From: Climacium dendroides
Lineage: Eukaryota > Streptophyta > Bryopsida > Hypnales > Climaciaceae
Length of the DNA: 64,000 bases
Assembly (NCBI GenBank): GCA_950106755.1
Contig: OX467083.1
Coordinates: forward strand, 40,376,555-40,440,554
Direction of reading: 5' to 3'
Shown piece after piece: positions 1 through 64,000 of the stretch. The notes under the pieces are model-generated. The model worked only from the letters and a program-made list of their open reading frames with translations, made no database searches and was not told the DNA's origin. The position numbers and the translations under genes are program-made. How positions within the stretch are numbered: position 1 is the first letter of the stretch; every line of letters starts with the position of its first letter.

Positions 1-69
1 GATACTTAAGTAAATGCCAAATTGAAGCTCATAAGCCCAATATAAGGAAAAAGTAGGGGCTGACTCCAA

Positions 70-1314
70 CTAATGTTGCCACATAATTTGGTGTAATCCA
101 ATGTTGGAGTTGTTTGCCTTTTCTAACTCTTGGTTCAATTCATTATTAGTACTAACCAATAGTCTGACATATGCCTCCAATTCACTGATAGTCTGAGAGG
201 TTTTAGGTGAGTTAAGTACCTTATCTACAATTTGGACTTCTGATAGTGTCTTAGTCTTATTTATCTCACTTTTGAGAGTATTAATCTCTTCCTGCATCTT
301 TTCTTTTTGTACTCTCAAAGTAGTAGTAGCCTCTTATATTTTCTTATTTTCACTCTGAAGATCACTAACCTTCTTTTGTAGGATAAGGTTTTCCTTTGTC
401 TTAGACTCAAGTTCTTCTTTAGCCTTTTGATACATCTTCATAGTTTGTAATTTATAAGTTTCCAATTCCTTAACTCTTGTTTCCCATGCAACTTCTCTAA
501 TCTTACAGGCATCAATTTCCAAACTAGCAATCCGTTGAATTTCTTTATAATCTTTATTTAGCTTAAGGAGCTCATCATAAGAAGGTTTTGATACAGAACT
601 TGATACTTGGACTTCATTAGGTGGTGTTGATGAAATCAATGATGTTGGCTTTTCCACAGTTAACTGAGAGCCTTTGACATTGTCTGAAATATATGAACAT
701 ATCATAGAAAGATGAGTAGCACAAGCCAAAGTCATAGAATTCCAACTTTTCTTGTGTGATAATTCTTGTAATATGTAGTTTTAGATCAAATAGCTCCAAT
801 CAAAATGCTCTCCATTCCATGAGAAAAAACCAATATGAATCAATTCATTTGTTCCAAGATTGGTTTTGGAAATAAAAAAGAATTTTTGGTTCAAATAGAT
901 TAACCAATTCTTTAGGCCTTTATCTTCAACTTGCTGAAGATCCCATCCTTTGATAGTCTGTGCTTTGTCTAAATTGACTCCAAATACACTAACCTTCTCC
1001 TTTTGGGTAAGAATGGTGGTTAGTGATAGTCGTTTTCCTCCCGGTGTCAGATGTAAGACCTCAGCTATCCTTTCTGGAGTAAGAATGATTTTTTTCCCTT
1101 GAAGAAACACCTCTCTCATCTTGCCATATTCACTGGTGGTGATAAAATCTCGGACCAGAGTCAAATTAGACTTTGGCAGTTTATAATTTAGATAGTCCCA
1201 TATACCACTTCTAAGGAGCAATCCTTTCTTCTCATCTGTAAATCGGGATAATATGTGCTTTGGAAATGCAACTAGTGGTACTGGTACAATGGTTAGCTTC
1301 TTTTTCTTTCCCAT
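70..1314 (-). pseudogene. retroelement accessory ORF, globular plus coiled-coil
   Basis: One minus-strand reading frame runs from an ATG at 1314 to a stop at 70, interrupted by stop codons near 781 and by a TAA at 334. The first 177 residues form a globular, lysine-rich start (MGKKKKLTIVPVPLVAFPKH) followed by a helical domain containing the motif WDYLNYKLPKSN. Residues beyond about 190 are Ser/Thr-rich and then become a long heptad-like coiled coil rich in E, K, L and Q. It lies 1.4 kb downstream of the integrase and in the same orientation, as expected for the extra 3' ORF of some plant gypsy elements. The function of such ORFs is unknown, and I do not recognise a catalytic motif. The assignment to the retroelement rests on position and orientation. 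Confidence 0.6.
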
Positions 1315-2776
1315 TTATGCTGATTAGTCTTAGTGAATCTGCAATGAACCAATAATATGCTTCTAGACTCAATATGTACATATCAAAGGAATTAGACTCA
1401 ATTAACTTTTATATTTGAGAATACATAAAGGGTTGATTTAATAAAGGATAAGGTTCTAATTGTTCTTTTTAGTTTAAACTTTGACTTATTTGGTTTTTAT
1501 TTTAACTAACACAATTTGATCAAGATTCTAACACAAGATATAATGTTTGGAAGGGGCTGCCTAGTTGTTCTTTTCCATGATGACTTATTGGAAGAATATG
1601 TCTTAGTACTGAATTTGATTTTACTATCACATAAGACACTTTTGACCAAACTTAAATAATATGTATAGTTATAATTTGGTTCTACTCCAAACTGCTAACT
1701 TTTTTTTTGCTTCAAATTTCCTCAGCTAGAAATATGGCAACACTCTTCCTTACAATTACGCTCATTTTCTCTTGCGCTCATTTTCTCTCAATGAATTTTG
1801 TTCTTTTATTCTTTCATTCAGTCAATTAATCTTTCTACTCATCGAGATCATTCTTAAATTTTGGTTCCTTTCTCTCAACACTCTTGGCATTATTCATTCT
1901 TCTAAGTAAATTGAAGTGCACTCCAATTTTATCATGTTCTCTCTTTATCTTTTCCTCACAAAAGATTAGGACTCATTGACACTTGAATGACACTTTTCTT
2001 TTGGTGTTTAAGTATGAACAATTAGATTATTACTTATAGAGAGGTCACTCTTTATGTTATCATGTTTTCTCAAGCTCACGAGATTGTATTCTTAAATTAA
2101 ATTTTTCGACAATTACATTTCTTAAATTTCTTAGCAATAGTGTTTGACCCAACAATTGAACTTAATTGAGTTTACTAAATTTCCTCCTAGTATCACTCAA
2201 AATAAGATAATTGACAGAAATGGACAAAGTGATAGACTTTGGCTTGCAAATTTCTCTCAAAGTTTATCATGTTCTTTCACTTAGAAATTATTTTTTTAAC
2301 CATTTTATTCTTAAATCACTCTACAATTTTGTTTACTCTCACAGTTTTTATTATTACTAACTTTTGACTTTATAAATTGACCTGGCTAATAAAAGTTAGA
2401 CAATATAATAAAAATAGAGTAAGAGTTTTGGAATGAGTCTATTACTTTTGAAATGTAACTATACCTGAATACTCTGGATGACTAGAATCACTGTATGTTG
2501 TCTTGACAATTCAATATGTTCACTCTTTAAATCAGCACTATGTCAAATGAATGAAAGATGGAACAACCCTGAAAGTGAATGCAGATTTATCATAGCAAGT
2601 CAATCACACTTTTTAACTTTTATGTTTTAAGACAATAACCAAGTTTTGACAATTTTTCAATTTGACCTTTTTGACATATGAATGCAATTATGCAATAGTA
2701 AAAAAAGTAATTGTTTTTTTTTTAATATAATAAATAATAATATGTAGCCTCCCCCCTATTTAGCTATAACTTGTCC
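1315..2776. other. non-coding stretch inside gypsy element
   Basis: AT-rich sequence between the accessory ORF and the end of integrase, with no ORF of note and no tandem repeat. It probably represents the spacer or promoter of the 3' accessory ORF. Confidence 0.5.
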
Positions 2777-3750
2777 TCAAGTTATGTAGGATTTAAGACG
2801 ATAACCATTGTAACGGGTTGGATGGATTATTCCTGCAAAGTCTTGCAATACAATTGACCCATTAGGGTAGGAATTTAGAATTTTATAAGGACCAAACCAT
2901 CTCATTTTGAATTTCCTTGGAAATTTCCAAAATTGGCTATCATATAATAGCACCAAATCATTAGGTTGTAGTTTCTTAGGTTTTAATTTACTATCATAAT
3001 AGCTTTTTCTGCGGTTTTGCATTGCTAAGGTATTGAGATAGGCTTCTCGTCTGGTTTCATCCAATTTTTCTAACATTGTATATCTTTCCATTAAGGATTT
3101 TTCATCTTCTAATCTATGTTCTATTGCAATCTTTAAATATTGGACTTCCAATTCAATAGGTAGAATTGCTTCTTGACCATAAACTAATTAAAAAGGTGTA
3201 CTTTTGGTAGTAACTTTGTATGCTGTCCTATAAGCCCACAAGGCATCAAACACTCTAGCATCCTAGTTTGTGTTTGAACCTTGGACTATTTTGGTAATTA
3301 TCTTACATAATATTCCATTAGTCTTTTCTGTTTGACCATTTGCTCTAGGATGATAAGGAGTAGTCTTTCTATGTTTGATAAAATATTTTTCAGTTAATTC
3401 AGCAATAGTGTCATTGATAAAATAGGTACCCCAGTCACTAACTAGTTCTTTGGGACACCCAAATCTTGTAATAATGTTTTCATAAAGAAATTTGGTCATA
3501 GTATTAGCATCATCAGTTTTTGTGGCTAAGGCTTCAACCCATTTAGTTACATATTTTTTAGCAACTAATATATATCGCTTTTTTTATTTTGACTTGGTGG
3601 ATTAATTGGCCCTACAAAATCTATGCCCCATTTTTCAAAAGGAACTTGGGCTAAAATAGGTGTTAGAGGCATAGAGGTTGTTGAAGTAGGTTTTCCTACT
3701 CTTTGACAAGGATCACATTTCTTTGCAAATGTTGCATCATCAGCAAACAT
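2777..3750 (-). pseudogene. gypsy integrase
   Basis: The minus strand encodes the C-terminal two thirds of a retroviral-type integrase. From upstream to downstream I see the zinc-finger end CDPCQRVGK, the first catalytic Asp in WGIDFVGPI (about 3,620-3,650), the second in LVSDWGTYF (about 3,435) and the catalytic Glu context PYHPRANGQTEKTNG (about 3,320-3,370). A C-terminal SH3-like region follows, with FPRKFKMRWFGPYKI. The frame changes between 3565 and 3499, and a stop separates 3263 from 3151, so it is not translatable as one protein. It follows RNase H in the same orientation, completing the Ty3/gypsy pol order. Confidence 0.85.
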
Positions 3751-3999
3751 AGTGGGCTACCAATAGTCCAATTGTATTGCTTTTTGAGCGGTTACTAACT
3801 CCACAAAGTGTTCACCACAAACGTCATTGTGACATCCTTGGAGAATAAGAGGTATCTCACTAGGATTTAGGATTGATACATCGTATTAAAATCTCATCTT
3901 TACCCTTTTTGTAGAGTGTTCCGGCAATTAAGGTGTAAGGGCCGGTTTTGTATACTAACATTTTCTTTTGTTTTTCTGTGTATTCAAGAAGAAATTGCC

Positions 4000-5173
4000 C
4001 TGTAGAAAGGTAGTGAATGATGTTAGTGTATTATGTAGGAATAATATCTACTTGGAATAGATCAGCATCTGAAAAATTGTCATTAATAGGTTCACTCCCT
4101 TCTTCTTGATTTATTCTAGAAAGATGGTCACCATTAGCATGACTCTTTCATGGTCAAACTTGAATTGTGAAGTTGAACTCTTGGAGTAATAAAACCCATC
4201 TAGCAATTCTTCCACTTAATTGGGGTTTGTTGATCATGTACTTTAAAGCATCATGGTCAACATGGAAGTTAAACTTATAGCCCAACAAGTAGTGTCTAAA
4301 TTTTTTGACTGAAAATATCATTCCCAACGCTTCTCTTTCCGTGACAGTATAATTCTTTTTTGCAGTCGCTAATTGCCGACTTGCAAAATAGATTGGTTTG
4401 TCATGTCCTTTTTCATCTTTTTTACTTAATACACTCCCTAATGCAACATTAGATGCATCTACATAAATTTCAAAGTCCTTTTTCCAATCATGAGGAATTA
4501 AGACTAGTGTAGTTGTCAATTTATGTTTTAATATTTCAAATGCCTTTGTGCAGGCATCCGTCCATACATGGGCAATATCAGACTTTTTAGTTAGTTCAGT
4601 CAAAGGAATAGCAATGTTGGCATATTTATAAATGTATCTTCGATAATATCCCACATGGCCCAAAAAGGCTCTAACTTTTGTAACACTATTGGGTTGGGGT
4701 AATTGTACTGTTATCGCAACCTTGTTAGGGTCAGTGGCAATACCCTAACTAGAGACTATATGTCCTACCAATTTGCCAAATGGAACAACAAATTGAGACT
4801 TAGCAGCGTTTATGGAGATTCCATACTTCTCACATTGAACAAAACACTTTTCTAGACATTCTACATATTTTTCTTTGGTACTATAAATACAAAAGTCGTC
4901 TAAAAATATTTCTATGAATTTTCGTAAGTACATTTGAAATGCTATTGTCATTAGTCTTTGAAAAGTGGCAGGGGCATTACAAAGACCAAACGACATTTTA
5001 TTATGTGCATAGATTCCCTAGTCAGTGGTGAATGCTATTAATAGTCGATACATTTGGGCAATTTGAATTTGGTTGTATCCTGAAAATCCATCCATAAATG
5101 AATAACACTCATGTCTAGCCTCACTATCTAAAAGTGTGTCTGTAAAGGGTAAAGGAAAGTGATCATTTTTTGT
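4000..5173 (-). pseudogene. gypsy reverse transcriptase 3' half and RNase H
   Basis: This segment continues the reverse transcriptase that is interrupted at 8,912. It begins with TKNDHFPLPF and contains the palm motif MSFGLCNAPATFQRL and the catalytic box IFLDDFCIYS (about 4,880-4,910, an FLDD variant of YxDD). RNase H follows with the first catalytic Asp in IYVDASNVALGSVL and the region HYLLGYKFNFHVDHDAL. In-frame stops occur near 5,018 (TAG), at 4,745 (TAG) and at 4,154. RNase H is followed by a degraded spacer up to the integrase zinc finger. The domain call is secure and the copy is clearly non-functional. Confidence 0.85.
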
Positions 5174-8100
5174 TACACTATGTAATACTCTAAATTTTTG
5201 ATTTTTTAGTCTATTTGACTTGTGTAGTGTGAATAGAGTTCATAGATTGTTCCATTTCCATTTGTGAGTCTATTAGTCTTGCAAATTTCACACACGAATG
5301 GATTGAACTAGGTCAAATAGACATGATTTTGAAAAGTGTCAATTAGCCTTCATAGCCCTTGGTGAAGAGTTATCTTCACCAAATTTTGGGACTATAAGTC
5401 CAAAGGTCCATTTTCGTTTTCCTACAGTTCATACAGGTGGTATGACTCGTTGTAAATTGCGCTTGTGCAAATTGTGAAATATATTTTCCGCATTTAATTG
5501 ATTCCGTGAATGCACTGGAACAATTGATTGTCTAATTGACTTTGTATGTAAAGACTATACCTATGTGTATGTCAAGTTGATGTATGTGAAGATATTGGTG
5601 AGAATTGCTGAGAGTTGCAGTCTAATTACTTGAATGATGAAGTTAGTAATTGGTTGGGAATAACTTACTGTCTAATTGACTAGAGCTTAATCCGTCCATG
5701 CTTGTTTGTGAACTGAGCTTGTGTATCTGTGAGTGAGATTAATCGTTGAGAAATTCAGCTAAATCGTGTGTATGTAATTTTCCGGTTGGAAATTAAGTCA
5801 AATTGCCTTGGTAGGGTCAGAGTACAATCAAATTGCTTCTCTGTAAATTACCATTCAAAGTTTTATAGACGATGTAAGATCAAATCGTAGGGATAGATTG
5901 AGTTTGTCAAATTAACTAAGTACGGTAGGTATATGTCAGTGGGTCAAATTGACTGAGAATTAGATTACAAGGTGCAAAATCAGTATGTTTGAGATTCGGG
6001 AACAACTAACAAAAGCAAAGGTCATGGTGCGGTGATAAAATTGTAGTAAGTCAAGTCAATTAGTTTGAGTAAAAGTAGCTATAAGAAGATTAAATAAATG
6101 TGTCTAATTGCTGAAGAGTTCACAGGGATTGAATTTGAAAAAATCCAGTCACGGTTAAGTTAAACTCCTGCGAGTCCTGCGGATTCAATCAAGTATTAAA
6201 GCGGTTGCAAGTCGATTTGACGAAGAATTTTGTGAAATCAAATACTGAAGTAAGGGCAAATTGGAATTAGTAATTGTGACTGTAAGAAAGAATGTCAAGT
6301 TGAAATCTGGCTTAAACTTAGAGTCAAATTGCATTCAACCACGAGAGAGAGAAAGAATGTGGAAGTGGTAATCTGCAATCTTCACTTCATACGCAATGCC
6401 GAGAGTGCGTTGGTCAAATTGACGAGGAGCTTGGAGAATTGGGCTGTGCGATGGATGGTGAAGAAATTCCAGCAAATCGACCTTATAAAAATCTACTGTA
6501 ACAAACGATAAATTACTTTGTTGTCAATTTCCACGTTACTTATGTAAAAATCCTGTTGATGTATGTGTGTATACAATATATATAAGTGATATTGAATTAA
6601 TGAATTGTCAAAATAAGTTAACAATAGTGGTGAACTTTGAGAAATTTGTTAAGTCAAGTTGACACATCCTGTTTAAATTAGGTAGAACCTGCCTTGAGTC
6701 AATTGGACTGCATAAAAAATTGATTTATATAATTAAGAAAGATAATTCAAATTGAAAAACTTAGGAGTTAAAATTTAGTCTAATTGCCGTAAGTATCAAC
6801 TGATTCAAAATTGCATTAGACTGAGAAATAGAAATTTTCATATTAAGTGGTCAATACTGTGAGGTTGTGTTTTCGTTTCACCTGTGAAAGATTGTAGAAA
6901 TAAAGATATGAAATTCGTGGGTTAGCCAGCTTGACAGTTGAAAATTGTGGTCAGAAGTGTAATGGTCAAATTGACGCTTGAAATAATTAATTCTCAAATT
7001 TATATAATACTATGCCACAGGGCTATGATATACATGTGTGATACATTAAAATGAAATAGTCTAATTAACATTATATGTAATTGATATTGAAACTAACCAA
7101 GGCCTAACAGTGGAATATGTTTAAGTGTGGTTGTTGGTCTAATTGACATTTCACATGAAATTGTTTGCATTATGTATATTTAATATTGTAGTGTGAAATC
7201 AACCTTAGCCGTTTCATATAAATTGAGATGATCCCAATTGTGGTAGAGTTAGGCTGTAAGTCGAGTTGACCCACTATTGGTAAATCAAGATAATTAGACT
7301 ATATTAGATAATTTACAATGGAAAGATAGTAAAAGTGTCAAGAAGTATAAGATAGAATAAGTAGGTGAGACTTATCCATTACAAGGGAACCAAATTTGAT
7401 TGCATATTCAATGCATTAGTCAAGTCAATAGATGTTGGAAAAGCAGGGCCTATTAGACCAAAGTGAACAAGCAAAGATGCACGACCATAGGTCAAGTTGG
7501 ACAACTGGTTGGTGGTAAGGCCAAGCTAAGGCAAATTGACATTGGTAGCAGCCAAACGAGATTGGCAGACGTGAAGCTTTAATCAAGCGCCAAGAAAAGA
7601 TCCATCCCTTTCATGCTCATGCATACGGGAAATTGACATAGGATTACAGATTTTTGTTGAGCATGATTAACATTGGCAATTAGGCTAGTAAATAGAATTG
7701 TTTAAATACAACGGAATAAACGGATGAAATGAGCAATGAAGCAAATTGTCCCTAAAAGTTTATTGTATTTCTAAATATATATAACTTGTCATTTTGATTA
7801 CGTGGATAGAGCATGCATAAAGGACAAATTGACCTCCCTTGACAAATTGACTTGAAATTTGACCACCAAAGCCAAAATACTAGACAGGACTGAGACGTCA
7901 TACATTGAGTCTATTATATATAGCATGGGTAATGGACTGTGACAATTTGACATAAAAAGGGATATAAGTGTGAAAGACCCAAAACAAGAAACAAAACAAA
8001 GTAAATAAACATCCAAAATACTGAAACGAGTGACCTTAGCTACATAAAACGTTAGACTTTTTGACCTTTCCTTTGGATTAACCCCTATACTAGTAATCCC

Positions 8101-8919
8101 TAGATTTTGGTAAATAGACAAAATTTACATTACACACTATTTGTAGTATAGTTTTTACATGATTCAATTCTTCAACTCCCAGGAACTCTTCTCTCATGGA
8201 AGACTCAAAAGGTTTCAAGTTGTGGCTAAAGCTATACATAATTAAGACTACGCAAATTTGAATGGTATTAATTTGACATCTAGACAATTTAATTTCACGA
8301 TTACACCAACCATATAATGAATTGATAAATAATTACTTACAAACTTAATGCAACTAGAGTACTTGCCACCTATGGAAACAAATGGACAAGCAATTTCTAA
8401 ACTACGGCACACTACTATGTACCAAATTAACAAAAAGTTGACTTGCCACTTGCAAGCCAATACTATGAATTGATTGCACCACTTGTGAGACAACAAATCC
8501 ATTGGGACAACTTATCAAGACATGTGACACCAACTGTGCACAAGATAATTTGATAACTTTAAAATATATTTGTATATTCATAGAAATTTTGTGAATTACA
8601 ATGACTTGACTTAAGCAAATTATGACTCTATTGATTATACAATATGTGAGAGTGAGAAAGAAAAATAGAAGACAAGTGGTCTAATAGCTAGCATTGGAAT
8701 TGAAGAGCCACTTAACTTCTACTAGAAGTTCAACTTGTCTACTTGTCCTACTTCATATCCTAGCCAATTAGACTACTTGGTATCTAATTTGCAAATTGTC
8801 CTTTTGTATCAATTATCAACTAATTTATCATGGTCAAGTAGAAATACAATATATTAGCTACCCCTATTTACACTAGAAAGAGTAAATAGACAATTGAAAA
8901 ATTCACGTGACTACACTAT
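5174..8919. mobile_element. 3.73-kb non-coding insertion with 8-bp target duplication
   Basis: The sequence TACACTAT occurs at 5,174-5,181 and again at 8,912-8,919. Removing everything between, plus one copy, restores a continuous gypsy reverse transcriptase frame across NSV/TKND, so this is a genuine insertion into the retrotransposon. An 8-bp duplication is usual for hAT elements and close to Mutator's 9. The insert ends read GTAATACTCTAAATTTTTG on the left and, inverted, GTCACGTGAATTTTTC on the right, so terminal inverted repeats are weak at best. No ORF is supported; small frames at 6,329-6,511 and 7,798-8,502 look like chance. The interior is full of a short imperfect palindrome annotated separately. 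I read it as a non-autonomous DNA transposon of unknown family. Confidence 0.75.
5313..7960. repeat. dispersed GTCAAATTGAC-like motif array
   Basis: An 11-bp near-palindrome, GTC(A/T)A(A/G)TTGAC, is scattered in both senses. Exact or one-mismatch copies occur at about 5,530, 5,670, 5,798, 5,943, 6,211, 6,413, 6,653, 6,965, 7,137, 7,259, 7,530, 7,823 and 7,840, with more diverged ones in between. Spacing is irregular, so it is not a tandem repeat. Such arrays are what transposase or TnpA-type protein binding sites look like, but no binding protein is encoded in the insert. Confidence 0.75.
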
Positions 8920-10132
8920 TCAATTTCCGATAGTCTTGGCATATTCTTATTTTTCCATACTTTTTAGGAACAATCATAATTGGTGATACCCACTCACTAT
9001 GTGGTACTTCAAAGATAAACCCACAAGCCAAAAGCTTGTCAATTTCCTCTTTGACAATTAAGAAATATTTGGGGTTCATTCTATATTGCCTTTGCCTAAT
9101 AGGTTTGGCATTAGGTTCTAATTCAATTTTGTGTTCACAAATTTCTGGAGGTACACCTTTTAGATCGGCATAGCTCCATGCAAAAGAATTCTTATGTCTT
9201 TTAAAGAATCTGTACCAATATTTTAATTCAACTTTGGTCATTCTTGAATAAACTTTAATAATTTTTGGAACTTTGTCGGTTCCTAAATTCATGTCCTGCA
9301 AAGGGGTTCTTAAAGATTCCCTAAAGACTTTTCTCTGCATAGGTGTAGTATCACTATTTGCAAACACATCTTCTATTTCTTGGTTGTCAGATGGTAATTC
9401 TGGTTCCAATTCTGAATTTCTTTCAACATTTACATTTAGAACTTCAAAGTTTTCCCATGCTAGTATAGCATCGTCTGAATCATCAATGTTTGCCAAAGGG
9501 GTGAAATACTTACCTAGACCAATACTTTTATAAGGTAATTCTTTGGTGACCTTTTGGATTTGTTCTTCCTCATTAGATTCACTATCATTTTCAAATGGGT
9601 TTTCTGATGTAACACTAGTTTTTTCTTCTTGAGTTTCTCCATGATAGGTTGTAGGATAAAGAGGTAACACTATTTTGTTTTTTCCTTTTCCAATGGTTAG
9701 GGTTCCCTTCCCCCAATCATCCTTAGCCTTTGCAGAATACAACCACGATCTTCCCAATAAGATTGGATAGGAAGAGATAGATTCAATTAGTTTGAAAACT
9801 ATGTAATCAACTTTATAATCTATCCTACCAATGGTTGTTACAATTTGAGTTAGCACTCCCAAAGGTTTAACACAACTTTGATCAGCCATTTTGAGAATGA
9901 TAGGAGTTGCAGTCATAGTTGTCAATCCCAATTCTTCCATAGTTTCAAAATTCATGAGATTGACGCTAGAACCACTATCAATTTGAACTCCATGAATCAA
10001 GGATCCATCTATTAACACATCCACTGTAGGAGCACTAGGGTCTATAGAAATTTCATAAATTTCTAAAGGTTTAGCTCTTTTTCTAACCAATGAAGTGCTT
10101 AAATCACTCCTACACTTTGGCAATATAGCCAA
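8920..10132 (-). pseudogene. gypsy protease and reverse transcriptase 5' half
   Basis: The minus-strand frame starts inside pol. The aspartic protease is at about residues 30-150, with active-site triplet DSG in GVQIDSGSSVNLM and the second conserved region ILLGRSWLY. An acidic linker follows (about residues 180-290). The reverse transcriptase begins with HKIELEPNAKPIRQRQYRMN and runs to ICQDYRKLNSV at the insertion site. The remainder of the domain resumes at 5,173. The ATG at 10,132 is simply the first in the open frame; the polyprotein would have begun further upstream in gag. The frame is open across its whole 400 residues, so this part decayed less than the rest of the element. Confidence 0.85.
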
Positions 10133-10764
10133 TAGTTGTTTTATGGTAAGGAAGTATGTACAAGAAGTCCCTTAAGGAAACCAAAAATTAGAGAAATATA
10201 AATTTGAAAGTAGTACAAAGATACAAGGAACATTTTCCTCTTCAAGCAATCTAAATCCTACATAGAAAAAAAGATAATTTCACAGACAGATGTTCAACTA
10301 CAGCTTTTGCACAAAGTTGTTTATTATAGCAAACATTCACTGAAGAAGAATGAGTTTAGCATCTTTTAATTCATTCATTGCATCTGCAAGCTTCTTCAAT
10401 TACTTTGTCATCTATATAATGGCTTCTTGTGTAGCAATTTTTTCACTCTTTTTTCCAGTAGGAATTTGAGAAGTACTTGGTGTAGGTTCAAGAACCTTGC
10501 CATTATCATGAAGAGTTTCTTGACCCTCCTCCCCTAAATTATTAGGATCCTCATCCTGAGCACTACCATGAACATGCTTGTAAACATTAGCATGGTCATG
10601 CATATATCCATCAATTAAAGAATACCATTTGCATTTAGTAAACCTATCATTACCAAATATGCTGTTGGCGGTGTAGTCAGCTTTATAATCGTTATAAATT
10701 TTTTTTTACTTCTTTCAACAAGTATCATTGCTACAATTAAATTCAAGGCAAGCTACAACCAAAT
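10133..10764 (-). other. degraded gag/5' region of gypsy element
   Basis: Short minus-strand frames lie directly upstream of protease, including an acidic stretch at 10,412-10,603 ending in GKKSEKIATQEAII and a helical piece KKLADAMNELKDAKL. They carry several stops and no CCHC knuckle. Position suggests eroded gag, but the sequence alone does not prove it. Confidence 0.4.
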
Positions 10765-11167
10765 GTGTATGTAGAAGGCCCCAATTGTCTACACCTAAAA
10801 AAACCCGCCAAAACAATTAGTTCATGTTCAAGAATTGAAAAATGTTACGACCACAGTTGGGGGAGTTTTTTTTTTAAAGTCGGACCATTTCCGCAATTAG
10901 AGCAGGTGGCTCGGATTTTCAAAATTTCACCCGGAAGTGAACCAAATAGTCTTGAAATTTTTCGGCTACATCCTGGAGTTTCAAATTTCAATAGGCAATT
11001 TGCCGTAATTTTTAATTTCCAAAGGTCGGTTTTCCTAAATGTGGAAATTGGGTCCGGTTATGTCTTTTGGTTTGAGTTTCTTTACTACTACATTTTTTTT
11101 CTTTACTTTTACATTTTTTTTACTCTTACACTTTTTTTTACTACTATATTTTTTTTATTGAAAGTAT

Positions 11168-11215
11168 CCTTGGCAGGAGTCGAACCTGGCCAAGCCCCTA
11201 CCAAACTAGGGCCAA
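11168..11215 (-). other. tRNA-like / SINE-like fragment
   Basis: On the minus strand, GGTTCGACTCC (11,175-11,185) matches the RNA polymerase III B box. It is followed by GCCAAGGA, which can pair with TCCTTGGC about 45 bases upstream. The span is too short for a complete tRNA, and no A box is evident. A tRNA-derived SINE piece or tRNA pseudogene is the likeliest reading. Confidence 0.3.
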
Positions 11216-11223
11216 GGATGTAG

Positions 11224-11273
11224 CCCTTGGAAAATACAAGGATCCAAAAGAGGGTCCTTGTATTTTCCAAAGG
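11224..11273. repeat. short inverted repeat (hairpin)
   Basis: CCTTGGAAAATACAAGGA is followed after about 12 bases by its near-perfect reverse complement TCCTTGTATTTTCCAAAGG. It lies next to the tRNA-like fragment and just beyond the 3' end of the hAT transposase. It could belong to either or act as a hairpin terminator-like structure. Confidence 0.55.
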
Positions 11274-11299
11274 CTGGTTAGTATTGTTAGTACAAAACA

Positions 11300-13578
11300 T
11301 CAAGAAATCCCACTAGCATTACTACCATCATTTTGCAATACACCACATGAACAAGATGTATTACTAAGACTAGGACGACCTACCACGTTTAAATACATAT
11401 CAGGGTTAGCATACAAGAATCGGTACTTGTTGTCATTCTTCCAAAGGAGAATGGCATCACAAATAATGTCACTTACCTCATCATCCGGTCCTTCAAGTGC
11501 AACTCTCAACATAGCTTCCAGATTTTTGCTGCCTAACCGGTTTCTTACTCTTGTTTTAATTAAGTTTTGCACACTAAAAGCTCGCTCACATGTGGTTGTA
11601 GACACACATTGCACACAAGCTAACTTAGCAAGAATCAAGAGGTTTGGATAACGACATTGCAAAGCATGGTTCCATGTGATCATTCCCCAAACATCCCTGA
11701 AGTTCTTATCCTTCCATTCACTTATGCATTGGAGTTTAAAGGCTAGAAACTCCCTTTTGCATGCTGCTGCGTCAACCAAGGCAGGAAGAGAAAATCCAGA
11801 GTGGAACCGGTCCACGCCGAAGTGAGCCAATAAAACCTCAAGCTCAGCAACAAACCAGTTCTGCAAGCCCACTTGCCTACTCGGCATGTTAGTAGGGTTC
11901 AACACTTTGAAACAGGAGATCACATCATTATCCTTGAATCGGGCCTCCAAACCTGTGCAAATTGCCTCCGCAAAGGACCTCTGAAAACACAGCGCCTCCT
12001 CCAAGTCCCTACCAAGCCTACACCTAGCAAGCTCGAAGCTGTGAAACATTTTACCCCTCAGTTCGGACTGCAACTTGCGCATGTAACTTCCGTGAGGGCC
12101 ATACTCAGGTAAAATGTGGAAGCCAGTGTCGTCATTAAAAGTTGCTGCATTCAAGTCAGTTGTTTCAACAAGAAAGAGCATACGGATTTGGGCAATCTCA
12201 GTTCGAATAATACTACCAATTGTTGAGACGTCCACAAACTTAATTTGGAAGATTTTCGACAACGTGGCCAAGCAACCCAAAATGTCAGCCAAGAAATACA
12301 AGATGTAAACATATTTAAACTAGGAAAGTTTCTCAAATACCGGCTTTGCCTCACCATCGGGCAAATCCCGGAAGAACAGCAAGAGTGATTCCAGGGAGTC
12401 ACAAAGAGAAGTTACGGCCTGCCATCGTGACAACCACCGAATTCTGTGATAGCGTTTCATGGTTTTCTTTGCATCCAATAACTCTACTTGTAAAGAAGTT
12501 AGAGCATGTTTACGTTTACTGGATTTATTGAAGAAAGAAGCAACAGAATTCAACAACGAATCAATTTCGAAAGACAAAGACTTACAAGCCGGAGCTTTTG
12601 CAGCGTCCAAGGCTGCCGAATTCGTCCTGTGGGCCATACAATGACATGCAAGAAGGAACGGGTTCACCTCTTTTCGAACCCTCGTTGCTACACCGTTGTG
12701 GCTGCCGACCATAGTACTGGCGCCGTCGCTTCCAAATGCGACCAACTTACAGAGGTCCAACCCCCACGTCCGCAAATTCGACAGTAGAGTATCGAAAATG
12801 ACTCCAGCGTCTTTCTTCCCGTCTTGGATCTACAACAACCCCAAGAACAAAGTCACAGGCACCCCCTCTTCCACTATTGTCGCAAAAACCACCAAATGTC
12901 CGGTCACACTGATGTTTGTGGATTCATCAATCATGATGCCATAGAAGGGGGAGTTTCGCACCCTACAAATTATCTTCTTCTGAATGACAAGAGAAATGCA
13001 CCAAATCAAATCCGAACAAGCTTTGTTATCTTGATACATACTACTTGTAATAGGAGCATTCACTGCTTTCAGAAGCTTACACAAAGCAGGGAATTTGCAA
13101 TGAGAGAGAGATTGCTTCCCTATAAAGTAGGCCGCTTGAAACAAGGTCTGAAGTGCTTCATCACAAGCACGCTGAGAATTCATAATCGCCCTCTCTATCG
13201 TTTTCACCCCATTGTTGGTGGCCCAAGAAAGCCTCCGGTGTTCATTGGACCAAGCGTGGCCCATGAACGCTGATACTTTGAAATTTTTGGAGCCCTCTCT
13301 TGCGTACATCGATCGACCCCCTTTATCCTTACAAATTTTGCAGAACAATTTGTCCAAGTCCGTGGAAAATTGCAACCAGTCGAATTGGACAACCCAACTT
13401 TCTTTCCACAGGCCCTATGCAATCTGTGCTTGTGAAGGAGGGGGTGACTTGTACCTAAATTTGGCGGTGTCTCTGCTGATCGGGTGCTCTCTCCTCCCGA
13501 AGAAAGGACCTCTGCCTCATCCGCTTCACAAGACTTCCGGAAGTAGGAGTTGGCCAAAGATTTCTGGCGCTTCGCCAT
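11300..13578 (-). pseudogene. hAT transposase (KIAA1586/ZNF862-like), broken
   Basis: Starting from ATG at 13,578 (MAKRQKSLANSYFRKSC), the minus strand encodes a roughly 750-residue hAT transposase. Near the start is a zinc-knuckle region (FCKICKDKGG, with a later GHAWSNEH). The RNase H-like core includes GIMIDESTN and LVAFGSDGASTMVGSHNGV, and the C-terminal hATC dimerisation domain includes TTTCERAFSVQNLIKTRVRN. Breaks are a one-base frameshift near 13,420 and in-frame TAGs at 12,830-12,832 and 12,320-12,322; otherwise the frame is continuous. The sequence is more GC-rich than its surroundings, suggesting recent arrival. Terminal inverted repeats and the 8-bp duplication expected of hAT were not found by eye. 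Confidence 0.85.
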
Positions 13579-15058
13579 AACCCTGTAAGGCAAAGACTGC
13601 ACTTCGTGAGCGCAAGAACTGGCAAATTCCCACCTCGAAGCCAACAATAGACCCCCCGACTCACGAAATGCCAGCCCCGTCCAAAGCGCGCGCTCCCACG
13701 GCACAGTAAACCCTTGTATCGGAGAACCATAACCGTGTCAAAGGCTCGAAGCGCACCCTGGATCGCACCCTGTCCACAAATTGTAGCCCTTGAATGATAG
13801 CCCCTAGCCCCCCCGATCAGAGCAAGGTACGCAACACTGATCAACGCCAGCCAAAAGAAGAAAAAACCCCCGACAAAGACAGAAAACAGGAGGACACATT
13901 CAATTGAAAACGTAGGGCGCAACAGGCAAAGTTCTGTTCTCCTCACAGTGTGCGTGAATTGAAAAAAGTTGAAGTGCTGCAAACTCCACTACACTCAACA
14001 CAAAAATCTGATGCCAATTCCACGGCCCCCCTCAATGCAATGGAGCGTGAATGCGCGATGAATCTCGTAAGCCACCGCTGGCGCTGCCAAATTCAGAAAC
14101 CTTAAACCCTTCTAAAATGCGAACAACGTGATTGCGAATTGCGATGCGTACTTGCGTAGTGCTCAAATTCATGGGCGAAAGACAGGATTTCAAATGTCAA
14201 GTCCCAATTCCCAAACAGCCAAACTACAGCGGATTTGACGGACTTAGACAGGAATCACAATTCACAAGATGCACAGACGCAGAACTCATGAACCCTAAAG
14301 CAGTAAAGCCTACGCTTGGCAATTCGAAGTTTCGAATGCCATTGGGGGGAGCGGCGCTGGATCGTCCGATCCAATGGACGGTCTAGATCGGGCCCACAAA
14401 GTGACGGCATCCCATCAATAACCCTTCCATTTACTTAACAGGGGTTAATTACTAAATTAGTAAGTGCCAGTTTTGACTTGTGAGTAAAGCACAATAGTAC
14501 ATACAACGTCATTAACAGTCTAACACCCAAAGTCCCAAACACCTAAAATTCACATTACTTACACAATTGATACACAATTACATACTAGCATAGTAAGCAT
14601 ACTTCAATATTTCCCTATTTTTTCCGATCGGTTGCCCGCAGAAAAAATAGATTTTTAATCGGTAATTTTCCTACTTCCTCCAAGGGTAGACGGACAAAAT
14701 GCCGAGATTCTTTTTTCCTACCCGGTGCATTTCCGAGGATCGACTTTTTTCATCCGGAAGCTCATCCTAAACTTTTCCATTTCATTCGGAAATCTTTAAA
14801 AAAAATCGGCTACCTTGTAACCAGCTGGACAGAATCTCGAAGATCTTGGAGATGGTTAAAACATCTTCGGAAGGGGGAAAGATGTTTCAATATGGATTCT
14901 TGATCTCGGAGATGGTTCTGTTAATTCTCGATTGTAGTTCAGAGTTTGTGGTTTTCGGCGTGTTCTTCTATATTTGTATAGATATTTAAACAAATTGATG
15001 AATAACTCGAAGTAAGTGAATCAGGATGAATCTGCGAGACTCCGATTACACTTGTTGG
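13579..15058. other. non-coding region between hAT and second gypsy element
   Basis: The first 800 bases remain GC-rich and probably belong to the 5' part of the hAT element. From about 14,450 the sequence becomes AT-rich. No gene is supported. A 5' LTR of the downstream gypsy element could lie here, but no matching copy exists in the window to prove it. Confidence 0.4.
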
Positions 15059-15228
15059 CACTACAAGAAAACAGTGTCCAAATTGACATGTCCTAATTGA
15101 CTAAAATGTCCGAAATGACAAAATTCTGCCATAAAAATGTCTAAATTGACAAAAAATTGACAAATTTATGTCCAATTTGACAAAAAAATTGACAAAAATG
15201 TCCAAATTGACATTGCTCCCTTGTAGTG
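15059..15228. mobile_element. 170-bp CACTA-type miniature element
   Basis: The element begins CACTACAAGAAAA, the classic CACTA (En/Spm) terminus, and ends CTTGTAGTG. It is flanked by the 3-bp duplication TGG (15,056-15,058 and 15,229-15,231). The interior consists of repeated TGTCCAAATTGACA-like units in both orientations, about seven of them. Nothing is coded. Both ends and the 3-bp duplication match CACTA rules, so the class call is firm. The autonomous partner is not in the window. Confidence 0.85.
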
Positions 15229-15429
15229 TGGGCTCATTGTGAGTTTGTTCCTAATAAGAATATGGTGAAGCATCGACACCAACCAGCCCTTCGAAGCTTG
15301 AATCATGACATTATGTCGAGTCTAAAGATTATCCATGCTTCAAAGGTCACTAATACGGCATTGAAGATGGTTGTCAATCAATTTCCAAACCAGGAGTCAC
15401 GAATAACTGATTTGTGAGTGAAAAGATTG

Positions 15430-16716
15430 TTGTAGTTGAGGACAATTCTGGGGAATTATGGATCGAGAGGGATCGGAGGAAGGTACCGAGCAGTCTTCGT
15501 TGGAAGGAATGGAATCCGAGTGGGCCACATTTATTTAGCAACAGGTTCAAATTGTCTTTCAAATAGCCATCCTTCATATGGTGCAATAGGTGGCGGAGAA
15601 AGCCGGAGCCCAGTTAAAGCAAGCGTTACCGAGCGAATGATTCTGCACAGACTAGAGGAGGAGAACCTGATAGTAAAGGATTTGAAAATAGAGACTCAAA
15701 GGTGGCGGCACCTGAGAAATTTGTAGGCAAAAAAGGTGGTGAGGTGTATAAATGGTTTGCCCAACTGCGGTTGGTGTTCCGTGGTAAGCCATGGGCCTAT
15801 TGTCATGACAAAGATAAAATTGCTTAAACTCTCTCATACATGACTGGCTCAGCTCAGAACTAGGCAATGCCGATTCTCTAGGCTTTTGATGAAGGGCGTC
15901 CACATGAGCTATTGAGCAATTATAATGTTTTTTGGGAAGCTGTAATCGCCGTTTATGGGGAGCTTGATCGAAAAAGCAACGCGGAGGATCGTCTGGGATC
16001 CGACAAATGGGATCGATTGCAACATATATCTCAATGTTTAACGAGTATGCTCCACAGGTTGATTGGAATGAATCTACACTAAAGATGATATTTAGTGTTT
16101 AGTGGCATTTAGTGTTTTTACCCCCCTACTAGCTACAACACTAAATCTAAACTTGTCCACAATTACACTAAAGATGATATTTAGTGTTTGAATTGACATT
16201 TAATGTTACTTACTTTCATAGGGTAATTGGCTTTTAGTGTATGCCTTCGTATTTAGTGTACAAGACACTAAATATCATCATTAGTGTAGTTTGGTGGCAC
16301 GATTTTGCGGAAGCCTTAAGGAAGAAATTTTGGATTCCATTGTTACGGCAAAAACTCAACCGCGACGGCTCCATGAATGGGTGGCTATGGCATCCCAAAT
16401 TGATAAGCACTTATGGGCACGGCATCAGAGGCGGCAACCATCGGTTCCATCTTCCCATTCGAGGGATTCTACTGGTCAATTTCAAGCCACCTTGAGTGGG
16501 ACAGGGCTAGTCCCAATGGAGATTGATGCTACTTATGGAACGACCACCATGGCAAAGACAGCCGCTGAGAGCTTGGACTATCAACGTCAAGGAAAATGTT
16601 GGGGTTGTGGGTTATATGGCCATATTCAATCTAAATGTCCCACTAATCCCTCCAAACAGGCATCCCTTGCAGTTTTTGAAGGAAAAGAAATGAAGGTCAA
16701 CGAGTCGGGAAAGTAA
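15430..16716 (+). pseudogene. gypsy gag with CCHC knuckle
   Basis: Fragments of gag in one orientation include PEKFVGKKGGEVYKWFAQL and FDEGRPHELLSNYNVFWEA, then RRLHEWVAMASQIDKHLW after an internal MITE. The C-terminus has the zinc knuckle CWGCGLYGHIQSKC (CX2CX4HX4C, about 16,600-16,640), which binds RNA in retroelement nucleocapsids. Several stops (for example near 15,725 and 15,825) and the 216-bp MITE inactivate it. Confidence 0.7.
16074..16289. mobile_element. 216-bp palindromic MITE inside gag
   Basis: Ends are CACTAAAGATGATATTTAGTG on the left and its near-identical inverse on the right, each flanked by TA. A third copy of the same segment lies inside at about 16,165-16,190, and each copy is itself an imperfect palindrome (CACTAAA...TTTAGTG). 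It interrupts the gag frame, which resumes on the other side, so it is a true insertion. TA flanks suggest a Tc1/mariner relationship. Confidence 0.7.
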
Positions 16717-16799
16717 GAGTTTGGAATTGAGAATTCAGTACCCGGGCATGCTTCAAACAACTGCTACCGTGGTTATAAAATCTGGCTTAGTTAATGGCG

Positions 16800-17263
16800 A
16801 TAGCCTATCCCATCCCTTCTAGGTCCTAGGGGAAACGCCAGCTCCACACTATTTACGAGCGACCATTGAGCTAGCTACACATTTAACACTGAATGCTTAC
16901 ATTAATTCAGTTCCAGCCACCACTCTTGTGGACTCAGGCGCTATAGGTGTTTTTATGTACCATGATTTCGCTCGATACTGCGAAGTAGAGATAAAGAGGA
17001 AGCCGGTGCCACGGGAGGTGAGGGTTGACGGAAGGGTCATCAACTCAAGTCTTATCACTCATGAAGCAATGGTACAGTTGGATGTGGGCCACCATTGCAA
17101 AGTGGTGGTGGCGGATATCACCAACACGGGATGTTACTCTTGTATTTTAGAAACATCGTGGTTGGTTTGCCACAACCTGACCATTTGGTGGTCCCGCAAG
17201 GAGGTGGTTTTTGAATCAGACTATTGTCAAAAGCACTGTCTTCAATTACCAAAGACGGCGTGA
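16800..17263 (+). pseudogene. gypsy aspartic protease
   Basis: Follows the gag CCHC knuckle. The active-site motif is TTLVDSGAIGVFMYHD at about 16,920-16,965 (DSG), and the second structural region is CYSCILETSWLVCHN. The open frame is 111 residues from the ATG at 16,928, but the Asp-Ser-Gly lies at its very start, so the real domain begins upstream in the polyprotein. Stops around 16,800 and after 17,263 separate it from gag and reverse transcriptase. Confidence 0.65.
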
Positions 17264-17521
17264 GAACCAGAGGCGGTTAGCAACAAAGCGCTGTCGCAAG
17301 TCGCACGGGATTGAGAATCTGGTGTAGTTTTGGACCTCAAGTCTCTAGACAGCGCGGCGCCTGCGAAGACGTAGGTCAGTGGGGCCGTTGTGAAGTCCCG
17401 GAAAGGACGGAAAGCAATTAGTAATTTATTAGCCAAAAAATTCCCCATCTAGTTAGGCGAGCTTGTGGGAGTTTGCGGTTGTCGCAGTCCTCGATTTCAG
17501 GTGCCGAAGCATGCTTAGGTC

Positions 17522-18963
17522 TTGTCTAAAAAAGGGGCTAACTTGTTTATGTTGGAAGTATTGGAGTTGGATGGAGAGAATGCAGCCAGTGAGCCAGTGG
17601 CAGAACATATCCTGGCGGAATATCGGGATTTATATGAGGTATTTAGCAAAAAAGCCTCTAATGATTTACTAGATCATAGCGCATCAGACATGAAGATAGA
17701 GTTTAAAGAGGGCCAAGAACCCCGCAACATAGGTCTTTGTTCTATGTCGCCTTTGGAATTGGAAGAGCTTTGTCGCTGTCTTGAGGAAAATTTGGACAAG
17801 GGTTGGATTCAACACTCCAAGTCATTGATTTCAGCGCCCATAGTATTTGCCAGGAAGAAGGATGGATCTATTAGAGTTTGCGTCAACTATAGGAATTTAA
17901 ACAAGGTGACGGTAAAAACCGGTACCCTCTTCCATTAATTCCTGAGTTAACGGATCGATTAGCGGGTGCAAGGATATTTACAAAATTGGATATCCGTCAG
18001 GCCTATCACCAATTACGAATGGCCAGAGGCCATGAATTTAGGACAGCATTTAAGACACACTATGGCTTGTTTGAATACCTAGTGATGTCGTTTGGTTTGT
18101 CAAATGCTCCTGTCCAATTTCACTAGGACATCTTCCATGATCTTCTCAACATTTCAATTGTGATTTATCTAGATGACATCCTCATTTTTTCAAAAGACAT
18201 GGAGGAACATCAAGTCACTGTGAGGGAGGTTCTTCAACAGTTATATAAACATGGCCTTTATGCTAAGGCTTCAAAATGTCAATTTCACCAAAGTTCTGTT
18301 GAGTTTTTGGGCATGATTGTTTCAGAGAATGGTCTCGAAATGTGTCAAGATAAAATTCAAGCTATTTTAGAGTGGCCTACACCCACCAATATTAAAGAGG
18401 TTCAATCATTTTTGGGATTTGCAAACTTTTATCATTGATTCATTCCCGATTATTCAAGAATAATCGTTCCTTGTATGGCTCTGACACGCAAGGATAAAAA
18501 GTTTGAATGGACTCCTTCAACGGAAGAAGCATTTAAGTAATTACGGTCTCGATTCACTAAGGCACCGGTACTCATTCACCCTAATTTCCAAAAACCCTTT
18601 GCTCTTGAAATAGACGCATCTGATAATGCAACAGGAGGTATTCTATTACAACGTGGCAATGACGGACATTTACACTCGTGTGCATATCGCAGTTCTAAAA
18701 TGCAATCCGTAGAACAAAATTATGATATTTATGACAAGGAGTTGCTTAGTATTGTTTTAGCTTTTCACGACTGGTGCGTGCACCTTGAGCGGTCGCCACA
18801 TCAAATACAGGTAATCTTGGACCATAAGAATCTAGAGCATTTTATGACAACTAAACAGCTCAATAGGCATCAAACTCGATGGGTTGAGCAACTTTCGGCT
18901 TTCAACTTTGAAATCCAACATCGACCAGGATCTCTAAACGAACAAGCTGATATGTTATCATGA
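17522..18963 (+). pseudogene. gypsy reverse transcriptase and RNase H
   Basis: The reverse transcriptase fingers and palm are clear: [16 protein letters not shown], then after a frame change [29 protein letters not shown] and the catalytic box [14 protein letters not shown] (about 18,155-18,195). A thumb/connection region has LGFANFYH. RNase H follows with ALEIDASDNATGGILLQRG (first Asp) and YDKELLSIVLAFHDW. Frameshift near 17,935 and stops at about 18,125, 18,436 and 18,538 make it inactive. All catalytic Asp residues I can place are still present. Confidence 0.85.
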
Positions 18964-19354
18964 CGTGCTGATGTTTCACAGGAGAGGCAAATACATTCAA
19001 AACCATTACTACGATTGGCGGCGTTGGAAGCATATGCACCAATGTGGAGTGATGGCCACATTATGGAATGTATTAAAAGTGATCTCTATGATGATACCTC
19101 TTTTAAGCCAATTTGGCATTTTTCACAAATGGTCCAGAACGGTCGCCAACAGATATTCGTCGACGATTTCAAGCATATAATATGAAGGATGGTTTGCTTT
19201 ATTTTCACAATGCAATTTACGTACCAAATATTACGGTCTAGACACAATGCTCCAAGTGCCAGGCACCAAGGTAGGGCAAAGACAGTGGATTTGGTAGCGA
19301 GAACATTCTATTGGCCCACTTTACGTAAATACGTCCATCTCTATGTGTCGCAAC
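18964..19354 (+). pseudogene. gypsy integrase, N-terminal part
   Basis: After RNase H the frame continues through a connector to a zinc-binding region ending AKTVDLVARTFYWPTLRKYV, a standard integrase HHCC neighbourhood. It breaks off around 19,350, where unrelated CCGGAA-rich sequence begins. Confidence 0.65.
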
Positions 19355-22300
19355 GTAAATCTTTGGTTTTGTTTAGCTTATCTAGAATTCAGAGCGGAAA
19401 CTAGTGAAGTGGAACCGGAACTAAGTGCAAGTTGTAGGAAAATCGGATATATACACGCGAAAAATGAAATAGTGGGTAGACCGGATTTCATTCAGTTGGA
19501 AATTTCAAATTGGTCGGGACTGGAAACCCATCCGAAATTAGGGTAGATACCGGATTAGGGTTGGACCGGATGTCAAGCCGTCAAACCGGAACATAGTCAT
19601 TATGACCACCGCGGAGTCTTGGGACTATTTAAAGACCAAACCTACCAGTTTTACCCCTTTCATTTCCTTGCGAGGTTGGGCGTTCCTCATGTTGTTTACA
19701 GCATTTGATACCCTCGTGTCAGGAGAGTGTGATTCAATAGAATTCTAGTACTTCCAGTTGAGATTGTAGAGAGAAGTAAGGAACGGAACGTGCGGCTAGG
19801 AGCGGGTGAGGTAGAATCGGTGAAGAAATCCGTATGAGAGGAGATCCACTCCATGCCGCTGATACGTCGGAAGAAAACGGGGTCGTCAAGATCCGGTCCG
19901 GTCGAGGTGAAACTCCGGAAGATATTTCCGGCGATTCCCTCAGACGACTAGGAGAAGGACCAACTCATAGAAGACTTAGCTTCTATGGGTTGCCCGGGGT
20001 TCATTGAGAAACCTTGGGGATTCCGGGAGGAGAGAATGGTGAAGGAACTCTTGGGCAAATTGTCCAATGAGTTCAATAACACCTTGAGAGGGAATCTGTC
20101 CCTCTGGACTGAGGAAGTCTAGAGAGGAGTATATGATTTCCGAGTAGGGGGTCTTGGGATGGCTAGCCAGAAGGATGAATTCATCCGGGGGAAGTTCCAT
20201 GGCGTTCCCAACCCTAAGGACGGATATGCAGTTGACGACTGCATAAACAACCGACACCGTCGTCTTTTGAGGTTTCTAATCCGATCCTTCATCCGGAGAA
20301 ACCGACGAGGGTGACAATCACCTTAGGGAATACCATCTTCGGTTCCTTGAGCGGAACCCGGAACGTGGATTGGGCCTGGATCATTTTTGATCTGGTAACC
20401 CAGCTCATCGGGAGGGTAGGAAAGAGTAGGCTACACCCATATGCCCGTACTTGTACCACCTATACCACAACCATCAGCTCCTGACGGTTGATGAGGAGAA
20501 AGAGTGGAAGGCTCAAGGAGCTCTCCTGAAGTATGGGGAATCAGAAGAAGATGATGAAGCGAAATCGGTTCCAGATTCGGATCCGGAAACGGAGGAGGAT
20601 GAGGAGGATGTAATGCCGCCGATCAAGCAACAGAAGACAACTCCTTCCCATGGGCGAGGAACACCTCCAGGTCATGGCCCGTCAACTCCAGAGGAGAAAC
20701 GGAAGGGTGTTATGGAGGAAGAAGTGGATCCACGGGATCCATTCAATAATTTGATTGGCATTCTTTCCAGTGTCCGGGCGGATTGGGAGGTGAAGCATCT
20801 GACCCTGTAGGCGATCAGAAGACTAGTGGATGCGCCGCTAGACAGCCAGCTACCAGCGAAGGTAGCCAACTATATCACCGATCCAGCCAAGTACCGGAGG
20901 CGGATGGAAGAAGTAATCCGACTTCAGACAGAGGCGGATACCCTAAAGGCGGAAAATCTCGTCCTGAGAGAGGATGCAGCCGCCACGTTGGAGATAGCAG
21001 AGGAAATACGACGGGTAGCGAATCAGGTGAAGGACATTCTTGGAGTACCCGGAGCGGCCGCCACCAAGGCCAAGCTATTCGATGACAAAGTCCATAAGGA
21101 GAAGAAGCTATCCGGTGCTAGGATAGTAAGGATTCTCAAGGACTACGCGGAGCGGGTTGAGACGGCGCTGAAAGAGGTGCGGATTTCAGCGGATCGGATT
21201 GAAGAGAGTAGTCAGAAGCTGATAGGAGCTAAGGAGGTCCCTCTGTCGGAACTCTCCCTACCGGAAGAGTTTCCGGATGTGACAGTTGCTGAAGAGGAGA
21301 AGAATAAGACTCCCAAGCCCAAGATGACTGCACAAGCATCTAAACCAGCAAACACCCCAGAATCCGCCATCGATCTGGAATCCACATCCGATTCCGGTCA
21401 GGCCGATCCAGTTCCTAAACCTGTGGATGGGGAATGGAACCGGAACTTGACTGAAATCTTCGAGGGGATGGAAGCCGAGCCGAAGAGTCCTACCTTAGGG
21501 TTAGGATTGTAGATAGTAAAAATTCTTGTACATACTAGAGGAGTTGAATCGGAACCGGATTCTATCCGGTGGTTGGTAGGTAGGTAGGATCGGAAGTTTA
21601 GCCGGAAAATACGGCTGGATTCTGTGACACTTTTTGCCTTTTTGCACTTTTGTGGTTTTGTATATAAACCTGCCTTGAGAAAGGAAGGGGGAGAAAAAAA
21701 GCCTTCTTTTGCAAAATTCTTTGGTGTCCTCTGTTTTTGCTGTTGTATGTCTACGCCATGAGAGTTGTGTGCCCATTGTATGACCGGAAGTGAGGAGAGC
21801 AAAGAGAGAAGCTAAGAGTTGACATCTTCTCCCCTTGGTGTATTTTATTCTTTAAAGTTTCAGTGCATGTGAGTAGGTATTAAAAGAGTTGGGAATGCGC
21901 TTCAGTTCCTCAGCATGTCTAGAGTTTGAGATTCCGGGTGAGAAAACCGTTGTTAGGCTAGGCGGATAGGGAGGGATTCTCTACTTGCGCTAGAACTCCT
22001 GGGTGGGAAATCCAGTTGAGTGTCCGATATTCTGTGAGGTCTTGCTGCCATACTTGGCAAACAGAATAGCTCTAGTAAGTGTTGGAATGGACGGGTTCAC
22101 TTGTAACCACCTAACTTCGCATGGATAGGAGAGGGTGCCCAAGGTCGTTGTAGTATCAGAGGATCATACGGGGGGGTCTTTGTGTGACCTGCAATCCGGA
22201 TTAATACCCAAGTTGTTGTGAGAGACCAAACCGGATCCGTAGTAAGTAGGAGAATAGAAGATAGAAGAGTGGGATCTTCCGCCACTATAAGTTATGGAAA

Positions 22301-22730
22301 GAGTGGGGGGCCTACCACTCTAAAAAACTAAGGGGCGAACCCTCTGATGGTGAAACAGAGGATAAATTAAACCGGGTGGTATCCAGAAGAGTACCGTTAG
22401 ATTGGAACGGATAGGTCTACAGAGGTAACCAGGGGCAGAAATTATAGTCTCCTGGGGTTGTGATTGTTGTTCAGACCGAATAGTCGGTAGAACCGGAATA
22501 GTGGTGGAAAGCTAATTCTCCATTTTCCGGATATTATAGTTTTTTAGGTAATTGACCTGAAACCGGAAGTTGTGCTTATAAGCAAACTCATCCTAAATCG
22601 TGTAATGAAGCCAAATACTTCACAGGATCTCGTGGGTTCGATCTTTAGAGTCACTTAGTTATACTTTAAAGGAGTTTTCGGGAGTATAACAGGGAATTTA
22701 CTTACTTTGTACTGCGACACTATGTCGACG
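19355..22730 (+). mobile_element. 3.4-kb insert, probable non-autonomous retroelement
   Basis: This block separates the two halves of the host element's integrase. It is more GC-rich than its surroundings and full of CCGGAA/TCCGG words. It has TATA-like boxes at about 19,624 (TATTTAAAG) and 21,656 (TATATAAA), with a plus-strand acidic coiled-coil ORF between. No LTR pair or target duplication could be identified by eye, so the class is inferred from the ORF type and from its nested position. Confidence 0.45.
19854..21512 (+). pseudogene. retroelement accessory ORF, acidic coiled-coil
   Basis: From ATG at 19,854 the plus strand encodes a basic N-terminus, then a globular region (FIEKPWGFREERMVKELLGK; after a frame change VTITLGNTIFGSLSGTRNVD and VDWAWIIFDLVTQLIGRVGK). 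A third frame begins about 20,448 with YHLYHNHQLLTVDEEKEW, an acidic segment (EEDEEDV), and a coiled coil (residues around MEEVIRLQTEADTLKAENL). It ends in a Pro/Ser-rich tail at 21,512. Stops occur near 19,950, 20,120 and 20,808, with frameshifts near 20,278 and 20,448. The plan of globular domain then acidic linker then coiled coil resembles the ORF at 70-1314, so I suspect the same broad class of gypsy accessory proteins. No enzyme motif is visible. Confidence 0.5.
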
Positions 22731-22957
22731 CACTAGAAGAAACCAAAATTTTCGATGTCTAAGGGAACGGATTTTAGGTGACGTTGAAGAAAACAACCTA
22801 TGTTTTTCTATCAACAATTATCTCCATTAATGTTCCATTGGACATCATTATTGACATGAAAAATACAGGTTGTTTTTTTCAATGTCACCTAAAATTCGTT
22901 CCCTTTGACGTCGGCTGTTTTCTTGAATGTCACCTAAAACAAGGTTTTCTTATAGTG
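22731..22957. mobile_element. 227-bp CACTA-like hairpin element
   Basis: The left end is CACTAGAAGAAACC and the right end, inverted, is CACTATAAGAAAACC. Inside, a second inverted repeat of about 40 bp (arms near 22,759-22,800 and 22,867-22,912) could fold into a strong hairpin. Flanking triplets are ACG and ACA, an imperfect 3-bp duplication. The right end abuts the resumed integrase at 22,958. Confidence 0.65.
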
Positions 22958-23214
22958 ACAGGTGTGATTTACGTCAAAGATCGAAACCCACACATCATCA
23001 TTCCTATGGATTGTTGCAACCAATTTCCGCAGCAGAAGTACCATGGAAGCGGGTCACGGTGGATTTTATTGTCAAATTACCAAATAGCAACGGATTTGAT
23101 TCCATCACGGTAGTGGTTGACAAAAACACTAAATTAGCACACTTTATACAGATTTGTTTGTGCATGCTTCAAATTATAGGGGATTTTTGGAGAAATAGTG
23201 AAAAAAATTCATAA
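22958..23214 (+). pseudogene. gypsy integrase catalytic core fragment
   Basis: Continues the integrase begun before 19,350. CDLRQRSKPTHHHSYG marks the end of the zinc finger, then PWKRVTVDFIVKLPNSNGFD contains the first catalytic Asp and ITVVVDKNTKLAHFIQ the following strand. The frame stops at 23,212-23,214, and the second Asp and the Glu are missing. Confidence 0.75.
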
Positions 23215-24065
23215 CAAATACAAATAAGTTTAATGCATCTGAAAATTTCACCGTAGGCACAGAAAATATTCTTAAACAGCTTGGTGCCAAACTAGATTTA
23301 TGTGTCATTCTTAATTAGAAAATTTGTAGACCATGGTTTGAGGTGCACTATTCAATTCTAGGAATTTTTCATCTTTTCAAATTGAAGTGGAAATTTGACT
23401 ATGTAAGTTTCAATTCATTAGTTCAATTTGAATTATTAAAAACTTCTTCACGATTAAAATTCAAATCAAAAGTAAAAAACGGTAGAAGTTCTTAAAATGC
23501 AATGATAAGAAAGACATCTTTTGTGATTCATGACTCATGCATTTTTTTTTTAAATTGTGTAGTTCCTCAATGAGGACCTTTCCACATCCAATAGCCCCAT
23601 ACACATTCAAGGAATCATCCACACAAAAATTGGATGGTAAAAATCTAGTGTGAAAATTTATATAAGATGTTATGACTTACAAGTTTAAATCTAATGTTAA
23701 AATTTATATACAATTTACAAGGATTTCCATAAGTTATTCTCAAATTCATATAATCTACATATTTATAAATTTGATATTCTTTTATACTATTTAATTGCAA
23801 TATAGCACATAATAATATTGTATTATAATAGGATTCATGTAATAGGATACTTAAAAATCCTCTACATCTTTCAAAAGAATCCCAAAGTAAATAATGGTAC
23901 ACAATATAAACTAAGTCACAAAATCCTTCATGATATCCCTTAAAGGATCCCAAAAATTAAATAATGGTGCACAATGTAAAACAAGTCACAACATTTTATT
24001 CATTCAAGCGCATTGCTCCTAAGAGGTACATGTGCCTTGCAATTGCCATTTGCACTTGTTCACCA
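23215..24065. other. non-coding AT-rich stretch
   Basis: Between the truncated integrase and the Harbinger transposase stop codon. No gene or repeat is supported. The 3' end of the Harbinger element probably lies within it, but its terminal repeat was not recognised. Confidence 0.4.
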
Positions 24066-25362
24066 TCATTTTGGGGTGGACTTTGCTACATACCCAAAAT
24101 CATGATGTCCCCATAAAACAATTGATTCATCAATAATATCATTTCTATCAATGATGATATTATGGAGTAAACAACATGCTACTATCAAGCTTGGAATCCT
24201 TTTGAAATCAGGATTTGTAATAGGATTTCTTAGAATCCTCCACATTCCTTTAAGGATCCCAAAAGCACGTTCCACTACCATACGTGTAGAGGAATGTTTG
24301 AAGTTGTATTCCTCATATAATTTTGGAAGTTGGATTCCAGGCCAAGGCACCAACAAATTTTTATCTCCAACATACTCTGCATCATCTACAATGAGTTCAC
24401 AAACATCAACTCCTTGAATCTCGATTGTTGACCCATTCAATCGAGTTCCTGCAACCACTTCTTTAAAGTGATTTGACATCAATAGAATTCGAGAATCGTG
24501 TACAGATCCGGGAACCCCAACAAAAACATCTGTAAATCGGGCCTCATGGTCTACAATTGCTTGCATTACTGTAGAGTAGTTATGATCATGATCATACCAA
24601 TCATTGGATCTGGTATTTGCTGGTAAGTCAAATTGGACATGAGAGCAATCGATAGCATTACAACATTGTGGAATGCCATGTAGGTTTTTAAAACCAAGTT
24701 TCACCTAAGATAATCTTTCTCCTGTTGGCCAATTTAAATGCAAAGCCAATGCCACCTTTATCAGAGCAGCAATGAACCGTTGATAAACTACCACACTTGT
24801 TGAATTGGCTATGCCAAAAAGTTCACTAATTGAAGCATGAGTATCTCCAGTCCCTAGTCTTTGTAATGCAATAGCAACTTGTTTGGGAACATCCATCAAT
24901 CTTCCAGTGATATTGATCAAACCCAATGGTGGATTATGATGCAATTCATCATGAATCAAACTGCAGAGATAATGAAAAGTTGGCACCGATAAATGGAAAA
25001 ATTGACGAAATCGTTCTGGATCATCACGCATCACGAGAGTTGAGTATTGATCCCACCAATGAATTGAACGTGACTTGATGTAGTGTAGACCATATTTTGA
25101 TCCAAATATTTTTTTTTGCCATGTTTTTCAACAAAAACTTACTGAAATAATGCATTGCATTGCATTCCATAATTGAATGCAAAATTAACAATTCTTCTCC
25201 TTCTATCTTTTTCCACTTCAAATGCCTCACACTTGGTACTCTTGGAGTTGTTCTTTGACTCCTTTCAAACATCCCTTGGCTAGCTAGTTGTACCATTGTC
25301 CCAATTGATGCATTTGCAACCCCCACCATTGCAAGTGCTACTCCAACGTCTAATTCATCCAT
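24066..25362 (-). pseudogene. PIF/Harbinger transposase
   Basis: Minus strand. The N-terminal part from 25,362 runs to a helix-turn-helix-like region (PKQVAIALQRLGTGDTHASI, about 24,840-24,900). The DDE nuclease follows: first Asp in CCNAIDCSHVQFD (about 24,640), second in FVGVPGSVHDSRIL (about 24,500) and the Glu in RMVVERAFGILKGMWRIL (about 24,270). This pattern is specific to the plant HARBI1/PIF family. A TAG at 24,705-24,707 lies inside the frame. A frameshift near 25,030-25,110, possibly in the A-run at 25,110, separates the N-terminal piece. The gene next door encodes the usual Myb-like partner, transcribed the same way. Confidence 0.88.
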
Positions 25363-25780
25363 ATTTCACAAGCTTCACATAAACAAATACAAATCAAATT
25401 AGTCATATACTCAAATCATGCATTTGTATATAGTAATAACACTAAATGTTTCATAATCAAATCATGGCATATATGATGAAACAAATGTTGAACTAGAAAT
25501 CAAAAGTGGATTTCAACATCCACCAAAAAATTAGTAAAAAGAAAAAACCAAAAGAAAAAATAGTCAACTATGCCAAAATATGAAAAATGCACATACTGAG
25601 TTAGAATGCTTATTTGTTTAAAAAAAATAAAAATGTATCATAGTAAAATGTAATAAACCTTGTATATTAATATGTGTATAAGAATAACCAAATAGATATT
25701 AAATACATATATGAATTTCAAAAAATATACGTAAGTGAATATTTTAGATTGTAAAGTCATACATGAAGTAGTGAGTTAAT

Positions 25781-26777
25781 CTACCGCCTATTTGAAAGTG
25801 CATTGCCAATTGTTTTCATGGCATCACTTAAGCTCAACAAGGCATCCACATAAGCCTTGCCAATGTTACTAGCACTCTCCAATCGCTCACGTTCAAGCCT
25901 CATCAAATCAGAGTGGCGTGCTTCTTTTGGCTGTAACTTTTGTCTGTCCAATTCTATAATTTTCCTATGGCGTATATCCTCACGATTATGCCCTGAACTT
26001 ATTGCTTCTACAAACTCAAGTCTGGTTTTATCCATTGATGCCAATGCACCATCTGTAGCCTTTATGGATAAACGTCGTTTCTTTGTAGAATAATTCATGG
26101 ATGATTCACCATTCTCTGCAATATAGAAAGATATATTAAAAAAAATTCAATGCAATAGTAAAGTGCATAGAAATAATCAAAATATGATGATAAAAACGTG
26201 AAGAAGTGAAAAAAGTACCAGTAGATGGAGACATGGTACTAGTATCAAGTGGAAGGTCTCTCGGATCCACAACATTGGAGATACCTGGGTACCATTCCAA
26301 CAAAGCAAGGTACACAACCTCATCCAATGGAGCTCGTGGAAACCTCCTCACATGATTTTTCTTCTCCAATGGGCTCATTGCAAAATAACTTTTCTGACCC
26401 GAGGGAATTTTTTTCTCATAATCATAAACTTTTTTGAAGTCTGGAGAGAGCTGCTCCCATTTGTCTTGGATTTGTTGTTCATTGCGATGAACACCTTTCT
26501 CCCATAAATCATCAGCCATGGCCATCCATCTTTTTAGTGTTGTGGTCATTTGAAGGCGTTGACTTTTTGTAGGTCCATATTTCTCGAAGTCCAATCTCTT
26601 AGCATGACACAAATTTAAAGTATGTGCTAAAGACCATCTCCCAGATGTGTACACTCTACCATCTACTCCTCCTTGGGGCACTCCCAATTCCACATGAATG
26701 TCATCTTGTGATTGATCCTCAAGATGTATGGACTCAGGGTTCCAATTGAGATCAATAGGAGTTCTCTGTGACCCCAT
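25781..26777 (-). CDS. Harbinger-associated SANT/trihelix-like protein
   Basis: Two exons on the minus strand. Exon 1 runs from ATG at 26,777 to about 26,218 (donor CTACTG|GTACTT); exon 2 from about 26,115 (acceptor ATTGCAG|AGAATG) to the stop at 25,781. Exon 1 holds a three-helix Myb/SANT-like DNA-binding domain with Trp landmarks (RWSLAHTLNLCHAKRLDF, LKRWMAMADDLW, IQDKWEQLSPDFKKVY). Exon 2 is a charged helical tail resembling the NAM-associated C-terminal region. PIF/Harbinger elements need such a second protein for DNA binding and nuclear import of the transposase. The frame is open throughout, in contrast with the transposase. Around 290 residues is normal for this partner. Confidence 0.75.
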
Positions 26778-28250
26778 TTTCTATAGAAAAAATAATTAAT
26801 GTATGTTGATAAGAAGAAACAATGAAAGTTGTTTCATAATATCAAATTAGAATTATATCTTTAAAACTTAAGCATAATTTGTTGTACTCAAAATGAGATT
26901 CAAAGTAATTTTAAATAAAATGAAAGAAGCATTTCATTGTTGCTTATTTATAATATAATGTTTTCTTATTTTTATTTTGAAACAAATTAAATAGAATTTG
27001 ATTGCAAAGGAAATAACATTAAGGTAAGAGGTTCTAAATCACACACCTCCTCAAATGTACACTATGTATACATATTGCTTTTCTGTAGCCTTTAGCAATG
27101 TACAAACAATGTATATTTGAGGTGGTGGGCGATTTTAGAGCCCTATGCCATTTCATCTTCAAAATTTCATAACTAATTCTACAGAGCTCCAAAAAATATA
27201 GAACAATTTGGGTTAAATGCCACTTCCATTTATCTTTGAAGGAAAATTTACTACATTTAAAAAAATGTTTAACTTTCCAAAAATTTAGTTTCAACTCTTA
27301 ATGGGCAATTTTTGGACCTATTATTATACAAGCTTGGCAAAGAAGGATTAAAATTTGGATGATAGGGACACATAACAGAACAAGGAGAGTATATTATTCT
27401 AATTGTATTGAAATAGCTAAAAAGAAAAAAAAAATACCAAATCAAGAACAAAAAATGAATTGTTGTCACTTACAAAATAGCAACACACTGAACCACCCAC
27501 CCAACAACAAAACAACCCATTCACTAATTTTATATCTAGCTATAAAACACAAAGCAAGAACAAGAATTGAACCACACTAAACCACCCACCCAACAACAAA
27601 CAACCCATCTAGCCATAAAACACAAACCAACAACAAATGTCCCTCACAACAAGTACATAGGTTCAAGTCTTTAAAAATTTCTACTTCAGTGTGGGTACGG
27701 TAGAAAGCAAAACAAAAATTAAATGTTTCCACCATGCCATTCAAAACTAAATTACATTAGAAGAGTCAATGAGAATGAAGTACCTAAGATATAATTGCTC
27801 CAACAAAACACTCCAAGAAAAAACGCTCCAACAAAACTCCAAAACAATTGCTTGAAGTCTGGCGCTCCGGCCAGCACAAACGTTTCAACCTACGGAAGCC
27901 AAAAAGACACGTAAATTTCCAATTAGCGCATCTAATAGTTGCCACTGACTTGCTACTGTAAGTTAACCGCCTAAAGTAACCGCTTATAGCAAGTAGAAAA
28001 TATTGAGAAGCCAATGAAATGAGTTCACCGATATCGGTTGAAGCTCCGAATATTCTGTGACGGCCGCTGATTTTGCCGATGAAGCGGTGGAAGTCCCTTA
28101 CCGAGAGGTGCGCTAGGGCTACCTCATATGCTCATCGGTGGGCCAAATTTTTGGATTGTTCTGTGGATATTACCCACTGGGTGAGCATGTGAGCGGCCCC
28201 TTAGTATGTGTCTCAAAAAGGTACCTATAGTGTATGATGAGAAGCCTAAA
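26778..28250. other. non-coding, probable 5' part of Harbinger element
   Basis: AT-rich to about 27,800 and GC-richer to 28,210. No ORF is convincing. It contains a short direct duplication (annotated below) and GTGAGCATGTGAGC at about 28,181, a word also found in the termini of the Mutator-like family further right. Confidence 0.4.
27491..27640. repeat. 88-bp direct duplication
   Basis: ACCACCCACCCAACAACAAA begins at 27,492 and again at 27,580, each followed by AACAACCCAT and a CTAG(C)-ATAAAACACAAA stretch. It is a simple two-copy tandem duplication. Confidence 0.6.
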
Positions 28251-29486
28251 TAGCAAAGAAGCCTAGGTGTATAAGTGAGAATTTTCAAAACGGTGCATTA
28301 AATGAAGAAAACTGTATATACAAACATGTATAATATAGTATAAAAACTTTTTGAACTTAGCCTTGTTTTTTTAATAGAGTCTAGTTCTTTTAATTCCTTT
28401 TGATCAAACCTATGATATAAAAAATTTGAATCAATCTACAATTGAATCATTTTAAAGCTATCCTTTAAATTTATTTATTTTTTAAAATTTAATTCTTCTA
28501 ATTAAAACTATCATATTAAAAGTCTAAATGCACTTGTGACTAAATCAATTGTAGACCTATGCTAAAAATAAGGCAAAATTCATACTTCATGATACAAGTA
28601 AAAATGACCCTCAAAATCCTACAAGCACAAAAGTAAATACCATGAAAATAAAACATTTAACTAGAAATAGAAATATGTATGTACATAGTTATGCAATTAG
28701 AACATTTTGTAGTAACAATATTAATCAAAGTACTTGTGCATTACTTTATTTCTATTTTTAATCTTCTGTGTTGCAAAATTGGATAAAATCGTATAAATAT
28801 ATTTTTGCTAAATTTAATTTAAAAAAGACTAATTTAAATGGAAGGGTGTGTGGAATTGTTATTCCAATGATTAAATTGTGAGAAACCTAATGTAAACTAG
28901 TTCTAATTGAAGATCATGAAATTGAATTCAATTGTCAAAACATACATAAAATGAAACCAACACAAACAAATGCATAGAATTACAATGTTCAAAAATGGCT
29001 ACAAATTGATGAATACAGTACCTCAAAAGAGATTGACCACATGATTCTTCTATATAAATACCAGGACCTCATTTAGAACTCTATAAACTGTACTTGTCCT
29101 GTCTAGTGAAAAGAACAATGTGGATATTTAGGATTAGAAGGGTTATACAATGGGTAAAAAAATAAGAAATTTGCACTGAATGATTTAGGCAACAATATAT
29201 GAGAACAATGGATAAAAGTAGCATACGAGAACAATAAGGAAAGAAACAAAACAAAACAATGAAGATGATGCACCCATTGAAAATGAAGATGTAGCCGAAG
29301 AACATGCATTGGTGAAAATATGAAGAACGGAAGTGATGCGAAGGGTCTTGTGGTGAGTACACTTTGATCGAACACTACATGAAAATCCAAAGAATGGAAG
29401 TGATGTAGAGGGTTTTGTCCTCTGGACAAGTTTGGAATCACCTCCCTATGTGATCCTAAACTTGTCTGCTAGATGTTCTGTTGCTC

Positions 29487-29546
29487 GATAATTTTGGTGA
29501 TAATTTTGGTGATAATTTTGGTGATAATTTTGGTGATAATTTTGGG
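29487..29546. repeat. five 12-bp tandem repeats
   Basis: GATAATTTTGGT is repeated four times exactly, followed by a fifth copy ending GGG. It is flanked on the left by an imperfect hairpin (ACAAGTTTGGAATC / GATCCTAAACTTGT). Confidence 0.9.
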
Positions 29547-30419
29547 TTGTGGATGATGTAGACTTTTGGCTAATCGCCTATCCAACAAGTGTGAAATCCC
29601 AAGCAGACGAAACTTCACTCTGAACCAATGAAATGCTTCCGGATTTTGTCCACAAGTTTTGTCCATCCATGTATGAAACGAGCCTTAGTATACAACTATT
29701 TTGTCTAGATAGGCGCAATAAGCCTAGAGTGACATTGTTGAAGTCTAGTGGTGATGCTCTAAGACAAAAACACCCCTTTGAAACACTAAAAGAAAGACCT
29801 GTCTACCACAACCAACTAAAATGTAACCTAGTGTCTAAACAACTCTCCTATGACTGTGGTTCTCTTTATTTGCATCAAATTCTTACATCATTGTTTTATA
29901 TCATTAATAAAATATTTTAGTTGCAAAATAATTATAGAATGTGGAATGAAGTGGATACATTGTTTCAATTGCAAAACAGTCATAGAATGAAGTATAGGAT
30001 TATTAGAGTTGTAACAAAGTTTGAATGTAGAATGAATGTGAATTATTCTCCATCCAATATTCATCATAGTTGTCGATGTAGCCAAGTCTATGCTCTATGA
30101 AATCTATAGTGTCTATCCATAGTAGCAAAAAATGACTAGAAAACAACTAAAAAACGACTATAATTGTAAATGACAATAGTTCTTACCTAGTCAATTCTTA
30201 GTTGTTTTCTAATCATTTCTTAGTTATTTCTTAATCCTTTCCTAATTGTATCTTAGTCATTATTTTCTTAGTTGTTTCCTAGTCATTTCCAAAGATATTT
30301 CTCAATTGTCTTATATCAATTGTGTTGCATCAATTGCCAAGAGTACCATTAGGTTGGACATATAAGACTTGTAAGTTATTGTACTCATCTCTAATATAAT
30401 GAATTTTGTTAATAGAATT

Positions 30420-30600
30420 CTAAGATTTCTAATTTTCTACAGTTTGTAAATTTCTATAGTGTATAGATTTCTACAATTTGTAGATTTTTACATTTTATAG
30501 ATTTATAGAATTTATAGACTTTTACATTTGTAGATTTCTAGAATTTGTAGATTTCTACATTTTATAGAAATCTAAAAAATTGTAAAACCTACAAAATTAT
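30420..30600. repeat. degenerate AT-rich 20-bp repeats
   Basis: TTTGTAGATTTCTACATTTT-like units recur about eight times with many mismatches. There is no coding content. Confidence 0.6.
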
Positions 30601-33600
30601 AAAGCTTCCTAAACTAGTAGGATTTATTTATTTTTTAGACTCTCTGTTAGTTTCTTAGTAGTTCAAGAAGAAACCAATCGGACATTTTTCTCTTCCTTGT
30701 CCCTCTAGACTCTATTCCTTTTTCTTCCCCATTCTCTCAAAACTAGTTGTGCCTTCTTATTCCACTCCTGGTCATGGGTTTTTTCCATTTTTCATGAAGT
30801 GCCAAAGTGGGAATATTAAATGTTATAGGAATGCTCTATATTTCAACATTCATCTACATATAATTGAATAGAAAATATCATAGTAGTACATATCACATGT
30901 CCATAATTATGTTTACATCCACAATTTGACAATTTCATCCTCAATTTTTTTTAAATTCAAAGTTTTCTTTAAAAAAAATACAAAATTTATTGCCATTTCT
31001 TAGCCCATTTTTTCTAGTGCATTGGCCCCAAAAGGCCAAAAAGAAAGTTACGCTCCTTGTATATACTCCTTTGGTTGTGGCCTTCTCAGTCTACTAGCTT
31101 GGCCCAATTCTTCCTAACAACACTTTCCGATCTTGGTAGCATGTCCTTTCTCAATTAATCCCATAGACTTTGTTGCGCCCATTGATCACAGTAGGTAAGA
31201 CAGGTATATATATATATATTTAAATTATTATTGCTTTTTTTCTATATTTTAATTTTAATTTATGACAATTAGAATTCAAGCAATATTTTGTTCACCTCTA
31301 ATAATTAGTTCACCTCTAATAGTTAGTTCTAATAATTAATTTTTAATGCTCTAATAGTTAGTAGTTCCTACTAATGTAGCTTCCTAACTTCTATTGGTAT
31401 GACCTTTGGAATTATAAAATTTACAATTATAGTGTTTACCTAATTCTAAGTGATTTTTAATTTTCTTTGATGTGACTTCTAAGGCTATATTACAAGTAAT
31501 TTGAATATCCTATAGATTTCTAACTATTATTCTCAATGTTGTTGTTATCTTTTGTTTTATTTTTTGGACTACCTAAGGTTTGATTTTAAACTCATAAAGT
31601 CATAAACAAAGCAAAATGAATTTCTAATACAAATGGAAGGATTGAGGTTTCTAGCCTATTAGTAAGTAATATGGGATTTTTTTAAAACTTCCAAACCACA
31701 CAAAAGTTAAGGATTCAAAGTTTTGCTATCTAGATTTTTTTCAACTAACACAAGGTAGAACAAATGATTCAAAGACACAGTCACTACTATGCTAAAACAA
31801 AGCTTCTTCATATTTCTCCAAATAGCAAAAACCACAAATAAATACTTATCATTTGGACACTAATTTTGCAATCAAGGTTGTAGGGGGAATTTACAAAAGT
31901 TTAAAATTCCCTTTAAAGGAGCTCATGCAACAAGAACAATCACAAAGACAAAAGGCACTAGAGTATTCCCACTAATGGCATAGCTAGAATTTGGTATTCA
32001 ACAAAAATTCACAAAATCCACAAACATAACTAATTGGAAACATTTTTTTATTGCCCAATACTAAAACCAAGACTTTAAAGCTTGAAGGGACCTCCAATTC
32101 CTTCAAGGATTACACTAATACTAAAGTGATGAGTCAAATAGGCTCCAAAAATACCACGTGGATACAAAAATGGTCAAAAATTGGCTAGATACAAAATTGA
32201 GCCAAAAACAACTTCACATTGAGAAAAAGTTTGATTTGTGAGAGAAGAGAGACCTCTTATATGCTAACTTCCAAGGATCTCCCTCCTCACTTATAAAGTA
32301 GTAATTTAAATTTTATTAATTTTAATCTAGATATTTACAATTTTTTACTTTAATAATGGTCCAAACTTCTATTTTTTGAAGAAAGACTCCAAATCACAAA
32401 TAGATTGTGCCATTGGCTTCAAAAGGCCATTTTTATCTTTCTCAAAATTCTCATGTCCATTAGTCATCGCACAAAAGTCAAAAAAACCTAGCACCAAGTT
32501 TAAATAGAAATGGGATAAAAATTCAACTTTTAAAGTTTATCTTTTTAGAAGAAATTCACAAGCTTGGACTCTTTGAAAAGAATGGAGTAAGAAAAAGCCC
32601 CAATTTGACCTCATTCTCATTTCTTATGCTTCCAAAATGTTGGTTAACTCCACAAACCATCTTTAATTTTGATAGTTTTGAAGAATAGTTCTAATTCAAG
32701 TATTTTTAAATGATGGAATGTGTTGAAACTTATTGGAGCATATTATTAGCATAAAAAATTCTATAATAATTTTTAGTGAGATTTTATTGCAATTTGGATA
32801 ATTTCTACAAATTTTTTAATTTTTGTTAAAGTAGTTGATTAGTTTGGAAGAGGATCTTCTGAAAGTAAAATTTTTTTAATAATTTTTTATAAAATCTCTT
32901 ATGAAATTCTATAAAAGATGCGCATGCTTATATTTTTACTCTATACATTTGAAGAAAGAGAATAAAATCCCATTATCTCCTTTAAATATTGATAAACAAG
33001 GAATCTTTCATATAGAAGGAAATCTTAGCAAACTAATTTCATTGTTGGACTCCTTGCATGATTTCAACCTTAGAGCATTGTACTATTACTGTAGATTCTC
33101 TCTTATGGTATATCTTGAGTTTTTAGACTTGCAAACTAACAATTTAGATTTCTATGGTTTTGAGTAATTCTTTGAAAATTAAGACTTGTTACTTGAAAAT
33201 GATTTAGGATTTCCATTGGAGGTTTTTAGAACTAATTTAGCTAATATTTGTCACATGCTGGTAAAATTGGTCATTTCAAGACGTATTTATAATTATTTTA
33301 TACTTTTTAACTACTTCTAAGGTTCTAATTTCTTTACATGTGAAATTCTGAAGATTCTAGGCATTTTGGGCAGTTATAGACCAAATACTACTTTGGTATG
33401 TACAATATTTATTTTGGTTAAACACTCTTTTAAAAATTTTGGCATATAAATTCTAATTAAAAATAAAATAAAATTATGAGTCCCAAGTAACAAATTTGGG
33501 ACTCACACTGATCCATTGTTTTTCTTACCCCCATATTGTTTTCCATGACTTTCCTCCTTCCTAGGTTTAAAATACAGTTAGGTTTGAAGTACAATCAGAG

Positions 33601-35082
33601 GCCCTAAGGCACTCTATTCACATTTCTCTTCCCCCTTCGTTCACTCTTAGATATGAAGTAGGGAGTACAAGGTATTGGGAGCTTGCAAAGAGCAAGGCTA
33701 TCTATTAGCCCTTCTTCTATCTTAAATTAGTCTGCTACCCAGCCATGCTCTTTCCCTTCCATGTATGAATCCTAGGACTTCCTATCTTTTTGCAATCTAG
33801 GTACCTTTGGAGAAGCTATTTATGAGCTCATTCATATTTTTCAGAGATTGAATTGTTTGAGAGAAGTCAATTGCAAAAAGAATGAAGACATTCCGACAAG
33901 AATTGAATTTTTTGTGATTTTTCAAAGCTGAAATGTAAAATTGTGAGTATGGTAGCCTGCTCTAAAACCGCCCATCTAAGCAGGAAATCAGGGCTCTGGA
34001 GAGCTGTGCACATAGTGAAATCAATGTAAAATTTTGCTTCCGAAGAAAAATGAAGGGCACAACAGCATCGACTTTTTTCAAATTTTTTTATAGAAATATG
34101 AAATACATATGATTTTCCTGAGGTAATGGCACGCAGGCACCTAGTAGTGTTCATAGGCCACTACAGATTGTACAGTCAATAATGGCCGTCAAGAAAGCAT
34201 CCTCGATCAAAAAGCCATCACAACGGACTTCAAAACTGCAATCATCCTTGCACCATTATTGTGCAGAGGGCATCCCTTCCTAAAGCGGGAGAATTCCAAC
34301 AACAAATAACAAAGGCTTTAATTGGCACTTGGCCCACCCTGCAAGTAGAACAGTCAGTGTTGTAGTTGGCCCCCAGTAGTCTGCCATCTCGAGCAGTGCG
34401 TTGCCAACTCCCCACACTCTGTCACCAAGTCATTGGTTGATGGAAGGGGCCGTTTTAGTCCTTCCTTTGAATTCAAACATCTTCCCTAGGATTCTCCAAC
34501 ACCGTCGTTCTTCCCTTCTTCTGAATTTGAACGTTGCCCCACGAATTCTGTGATGCCATTGTTCTTCTCGACCTAGTCCTTGTCAAGCGCCTCGATAGGA
34601 AGGTCACTGTCGATGATGATTTGAATGTTTAGGGTTTCTTTCGACGAAATTCTAGTGCGGCCTTCTTGTTGTGTACAAAGGCGTTCTCTCACCGGCGAGG
34701 CCAACAATTCCTTTCCTCTGCCAAGTGTGCTGCCGCTGCGTGGAAGACTTCCTCGCGTTGCTCAATACGTCACCTGCCTTCGAAAGGTAAGCACCCGCTC
34801 CACTATAGACTGCAATGTCCCTTGAAGGTTCCTATTCTTTGTACAAGTAATATCAATATCTACCGTTGTTGTCACAGAAAAATCTTACTCGTGTAGTGTT
34901 GCTCCCTTGTGCAGGTACTCTTCATCGTTGGAACGAAGGTGGCCCCTTCCATGATGAATGATGTCCCTTACTTAAAGGTCCTACAGTACTATAATCTATA
35001 ACTGTACATGGTGGTCCGCTCATGCGTTAGAAGCTACTATGAATGTTTTGCCCGACTACAGTAGTGAATGCCGTTCCTAAGG

Positions 35083-35289
35083 GGGGATTGCTATTATGTG
35101 AGCCTAGAGCGGTGAGCAAAAACAAATGAGTAATTTTGAAATATTTTTTCTGTGAAAAATGAATATACCAGTGCCTATGACCGTGAATTTTGACACATTC
35201 TTTAAGATGAAACCTATAACCGTGGGATGACCATTAGGGAATTTGTAGATCATTTTTATCCATCTCAGCCATTGGACTATGTTGAATCC
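35083..35289. mobile_element. left end of Mutator-like copy A
   Basis: The tip GGGGATTGCTATTATGTGAGC is followed by GCCTAGAGCGGTGAGC and, about 90 bases in, CCTATGACCGTGAATTT. The same three blocks occur at both ends of copy B and at the start of copy C. A short open frame starts at 35,227 (MTIREFVDHFYPSQPLDY) and, when copy B and one target duplication are removed, continues for about 22 more codons from 47,342. Copy A therefore appears to extend across copy B to the methyltransferase gene at 47.6-50.7 kb. Confidence 0.6.
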
Positions 35290-36219
35290 GGGGATGCTAG
35301 TTTGTGAGCTTGTGAGTGTGAGCCTATGAGCCTCCATTTTTTTATCCATTTAGGATTCCTAAATCTGTTCAGGTCCTATGACCATGGATTTAAATGCAAG
35401 GATCTATAGTCCAAATAAACAACAAATGAATTTGTTCCTATTTGATTTTGTCCCCCCAAAATTGAACCAATATATTTTATTAAATTGAAATATTATAAAA
35501 TAGGAAATTTTTGTAAGTAACACATAATGAAAATAGGTCTATATAGTGGTTTAGGATATTTCACTACAAGACATATATGAGAAAAATACAATGCATTGTA
35601 ATACCATTATTTAAAGGGCACATTTATCAAGTAAAAATAGAAGGGGCAATAAACATGGATTGTAGATGTTGAATATAAATTTGATGATAGGCAAAATATT
35701 ACAAGCATTAGATCATAAAAATGGTCTTGAGTTTATGATTAAGTGATAAATGAAGTCTTAATTGTTGGCCTTCATGTAAATTTAAAGAATGAAAATGGTC
35801 CATTTATTTTTTTTAATTTTTTAAAAATGATTTAAAATAAAAATAGAAAATCTTGAATTTTTAATATTTTAAATGTACAAAATATTCATTTATTATACTA
35901 GGTATATGTATTAACCTAGAATGAATTAAACAATTATTTATCTAGTCAATGCCTCTATTTTTGGACTATCTTAATCAAACTTTTTTTTTGAAACAAATCC
36001 AATGCTAATAGTTTAATTTAATTCCAAATTAAAGTGAATTATGTAGAATTTTATAAAGTCCAATGGTGTAGTGTAATTCAAGGCTTGCAATTTATTATTC
36101 AATTTGAGCAGAGAGTGAAGTTTAAGGCCATCAAATGGAATTATTGCCACATCATGCATAGTTAGATTCAAAATAGAATAAAGTAAATAGAAATCAAATA
36201 TAAAAGTATGAAATCAAAC

Positions 36220-39200
36220 TCAAATATCGTGTGACTCAGATGCACTGAGTTCAAAATAAGAACATACTCTAGGATCATAAGATCTATGAGGTGATAGAGA
36301 GATCGAAGATGAATCAGATGAAACATTAGCATAAGCTAATGCTAAATCTTCAGCATAAATAGGTAGGCCACGAGGACTCAGAAAAGGACTTCTAAAAAAT
36401 CCAGAGTGTCGAAAAAAAGGCAAGGTCTGTCTTGGTGATGGACTCATCCAACTGCAAACAATAAACCATATGTTTGAGTATGTAATAACAAATTAAAATT
36501 CAAAGTATTGAATTTTGAATTGCAATTGTTGAAAGAAAAAAAAACAAAAAAACTTACTCACATAAGTCAAGTAACTCGACATCTTCAATTGGAGAGTCGT
36601 CATCAATCTCCATACCATCACCCGTGGTAGTAGAATGAAGAGTCTTGGAGATGATAGTAGGTGTTTGTAATGGCTTCAGTACCTCATCAAAAAGCTTGGC
36701 ATCACTTTCTAATGCTAGAATATGACGATTAGATGAATGAGCTGCTCTGATGGAAGAACCTGTATAAGACACAATATTGACATTATAAGAACATCAAAAT
36801 TGGAAAGTAGAGAAAAAATCAAATCAGAATATACAACAATAATGATTCAATGTTGTAGATTACAATATCTGTAGAGGCAGTTATGTCTGCCACAATACCA
36901 TTTGTAGGGCTTAAGCCATGAACAAAAAGCTTCATGAGAACCTCAGATTTTTCCTTAGCACCCCTCCATGGCTTGCCATCTTCCTTTCTACATGATTGAG
37001 TTGTTGTAATAGTGTTGAAAATGACATCATCTGTGGTTAAATCAACCTCAGGAATTGAGGGATCAATAGAAATTTGAAGCTCTCAAGGTTGCCTAGCAAT
37101 GGTAGAGGCAAATGATCGAATCAATAGCGAAGCCTTGAACTTCAAAGTCTGCAAATCAAAATCAAAATCAAATTAGAATGTACACTTAAAATGAAAATAA
37201 CTGCAATAACAAGTGAATCAAAATAAAAAGTGAAAGATTGAAATTACTACTTACAAATTTGGATGGGTTCATGGGATTTGCCAAATGTAAGCAATTTATG
37301 ATAGTCCACTCATCTTTGATCTTCAACTTGTAGTTCTTGAAGAATCCGGACACTTCTCTCTTCACCATAGAAGTATCAGGATAAAATAGAATAAATGCTC
37401 CATCATCATGAAGATAGGTGAGAGAGAATGCCATCATTACATGGAGAAAACTTGGAATGCTAGCATTCCAATGAGGGATTTTAGATGATGGATTTGAAAC
37501 CCCTGGAACTGGAAGACCATCTGGATACTCTGCAATGATGAGGTCCACAGCTGGTCTCTTTTGAATTTTGCCATCAAAAAAGAACTCTCTACCTTCAACG
37601 ACCTACAAAGATAAATTTCAAAAATGTCAATTCATAACAGAAGATGTCAAAGTCATAAAAGAACAAAATGAGAAGATGTAAATTGGGTAGAATATGTATG
37701 ATTTCATAATAATAAAAATGAGATGAAAAGAAAAAAAAAAATGAACTGACCTTTGAGAGAAAAGCCATAATGTTGTCATATGATGTATCAAATGTATTAT
37801 TTTTCTTCTTCTTTTCAACGATTAAGAGATGTAGGATTGGTAGACAAAGGAGCCAATGTACTCATCATACCTTTAAGCTTGGGAGCTAGCTCAAAGGTAG
37901 GAGAGGAGGTTGGTGCCAAAACAACAGAAGTAGAAGATGTCTTCTGGCGCTTTGAAGCAGGGAGTTTTGCTTCAACATCGAAAGAAGAAAGTATAGTAAC
38001 AACAAGATTCTTCAAAGTATCTTGAACTGGTACATCTTCATTGGAATCATCAAGTTCAACCACCAACTTCTTAGACTTGGTCTTCTTGGCTGCATCCTTA
38101 CTGACGTTCTTGAGAACATCTATAGCTGTACCTTTGAAGGCAGGTTCAATAGAATCTCGGAGGACAACATCAAAAGTTGGTGGTCTTTTGAGGGGACAAT
38201 CCAAATACCACCCACATTTTTCCCAATGCATGTAATCCCAAGATTCCATAATCCCCTCTGTGAACATGCACTCTTCACTTTCTTTATCCAAATAATTGGC
38301 AAAGAAAGTGGGAGTTTTAGAAATGGCTTTGGCAGGGAAGAGAACATACTTAAAGTATCTATAAAGCACCCTTTGCATGGCTGATTTGAAGTTGAGTTGC
38401 TTGTCTATCTTGTTGTTCTTGTAAACCCCCTTATCGACAACAAATTCACAGAAGAATGCAATATCCCACAACAATATGCGCATAGTCTCTACATAATCAA
38501 AAATAGTAGGCAAGGGATCCATACCATTGGGAAGATAGTCAATAGATATGTCCAAATCTGCCACTGTAGCATTGAAGAGTTTTTCTGTCTCAATAGCCAA
38601 CTGCCATGCACATAAATTGTAAATTAGAAAGAATGTTTTGAATTTTTGATTGATCCAAAAGGTTCAAGGAATTAATACTAAAACAATAGGAAAGAAAGAT
38701 AAGTACTCACTTGAGCCCACCACGTAGCTTTATGAAGCCACTCAGGGAATTCGAGATCACTGAATTTCGGTTTAGGAAATTTGAGAGCCTCACGAAGAGA
38801 AGGAGACTTATTCCATCTCTCAAGCCACTTGATCTTCATAGAAGTATCCATCACTGAAGTTGCCAACATCCAAAGTTTTTTTTGGGTCATCTCCGGATTG
38901 TCATCATGAGTTTCATAGTGAAACTTTATCTACTCCAAAAATGTGCTCGTATGCTTTGGATCTGCAATAGGAAGTTGCTTCTTCAATTCTGAATGAGAAG
39001 CTACCTTGACCTTCTCAACAACTTTTGAAACCCACTCAGAAACTGCACTTGAAGTCCAATCCACTGGATTGGAATACTTCTCATAGAATTTTCTTTGAGC
39101 AGCAACAACAGCATCCCCCAATTCTTGCTGCAAAAAGTGAAGAATATGTAAGAATAAACATAAATGCAAATGATAACAAATGTTTTGAATATTAGAGGAA

Positions 39201-42200
39201 GAGATATGAAATGCAATTTTTAAAAAAGCTAATGTCAAGAAACCTAAACATTCAAAGAAATTTGAAAACTAGAAAAGAAAATGAAGAAATGAACCTGGTA
39301 TAAGACTCCATTTAGAGCCTCAAGAGTTAAAGTGAACCAAGTTCTTTGTTTCGATTTTTGCTTGGCTTCAGTTGCAAGAAGATCCTCCTTAGAAACAAGT
39401 TTTTCAAAATACGAGAGTGGCTGTCCGGCAATATTTTGAATGCGATAGAGCTTGTGAACAAGAGTTATGGAGACATGGGACTTCTGATTTCTCCTGCCAA
39501 AATAAAATTTATTATATTAGAACATATAAAAAAAACTTTGAAATAAAAGAATGCAGAATAGCAGTATAGATAATGATTCAACTGAAACAAAGTTGGAAAA
39601 CAAAAGAAATGAATAAAATAGAAAGGGATCAAGAAATATAATGGTTTACCAATTGACTTCATGTAATGCTGTCAGCATAGTTGCAACATCCCCTTTGACC
39701 TTCAAAATGATACTTTCAACAGTACAATGCCATTGAAAGTCGTCCGCATGATCTCGGTTGATAAGAGGCATCCATGCTTGTAAACGATGGTTGCCATCCC
39801 ATCCCATAAACATCTTGCCCGAAAAAACTTTGAGATCCTCATCATTTTGCAATTCTCTCTCAAATGCAGCATTTGCTCTCACCCAGTTTGGACTTCATGT
39901 TTTGATGATTTCATCCGTAACATCTATTGTCTTCCCCTCATTGTTCTCCAAAGCAACATAGAAAACTCCATTTCCTTCCATGTAACCACAAGTAACAAAG
40001 TGTGCAGCTGAATTCATGATATCATTCTTCAAGAAAGGCCTCACCACCGGTAGAGATATCATACGACATAAAGGAATATTGATTTTCGATTTAGCTCGTG
40101 GTTGATACCTCAACCGCTCAAGACGAGAAGAAGTATTCATAATCTCTTTCTTCAAGAATCCATGCAACTGTAACTCAAGTTCATCTTGAGAAAGAGGTTG
40201 AAGTGTGGCATCAGCTTCTTGTGCTTGTGGATCTCTTTCTGTCAACAATGTTAAGAACAATGTGCACATGACGATTAGAACAAGTTTTAGTCTACATGTA
40301 TGTACAATAATATATATCATTTTGTATAGAAATCATTAATGAATGTGGTCTAAGGAGGCCTAAAAATTTCAGCATAAAATAAGCAATGTAGCATACATTA
40401 GGAAGAAAATCAAAGTCTCGAAAAGCATGGCCGTCAACGGCTGGGGTCTATCAAGCCCTGAAAAATTTCAAAAATTGGCTATTGTTGAGCAATGTAGCAT
40501 ACATTGGGAAAAAAAATAGAAGTCTCTAAAAGCATGGCCGTCAACGGCTAAGGTCTATCAAGTCTTGAAAAATTTCAGCATTTGGCAAATGTTGAGTAAT
40601 GTAGCATACATTGGGAAAAGAATAAAAGTCTCTAAAAGCATGGCCGTCAACGGCTGGGGTCTATGAAGTCTTGAAAAATTTCAGCATTTGGCAATTATTG
40701 AAATAGATAGCATATATTGGGAAAAAAATTGAAGTCTTTAAAAGCATGGCCGTCAACGGCTGGGGTCTATGAAGTCCTGAAAATTTTCAGAATTTTCCAA
40801 TTCGGCAAGTATTGAGCAATGTAGCATATATAGACATGAAATTTATGTCTCTGGAAGCATGGCCGTTAACGGCTGGGGTCTAAAGTCACAAAGATTTCAG
40901 CATCTGATGAAATCCTTAATGTTCTATAGAAGCCAAAAATTGTAGCATTTGCCTAAATTCCTAATGTTTCGTAGAAGCAAATGTATATCTCAAAACTATA
41001 GCCATCAACAGCTGGGGTGTAAGAAGGCTCAAGAAATTGTAGTGCTCTACAAAATTGGAACACCCTAATTCTTAAATTTGAGTTCAGAAAAGCGTAGCCG
41101 TTAACAGTTGGGGTTTAAGAAGGCTTAAAAAATTATAGTACTCTACAAAATCGTAGCATCCTAATTCCTAAATTACAGTTCAGAAAAGCGGAGCCGTTAA
41201 CGGCTGGGGTTTAAGAAGGCTCAAAAAATTGTAGGACTCTACGAAATTGTAGCATCCTAAACCCTAAACTGGAATTCAGAAAAGCGTGACCGTCAATGGC
41301 TATCCATTGGAGAGACAAACATGAAGGCAATTCCAAGCAATTTTGAAAACAAAATAGAATTGGAAAAAGCGTAGCCGTCAACGGCTGGGGTCTGGAGAAG
41401 CGGAAAAAAATGAGCCACGCACCTGGATTTGACTCACTCGGCACACTTGTTGTCCCTTCTTTTTCTTGAATCATCGTTTCTCCACGCTCAAATCGTCACG
41501 ATGATTTCGTCGTAGCCTCCTCTATAGCCTCTCCTTCGTCTATAGGGAAAGCTTTTTCTTCCTCCGATACCTTCAAAAGTTGAAAGACAATGTGCGAAGA
41601 AACCACAAGGTTTAGGTTGAAGCAAGTCTCAAAAAAAAAAAAAAAAAAAAAAGTATAAAATTGGTAGATGTACCTCAAAGGAATCTTCTAAATAACTTAT
41701 TCAATTTTCAAGATTTTAAGCCAAAAAATTTTGTACTCATAGATTTTACGGGTCAGATTTCCCCTAATTTTTTTCAAATTTTTGGACACTCGAGCAATTT
41801 TACAAAAATCGCCAAAAACTGCTGAAAATCAAAAGGCTGGATTTGGCCCAAAAATCTGCGGTTTCTAAAGATTTCAGGCAAGATTCCAAGATGCTGTTTT
41901 AGTTTTTAAGCCGTAAAAAACTCAATATGCATCCGTTTTTTATGTGCTATATACCATTGGAATCGTGCTTCCCACACGCACAAAATCATATAAAGTTTCT
42001 ACAAATGTGTCTCAAAAAAAATTTCACATACTTTCTAATTTACCATTGCTTGAAGAAATTATTTACATACCTCTATGTTTGTACCTTCAAGTTCTATCTC
42101 CAACTCCAATGTTCGTAGTGCTAATTGTTGATGCTTTTGTTGATGTTCTTCCTCTTCTTCTATGTCTTCATCTACTTCATCTTCTTCTTCTTCGTCAGTG

Positions 42201-42493
42201 TGTTCATTACAATCGCTATAGATAGAAGCTATCTCTGGTTGACCTTCACACAAAATACGCCCAACCTCTACAATATCCTCTTCTATTACTTCACATGGAA
42301 CTATATCTCCATATGTTAAATTCCTCATTGAGCTTGACAAATCACCTGCACTAATTCGAGACAACCGTCTAATCATTCTAGCCCTTAACAATTGCCTTCT
42401 ACTTGAATAATGAAAGCTACTTTTCTTCCTCTTCTTCCTGTGTATAACTAGAGTGTCAACCACTAACGATGGTGAAAGCAAATCCTCTTGCAT
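36220..42493 (-). pseudogene. ParB-like / beta-class DNA methyltransferase fusion, copy B
   Basis: Multi-exon minus-strand gene. Exon 1 (42,493-42,071, donor ATAGAG|GTATGT) is basic then acidic. After a repeat-filled intron, the exon from about 40,243 (acceptor TTGACAG) to 39,650 carries a ParB-like domain with WDGNHRLQAW (39,784-39,801). Helical exons follow at about 39,490-39,296, 39,128-38,711 and 38,600-37,745. The methyltransferase exon (about 37,600-37,262) has DLIIAEYPDGLP in the motif IV position and the strand YLHDDGAFILFYPD. The next exons give KPWRGAKEKSE, then GIVADITAST and SSIRAAHSSNRHILALESD, matching motif I of permuted (motif IV before motif I) beta-class DNA methyltransferases. 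In-frame stops lie at 39,895 (TGA), 38,930 (TAG) and 37,083 (TGA), with a frameshift near 37,820; a donor near 36,878 reads AT rather than GT. Predicted role: recognise and methylate element DNA. This is inference. Confidence 0.75.
40380..41400. repeat. intronic tandem repeat with GCCGTTAACGGC palindrome
   Basis: About ten units of 85-112 bp lie in an intron of the methyltransferase gene. The conserved core AAAGCATGGCCGTCAACGGC is followed by TGGGGTCTA. Cores start near 40,425, 40,532, 40,638, 40,745, 40,857, 41,092, 41,188, 41,284 and 41,369, plus a diverged one near 40,997. Two units carry the perfect palindrome GCCGTTAACGGC. The core is far better kept than the AT-rich spacer between cores, suggesting protein-binding sites. 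Confidence 0.85.
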
Positions 42494-43169
42494 TTGAAAT
42501 AATCAACTATCAAGGCATTACAATATCAACGTCTGCCATACTACATCACACCCTCTTTAAAACTTACATTTCTATCTACTACTTCTTCATGTCCTTCAAC
42601 CTTCCATATTCTATAAGACAACCCTAATTCCTCTTTATAAGGATATATTTTCATTTCATGATTAAATAACGGCTAGTTTTTTTTCCTATTCATATTGTCA
42701 TCAACCACTATTTTTTTAATCTTGTCAGACTATCACTAGATATATAATTATAATTGTAAATATGTCGTACGTCATCATCAACTATTATGCTTGACAGCTT
42801 ATCTTCTATTGTCAGTGACAGTTGTAACACTGTCAACTTGGTCTAATACATATTGATATCCTTCATACTATAATCCATTTATTATTGGTGATGCGTTAAT
42901 TGATGCCATATAGTACGCCGTCTTCCCCAACTTCATTACACCTACTATTAATATACCTTCTTCTATATCAAATCTCCATATAATATTTATTCATGACCAT
43001 TCAAATTATCAATCCAATTTCAAATTCCAGTACATCCATGAAAAAAATTTCATTCATTTTGAACAACCCCTATAATTTTCTCCTTTATATTCACACCTCT
43101 TGCACTTACAAACTTCATTACTTGCTTCTTCAAACTACGTCTTGTCCCCCATTTTCTTAATGCTTCACT
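42494..43169. promoter_or_regulatory. divergent promoter region of copy B
   Basis: The 676 bases between the two head-to-head start codons contain no ORF. A TATA-like box lies on each side: CTTATAAAG on the minus strand (about 42,633-42,641, roughly 140 bases before the methyltransferase ATG) and TTTATATT on the plus strand (about 43,084, roughly 86 bases before the transposase ATG). Start codons were chosen as the first ATG of the open frames facing these boxes. Confidence 0.45.
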
Positions 43170-46100
43170 ATGGCTAGTATTGTTGCTAAAGGTCATGATG
43201 TTTCATTTATTTTACCACTAGATAATCAAGGTTTCGTTCGTGTACTTGCCCATCTCCTTCATGTCCGATTTGGATTCACCCCTTCTTCTATTGTTGTAGA
43301 AGAAGAAGTCCAAGGAGATCACGGCGTTGTTAAGGAGTCTATCTTGCATTCAAGATGTAGTGATCATGAAGGATTCTACTGGCTTCTTCCTGCAGGGCGC
43401 TATAGAGTTTATGGTCTCTTGTCGGAGCTCTTGCCACCTTCAACTGAAATATTGAAACTTACTTTTGATAACTCCAGGGGTGAACACGCATTACCATGTC
43501 CTATAAAAGTGGAGTCTTTAGATAGTAGATGCTCTGAGAATACAATTGTGTTCAATATCAAACGCGAGTCTCTAGAACCTGTAATTGAGTTGTCTAGCGA
43601 TTCTGAAGGCGAGGTGCCACTGAAAGTCTGCCAACCTTCTTCTTCGAATGTTGTTTTTCCATGTATGGTAGATTCATCCATTCCTACTATCTTCCGTAGT
43701 ACACTTAGTAGTCCAACATCATCCGTGTTTTCTCGCCCCCCTCTCCCTCCCAATCAAGGCAATTCCTTAACTGTGTTAGAATGCCTTTGTAAATTGTCTT
43801 CAGTGCCTGGATCACGAAATGAACTTGCCCAAATTGATTTTGATGCCATTGACTATCAGAAGGTTCAGTTCCTCCCATCTAGATTTGATGGGGATGTTCT
43901 TTTCGAGCTGCCACCTTGTCGTGGATCTACATGTGGAGCTAGAGACATGGAAGGTATGGACAAGCGATACGATGGTCATGCATGGTGTCGCACTATGACA
44001 TCAAACATCCATAATGACTTAGGTTTGAAGTTCAGAAAATCGCATTGTATTGGACACTTGATTTGTGAAAATACGAAATGTAACTATCGCACACGAGCTT
44101 TGAAAAGCAATGAAATTGAGTGAATTGGAACCACCAAACATCCATTTAGTGTAGGTCAGATTCCTCCTCCTGACTCTACTGTACTCTGTAAAGTCTGCAG
44201 ACAACCTCCTACTTGTCTTAGTCTATGTAACTCGCGAATTTATTATGTATTCAGAAGTGGAGATTTGTCACGTGCATGCATCCATTTGGGTGTTCATTCA
44301 CATCCAGTTACTGATAGTCAATGTAGAGAGTCTCTTGAAGCAATTACTGAGCTAATTGCTAACGAAGTAGCTAAGACTCCAACAGCCAAAACTTCTGCCA
44401 TCACTTTGGCGGCAAGTAAGAAATTCCTTGACACGTTTCTTATTCACGATGGTCCTGGACCAAAGGAGATGCTTCATGGTGATGCATTAGAGAATGTCAT
44501 GGATAAGTTCAAGCTCCTTAGCTCGCCCAATGTGCACAACATCATTTCCTCTTTTTGGAGCAACAACAAAGGAGGAGGCGAGATTGATCGAATTCTAGAC
44601 ATGAAGGGACGTGCCAAAATGGAGTATATCCACGATAGTGTATTTCCAAGACAAGGACAAGACAAGGTCTATTTATTCAAGATGCTCATGGATGGACCTG
44701 GAAGTGGAGTGGATCTTGTACGACGGATGCAACCAGGCGGCAACCTTGAAAATTGTTTTATCATGTTCGATCATGTCAAGAGAGTGAAATTATGGACGAC
44801 TATTGCTTGCCACGTCTATGATTCTTCTTATTGCAAAGTCATGACCATTGCTATATGTGATATGCAAACTGAGGGCACTGAAGGCCAGATCATTTTTTGG
44901 CGTTGTTTGAATAAGGTCATGATAAAAAATGGAGTGTCGAATCCTAACTTCAAGGGATTTATGTGCGATAGTGCTCAGGCCAACTTTAATGCAGTTCGCA
45001 CTGTGTATGGGTCGGGGGACCCATCTATTCCAATGGTGGACCGTGAAAGGACTTGTTTGTTCCATTGGGCGACAAGCATGCACAAGCACACAGAGAAACT
45101 AATCAGCAAAGAGTTTTAGAAACAACATATCCAACTCTACAGGTAGTATAAGGATGCAACATCAATGTTTGAGGCAGATAAGATGTATCTAGAAATCAAA
45201 GCTTGGTGGTATTCTTCTGGAGCTGCATCAGAACCAGCTATTCGCAAACTCGAGGATTGGTTGGCATTTTGGCACTTTCGCTATCGTCAATGGGGTGCAA
45301 TCATGGATACGGTATGATCTCTATTTTCATTGTTTTTTTTCCTATTTTTAATCCTATATCCTCAATATTTCAAAGACTGACTTCATTTAATATATTTGCA
45401 GAATTTGACAATAGAAGAATTGGCAGATATTCCAACATGCAATTTGGCTGAAACAATGCACAACAAATGGATGCAAACTTCAGGAAAGCGTGGATTTGAT
45501 TTGTTCGTTGCCACGTGTGATGACTGGGTTCAAGCCTTCATGCAAATGACCAACTATAGGACTTATCTTTGTGGGGGCCCTTCTGGAAAAGGCCCCTCTA
45601 AAGAAGATTTGAAATTGAAGAGGGCTATGGCATCTGGAGATGGAAAAAAAATTGCAGATGCACTTAGTGAGATGCCTGGAGCGGAAGACATCTGCACTTG
45701 AATTCCACATTTAGAGGGTGAAGAAATATTTGGATCTAGCAAAAGGAAATTAGATCTTCCAATTGGTTCTGAAGGTGATTCTCATTGCCCTGACAAAGTA
45801 AACTTCTCTCATCCTCGGGTTCAAATCAGATCAGCTGTTGGTAGAGTGCAACTTGGGGCTGTAGTTGTCAAAACTAATACAGTTTTACCCCATACCCAAT
45901 CTGTTGTAGAAACCGATTGTGATACATTAGAATGGCATATAGCGAGAATTTCACACAAGTCAAGGAAACAATGTTATGCCATTTAGAAATACACACAAGC
46001 CAAATGTAAGCTATTGATTGTCAGGCATGGATTATCCACTGTTGCCCCTACTTATAGAGGGCAAAAGCGTGAGTATAAGGGGGCAACAGTTCAAACTGAG

Positions 46101-46784
46101 GATTTTTGGTTTTGTGCTGACCAAATTGCATGATGTGTCATGGGACCTAAGCGTTCCCATGTTCTTACTCGACCTGAGATCCCTGAGATTTGGCCTGTTC
46201 TTATTGGTACCAATCTTACTCGTATCGAAATTATAGAGTTTGAAGAAGCTGGATTTCGCTTGCAATCCAGCATTCCAATGTTACCTCGACGGCTATTCAC
46301 CTCATCAAGGATATTTGAGCCTATGTTGTGGACTCATCCTCAACCGGCACATGCTGAAAGAATTCCTTCTATTCGGAATGGTAAGCAAGTTCGTCAGAGT
46401 AGTAAAGCCCCCACCGAAAATCACCACAATCAATGGGAGAGTGCAAAGAATGTTACAACAAATATCATTGGGGTGAACTTCCTTCCTTACCCTGGACTTG
46501 GTGCTATTATTACACTTTTGTCTGGTACTGAACCTAACCAGAAGGTTTATAATATCACGCTTTCTAATTTTCCATCTTATACTTGTCCCCATTATGGAGG
46601 TATGAATGGAACTTCAATTGGAAAGCGTGGTATGTATATAAATTGCAAACATCTTTATTACATCTTCCATTACTTCTGCAAATTGGATTACAAGATAGAC
46701 ACATTCATCCACGCCCCTACCCTCAGTTTGGATGAAGTTAAGCAAATACTTGTTGCTGCCGGAATCATCAAGACGTGCAATTGA
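43170..46784 (+). pseudogene. Mutator-like transposase with SWIM finger, copy B
   Basis: Two exons: 43,170-45,311 and 45,402-46,784 (donor ACG|GTATGA, acceptor TTTGCAG|AAT, phase 0). The first 300 residues are unlike anything I recognise (MASIVAKGHDVSFILPLDNQ). A zinc-ribbon region follows, with paired Cys (ENTKCNY, LCKVCRQ) and HLGVHSHPV, as in the N-terminal DNA-binding domain of Mutator-like transposases. The DDE core includes HVYDSSYCKVMTIAICDMQT, GFMCDSAQANFNAV (second Asp) and TCLFHWATSMHKHT (C-x2-H insert). The C-terminus holds a SWIM finger, NFPSYTCPHY...NCKHLYYIF, in which the first Cys is replaced by Tyr. In-frame stops: 44,121, 45,117, 45,144, 45,699, 45,984 and 46,131. About 1,170 codons in all. 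Confidence 0.8.
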
Positions 46785-47332
46785 AATTAGTGAACAAGTT
46801 AGTTGATGAGTATTAGCATGATATGAAGTAAATCTATAGTACCAATATATTATCTTTAAAATTTTCATATATTGCAAAGTATTATATTTATATTTCAATA
46901 TGTATTCTTTGTTGCAATGAAAAGATATTTTACTATTTGTAAGATGTAGAATTTTTTTTGATATTTTCATTGCATTTTTCTTTCTGTCAATTTTAGAATT
47001 TCCTTTGGATTAATTATTTGTACTTTCACTTTATAAGCCTACTCTAATACTGACTTTGAAAATGTGATTTAAACCAATAAACCTAGATATAAAATTTGAA
47101 CTTGCAATAGCGCCAATTTTCTAGGCTTTTAAATCCACGGTCATGGGTCTTGTGGCAATAGGTCATATTTTTCTAAAAATAAACTTTGCTAAAAAAAATC
47201 AATCTTTTTAATTTTTTAACTAAAAAAATTAGAAATTATATCATGATTCAAATTTGTAGTCTTCAGGCTCACACAATTCCTGCTCACCGCTCTTAGGCTC
47301 ATGCTCACATGCTCACATGCTAGCGTCGTTGT
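46785..47332. other. right terminal region of copy B
   Basis: Non-coding AT-rich sequence running into the right terminal inverted repeat: subterminal block at about 47,150 (AAATCCACGGTCATGGGTC), then GCTCAC repeats (47,265-47,320) and the tip CTAGCGTCGTTG at 47,320-47,331. Confidence 0.7.
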
Positions 47333-47341
47333 GTTGAATCC
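47333..47341. repeat. target-site duplication of copy B (right copy)
   Basis: GTTGAATCC, identical to 35,281-35,289 on the other side of the 12-kb element. The sequence after it (CTTGTCAGAGATGAAATTG) continues the open frame that precedes the left copy. Confidence 0.75.
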
Positions 47342-47581
47342 CTTGTCAGAGATGAAATTGAAGGAACAGATCTTGAAATGTTAGATAGTTTGGATACTCA
47401 AAACATTTAGAGAAATAATAAACATATATTAGATACTAGACATGATACAATGGAGTAGGAAAAATATGTAAAACATATATAGTGTGCGTATATGAAAATC
47501 AAATCAAAGCCAAATCACATCCAAGTCTGACCAAGTCTAACCCATACCAAATCCAAATAAAAACAAATGCAAATCATAAAA

Positions 47582-50500
47582 CTAACTGTAGATGCTAGAG
47601 CTAATGTCTTCGTCTTCAGAACTACCTTCGTTGGCCTCTACATCTACATATTGCATAACACGCCTATCATATGAGCGCTTGGATCGCCGTTTAGGTAGAG
47701 ATGTCGAAGTTGCCATCACCATCGCCGCGTCTGCTGCAAAGCAAGGAAGAAATAGGCTGACTGATGGTGTAAACACCATAGGCATCGATGCAGCAAGAGA
47801 TGAGGGTAATGCTGGAGCTCTGCAAAGTAACTAAAGAATAAGAAACCAAGTTGAGACCATAAAATGTAAGAAATATAACAAATTCATAAGTAAGGGAAGA
47901 ATTTACTCACAAGAAGGAACGCGGTTGAGTTTTAGCTTCTTCTCTACACGATCTCCTATGCCTCGCTGCACAGCTTTCCTCTTCTGAACTATAGAAGCAG
48001 GAATCAAGGTGGGGATGAGGGGTTCCAAAAGAGCCTTGAAGATCTCCGGGTCTTCCTCAAAGGCCAAAATGTACCTGCCAAGAGATTGGCAAGCACGAAT
48101 GGAAGCACCTGTCGTAGAAATTGATTGTTAAAACAAATATGATATGATTCTAAAATGCAAGATTAGATACTGAAAAAATTGTAACAAAAAAAGAATGAAA
48201 GTAAGAAATAACATGTAGAGGCATTCCAATCCAATATAATATCTCCAACTTTGGAGAGAGCCTCAATATAGGACTTCACGAATTCCGGATTCTTCTCCCG
48301 AGGCCCTCGCCATGGAACACTCCCGTGCATGAGTTGTAAGTCAGAACTCACAAAGTTGTAGAAGTAGTCATGGTGTTCAAAATTCTCGCCAATGGAGAAT
48401 CTGGATTGGACATTGCCACTCCGTACGAATAATTGAACCCAAAAACGGGTGCACTGCCAAAAAAAAATGTTCACTAGTATATATAAGAAAATATAAATAT
48501 AAAATATAAAATAAGAAAATGAAAAAAGAATTAAAGAAAAAAATTGAATGGATGATAACTAAAAGAAGAGATAAAGATGACAATTACCGTAGTAGATGGA
48601 TTCCGTGGAGAAGCCAACGGAAGATCATTCATGCCCCACCAATCACACTCCAAGCGGAAGTTGTAAGTCTCCGCACACTCCTCCACGTCGATAAAAACAT
48701 CGCGGTCATTTGGATGGAAAAGGAGAAGTGCTGCATCGTCATGCAGGTAAATCTCTGCAAATTCAAAGATGGTATCAACATACTTCTCCGGTCGAACATT
48801 CCAAGGTGGAATGACTGTACTAGGTACAGAAATCCCAAGCACTGGCAAGTTCTCTGGGATGTCTGCAATGAGCAAATCAATCCCAGTGTGCTTGCATTTG
48901 TCATTAGACACACGACAGGACCTCCTAGCTCCAATCTGGAAAAGAAATTTGAATTAGAAAATAAATTGGAACATCAATGACACAATTAGGAATAAGAAGT
49001 AAAAAAAAATGTAATATCAATGAACTAGAAAAATAGAAGAAGGAAAAAATTGTAGATCAAGGTTTAATAAAAGTACCCAGGAGATGAAGTCATGCAGCTG
49101 GGTCCAAAGCGGAAGAGGACCATTTGGATCTCCTAAAGAATCCATGATGGAATGTACCAAGGCATTCTGAATGAATAACTCAGAAGAGGTAGCAAGAAGT
49201 GGTGCAGAAGACCTAGACACAGTAGGCACGCGTTGTATGCGATTGTGCACTACGTTTCGACTGGTCTCCATGTAACTCCACCCTGCTGCATGTGAGTCCA
49301 TAATAGGGGGAGAGTAACCAGAAACATCAACAGGTACAGAGATATCTGAAGAAGAAGGCAAAGGAACACCGTTGGTAGCAGCCACTTTTGCAAGTGCCTC
49401 TGCCACAGCCCTCTCGACAGCTGCAGCTTGCTCCTCTGCATCTCTAACTAACTTCTCCTTGTTCGCCTTCTCCTTGTCAGCCTTCCTTAAGCGCTTCTTC
49501 TTTGAGGAGGTGCCATCTTCTGTTGCAGCATGAGATGACTGTGAGAGGTCCAAGAATACAACCTCATCCTTAGTATTTGGAACTGGAGGTGGAGATATAG
49601 TGCAAACAATGCTATTGCCGAGCTCCACCTCTTCATCCGGAGTGAAGTTCACAGGGCACTCCAAATACCAACCACCACTATGGAGATGAGCAGTAGAAAA
49701 CTTCTTCAACTGCATGGGCGTGAAGATGCAAAGATCTGAAGATGGCTGAATCCATGCTCCAAAGAATGGAAGGCAATTGTTATCTCCAAGTTCATTTTTA
49801 GGCATGAGCTCTCTCATTACATACCTACAACAAAAAAACAAAAGAAAATGAGAATAGAAGTAAATAATCAGAGAAGAAAGTGAAGCAATTGCAAATGTGA
49901 TACAAAACATAAGAAGTGTATAGTGTATTGAGAATGAGTAAAATTTCCAACAAATGATGAAACAAAACACAAACCTGTAAAGTAGCCGCTTTATAGCAAG
50001 GTCTGCTGATGGGACATTGTCAAGCCTGATACTCTTTAAAAAAGGAGGCTTGATGTTTGGATAGAGGAATGGTAAGAATGCTTTCTCCCACAACATGATA
50101 CGCCACCTCTCAACATAATCTGAAGGCTTTAATAATCCAGGAGAGGCCTCCCAATTCACCAAGAGCTCGCCCCCCCCACAAAGTTCTTCGAAATGCACAA
50201 TAAACATTTCCTTGAGCTACATAGTGACAAAGAAAGAGAAAATTAGATATAGAGTGGCATCAGTAAAAGTAAAGAGCTAAATAGAATGACAACTATGTAT
50301 TTAAATGAAAAGTAGAGGAAGTACCTAAGCCCAGAATGTAGCTCGATTGAGCTAAGTATCCAAGATGCTCTCCTTAACATCACCAACTGGGAAGCGAAAA
50401 GAGGCTTGAAGAATGGAGCCGGAGTTCCACCAGTGGAGCCAGCGCGCCTTGAAGCGTGGTTCAACTGCTGCAGTTGCTACCTTTTGCAACTTCTCAATTG

Positions 50501-50700
50501 TCATTTCAGTCTTCTTGAAGAGGCTGAAATGAGAATTGATCTGTTTATGAAAGAGAACTAGAGTTAATAAAACCCAGATAAAAAAAACCATGAATGCGAT
50601 GAAATTGAAGAAAAGAAAGATATGAGATAATAATGAATTTACCTCATTAAAGAAAGCCTCGCCATTCTTGGGGTTTGCAACTGCGAGATACTTTACAAAG
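47582..50700 (-). pseudogene. ParB-associated beta-class DNA methyltransferase, copy A (5' truncated)
   Basis: A paralogue of the copy B gene with the same exon order. The first surviving exon ends at 50,643 (AVANPKNGEAFFNE|GT) and is cut on its 5' side by the tip of copy C at about 50,700, so the ParB-like domain is lost. Exon 2 (about 50,537-50,324) aligns with copy B but has TAGs at 50,352 and 50,325. Later exons contain WYLECPVNF and a Lys/Ala-rich coiled segment. The methyltransferase exons are better kept than in copy B: DLLIADIPENLP (48,843-48,878), YLHDDAALLLFHPND, SVPWRGPREKNPEFVKSYIE (about 48,270-48,325), VGDIILDWNAST (48,214-48,249) and SIRACQSLGRYILAFEEDPE (about 48,050-48,110). 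The final exon is acidic and ends at 47,582. In ordinary beta-class enzymes motif IV is DPPY/W and motif I is DPFxGSGTT, so both are altered here. Confidence 0.75.
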
Positions 50701-51089
50701 CAATGACGCTAGCATGCGAGCTTGGAGCGGCAAGCTTGTGAGCGGCGAGCGAGGAGCTCGTGAGCAGGGAGCCTGAAAATTAATTATTTTTAAATTAAAA
50801 AAAAATTTAAAAAAAAAATTGGACTTAAAATTTATTTACTTTTTTTAATAAATTATGAGTCCTATGACCGCTTGCTCTATTACTATGCTTTTCACAAAGT
50901 TTTCATTTTCAAGCTAGTAATTTCTTTTATATGGCAAAATTAAAGAATATTACTTCTTTCATGTTTAACCAGTTCCCTTCAATGATTGCATTTGTGATGT
51001 CCATAAACTATAAAAATAATAATCCTACTACAATTGCTTTGCTTTTAGCTCAATACAGGGATTGCACCTTGGCATAATTAGAAGCCTCA

Positions 51090-51104
51090 CGGGATTCGAA
51101 CCCG
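51090..51104 (-). other. tRNA-type B box
   Basis: Minus-strand CGGGTTCGAATCCCG is a perfect B box within a T-arm-like stem, followed by GTGAGGC. No matching acceptor strand or A box is seen, so this is a tRNA pseudogene or SINE fragment inside copy C. Confidence 0.4.
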
Positions 51105-51402
51105 GGCCACCTCATTCTAGTCTCATAGACCTCTCGCAATTTTGCTAATATACTCTCAACTTAATGGAGTGACCACATCTTCACATAGAAGTTATTTAAA
51201 TGGGTAACGGTTTCATCATCCCCAAGAAGAAGTACACAGAAAATGAGAAGTACAAAATTTTATAACCATACAACAACTACAAAGCAGACATTTCATAAAA
51301 AAGAAAACAAATGCTAATATTTTGCAATTCAATTGTTTAGAACTTCATATTCATAGTATATAATTCAAGTACATAGAAAAAAATATTTGTGCCTATTCCG
51401 GA

Positions 51403-51700
51403 ATAGTAATAATCCCCGCTCGAACTAAGAGAACCTTTAACTCGTTGAAACTATAGCTTGGTGCATGAATGAATTTGTCATCCTCAATGCTCATCTTGCA
51501 AAAGTATCAATACAAGTAGTACAAATGCTTGCAATTAACATATTGCTGACGTCCTCCAATGGCAGATACAACCATACTTACAAAGTCTGGACATGTGCAG
51601 GAAGGGAACATATCCATTGTAATGCAATACACATTTTTTTTGTCATCTGCTCCTGTCTCCAATGATACAATTGCACCTAGACCCAGGGTTGTCCCCGTCA
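51403..51700 (-). pseudogene. Mutator-like transposase C-terminus with intact SWIM finger, copy C
   Basis: Minus strand. The fragment TTLGLGAIVSLETGAD leads into a SWIM zinc finger with all four ligands: PSCTCPDF followed by VNCKHLYYLY (CxC...CxH). It continues to FIHAPSYSFNELKVLLVRAG and a natural stop at 51,403. It aligns along its length with the end of the copy B transposase (FIHAPTLSLDEVKQILVAAG). A TGA at 51,507-51,509 interrupts it. SWIM fingers bind DNA or protein and are common in Mutator-like transposases. Confidence 0.8.
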
Positions 51701-52270
51701 CGTCGCGTCCATCCGTCAGGATGTCCGGACGGACGTCAGGATCCATCCCCGGCGTCCGTCAGGATGAAATCCAAATGACAACCGGCGACAGAGGATGATT
51801 TAGACTACAGAAATGGATGGACGAGCTTCGTCGACGGGCGCTCTAGACGGCTGCGATGGATGGTCGAATGAACGGTCGATGTGGACGGTTGGGCTGGACG
51901 GTCCGGCTGGATGGCCGAGATGGACCGTCGACCTGGACGGTCGATCTGGACTGTCGATCTAGACGGTCTAGCTGAACGGTCGATTTGGACCGTCGATCTA
52001 GACGGTCTGGCTGGATGGTCGATCTGGACGGCCGAGATGGACGGTCGATCTGGACCGTCGATCGAGACGGTTTGGCTGGACGGTCGATTTGGACCGTTGA
52101 TCTAGACGGTCTGGCTGGACGGTCGATTTGGACGGTCTGGATGGATGGTCGATCTGGACCGTCGATCTAAACGGTCTGGCTGGACGGTCGATCTGGACGG
52201 TCGAGATGGACGGTTTGGCTGGACGGTCAAGATGGATGGTCGGGTTGGACGATCGGGATGGACGGGCTTT
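51700..52270. repeat. 13-bp GACGGT minisatellite
   Basis: From about 51,858 to 52,263 there are roughly 31 units of 13 bp, consensus GGACGGTCGATCT, with a 39-bp higher-order pattern of three unit types in part of the array. The preceding 150 bases carry GTCCGGACGGACGTC-like words. Because 3 x 13 is divisible by 3, long meaningless frames appear in it. The same GACGG/CCGTC words recur at 56.3 and 59.3 kb. Confidence 0.9.
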
Positions 52271-53807
52271 GAATTTGTTGCACTTAACCCCTAAACATCT
52301 GGACTCTTCTCCCAAAATGACAATTTGGAAAATACCATTATAAAGTATGATTTAGAAGAATATTTTGGAATTGGTATACAAACAGAAGTTGTAGATTTTG
52401 AGTTGTAGATTCCATCCGTAAGGTTAGATCCACCAATGCTATCACCAATCTTTTTCTATAAATTTTGAAAGGAAAAATTCAAAATTCCTTCAAAATTCAA
52501 TTACAAGCAAAATATTATCATTCCTTGATTGAAATTTGTTGGAATGGACTTAAAATGAGGTTGCGTTGACATGGTGATTTTTTAAAATTTTTATACTCTT
52601 TACATCTATGACCTCATTTTTGCAAATCCAATTTTGAACTAGGGTCAATGCAAGTTGACCACTTGACACACTTCCACATTTGTAATTTTAGAAAAATGTG
52701 TATTCTAAGAACAACAAATCTAACCATTAGATAAGACATGAACTAGTCAACTAGATAAAGTATCACCAAAAATTAGGATGACTTTGATCCAAGCAAAAAC
52801 CAAACTGAAATAGGAAGCTGAATTTGTTCATCGTCCAAAAAATGGTTAACCCCTACATGCCCAAGGCACCCAAATTTGGTGTTGTTCAAACTTTGAAGTT
52901 AAAAAGTTGTTCTTGAATTCTAGTTATAGCATCAATAGTCTGTTCTTAAAAATATGTGATAGTGATTTTTCTATTCTAAACTTTGTGCAAGGGTACCTAT
53001 TGCAATCTTGACTTATTGTAGTATTGAGAGGTCTTGGAAATGTGCCTCAAAAACATTGGATCTTGGAGGAAAAATCACATTCAAAATTCATTTAAAATTA
53101 AAGAAAATATAGTATAGATTTTTAAAAGCCATAAATTAATTGGGGTTATACATATTAGGTCTTTTAACCTCATATTTGTTTGGTCACCAACTTTTTAAAT
53201 TGGACTTGTGAAAAGAGGATTGTAAGACTTCACATCATTTTTTTAGTTTTAACACCCTCCTGGGCAAACATTATAATCTTTTACTCTATAAGTGATATTG
53301 TTTAGGATTCCTTTTCTATGAGGTTTCTAACATGCCTAGTTCGAATTTATACAATTACAATTTTTTGAAAATTGATACACCTAATGAAAATGTTGACATG
53401 TTATTCAATTTAGAGCAAATTCTACAAAGCTCAAAGCAAACCTTGGGCATCTAGGATGCTAAGGATAAGGGATTAGAGTTCGTTATTGAATTTCTAATTA
53501 CAGAAGTTGCTAAATTGATTTTACATTGTTTGGCAAGAAATTAAAAAAAAATAATCCATGAGGGTTCTACCATCTAAGTATATAAGATTCTCCTACACTA
53601 ATAGGAAAACGGCCAATGGATTAACCCAAAAGACAAAGGCAAAGCAACAATACACGAGATGAAAAGAAAATGATAAATGTACAATGTTTTATAAATGCAT
53701 CAAAACGTGGTACATTGGTTTAGGCTTTATATTGCTCTGCTTTGTACAACTTTAGAAATTTAATTCTATGCATCTATCTATTTGTATACAGCGTCATCCA
53801 AAACTAT
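52271..53807. other. non-coding, downstream of RING gene
   Basis: AT-rich with no ORF, repeat or element end recognised. Confidence 0.5.
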
Positions 53808-56012
53808 CTATTCTACTTCTTCAATTACAATGCCTCGTGCTGTGCTGCTTCTCAAAAATCTTTGCAACTCTTGTCTTGATTGCAAAGTCGTCAAAAGCTG
53901 ATGTGCGTCACGATCATATCTGTTGTGTAAATGGGAGAAAATGGCACTCACAAGTGTAGGCTCATGGAAGGTATTGTCTTCAATGTAGTTCATTTCTTCT
54001 TCAAAACTCAATTCACCTTCGAATCCGACAGGCATGCCTTGAGAGTTAAACATTATGCCTTGTGGATGTGGTGCACGCACAAAAATGGAGAGGTCCGGGT
54101 CCCAATGTTCACCAGCAATTTGACCAAAATATAATCGCCGCCTTGGATCACCATCTCCAATTACCCTCTTAATCACCTCTGTCACCGCATCATCATTCTC
54201 CCAGTGTATCTCCGCGACCGTTCTTGCCGGGAGGTGTCGATTGTCGTGGCCCCACTTCCAAAGCCAAGTCATGTCCATCCCCCAATGTGCTCTATTCGTG
54301 GGCCCTGGTAAATTTTCTTCATTGTGCTCGTAATATTCAGGCATGTGGACTTGGAGGCCAAACATTTTGTACAGCCTCGGATGAAATGGAGCCTTGCATT
54401 GTGCACATCTTTTTCGGATGACCATGTGTGGAATGAGGCACATGGGGTGGTATAAATGGCTACATGTACCAAGATGTCATCCACCCTCGGGGCCAAATGG
54501 TTCTTGGCACATAATACATATGGTACCGTCTTGTACAAAATCGGGAACCAAAGGCCACAGTAGTGGCCTAATCCCATCGCGGTTCGTTGGCTCGTATCGA
54601 TAGCACTCCGTGTCGTATTGGAATTCCAAGTCTGAAGAACTATTCCAATCGATGCTTGCATTCTCAAGCTTCACTAGCAAATCATCAGTGAACATTTCTT
54701 CCACTCGAGGCCACGAGGTCAAGCCAAAATAACGTTCGCCGCCATCATTGAACTCCGCAGCCACTCTCTTCACTTCATGCTGCATCTGCTCAACCTCGCT
54801 TAGTGCTAAGCTGCATGTCAACTTCATGTTGCACATTTGAAGCAGCATGCGTTCCTTCTGCGGGTTTTGGACCAACTGCATATTTTGAGCACTTAATGCG
54901 GTCATGGTCTGCTCCAAGCCAGCTTGAGCTGTAGTAAGCACCATCACATCTGCCTCGACTTTGTTAGCGCGAAGTTCCAAAGCCCGCATAGCGTTTGTCA
55001 ATTCTTCAACGTGGGCTTTAGTACTTCCAACCTCTGCTTCAGCTCGCTCCGCACGTGCACGCATAATATCCAACGTAGCACCTCCAACACTTGGAAACAA
55101 GGACCGTGACTGCACCCTAAACTCATTTGCATTGCTGGGGCTTGGTTTGTCTTCGTCTGCACCGTATGTAGTACGTTCGACCACCACATCAAGTGATGGA
55201 ATTTCGTCCGTACTCAACTGCCTTTCACGTGCTACGAGGTCGGCCTCGCGTGCGATGAGTCTTGCATTCTCATCCATAAGGGCCTTTACCCTAGCCCTTT
55301 GCCCTTCCAACTCTGCAGCATGTTGTCGTAATGCGGCTTCCTTTTCTGCTTGCAGCGTTTGGACTAATTGTCGCAAGCGAAGTACTTCATCACCTTCGCC
55401 TTCCATTCCACCAATCACATCTTCATTGGGTAGGTCTTCTTCGGTACCCATGCCACCCTCTACCTCCATCACCTCCATCCCAGGTTGCTCCACTTGCTCT
55501 TCCGGGTTTTCTTGCACATTGGGTACATTGTCCAATGGCACGGCAGGGTTTGGTGGAATGCTGCGAGGTCTATTTGGTGATTGACCATGACGCATCTTGC
55601 CGAGGAAGGTTCTCCAATCCACATCCTTCCCAAGAAAAACTTCCGCATATGCCATTTGGCACAACGAAAGGGTCCCATCTCTTCTGGATCTCAAACCCCA
55701 AATCTCCAATGCCACTTCAATCAATCTCTTCTTGAAGTGCGGATGTCGGCACTGGTCGAAATTTACAACCCCGCATTTCACATTTACCTCGTATCGGTCA
55801 GGTGCCCAATGACGGTTGATGTGGGCCCAATCTACGAACTTCCGACACGTCACTCTTGTCCATGGTGAATCTTCATTCATCCACCCCTCGTTTGCCATAA
55901 TCTTCGGGGCATTGAGTGTGCTCCAATCCAAGGTTGCCCTGTTCCCCCTCTTCTTTTTACTTAGGGGCTCACCTCCATGTCCTGAACCTCGTGCTGCATC
56001 CTCTCCGTCCAT
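53808..56012 (-). pseudogene. RING-finger coiled-coil protein, one stop
   Basis: A single minus-strand frame of about 734 codons from ATG at 56,012 (MDGEDAARGSG; the frame is also open to an ATG at 56,126) to 53,808. The N-terminus has KKKRGNRATLDWST and a conserved-looking globular region (VDWAHINRHWAPDRYEVNVK). An acidic Pro-rich linker follows, then a long coiled coil (roughly residues 230-460, for example EEGDEVLRLRQLVQTLQAEK-type heptads). At about residues 500-545 is a RING-H2-like finger: CIMC, then TCSHLYHPMC, then RCAQC. A lone TGA at 54,477-54,479 sits inside the finger where a Trp would fit. RING fingers usually act as E3 ubiquitin ligases. No introns are seen. A GACGG-rich block lies 270-520 bases upstream. 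It could be a captured or element-encoded gene; I do not recognise the family. Confidence 0.65.
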
Positions 56013-56279
56013 TCTGGATACCTGTCCCAAATTCCTTGTACCTGTAGTCTGTTTGCGGATACACTGACAATTTGCTTTGCCTTTTGTTGCGTAAAGGCAA
56101 CTGAAAAGTGGCAAAACAAATGCCAAATGTATAACACTTCATCTCGAATTACAATGCAAAGCTTTCTGAAGTCAGGACAAAGCAACTCAAAAAAGGAAGC
56201 GATTTCAAATGAGCCAACAAAACATACTTATACCTCCGAATTACCGATCCAATTACGCCCGGTGATTAGTACATAATCA

Positions 56280-56530
56280 TGATGTCCAGCTCAAATCCAG
56301 ACCGTCCAGGGACGTGGGACAGCCCTGGAATGGACGGTCAATCCGTCCACGAAGATTCGGGACAGGTTTGGAAAGCCGTCCAGAGGTTCGGGTCAGGTTT
56401 GAAAAGCCGTCCGAAGGCTCGGGCCGCCGAATAGAGGATTGGAAAATCATTACTGCGCCGTCCGCGAGTTCCCTCGACGGCTTGCCCATCGATCTGGACG
56501 GCCTGCCCGTCCCCTCGACGGCTTGCCCTT
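56280..56530. repeat. GACGG/CCGTC-rich block upstream of RING gene
   Basis: CCGTCC and GACGGC words recur in both senses (for example AGCCGTCCAGAGGTTCGGG, CTCGACGGCTTGCCC twice) at irregular spacing. It starts 270 bases upstream of the ATG and resembles the blocks at 51.7-52.3 and 59.3-59.5 kb. Confidence 0.7.
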
Positions 56531-56610
56531 TGTGGGTTCATGATTGAAATTTTCTATTGCTACGACCAAATGATGTGAAAAATTCATTCAATTGAAGCAA
56601 TTTTGGATCT

Positions 56611-56744
56611 AATGATGAGTGTGTAGCATAGCAAGCGCCAACTACTATCATCATCATACTACTAAAATCATAATGGCCTCTGGGATATTACAAATGCTAC
56701 CATTAATACTAGGGGCTTGTGCTTGCTATGCTACGCATTCATTG
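56611..56744. mobile_element. 134-bp MITE, complete copy
   Basis: Left end AATGATGAGTGTGTAGCATA and right end, inverted, AATGAATGCGTAGCATAGCA form terminal repeats sharing GTAGCATAGCAAGC. It has no coding content. Confidence 0.6.
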
Positions 56745-57338
56745 TATCACATATTGATGAAATTTTGATATATTTGAATACAATGTATGATAACGATTTC
56801 AATAAGTCTTTAAAATAATAATTTCCAATATATTGTAAAATTACTTCTAATCATGCATATATAAATATCATTGCTTCTCTTGGCTTTACACTTCTTTGCA
56901 CTTCTATGATTTTGTGTTTTTGTAAGCCTTGAACTTTTATGATTTTAAAATTCTATTGCTACTTCCAAATGATTTGAGAAATTTATTCAATTGAAGCGAA
57001 TTTGGATTTCACAACAATTAAATTGTTCACGAAGTTTTGAAATTTACAAGTTCTTCTTTTCAATTCACCTAGTTTGGGGGGTGCCATTGTTTGTAACAAC
57101 AAAGTGAATCTTGGAATGCATTATAATACATGTAGATCTTTTACATATTGCCCATTGCATATATTTTATTCATCATTCAATAAATTTCTATTGTACATTT
57201 CAATATATGCTTATTTATAAACAAAATTATATAAAGATTTTAGTAGTAAATGGAAGGTTTATTGAAACTTTTATTTGAAGGTTTATTGAAATTTGTGTTC
57301 TTTATTTTATCTAATACATAAAAATTCAATAAAATTCA

Positions 57339-57395
57339 AATGATGAATGTGTAGCATAGCAAGCGCCAACCACTACCATACTATACTACTAAAAT
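57339..57395. mobile_element. same MITE family, left half only
   Basis: AATGATGAATGTGTAGCATA followed by GCAAGCGCCAACCACTACC repeats the first half of the element at 56,611, including ACTACTAAAATCA. The right terminus is missing. Confidence 0.55.
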
Positions 57396-57452
57396 CACAA
57401 GGTCCTTTGTAATACCATAATTTTACAAAGTGTGATATTACAGAGGCCCAAT

Positions 57453-57556
57453 ACCTTTATAATATCACATTTTAACACCGTATTATAATACAAAATTGCA
57501 ACAGCCACTCCACTTCTGTAACATCACACAGTGTTAAAATGTGATATTATAAAGGT
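57453..57556. repeat. 26-bp perfect inverted repeat
   Basis: Arms at 57,453-57,478 and 57,531-57,556 are exact reverse complements (ACCTTTATAATATCAC...). Outside and inside them GTGTGATATTACAGAG and CTTCTGTAACATCACAC form a second, weaker pair. Probably a foldback element. Confidence 0.8.
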
Positions 57557-57599
57557 ACAGGGAATATTATGGATGTTAAGGTATTCTTGGCTTCACACT

Positions 57600-58060
57600 T
57601 CATTCAACTTGCTTGATTCTATGATTTTGAGAATTAACTAGCGGTTATATGAGGATGTCAATATTTCCATTTAAAGATTATATATTCTTTAATTATCTAC
57701 ATTCTATTCTGTGAACCACCATATTGGTTCACTTTTAATGTAATAGGAAATAAGTAAAATATAGATATGAGTTTTAGATTCAAAAGTGTTAGTATCCTAA
57801 ATTAAACTAAAACCATTAGTTAGAAGACTTTTAGTATATAGGACAAGAAACTAGATCAAAATTTCAATCCAAAGGACAAATGTAATATATTACGGTTTTA
57901 GGCGAAACATTTGTTAGAAAACTATATGAAATATTGGAATCCATTCATCTATTTTTGGATTTGGTCTTACTTCAATTTGAAATTATTTGCTAAAATCACA
58001 TAAACTTGAGCAACATCAAATAGTCTTAAAAGGAAAATAAGAAAGAGCATTTAAAGTATA
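57600..58060. other. non-coding AT-rich
   Basis: No gene or repeat recognised. Confidence 0.4.
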
Positions 58061-58061
58061 G

Positions 58062-58240
58062 GTTTAGGATATAGGGTGTAGGGTTTAGGGTATAGGGTAC
58101 AAAGTATAGCGTATAGGGTTTAGGATATAGGGTATAGGGTTTAGGGTATAGGGTATAGGGTATAGAGTATACGGTTTAGGGTTTAGGGTTTAGAGTATAG
58201 GGTTTAGGGTATAGGGTATAGATTATTAGAGTTTAGGGTT
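58062..58240. repeat. interstitial telomere-like repeats
   Basis: About 25 heptamers of TTTAGGG and the variants TATAGGG, TGTAGGG and TATAGAG in one orientation. TTTAGGG is the standard plant telomere unit. Its mixture with TATAGGG shows age or a derived satellite. Confidence 0.9.
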
Positions 58241-59311
58241 TACTTGGAAACATAAGTCATAGTTGAAATTACCATATAGATGATCTTGGTTTTTTTAATT
58301 GGGATTATATGTTCAAAGCTCAATTGAATTGTAGAGTTTGAATTGAAGCAAAAATGGATTGTTGAATTAAATTCATATTCTCATAATGCATATTGAAGAC
58401 CAAAAATCAGAGTATAAGTTTATCTTTCAGCATAGATAGGGGAAGTCCCCTTTTTTTGGTGTATTGGATCAAATGCAAGAAGTAAGAATGTTTGTAATGA
58501 ATCAATGATTCTATATTATACATTTTTTTTTCGGAGTTTTTTAGATATCTTTTTTAATGAACGATTTTAAAATTAAGTTTACAATATTAGAGTTTAGCTT
58601 TTAGAGGGCCATTTTGTCTTTGATTCTATATATTTGATATGGACTTAGTAAATTAGTGAATGTTTGTATGTTTGAATTGAGTACATGCAGGTTGAATATT
58701 CAAGAAATACTAAATTGGAAAATTGTTAGGTGCACTTACATGTAGGGAAGCTTGGAATCAAAATACAATAATCCCAAAGGTGAAATTACTCTATATGGAA
58801 TTCTAAAATTCATTGCATTTAAATTTGATCCGTATAAATTATTTAAGTTGCGAAGGGATGCCTTGATGGCTTGATTGTTGTAATACAAACATTGGCCACG
58901 ACTTTCTTATTATGGGTGCAAATGAAATGATGCAATTTTTTATGTGAACATCAAAAATATTCTAGGACTTAAATTAAGATGTTTTGAATATGCCCTTTTG
59001 TAATTTTTGGGGTTGTTTTTTCCTTTATTTATGTGCAACTAAATAAAATTCCATTTTATTCGAGCCTAAACCCTAAACCCTTCATCTGCATTTGAATGTC
59101 ATTATTGGTATTTATTTCTACATCCATAGGAACAAACGTGAACATTTAATTGGCACTCCAAAACTTCCTGCCACCATAGACAATGTAGTATTTCAAACAT
59201 GGACACCTGTCTTGACAAGTCCCAGGGTGGAAAACAAGATAATTGAAAAATTCCCCGAATAAGGATTCGCAATTAATTCCATGCTTCCAGCACTTTGGGC
59301 GACAGCTTGTT
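58241..59311. other. non-coding AT-rich
   Basis: No gene recognised. TTCGAGCCTAAACCCTAAACCC at about 59,058 is another short telomere-like piece, in the opposite orientation. Confidence 0.4.
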
Positions 59312-59548
59312 TCGACGGTCTTTTCGTCCCCTAGACGCCCGTGGATGGGGGACGGAGTCCGTCCTCTTGACGGCATGACCGTCGATCTGGACGATGCGAC
59401 CGTCCACTCGACGGCATGTCCGTCCTGTCGACGGCCTGACCGTCGATGTGGACGGCATGACCGTCCTCTCGACGGCCTGTCCGTCCTGTCGACGGCATGA
59501 CTGTCCATCTGGACGGTCATGCCGTCGAGAGGAAATGGGTATATAAAA
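59312..59548 (+). promoter_or_regulatory. GACGGCATGACCGTC array and TATA box of kinase gene
   Basis: Repeats of GACGGCATGACCGTC, GTCGACGGCCTG and TGGACGG (59,312-59,527) end just before the TATA box TATATAAAA (59,540-59,548). The kinase ATG lies 194 bases downstream of that box. The array is inverted and dispersed rather than strictly tandem, so it may be a cluster of regulator binding sites. Confidence 0.6.
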
Positions 59549-59733
59549 AGGGTTTGGATTCATTTCTGCCACAGTCTCTCTTGCTCTGACGGTGCTCGCT
59601 TGTCTTGGATTGGTTGCAGTCCTTGCTTGGGAGCGCGGGTGCTTATGAGAGGCTGGTTTGAGGAATAAGGGGGCGGTTTTTCACTTTGTGGAACCCGAAT
59701 TCCTAATTCCTCTGGATTATCACTACTATCGCA

Positions 59734-61368
59734 ATGGCTGGTCGCGATTTCTCGAAGAGGAAGGTTGATGCGTGGTTTTCAGGAGTTGGAGATGGAACGA
59801 GTTTGGACCCGCCTGCGGAATCAGAAAGCTAGATTTCAGAGGCTGTAGCTGCAGAAGGAGCCATAGCAATTGTGGGTGCGGGAGAGTCTTCGAAGTCGAA
59901 GAAAAAACAACGGAAAAGGCACAAGGCCACAAATCCAGAGAAGTGGCCAAGCAAGGTTGCAACTCGCAAATTGCATGAAGTGGCGTTGGGTTTTTTTGAG
60001 CAGTATTCGATTCCGCAGTTGAACACAACATATGTGTCGCGCGGATTACAGGGGGTGGATGCCATCAAACAAAAGTTCCACCACATGTTTTGGACAACAA
60101 TGAGCGAGGATGAGTGGTTGGAAGACCGCACAAAGGAATCCTTCAATCATTGGCTGGAGTCACAAGTGCAAACGTGCATCTTCAACCTTGCCCAAGTTGC
60201 GGAAAAAATCAAAGGTTTTCAAAAGAGTGTAGTTCCCAAACAACAAGCATTGAATTTGTTGCACAAGAAGGTGTATTGGTGGCATGAAGCAATGCGGGGA
60301 CTATCTTCAAACAACATCCGTTCTGCTCCGTGGTTTCAACGAAGTCAAAACTTGGCCTTTGGTCAACAAGCTGCGGGTGGAGTGGGTTTTTTTGAGAGAG
60401 GAGTTGTGGTGGTTCCGTTGTCTGGCCATAACAAACAAAGGGGGCACGGGAGGATGCGCAAGGTTTGTCTTCAGAATTTGAACCATATTCCCGAGAATAT
60501 GGAATTAGCTGGGAAGTCGGCCGTGCGCGTTGATGACTTGAAGAAGTCAAGGGAGAAGTTGTCCATTGAGGCATTGGTTTGTCCATGCGATCATCCAGGG
60601 GTCATCAAATTCTTTGCCATAAATGACATGACCATGGAGTGTTATTCTCAATGGTGGAATGGAGGTACTCTGGGCGCCATGTTTACCCTTGATGAGAAGA
60701 CCCGAGATCTAGACGAAATTGGGGAGGTGGCTTACCATGCAACTCCACAAACAATGCAAGCCATGAAACGACTTATGGCATACAGACGCAAGCACACCGA
60801 ACTTGCGTGGATATTGCTCTGCATTGTAGATGCAGTGCAACAATGTTCAGTACTGCACAACGACATCACACCGGAGAACATCATGCTTCACTTTCCGAAT
60901 GACGATGGAAGAACTGTGTGGATTGGTCTATGTGATTGGGGAATGGGTAGCCGCATCAATGAAGAAACCCCTTCTCTTTACCAATTCAGTTGTGCAAATA
61001 AGTTGCAGGCAATTCGCAAGCAACGTTGGTGGGTGGCTCCAGAGTTGATGTACATGGTTGGAGAGACAAAAACTTCAACATCTCCTAGTCGCATGGGTAA
61101 GCCACCATCTGTTAGTATACACACGGATGGATACTCCATAGGGAGATTGGCTATGAAGGTATGGAAAAAGAATCGCGAAAATACAGAGATGATTTCTGAC
61201 CATACGGCATTTGGTACATTTCAAGCGACACTGGGTGAATTGTGCAAGGTGGAGCCACTACAACGACGCTCAGTGACATTTGCCGTGCAACGTCTAAGTG
61301 GTCCTCCAACGTTTTGGACACCACCCGTGGATTGCTACTGCGAGGCCCGGAAAGAACAAGACCTTTAA
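59734..61368 (+). pseudogene. protein-kinase-like protein with early stop
   Basis: An intron-less plus-strand frame of 544 residues from ATG at 59,734 (MAGRDFSKRKVDAWF), broken once by TAG at codon 33 (59,830-59,832). After a basic linker there is an unknown helical region, then a kinase fold. A glycine-loop-like GGVGFFERGVVVV precedes KVCLQNL, where the ATP-binding Lys is replaced by Gln247. EALVCPCDHPGVIKF fits the C-helix and beta-4, HNDITPENIM (H375, D377) is the catalytic loop, DWG (401-403) stands for DFG, and APE (435-437) closes the activation segment. Catalytic Asp and metal Asp are present. It may be a divergent active kinase or a pseudokinase. With no host neighbours, TE association is inferred. 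First in-frame ATG after the stop is far downstream. Confidence 0.75.
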
Positions 61369-61960
61369 GATGAACATGCGTGCAATGAGGATTAGATGAT
61401 AGTGTATTACCATATAGTTGCAAAATTAATGTTTTCTTATCAAATGTGGTTATTATAGTATCGGCTTGAGGACATCCATAGCAATGTAGTACACTTTGTG
61501 CCCTCAATCCATTTTGTACTCGTTTTTTTATATATATAAATGTATTTTATCTAAACATTGAGTGTATCTTTTTTTTATCACACCTCAAATAAGTAAACAA
61601 CTACAACAAACACCTTGAAGTCAAATTTGACTATCAACCTAAATTTATCTTTTTATTCAAAATCAGTAGAATATTTTAATATTTTTGGCTAGTATAAGGA
61701 TTCATTTTCTACTTATGCCTTTTTTAATTTAATGAAAAAATCTATTTATTTTGATTTTAGAAAAGCTAAACATGGAAATCAAATCATATTAGTTATAATA
61801 TGTATCAAAATAAATTGAAACTCTTACCATAAATGAAGGATAGAATGAAAGGAACAAAAGTACTACTTCATATTAATGCTGATTTCAATATGTAAGGTAT
61901 TGAGCCTCAAAATCCATTGCATTTGAAAACATGAAGATCCTATTGTCTTTTGAAAAACAT
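61369..61960. other. intergenic space between convergent genes
   Basis: AT-rich 590 bases separating the kinase-like gene (plus) from the hAT transposase (minus). No element end was recognised. Confidence 0.5.
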
Positions 61961-63940
61961 TCAACGTCTTCCATGCCTAAGAATGTGCCTAGAAGTATTG
62001 GCATTTGCTTCTGCTACAATTGGTTCATTACCACCACTTTCTACTCGTGGACCTTGTCGAGGCATTGTCCCTAGATAATCACTATCTCCTGGAACCTCAC
62101 CATCTTCGCCTATACTAGCACCGATGGACTCGCCATCATCACTGGATGTTGCACTACCACTTTCGCTAGAGGCATTCGAATTTCGATTTCGTTGTGGTCG
62201 AATTATAGAAGACAACGTTTGAAGAGGCCGTTGGCCCGTTGCGTCCATAATGCCATCTATACTAGGCCCTCTTATGTGAACTTCTCTTGAAAATGGTTGG
62301 GATGCCGCTTCTTCTCTCGTTAGTCTTCTACGTGTTTTAGGACTCACACGTTGACTAGTAGTACCTTCATGTCGTAGATGCTTCCCTCGATTATTGGCAC
62401 GTGTAGGTGGGTGCAATGAAGTTGGGTTTGTAGTCGTACGCTGGGACACCATACTAGCCAATCGTGTACCTATCGTTGAAGTGGGTCCATGTAGACGAAC
62501 TCCGGAATTAGATGGCCTGGCTGAACTTTGGATTTGTTGATTCTCTAGTATTGGTGTTTGACGTTGTAGTGCAACATCCCCTTGACTTGGAGGGGGCATA
62601 TCTAATTCTCCACCATGAGGGGGCCCTTCTCTGTGGGTGGTCCTTGTAGGCAATGATTGTGGTACTACTACGTCTTGTTCACGTCCTCTTTCCATGTCAA
62701 CACTATCTCTTTCCATTGGGGCATCAATTTGTACATCGATAGGATCTGGATTTAGTGGTCTTAGTGCCACAATGTCTTCATTCGTATTTCCCCCGCTTGG
62801 CCCAGCATTCCACCCTTGTGGCATTTGTGGTGGACTTCCATCATATCCCTCGTAGTCATTGTCGTTATTATCCCCCTCTTCAAAGTCAAATACAGATGCA
62901 TCAATTAAAGGACGCACTCCTCTCGCCCTCTGAAATCCATGGAATGGTGGGTCATCGCCATCATTGGAACTATCATCTGAATCATCATCATTGGGGTTAG
63001 AGCGAACCGAACCACGGTCTAGACCATCCGATTCACCGGTCATGGAATCTTCTGACATCATGTTCTCGGTGTACCACCTTGTCGGATTTGCTGCAGCCTT
63101 TTTCTCTAAGAGTTTTGGAATTGGTGTAAATGTAAACCAATTCCTGAGCACGCTCTAATGTCAGTCTATTGCGTGATTTGTTGTGGACAAACGAATACAT
63201 GCTCCAATTGCGTTCACACGACGATGTAGAGCACACTTGGGCGAGGATCTTTTTTGCAATTGGTGCAAGTGTACGAGCACCGGCTCCGAGAAGATCCCAC
63301 CATTCGTGAGGCTGCAAATTTAAAGTGTTTACATCGGGAAGTCCACCAAAAATGCCCCGATGATCTCGAAATGCTTAGTACTCAGACAAAGCTGAAGCAA
63401 ATGCTTGATCTGGAACAGCCAATTTGCGCAATACTCTCAATATGCCTTCTCTTGCCTCGTCATCATCCATTAGCAAGACTTCGTCAAGTAAAAAAGGATT
63501 CAATAGAGCCCTAGCATAATGCAAATCTGTCCTTAGCATGTCCCAACGCTTGTAGAAATCATTGATGGCAGGAATTGCATACCGTGGTTCCAAAGAAAAT
63601 GGTGGATCCCGTAGTTTCAAAACATGCTTTTCCACCTTTTTCATCACAAGCCATGCCTTGTCTAAGCATGGGTGCTTGCCATCAAACTCTCTAAGAGCAA
63701 TCAATACGGGCTCCACTATGTGCACAAAGTTTAAACATCTCCTCCAAAATTCATCCGTTCGTACATACTGTCGCACATCGTTGGCTTTTCTTTTCTTTTC
63801 TTTTCCTCTGATGTCAATCTCTCTGTGTACTCATTCCATTGCGGATCGTGGACTGTTGATTCTATCGCTACCCTCACATGTACCAAACGCTCAATCATAA
63901 GGAACATGGTTGCAAAGCGTATTTCAACGGGATTTTTCAA
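61961..63940 (-). pseudogene. hAT transposase with long disordered tail, runs off window
   Basis: Minus strand, upstream part beyond position 64,000. The visible part begins in the RNase H-like/alpha-helical core (NPVEIRFATMFLMIERLVHV, FVHIVEPVLIALREFDG) and reaches the hATC dimerisation domain (CSTSSCERNWSMYSFVHNKS, then NRLTLERAQELVYIYTNSK, about 63,110-63,250). It continues into about 380 residues of Ser/Asp/Pro/Arg-rich, low-complexity tail ending at 61,961. Frameshifts near 63,785 and in an A-run at about 63,105, plus a TAA at 63,375, break it. The tail is unusually long for hAT transposases. Confidence 0.8.
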
Positions 63941-64000
63941 AATGAGATTAGGAGAATGTCGTCGAAAATTGCAAGTGGCATGTGATGTGTGCGAATGTAT

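Follow-up and report, generated by a model that had tools for sequence, protein, structure and literature searches.

We found a degenerate Mutator-like DNA transposon in a 64,000-nucleotide stretch of the genome of the moss Climacium dendroides (assembly GCA_950106755.1, contig OX467083.1; hereafter the window), and this element carries an intron-rich gene that very probably encoded a ParB-fold domain joined to a beta-class methyltransferase fold. We tentatively propose that the protein bound the DNA of its own element specifically, as a regulator or as an anti-silencing factor, by a mechanism that we infer below.

Anatomy and decay of the element

The element (element A, 35290-47331, 12,042 bp) extends beyond the region 36220-42493, for which the first-pass annotation had proposed a transposon bounded by terminal inverted repeats (TIRs) and holding a minus-strand, multi-exon gene; the TIRs, an exact target-site duplication and the exons were all found, confirming that proposal. 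Mutator-like elements (MULEs) make target-site duplications of approximately 8-11 bp. Here, the duplication is 10 bp, exact and immediately outside both ends, and a word of 10 bp was common to 11 of 20,000 random pairs of sequence windows. The TIRs are degenerate, pairing 35293-35331 with 47289-47327 at a local score of 43; the best of 50 shuffles scored 39, and none of 5000 random 60-mers matched the score (maximum 40). Both ends also share, with one mismatch, a subterminal motif (CCTATGACCGTGGATTT) that lies 85 bp in from the left end and approximately 184 bp from the right end. Between them, a plus-strand transposase-like gene (43161-46784) stands divergent to the minus-strand multi-exon gene (approximately 40.2-36.2 kb), of which we refer to this instance as copy A. 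The features of element A are as follows:

35280..35289, plus strand: left target-site duplication, tgttgaatcc
35290..35331, plus strand: left TIR, beginning GGGGATGCTAG
35375..35391, plus strand: subterminal motif CCTATGACCATGGATTT, with near-copies at 47147 (minus strand) and 35174
36220..36451, minus strand: last exon of copy A of the ParB-methyltransferase-like gene
36558..36759, minus strand: exon 9, end of motif I and motif II-like segment (NRHILALESD)
36869..37148, minus strand: exon 8, PWRG..EK block and motif I (DITAST/G), in-frame stop, decayed donor
37255..37602, minus strand: exon 7, motif IV-like segment (IAEYPDGLPVPG) and LHDDGA strand
37751..38600, minus strand: exon(s) 5-6, linker region, frameshift
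38711..39127, minus strand: exon 4, in-frame stop
39295..39493, minus strand: exon 3
39650..40236, minus strand: exon 2, predicted ParB/Srx-fold domain with DGNHRLQAW (fold from relative P0001), in-frame stop
40382..41410, unstranded: tandem array of 106- and 96-bp units, 10 core copies, core GCCGTCAACGGC
42071..42493, minus strand: uncertain first exon, an acidic open reading frame (ORF) whose splice phase fits poorly
43161..45119, plus strand: ORFs resembling a transposase, interrupted by one in-frame stop; read by eye, a zinc-finger-like N-terminus plus D/D and C..H motifs
45381..46784, plus strand: remainder of the transposase-like gene, whose C-terminus reads by eye as SWIM-like
47289..47331, minus strand: right TIR
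47332..47341, plus strand: right target-site duplication, tgttgaatcc

We set the exons of copy A from the reading frame and splice junctions, most of which were GT-AG. The ORF at 42071-42493 joins exon 2 imperfectly, and its splice phase differs, by eye, from that suggested by relatives, so we took exon 2 as the first secure exon. The motifs that had first drawn attention to the gene fall at 39772-39801 (WDGNHRLQAW), 37522-37545 (DLIIAEYP) and 36870-36971 (PWRGAKEK...DITAST). Stop codons interrupt the frame of copy A in exons 2, 4 and 8, the reading frame shifts between what we label exons 5 and 6, and the donor of exon 8 has decayed (CTACAG/AT). The transposase-like gene has its in-frame stop after 44120. 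A Pfam scan of this gene yielded no MULE match, and no match at all for the 45381-46784 part, and we call it transposase-like on the basis of its anatomy and of motifs read by eye; a similar-looking relic in a neighboring element, E2, gave the sole SWIM match (PF04434, E = 0.036). With both of its genes broken, element A is dead.

A second copy of the gene, also noted in the first pass, proved to be real and divergent: copies A and B share 36-37% protein identity over the core, and self-comparison (E = 1e-10) returned no DNA-level match between them. Copy B lies outside element A, starts at exon 4 and is abutted there by the TIR of E2 (50701). Like copy A, it is a pseudogene. The features surrounding it are as follows:

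35083..35118, plus strand: TIR-like left end of O, a presumed older element hosting the insertion of A
47585..50684, minus strand: copy B, exon 4 onward, truncated, with stops
50701..50781, plus strand: transposase-side TIR of the third element, E2, abutting the truncated copy B

The score of the E2 TIR was equalled by 4 of 5000 random windows, and the left end of O is modest when taken alone (score 35; 11 of 5000 random windows did as well). Beside this left end, outside element A, the subterminal motif recurs as a near-copy at 35174, and with element A removed approximately 450 bp separate the end from the stop codon of copy B. Most simply, copy B would be part of an older element of the same plan, O, into which A inserted; no right end of O was found.

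Two further tandem arrays were observed to the right of copy B. One, of GACGGTC/GACCGTC units (51857-52265), lies just inside E2, adjoins a minus-strand SWIM relic (approximately 51690-51400) and could be E2's own repeat array. The other, of CCGTC/GACGG units (59357-59526), resembles the first, and no element end was found nearby. We considered CCGTC/GACGG words as a common site of these two arrays and that of element A and rejected the idea, reasoning that sharing of 5-mers is expected by chance. Elsewhere in the window are a minus-strand Harbinger-like pair at 24066-26780 (DDE_Tnp_4 transposase, E = 4.7e-30; Myb/SANT-like gene, E = 2.2e-9), two hAT-type transposase relics at 11300-13414 and 63033-63830 (Dimer_Tnp_hAT, E = 3.9e-9 and 2.4e-10), an open 511-aa ORF at 59833-61368 that encodes part of a kinase domain (Pkinase, E = 2.5e-8) and is perhaps a host gene or a captured kinase, and an open 553-aa ORF at 54477-56138 with no Pfam match at E <= 0.01.

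Two predicted folds and an altered active site

The domain encoded by exon 2 is predicted to be a ParB/sulfiredoxin (Srx) fold, based on structure comparison of a model of the close relative P0001. The ParB-like label given in the first pass therefore stands at the level of predicted fold, but not at that of the Pfam family, as ParBc (PF02195) was absent from the Pfam families listed for 63 relatives and for copy A. The G-x-x-R box of the ParB/Srx superfamily is present: 95 of the 120 listed relatives carry W-x-G-x-x-R-x-x-A (25 lack the pattern), and 87 of 120 carry DGNHR. When compared against BFVD, the model matched a 479-aa protein of Mycobacterium phage Vincenzo that bears the name DNA methylase (E = 3.1e-3, probability 1.00). 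The Pfam scan of the 63 ParB relatives returned DUF5531 in 14 (best E = 0.0096), MC2 in 5 (best 0.0029) and DndB in 3 (best 0.0059); NCBIfam and PADLOC scans of the same set gave scattered rows with one or two members apiece; a PDB sequence search with the ParB part gave unrelated rows only; and phage tblastn with this domain gave 18 records (best E = 3), with no sequence-level phage match.

The C-terminal half of the protein is covered by a match to PF01555 (E = 7e-4 for copy A and 7e-6 for copy B), the best score of 26.6 bits falling just under the gathering cut-off of 26.7. The motifs run in the permuted order IV ... X, I, II, collinear with phage methylases, and the best Foldseek match of the domain was CcrM; together with the Pfam profile, these results bear out, at the level of the domain fold, the permuted beta-class methyltransferase read from the sequence at first pass. 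Other searches gave fainter signals: the PDB sequence search with the methyltransferase part was weak (M1.HpyAVI-type enzymes, E = 0.084; CcrM, E = 0.11), NCBIfam matched CcrM for the copy B core (E = 0.044) and nothing for the copy A core or ParB exons, and Pfam on single relatives matched PF01555 for P0146 (E = 0.02) and nothing for P0202, P0121, P0001 and P0118. Scores this close to the cut-off would fit chance motif matches in degenerate sequence, but the evidence from both copies, from the 240 listed relatives and from the profile, the fold and the phage alignments is concordant, and we regard such a misreading as very improbable overall: for the methyltransferase fold it is largely refuted, while for the ParB label it is possible.

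Beta-class amino-methyltransferases have the catalytic pattern [DNS]PP[YFW] in motif IV. This family does not: DPPY is replaced by [DE]-x-P-[DE] throughout, and of 122 aligned rows, 114 have a letter at the aromatic column and not one of these letters is an aromatic residue (D in 72, E in 37, N in 5). The segment DLIIAEYP, which had been called motif IV-like, thus has the right position and order but not the catalytic residues. In contrast, the family retains the acid of motif II and, in the form D-x-x-A-[GS]-x-G, motif I. Within the GxG of motif I, the second glycine is present in all but one of the 26 rows that have a letter there, and the first position is G in 14, S in 9 (S also being the residue of copies A and B) and another residue in 3. 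Retention of these two motifs makes S-adenosylmethionine (SAM) binding plausible, whereas the missing aromatic makes ordinary N6/N4 base methylation doubtful. The earlier suggestion of a working adenine- or N4-cytosine methyltransferase was accordingly not upheld, both local copies being pseudogenes besides. An active enzyme that marks or shields its own element by N6A or N4C methylation through an unusual [DE]xP[DE] site would be consistent with the SAM-site motifs, the beta-class fold and motif order, and the existence of DNA methyltransferases on other transposons, such as those of DIRS, Symbiodinium and charophytes (sections of PMC5890265); weighed against the loss of the aromatic residue in all 114 rows, we judge it unlikely.

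Relatives, the repeat array and possible roles

A 151-aa piece of exon 2 used as query retrieved 130 proteins (the best 120 of 130 all at E <= 2e-27), and the core alignment of copies A and B retrieved 154 (the best 120 of 154 all at E <= 1.2e-25). The 240 relatives listed over both exon-level searches were mostly single exons from metagenome or assembly contigs, and the only named organism among the matches listed was the moss Ceratodon purpureus (P0050, M758_UG129100). Spliced genes would be expected to lose their match at exon borders, and many of the relatives shown do turn to noise at the borders seen in the window. A whole-length search with residues 140-1120 of spliced copy A gave 7970 candidates and none at E <= 0.001, probably because the database holds single exons, as the exon-level searches did succeed; viral and genome contig scans confirmed no relatives. 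By eye, we noted two pairs of ParB and methyltransferase exons with equal longest contigs, both from ena: P0057 with P0125 (6164) and P0056 with P0147 (7087). This match in size suggests that each pair lies on one contig, which would support a single gene; a third pair, P0023/P0127 (1244), came from different sources and was left out. Identity between copies A and B at the three codon positions was 0.53, 0.64 and 0.34 over 163 codons, which shows that the protein was selected between their lineages before the copies died.

These relatives bear on whether the gene was a passenger, captured from the host by a MULE (Pack-MULE) and of no service to it. MULEs do capture host gene fragments, and a single insertion with both TIRs and the gene was examined here. 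The gene nevertheless keeps its introns and is apparently full length, copy B seemingly sits at the same place beside a related left end, and the relatives are many and divergent; capture without function appears distinctly unlikely to us.

The tandem array of the 12.04-kb element sits between exon 2, the ParB exon, and the doubtful first exon. Its core (GCCGTCAACGGC) is exact in 5 of 10 copies, 7 of 10 have both palindrome arms (GCCGTNNACGGC), and 3 of 10 are further variants. The core is conserved at approximately 9.3 of 10, against 6.3 for its surroundings, a difference that is partly built in, as copies were chosen and aligned by the core, and for which we set our confidence in the mechanism slightly lower. 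Shuffling the core yields a 5-bp palindrome in 10.8% of cases.

In Arabidopsis VANDAL elements, as described in sections of PMC5735166 and PMC10398659, the tandem repeats that lie upstream of VANA21 and within introns of VANB21 and VANC21 contain short motifs to which VANC proteins bind, and these proteins strip silent marks mostly from their own family. In the reading that we tentatively prefer, the ParB-methyltransferase-like protein would bind the array that adjoins its gene, and possibly the TIRs as well, through a ParB-type clamp together with the methyltransferase body; once bound, it might shield the element from host silencing or tune its transcription in a VANC-like manner. It would probably do so without ordinary N6/N4 base methylation, in a scaffold role like that of METTL14, whose catalytic motif is lost. 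A more specific version, in which a MULE lineage acquired a phage-type ParB-methyltransferase that became a non-catalytic, nucleotide- or SAM-gated clamp, loading on palindromic arrays, blocking host DNA methylation and so providing anti-silencing that evolved independently of VANC, seems unlikely.

The protein may instead have helped the transposase, with the ParB domain nicking or clamping the ends and the methyltransferase fold reading DNA. MULEs frequently have a second gene (MURB, VANB), although the transposase alone is sufficient in some MULE systems. Non-specific nicking has been reported for the ParB-methylase Bce_0392 of Bacillus cereus (excerpts of PMC5512222). We consider this accessory role rather improbable, and return to the DNA-binding regulator.

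Comparison with known systems

If intact copies act as the anatomy suggests, plant DNA transposons would have recruited the prokaryotic ParB-methyltransferase pairing with a modified active site, and a eukaryotic ParB-fold DNA clamp would be available for study. Because the catalytic aromatic is lost throughout the family, whether the protein is a methylating enzyme can be tested directly.

The moss gene resembles prokaryotic fusions such as Bce_0392, in which a ParB domain is joined to a DNA methylase (as given in part of PMC5512222). Unlike these, it is eukaryotic and intron-rich, has a long linker and a changed motif IV, and resides on a DNA transposon. The five phage loci that we fetched held solo methylases of 684-744 bp with no ParB fusion. 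Transposons bearing DNA methyltransferases have also been described: the relevant sections of PMC5890265 list Dam-like enzymes in DIRS and Dnmt in retrotransposons of Symbiodinium and charophytes, and mention in one sentence DNA transposons encoding DNMT for marine viruses. Element A is like all of these in carrying such a gene, but the DIRS and algal cases are Dam-type or C5 and mostly on retrotransposons, whereas here a permuted beta-class fold is combined with a ParB fold on a TIR DNA transposon. DndB of phosphorothioate systems shares the ParB superfamily, a weak likeness given that its Pfam family was matched by 3 of 63 relatives and that DUF5531 and MC2 were as frequent or better; it differs in that the ParB fold here is fused to a methyltransferase fold. 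Among the open-licence PMC papers listed by our searches, none described a ParB or amino-methyltransferase gene carried by a MULE. Bacterial ParB-methylase fusions and transposon-borne DNA methyltransferases are already known; such a gene on a MULE, with its active site changed, would be new.

In layout, element A resembles VANDAL MULEs, which likewise have extra genes, degenerate TIRs and motif-bearing tandem repeats in introns or upstream (sections of PMC5735166 and PMC10398659). This likeness is one of layout, not proven homology, and the array described here was seen in a single copy. If our preferred reading is true, the moss elements would offer a second test case, besides VANC, for how transposons target anti-silencing proteins to their own repeats.
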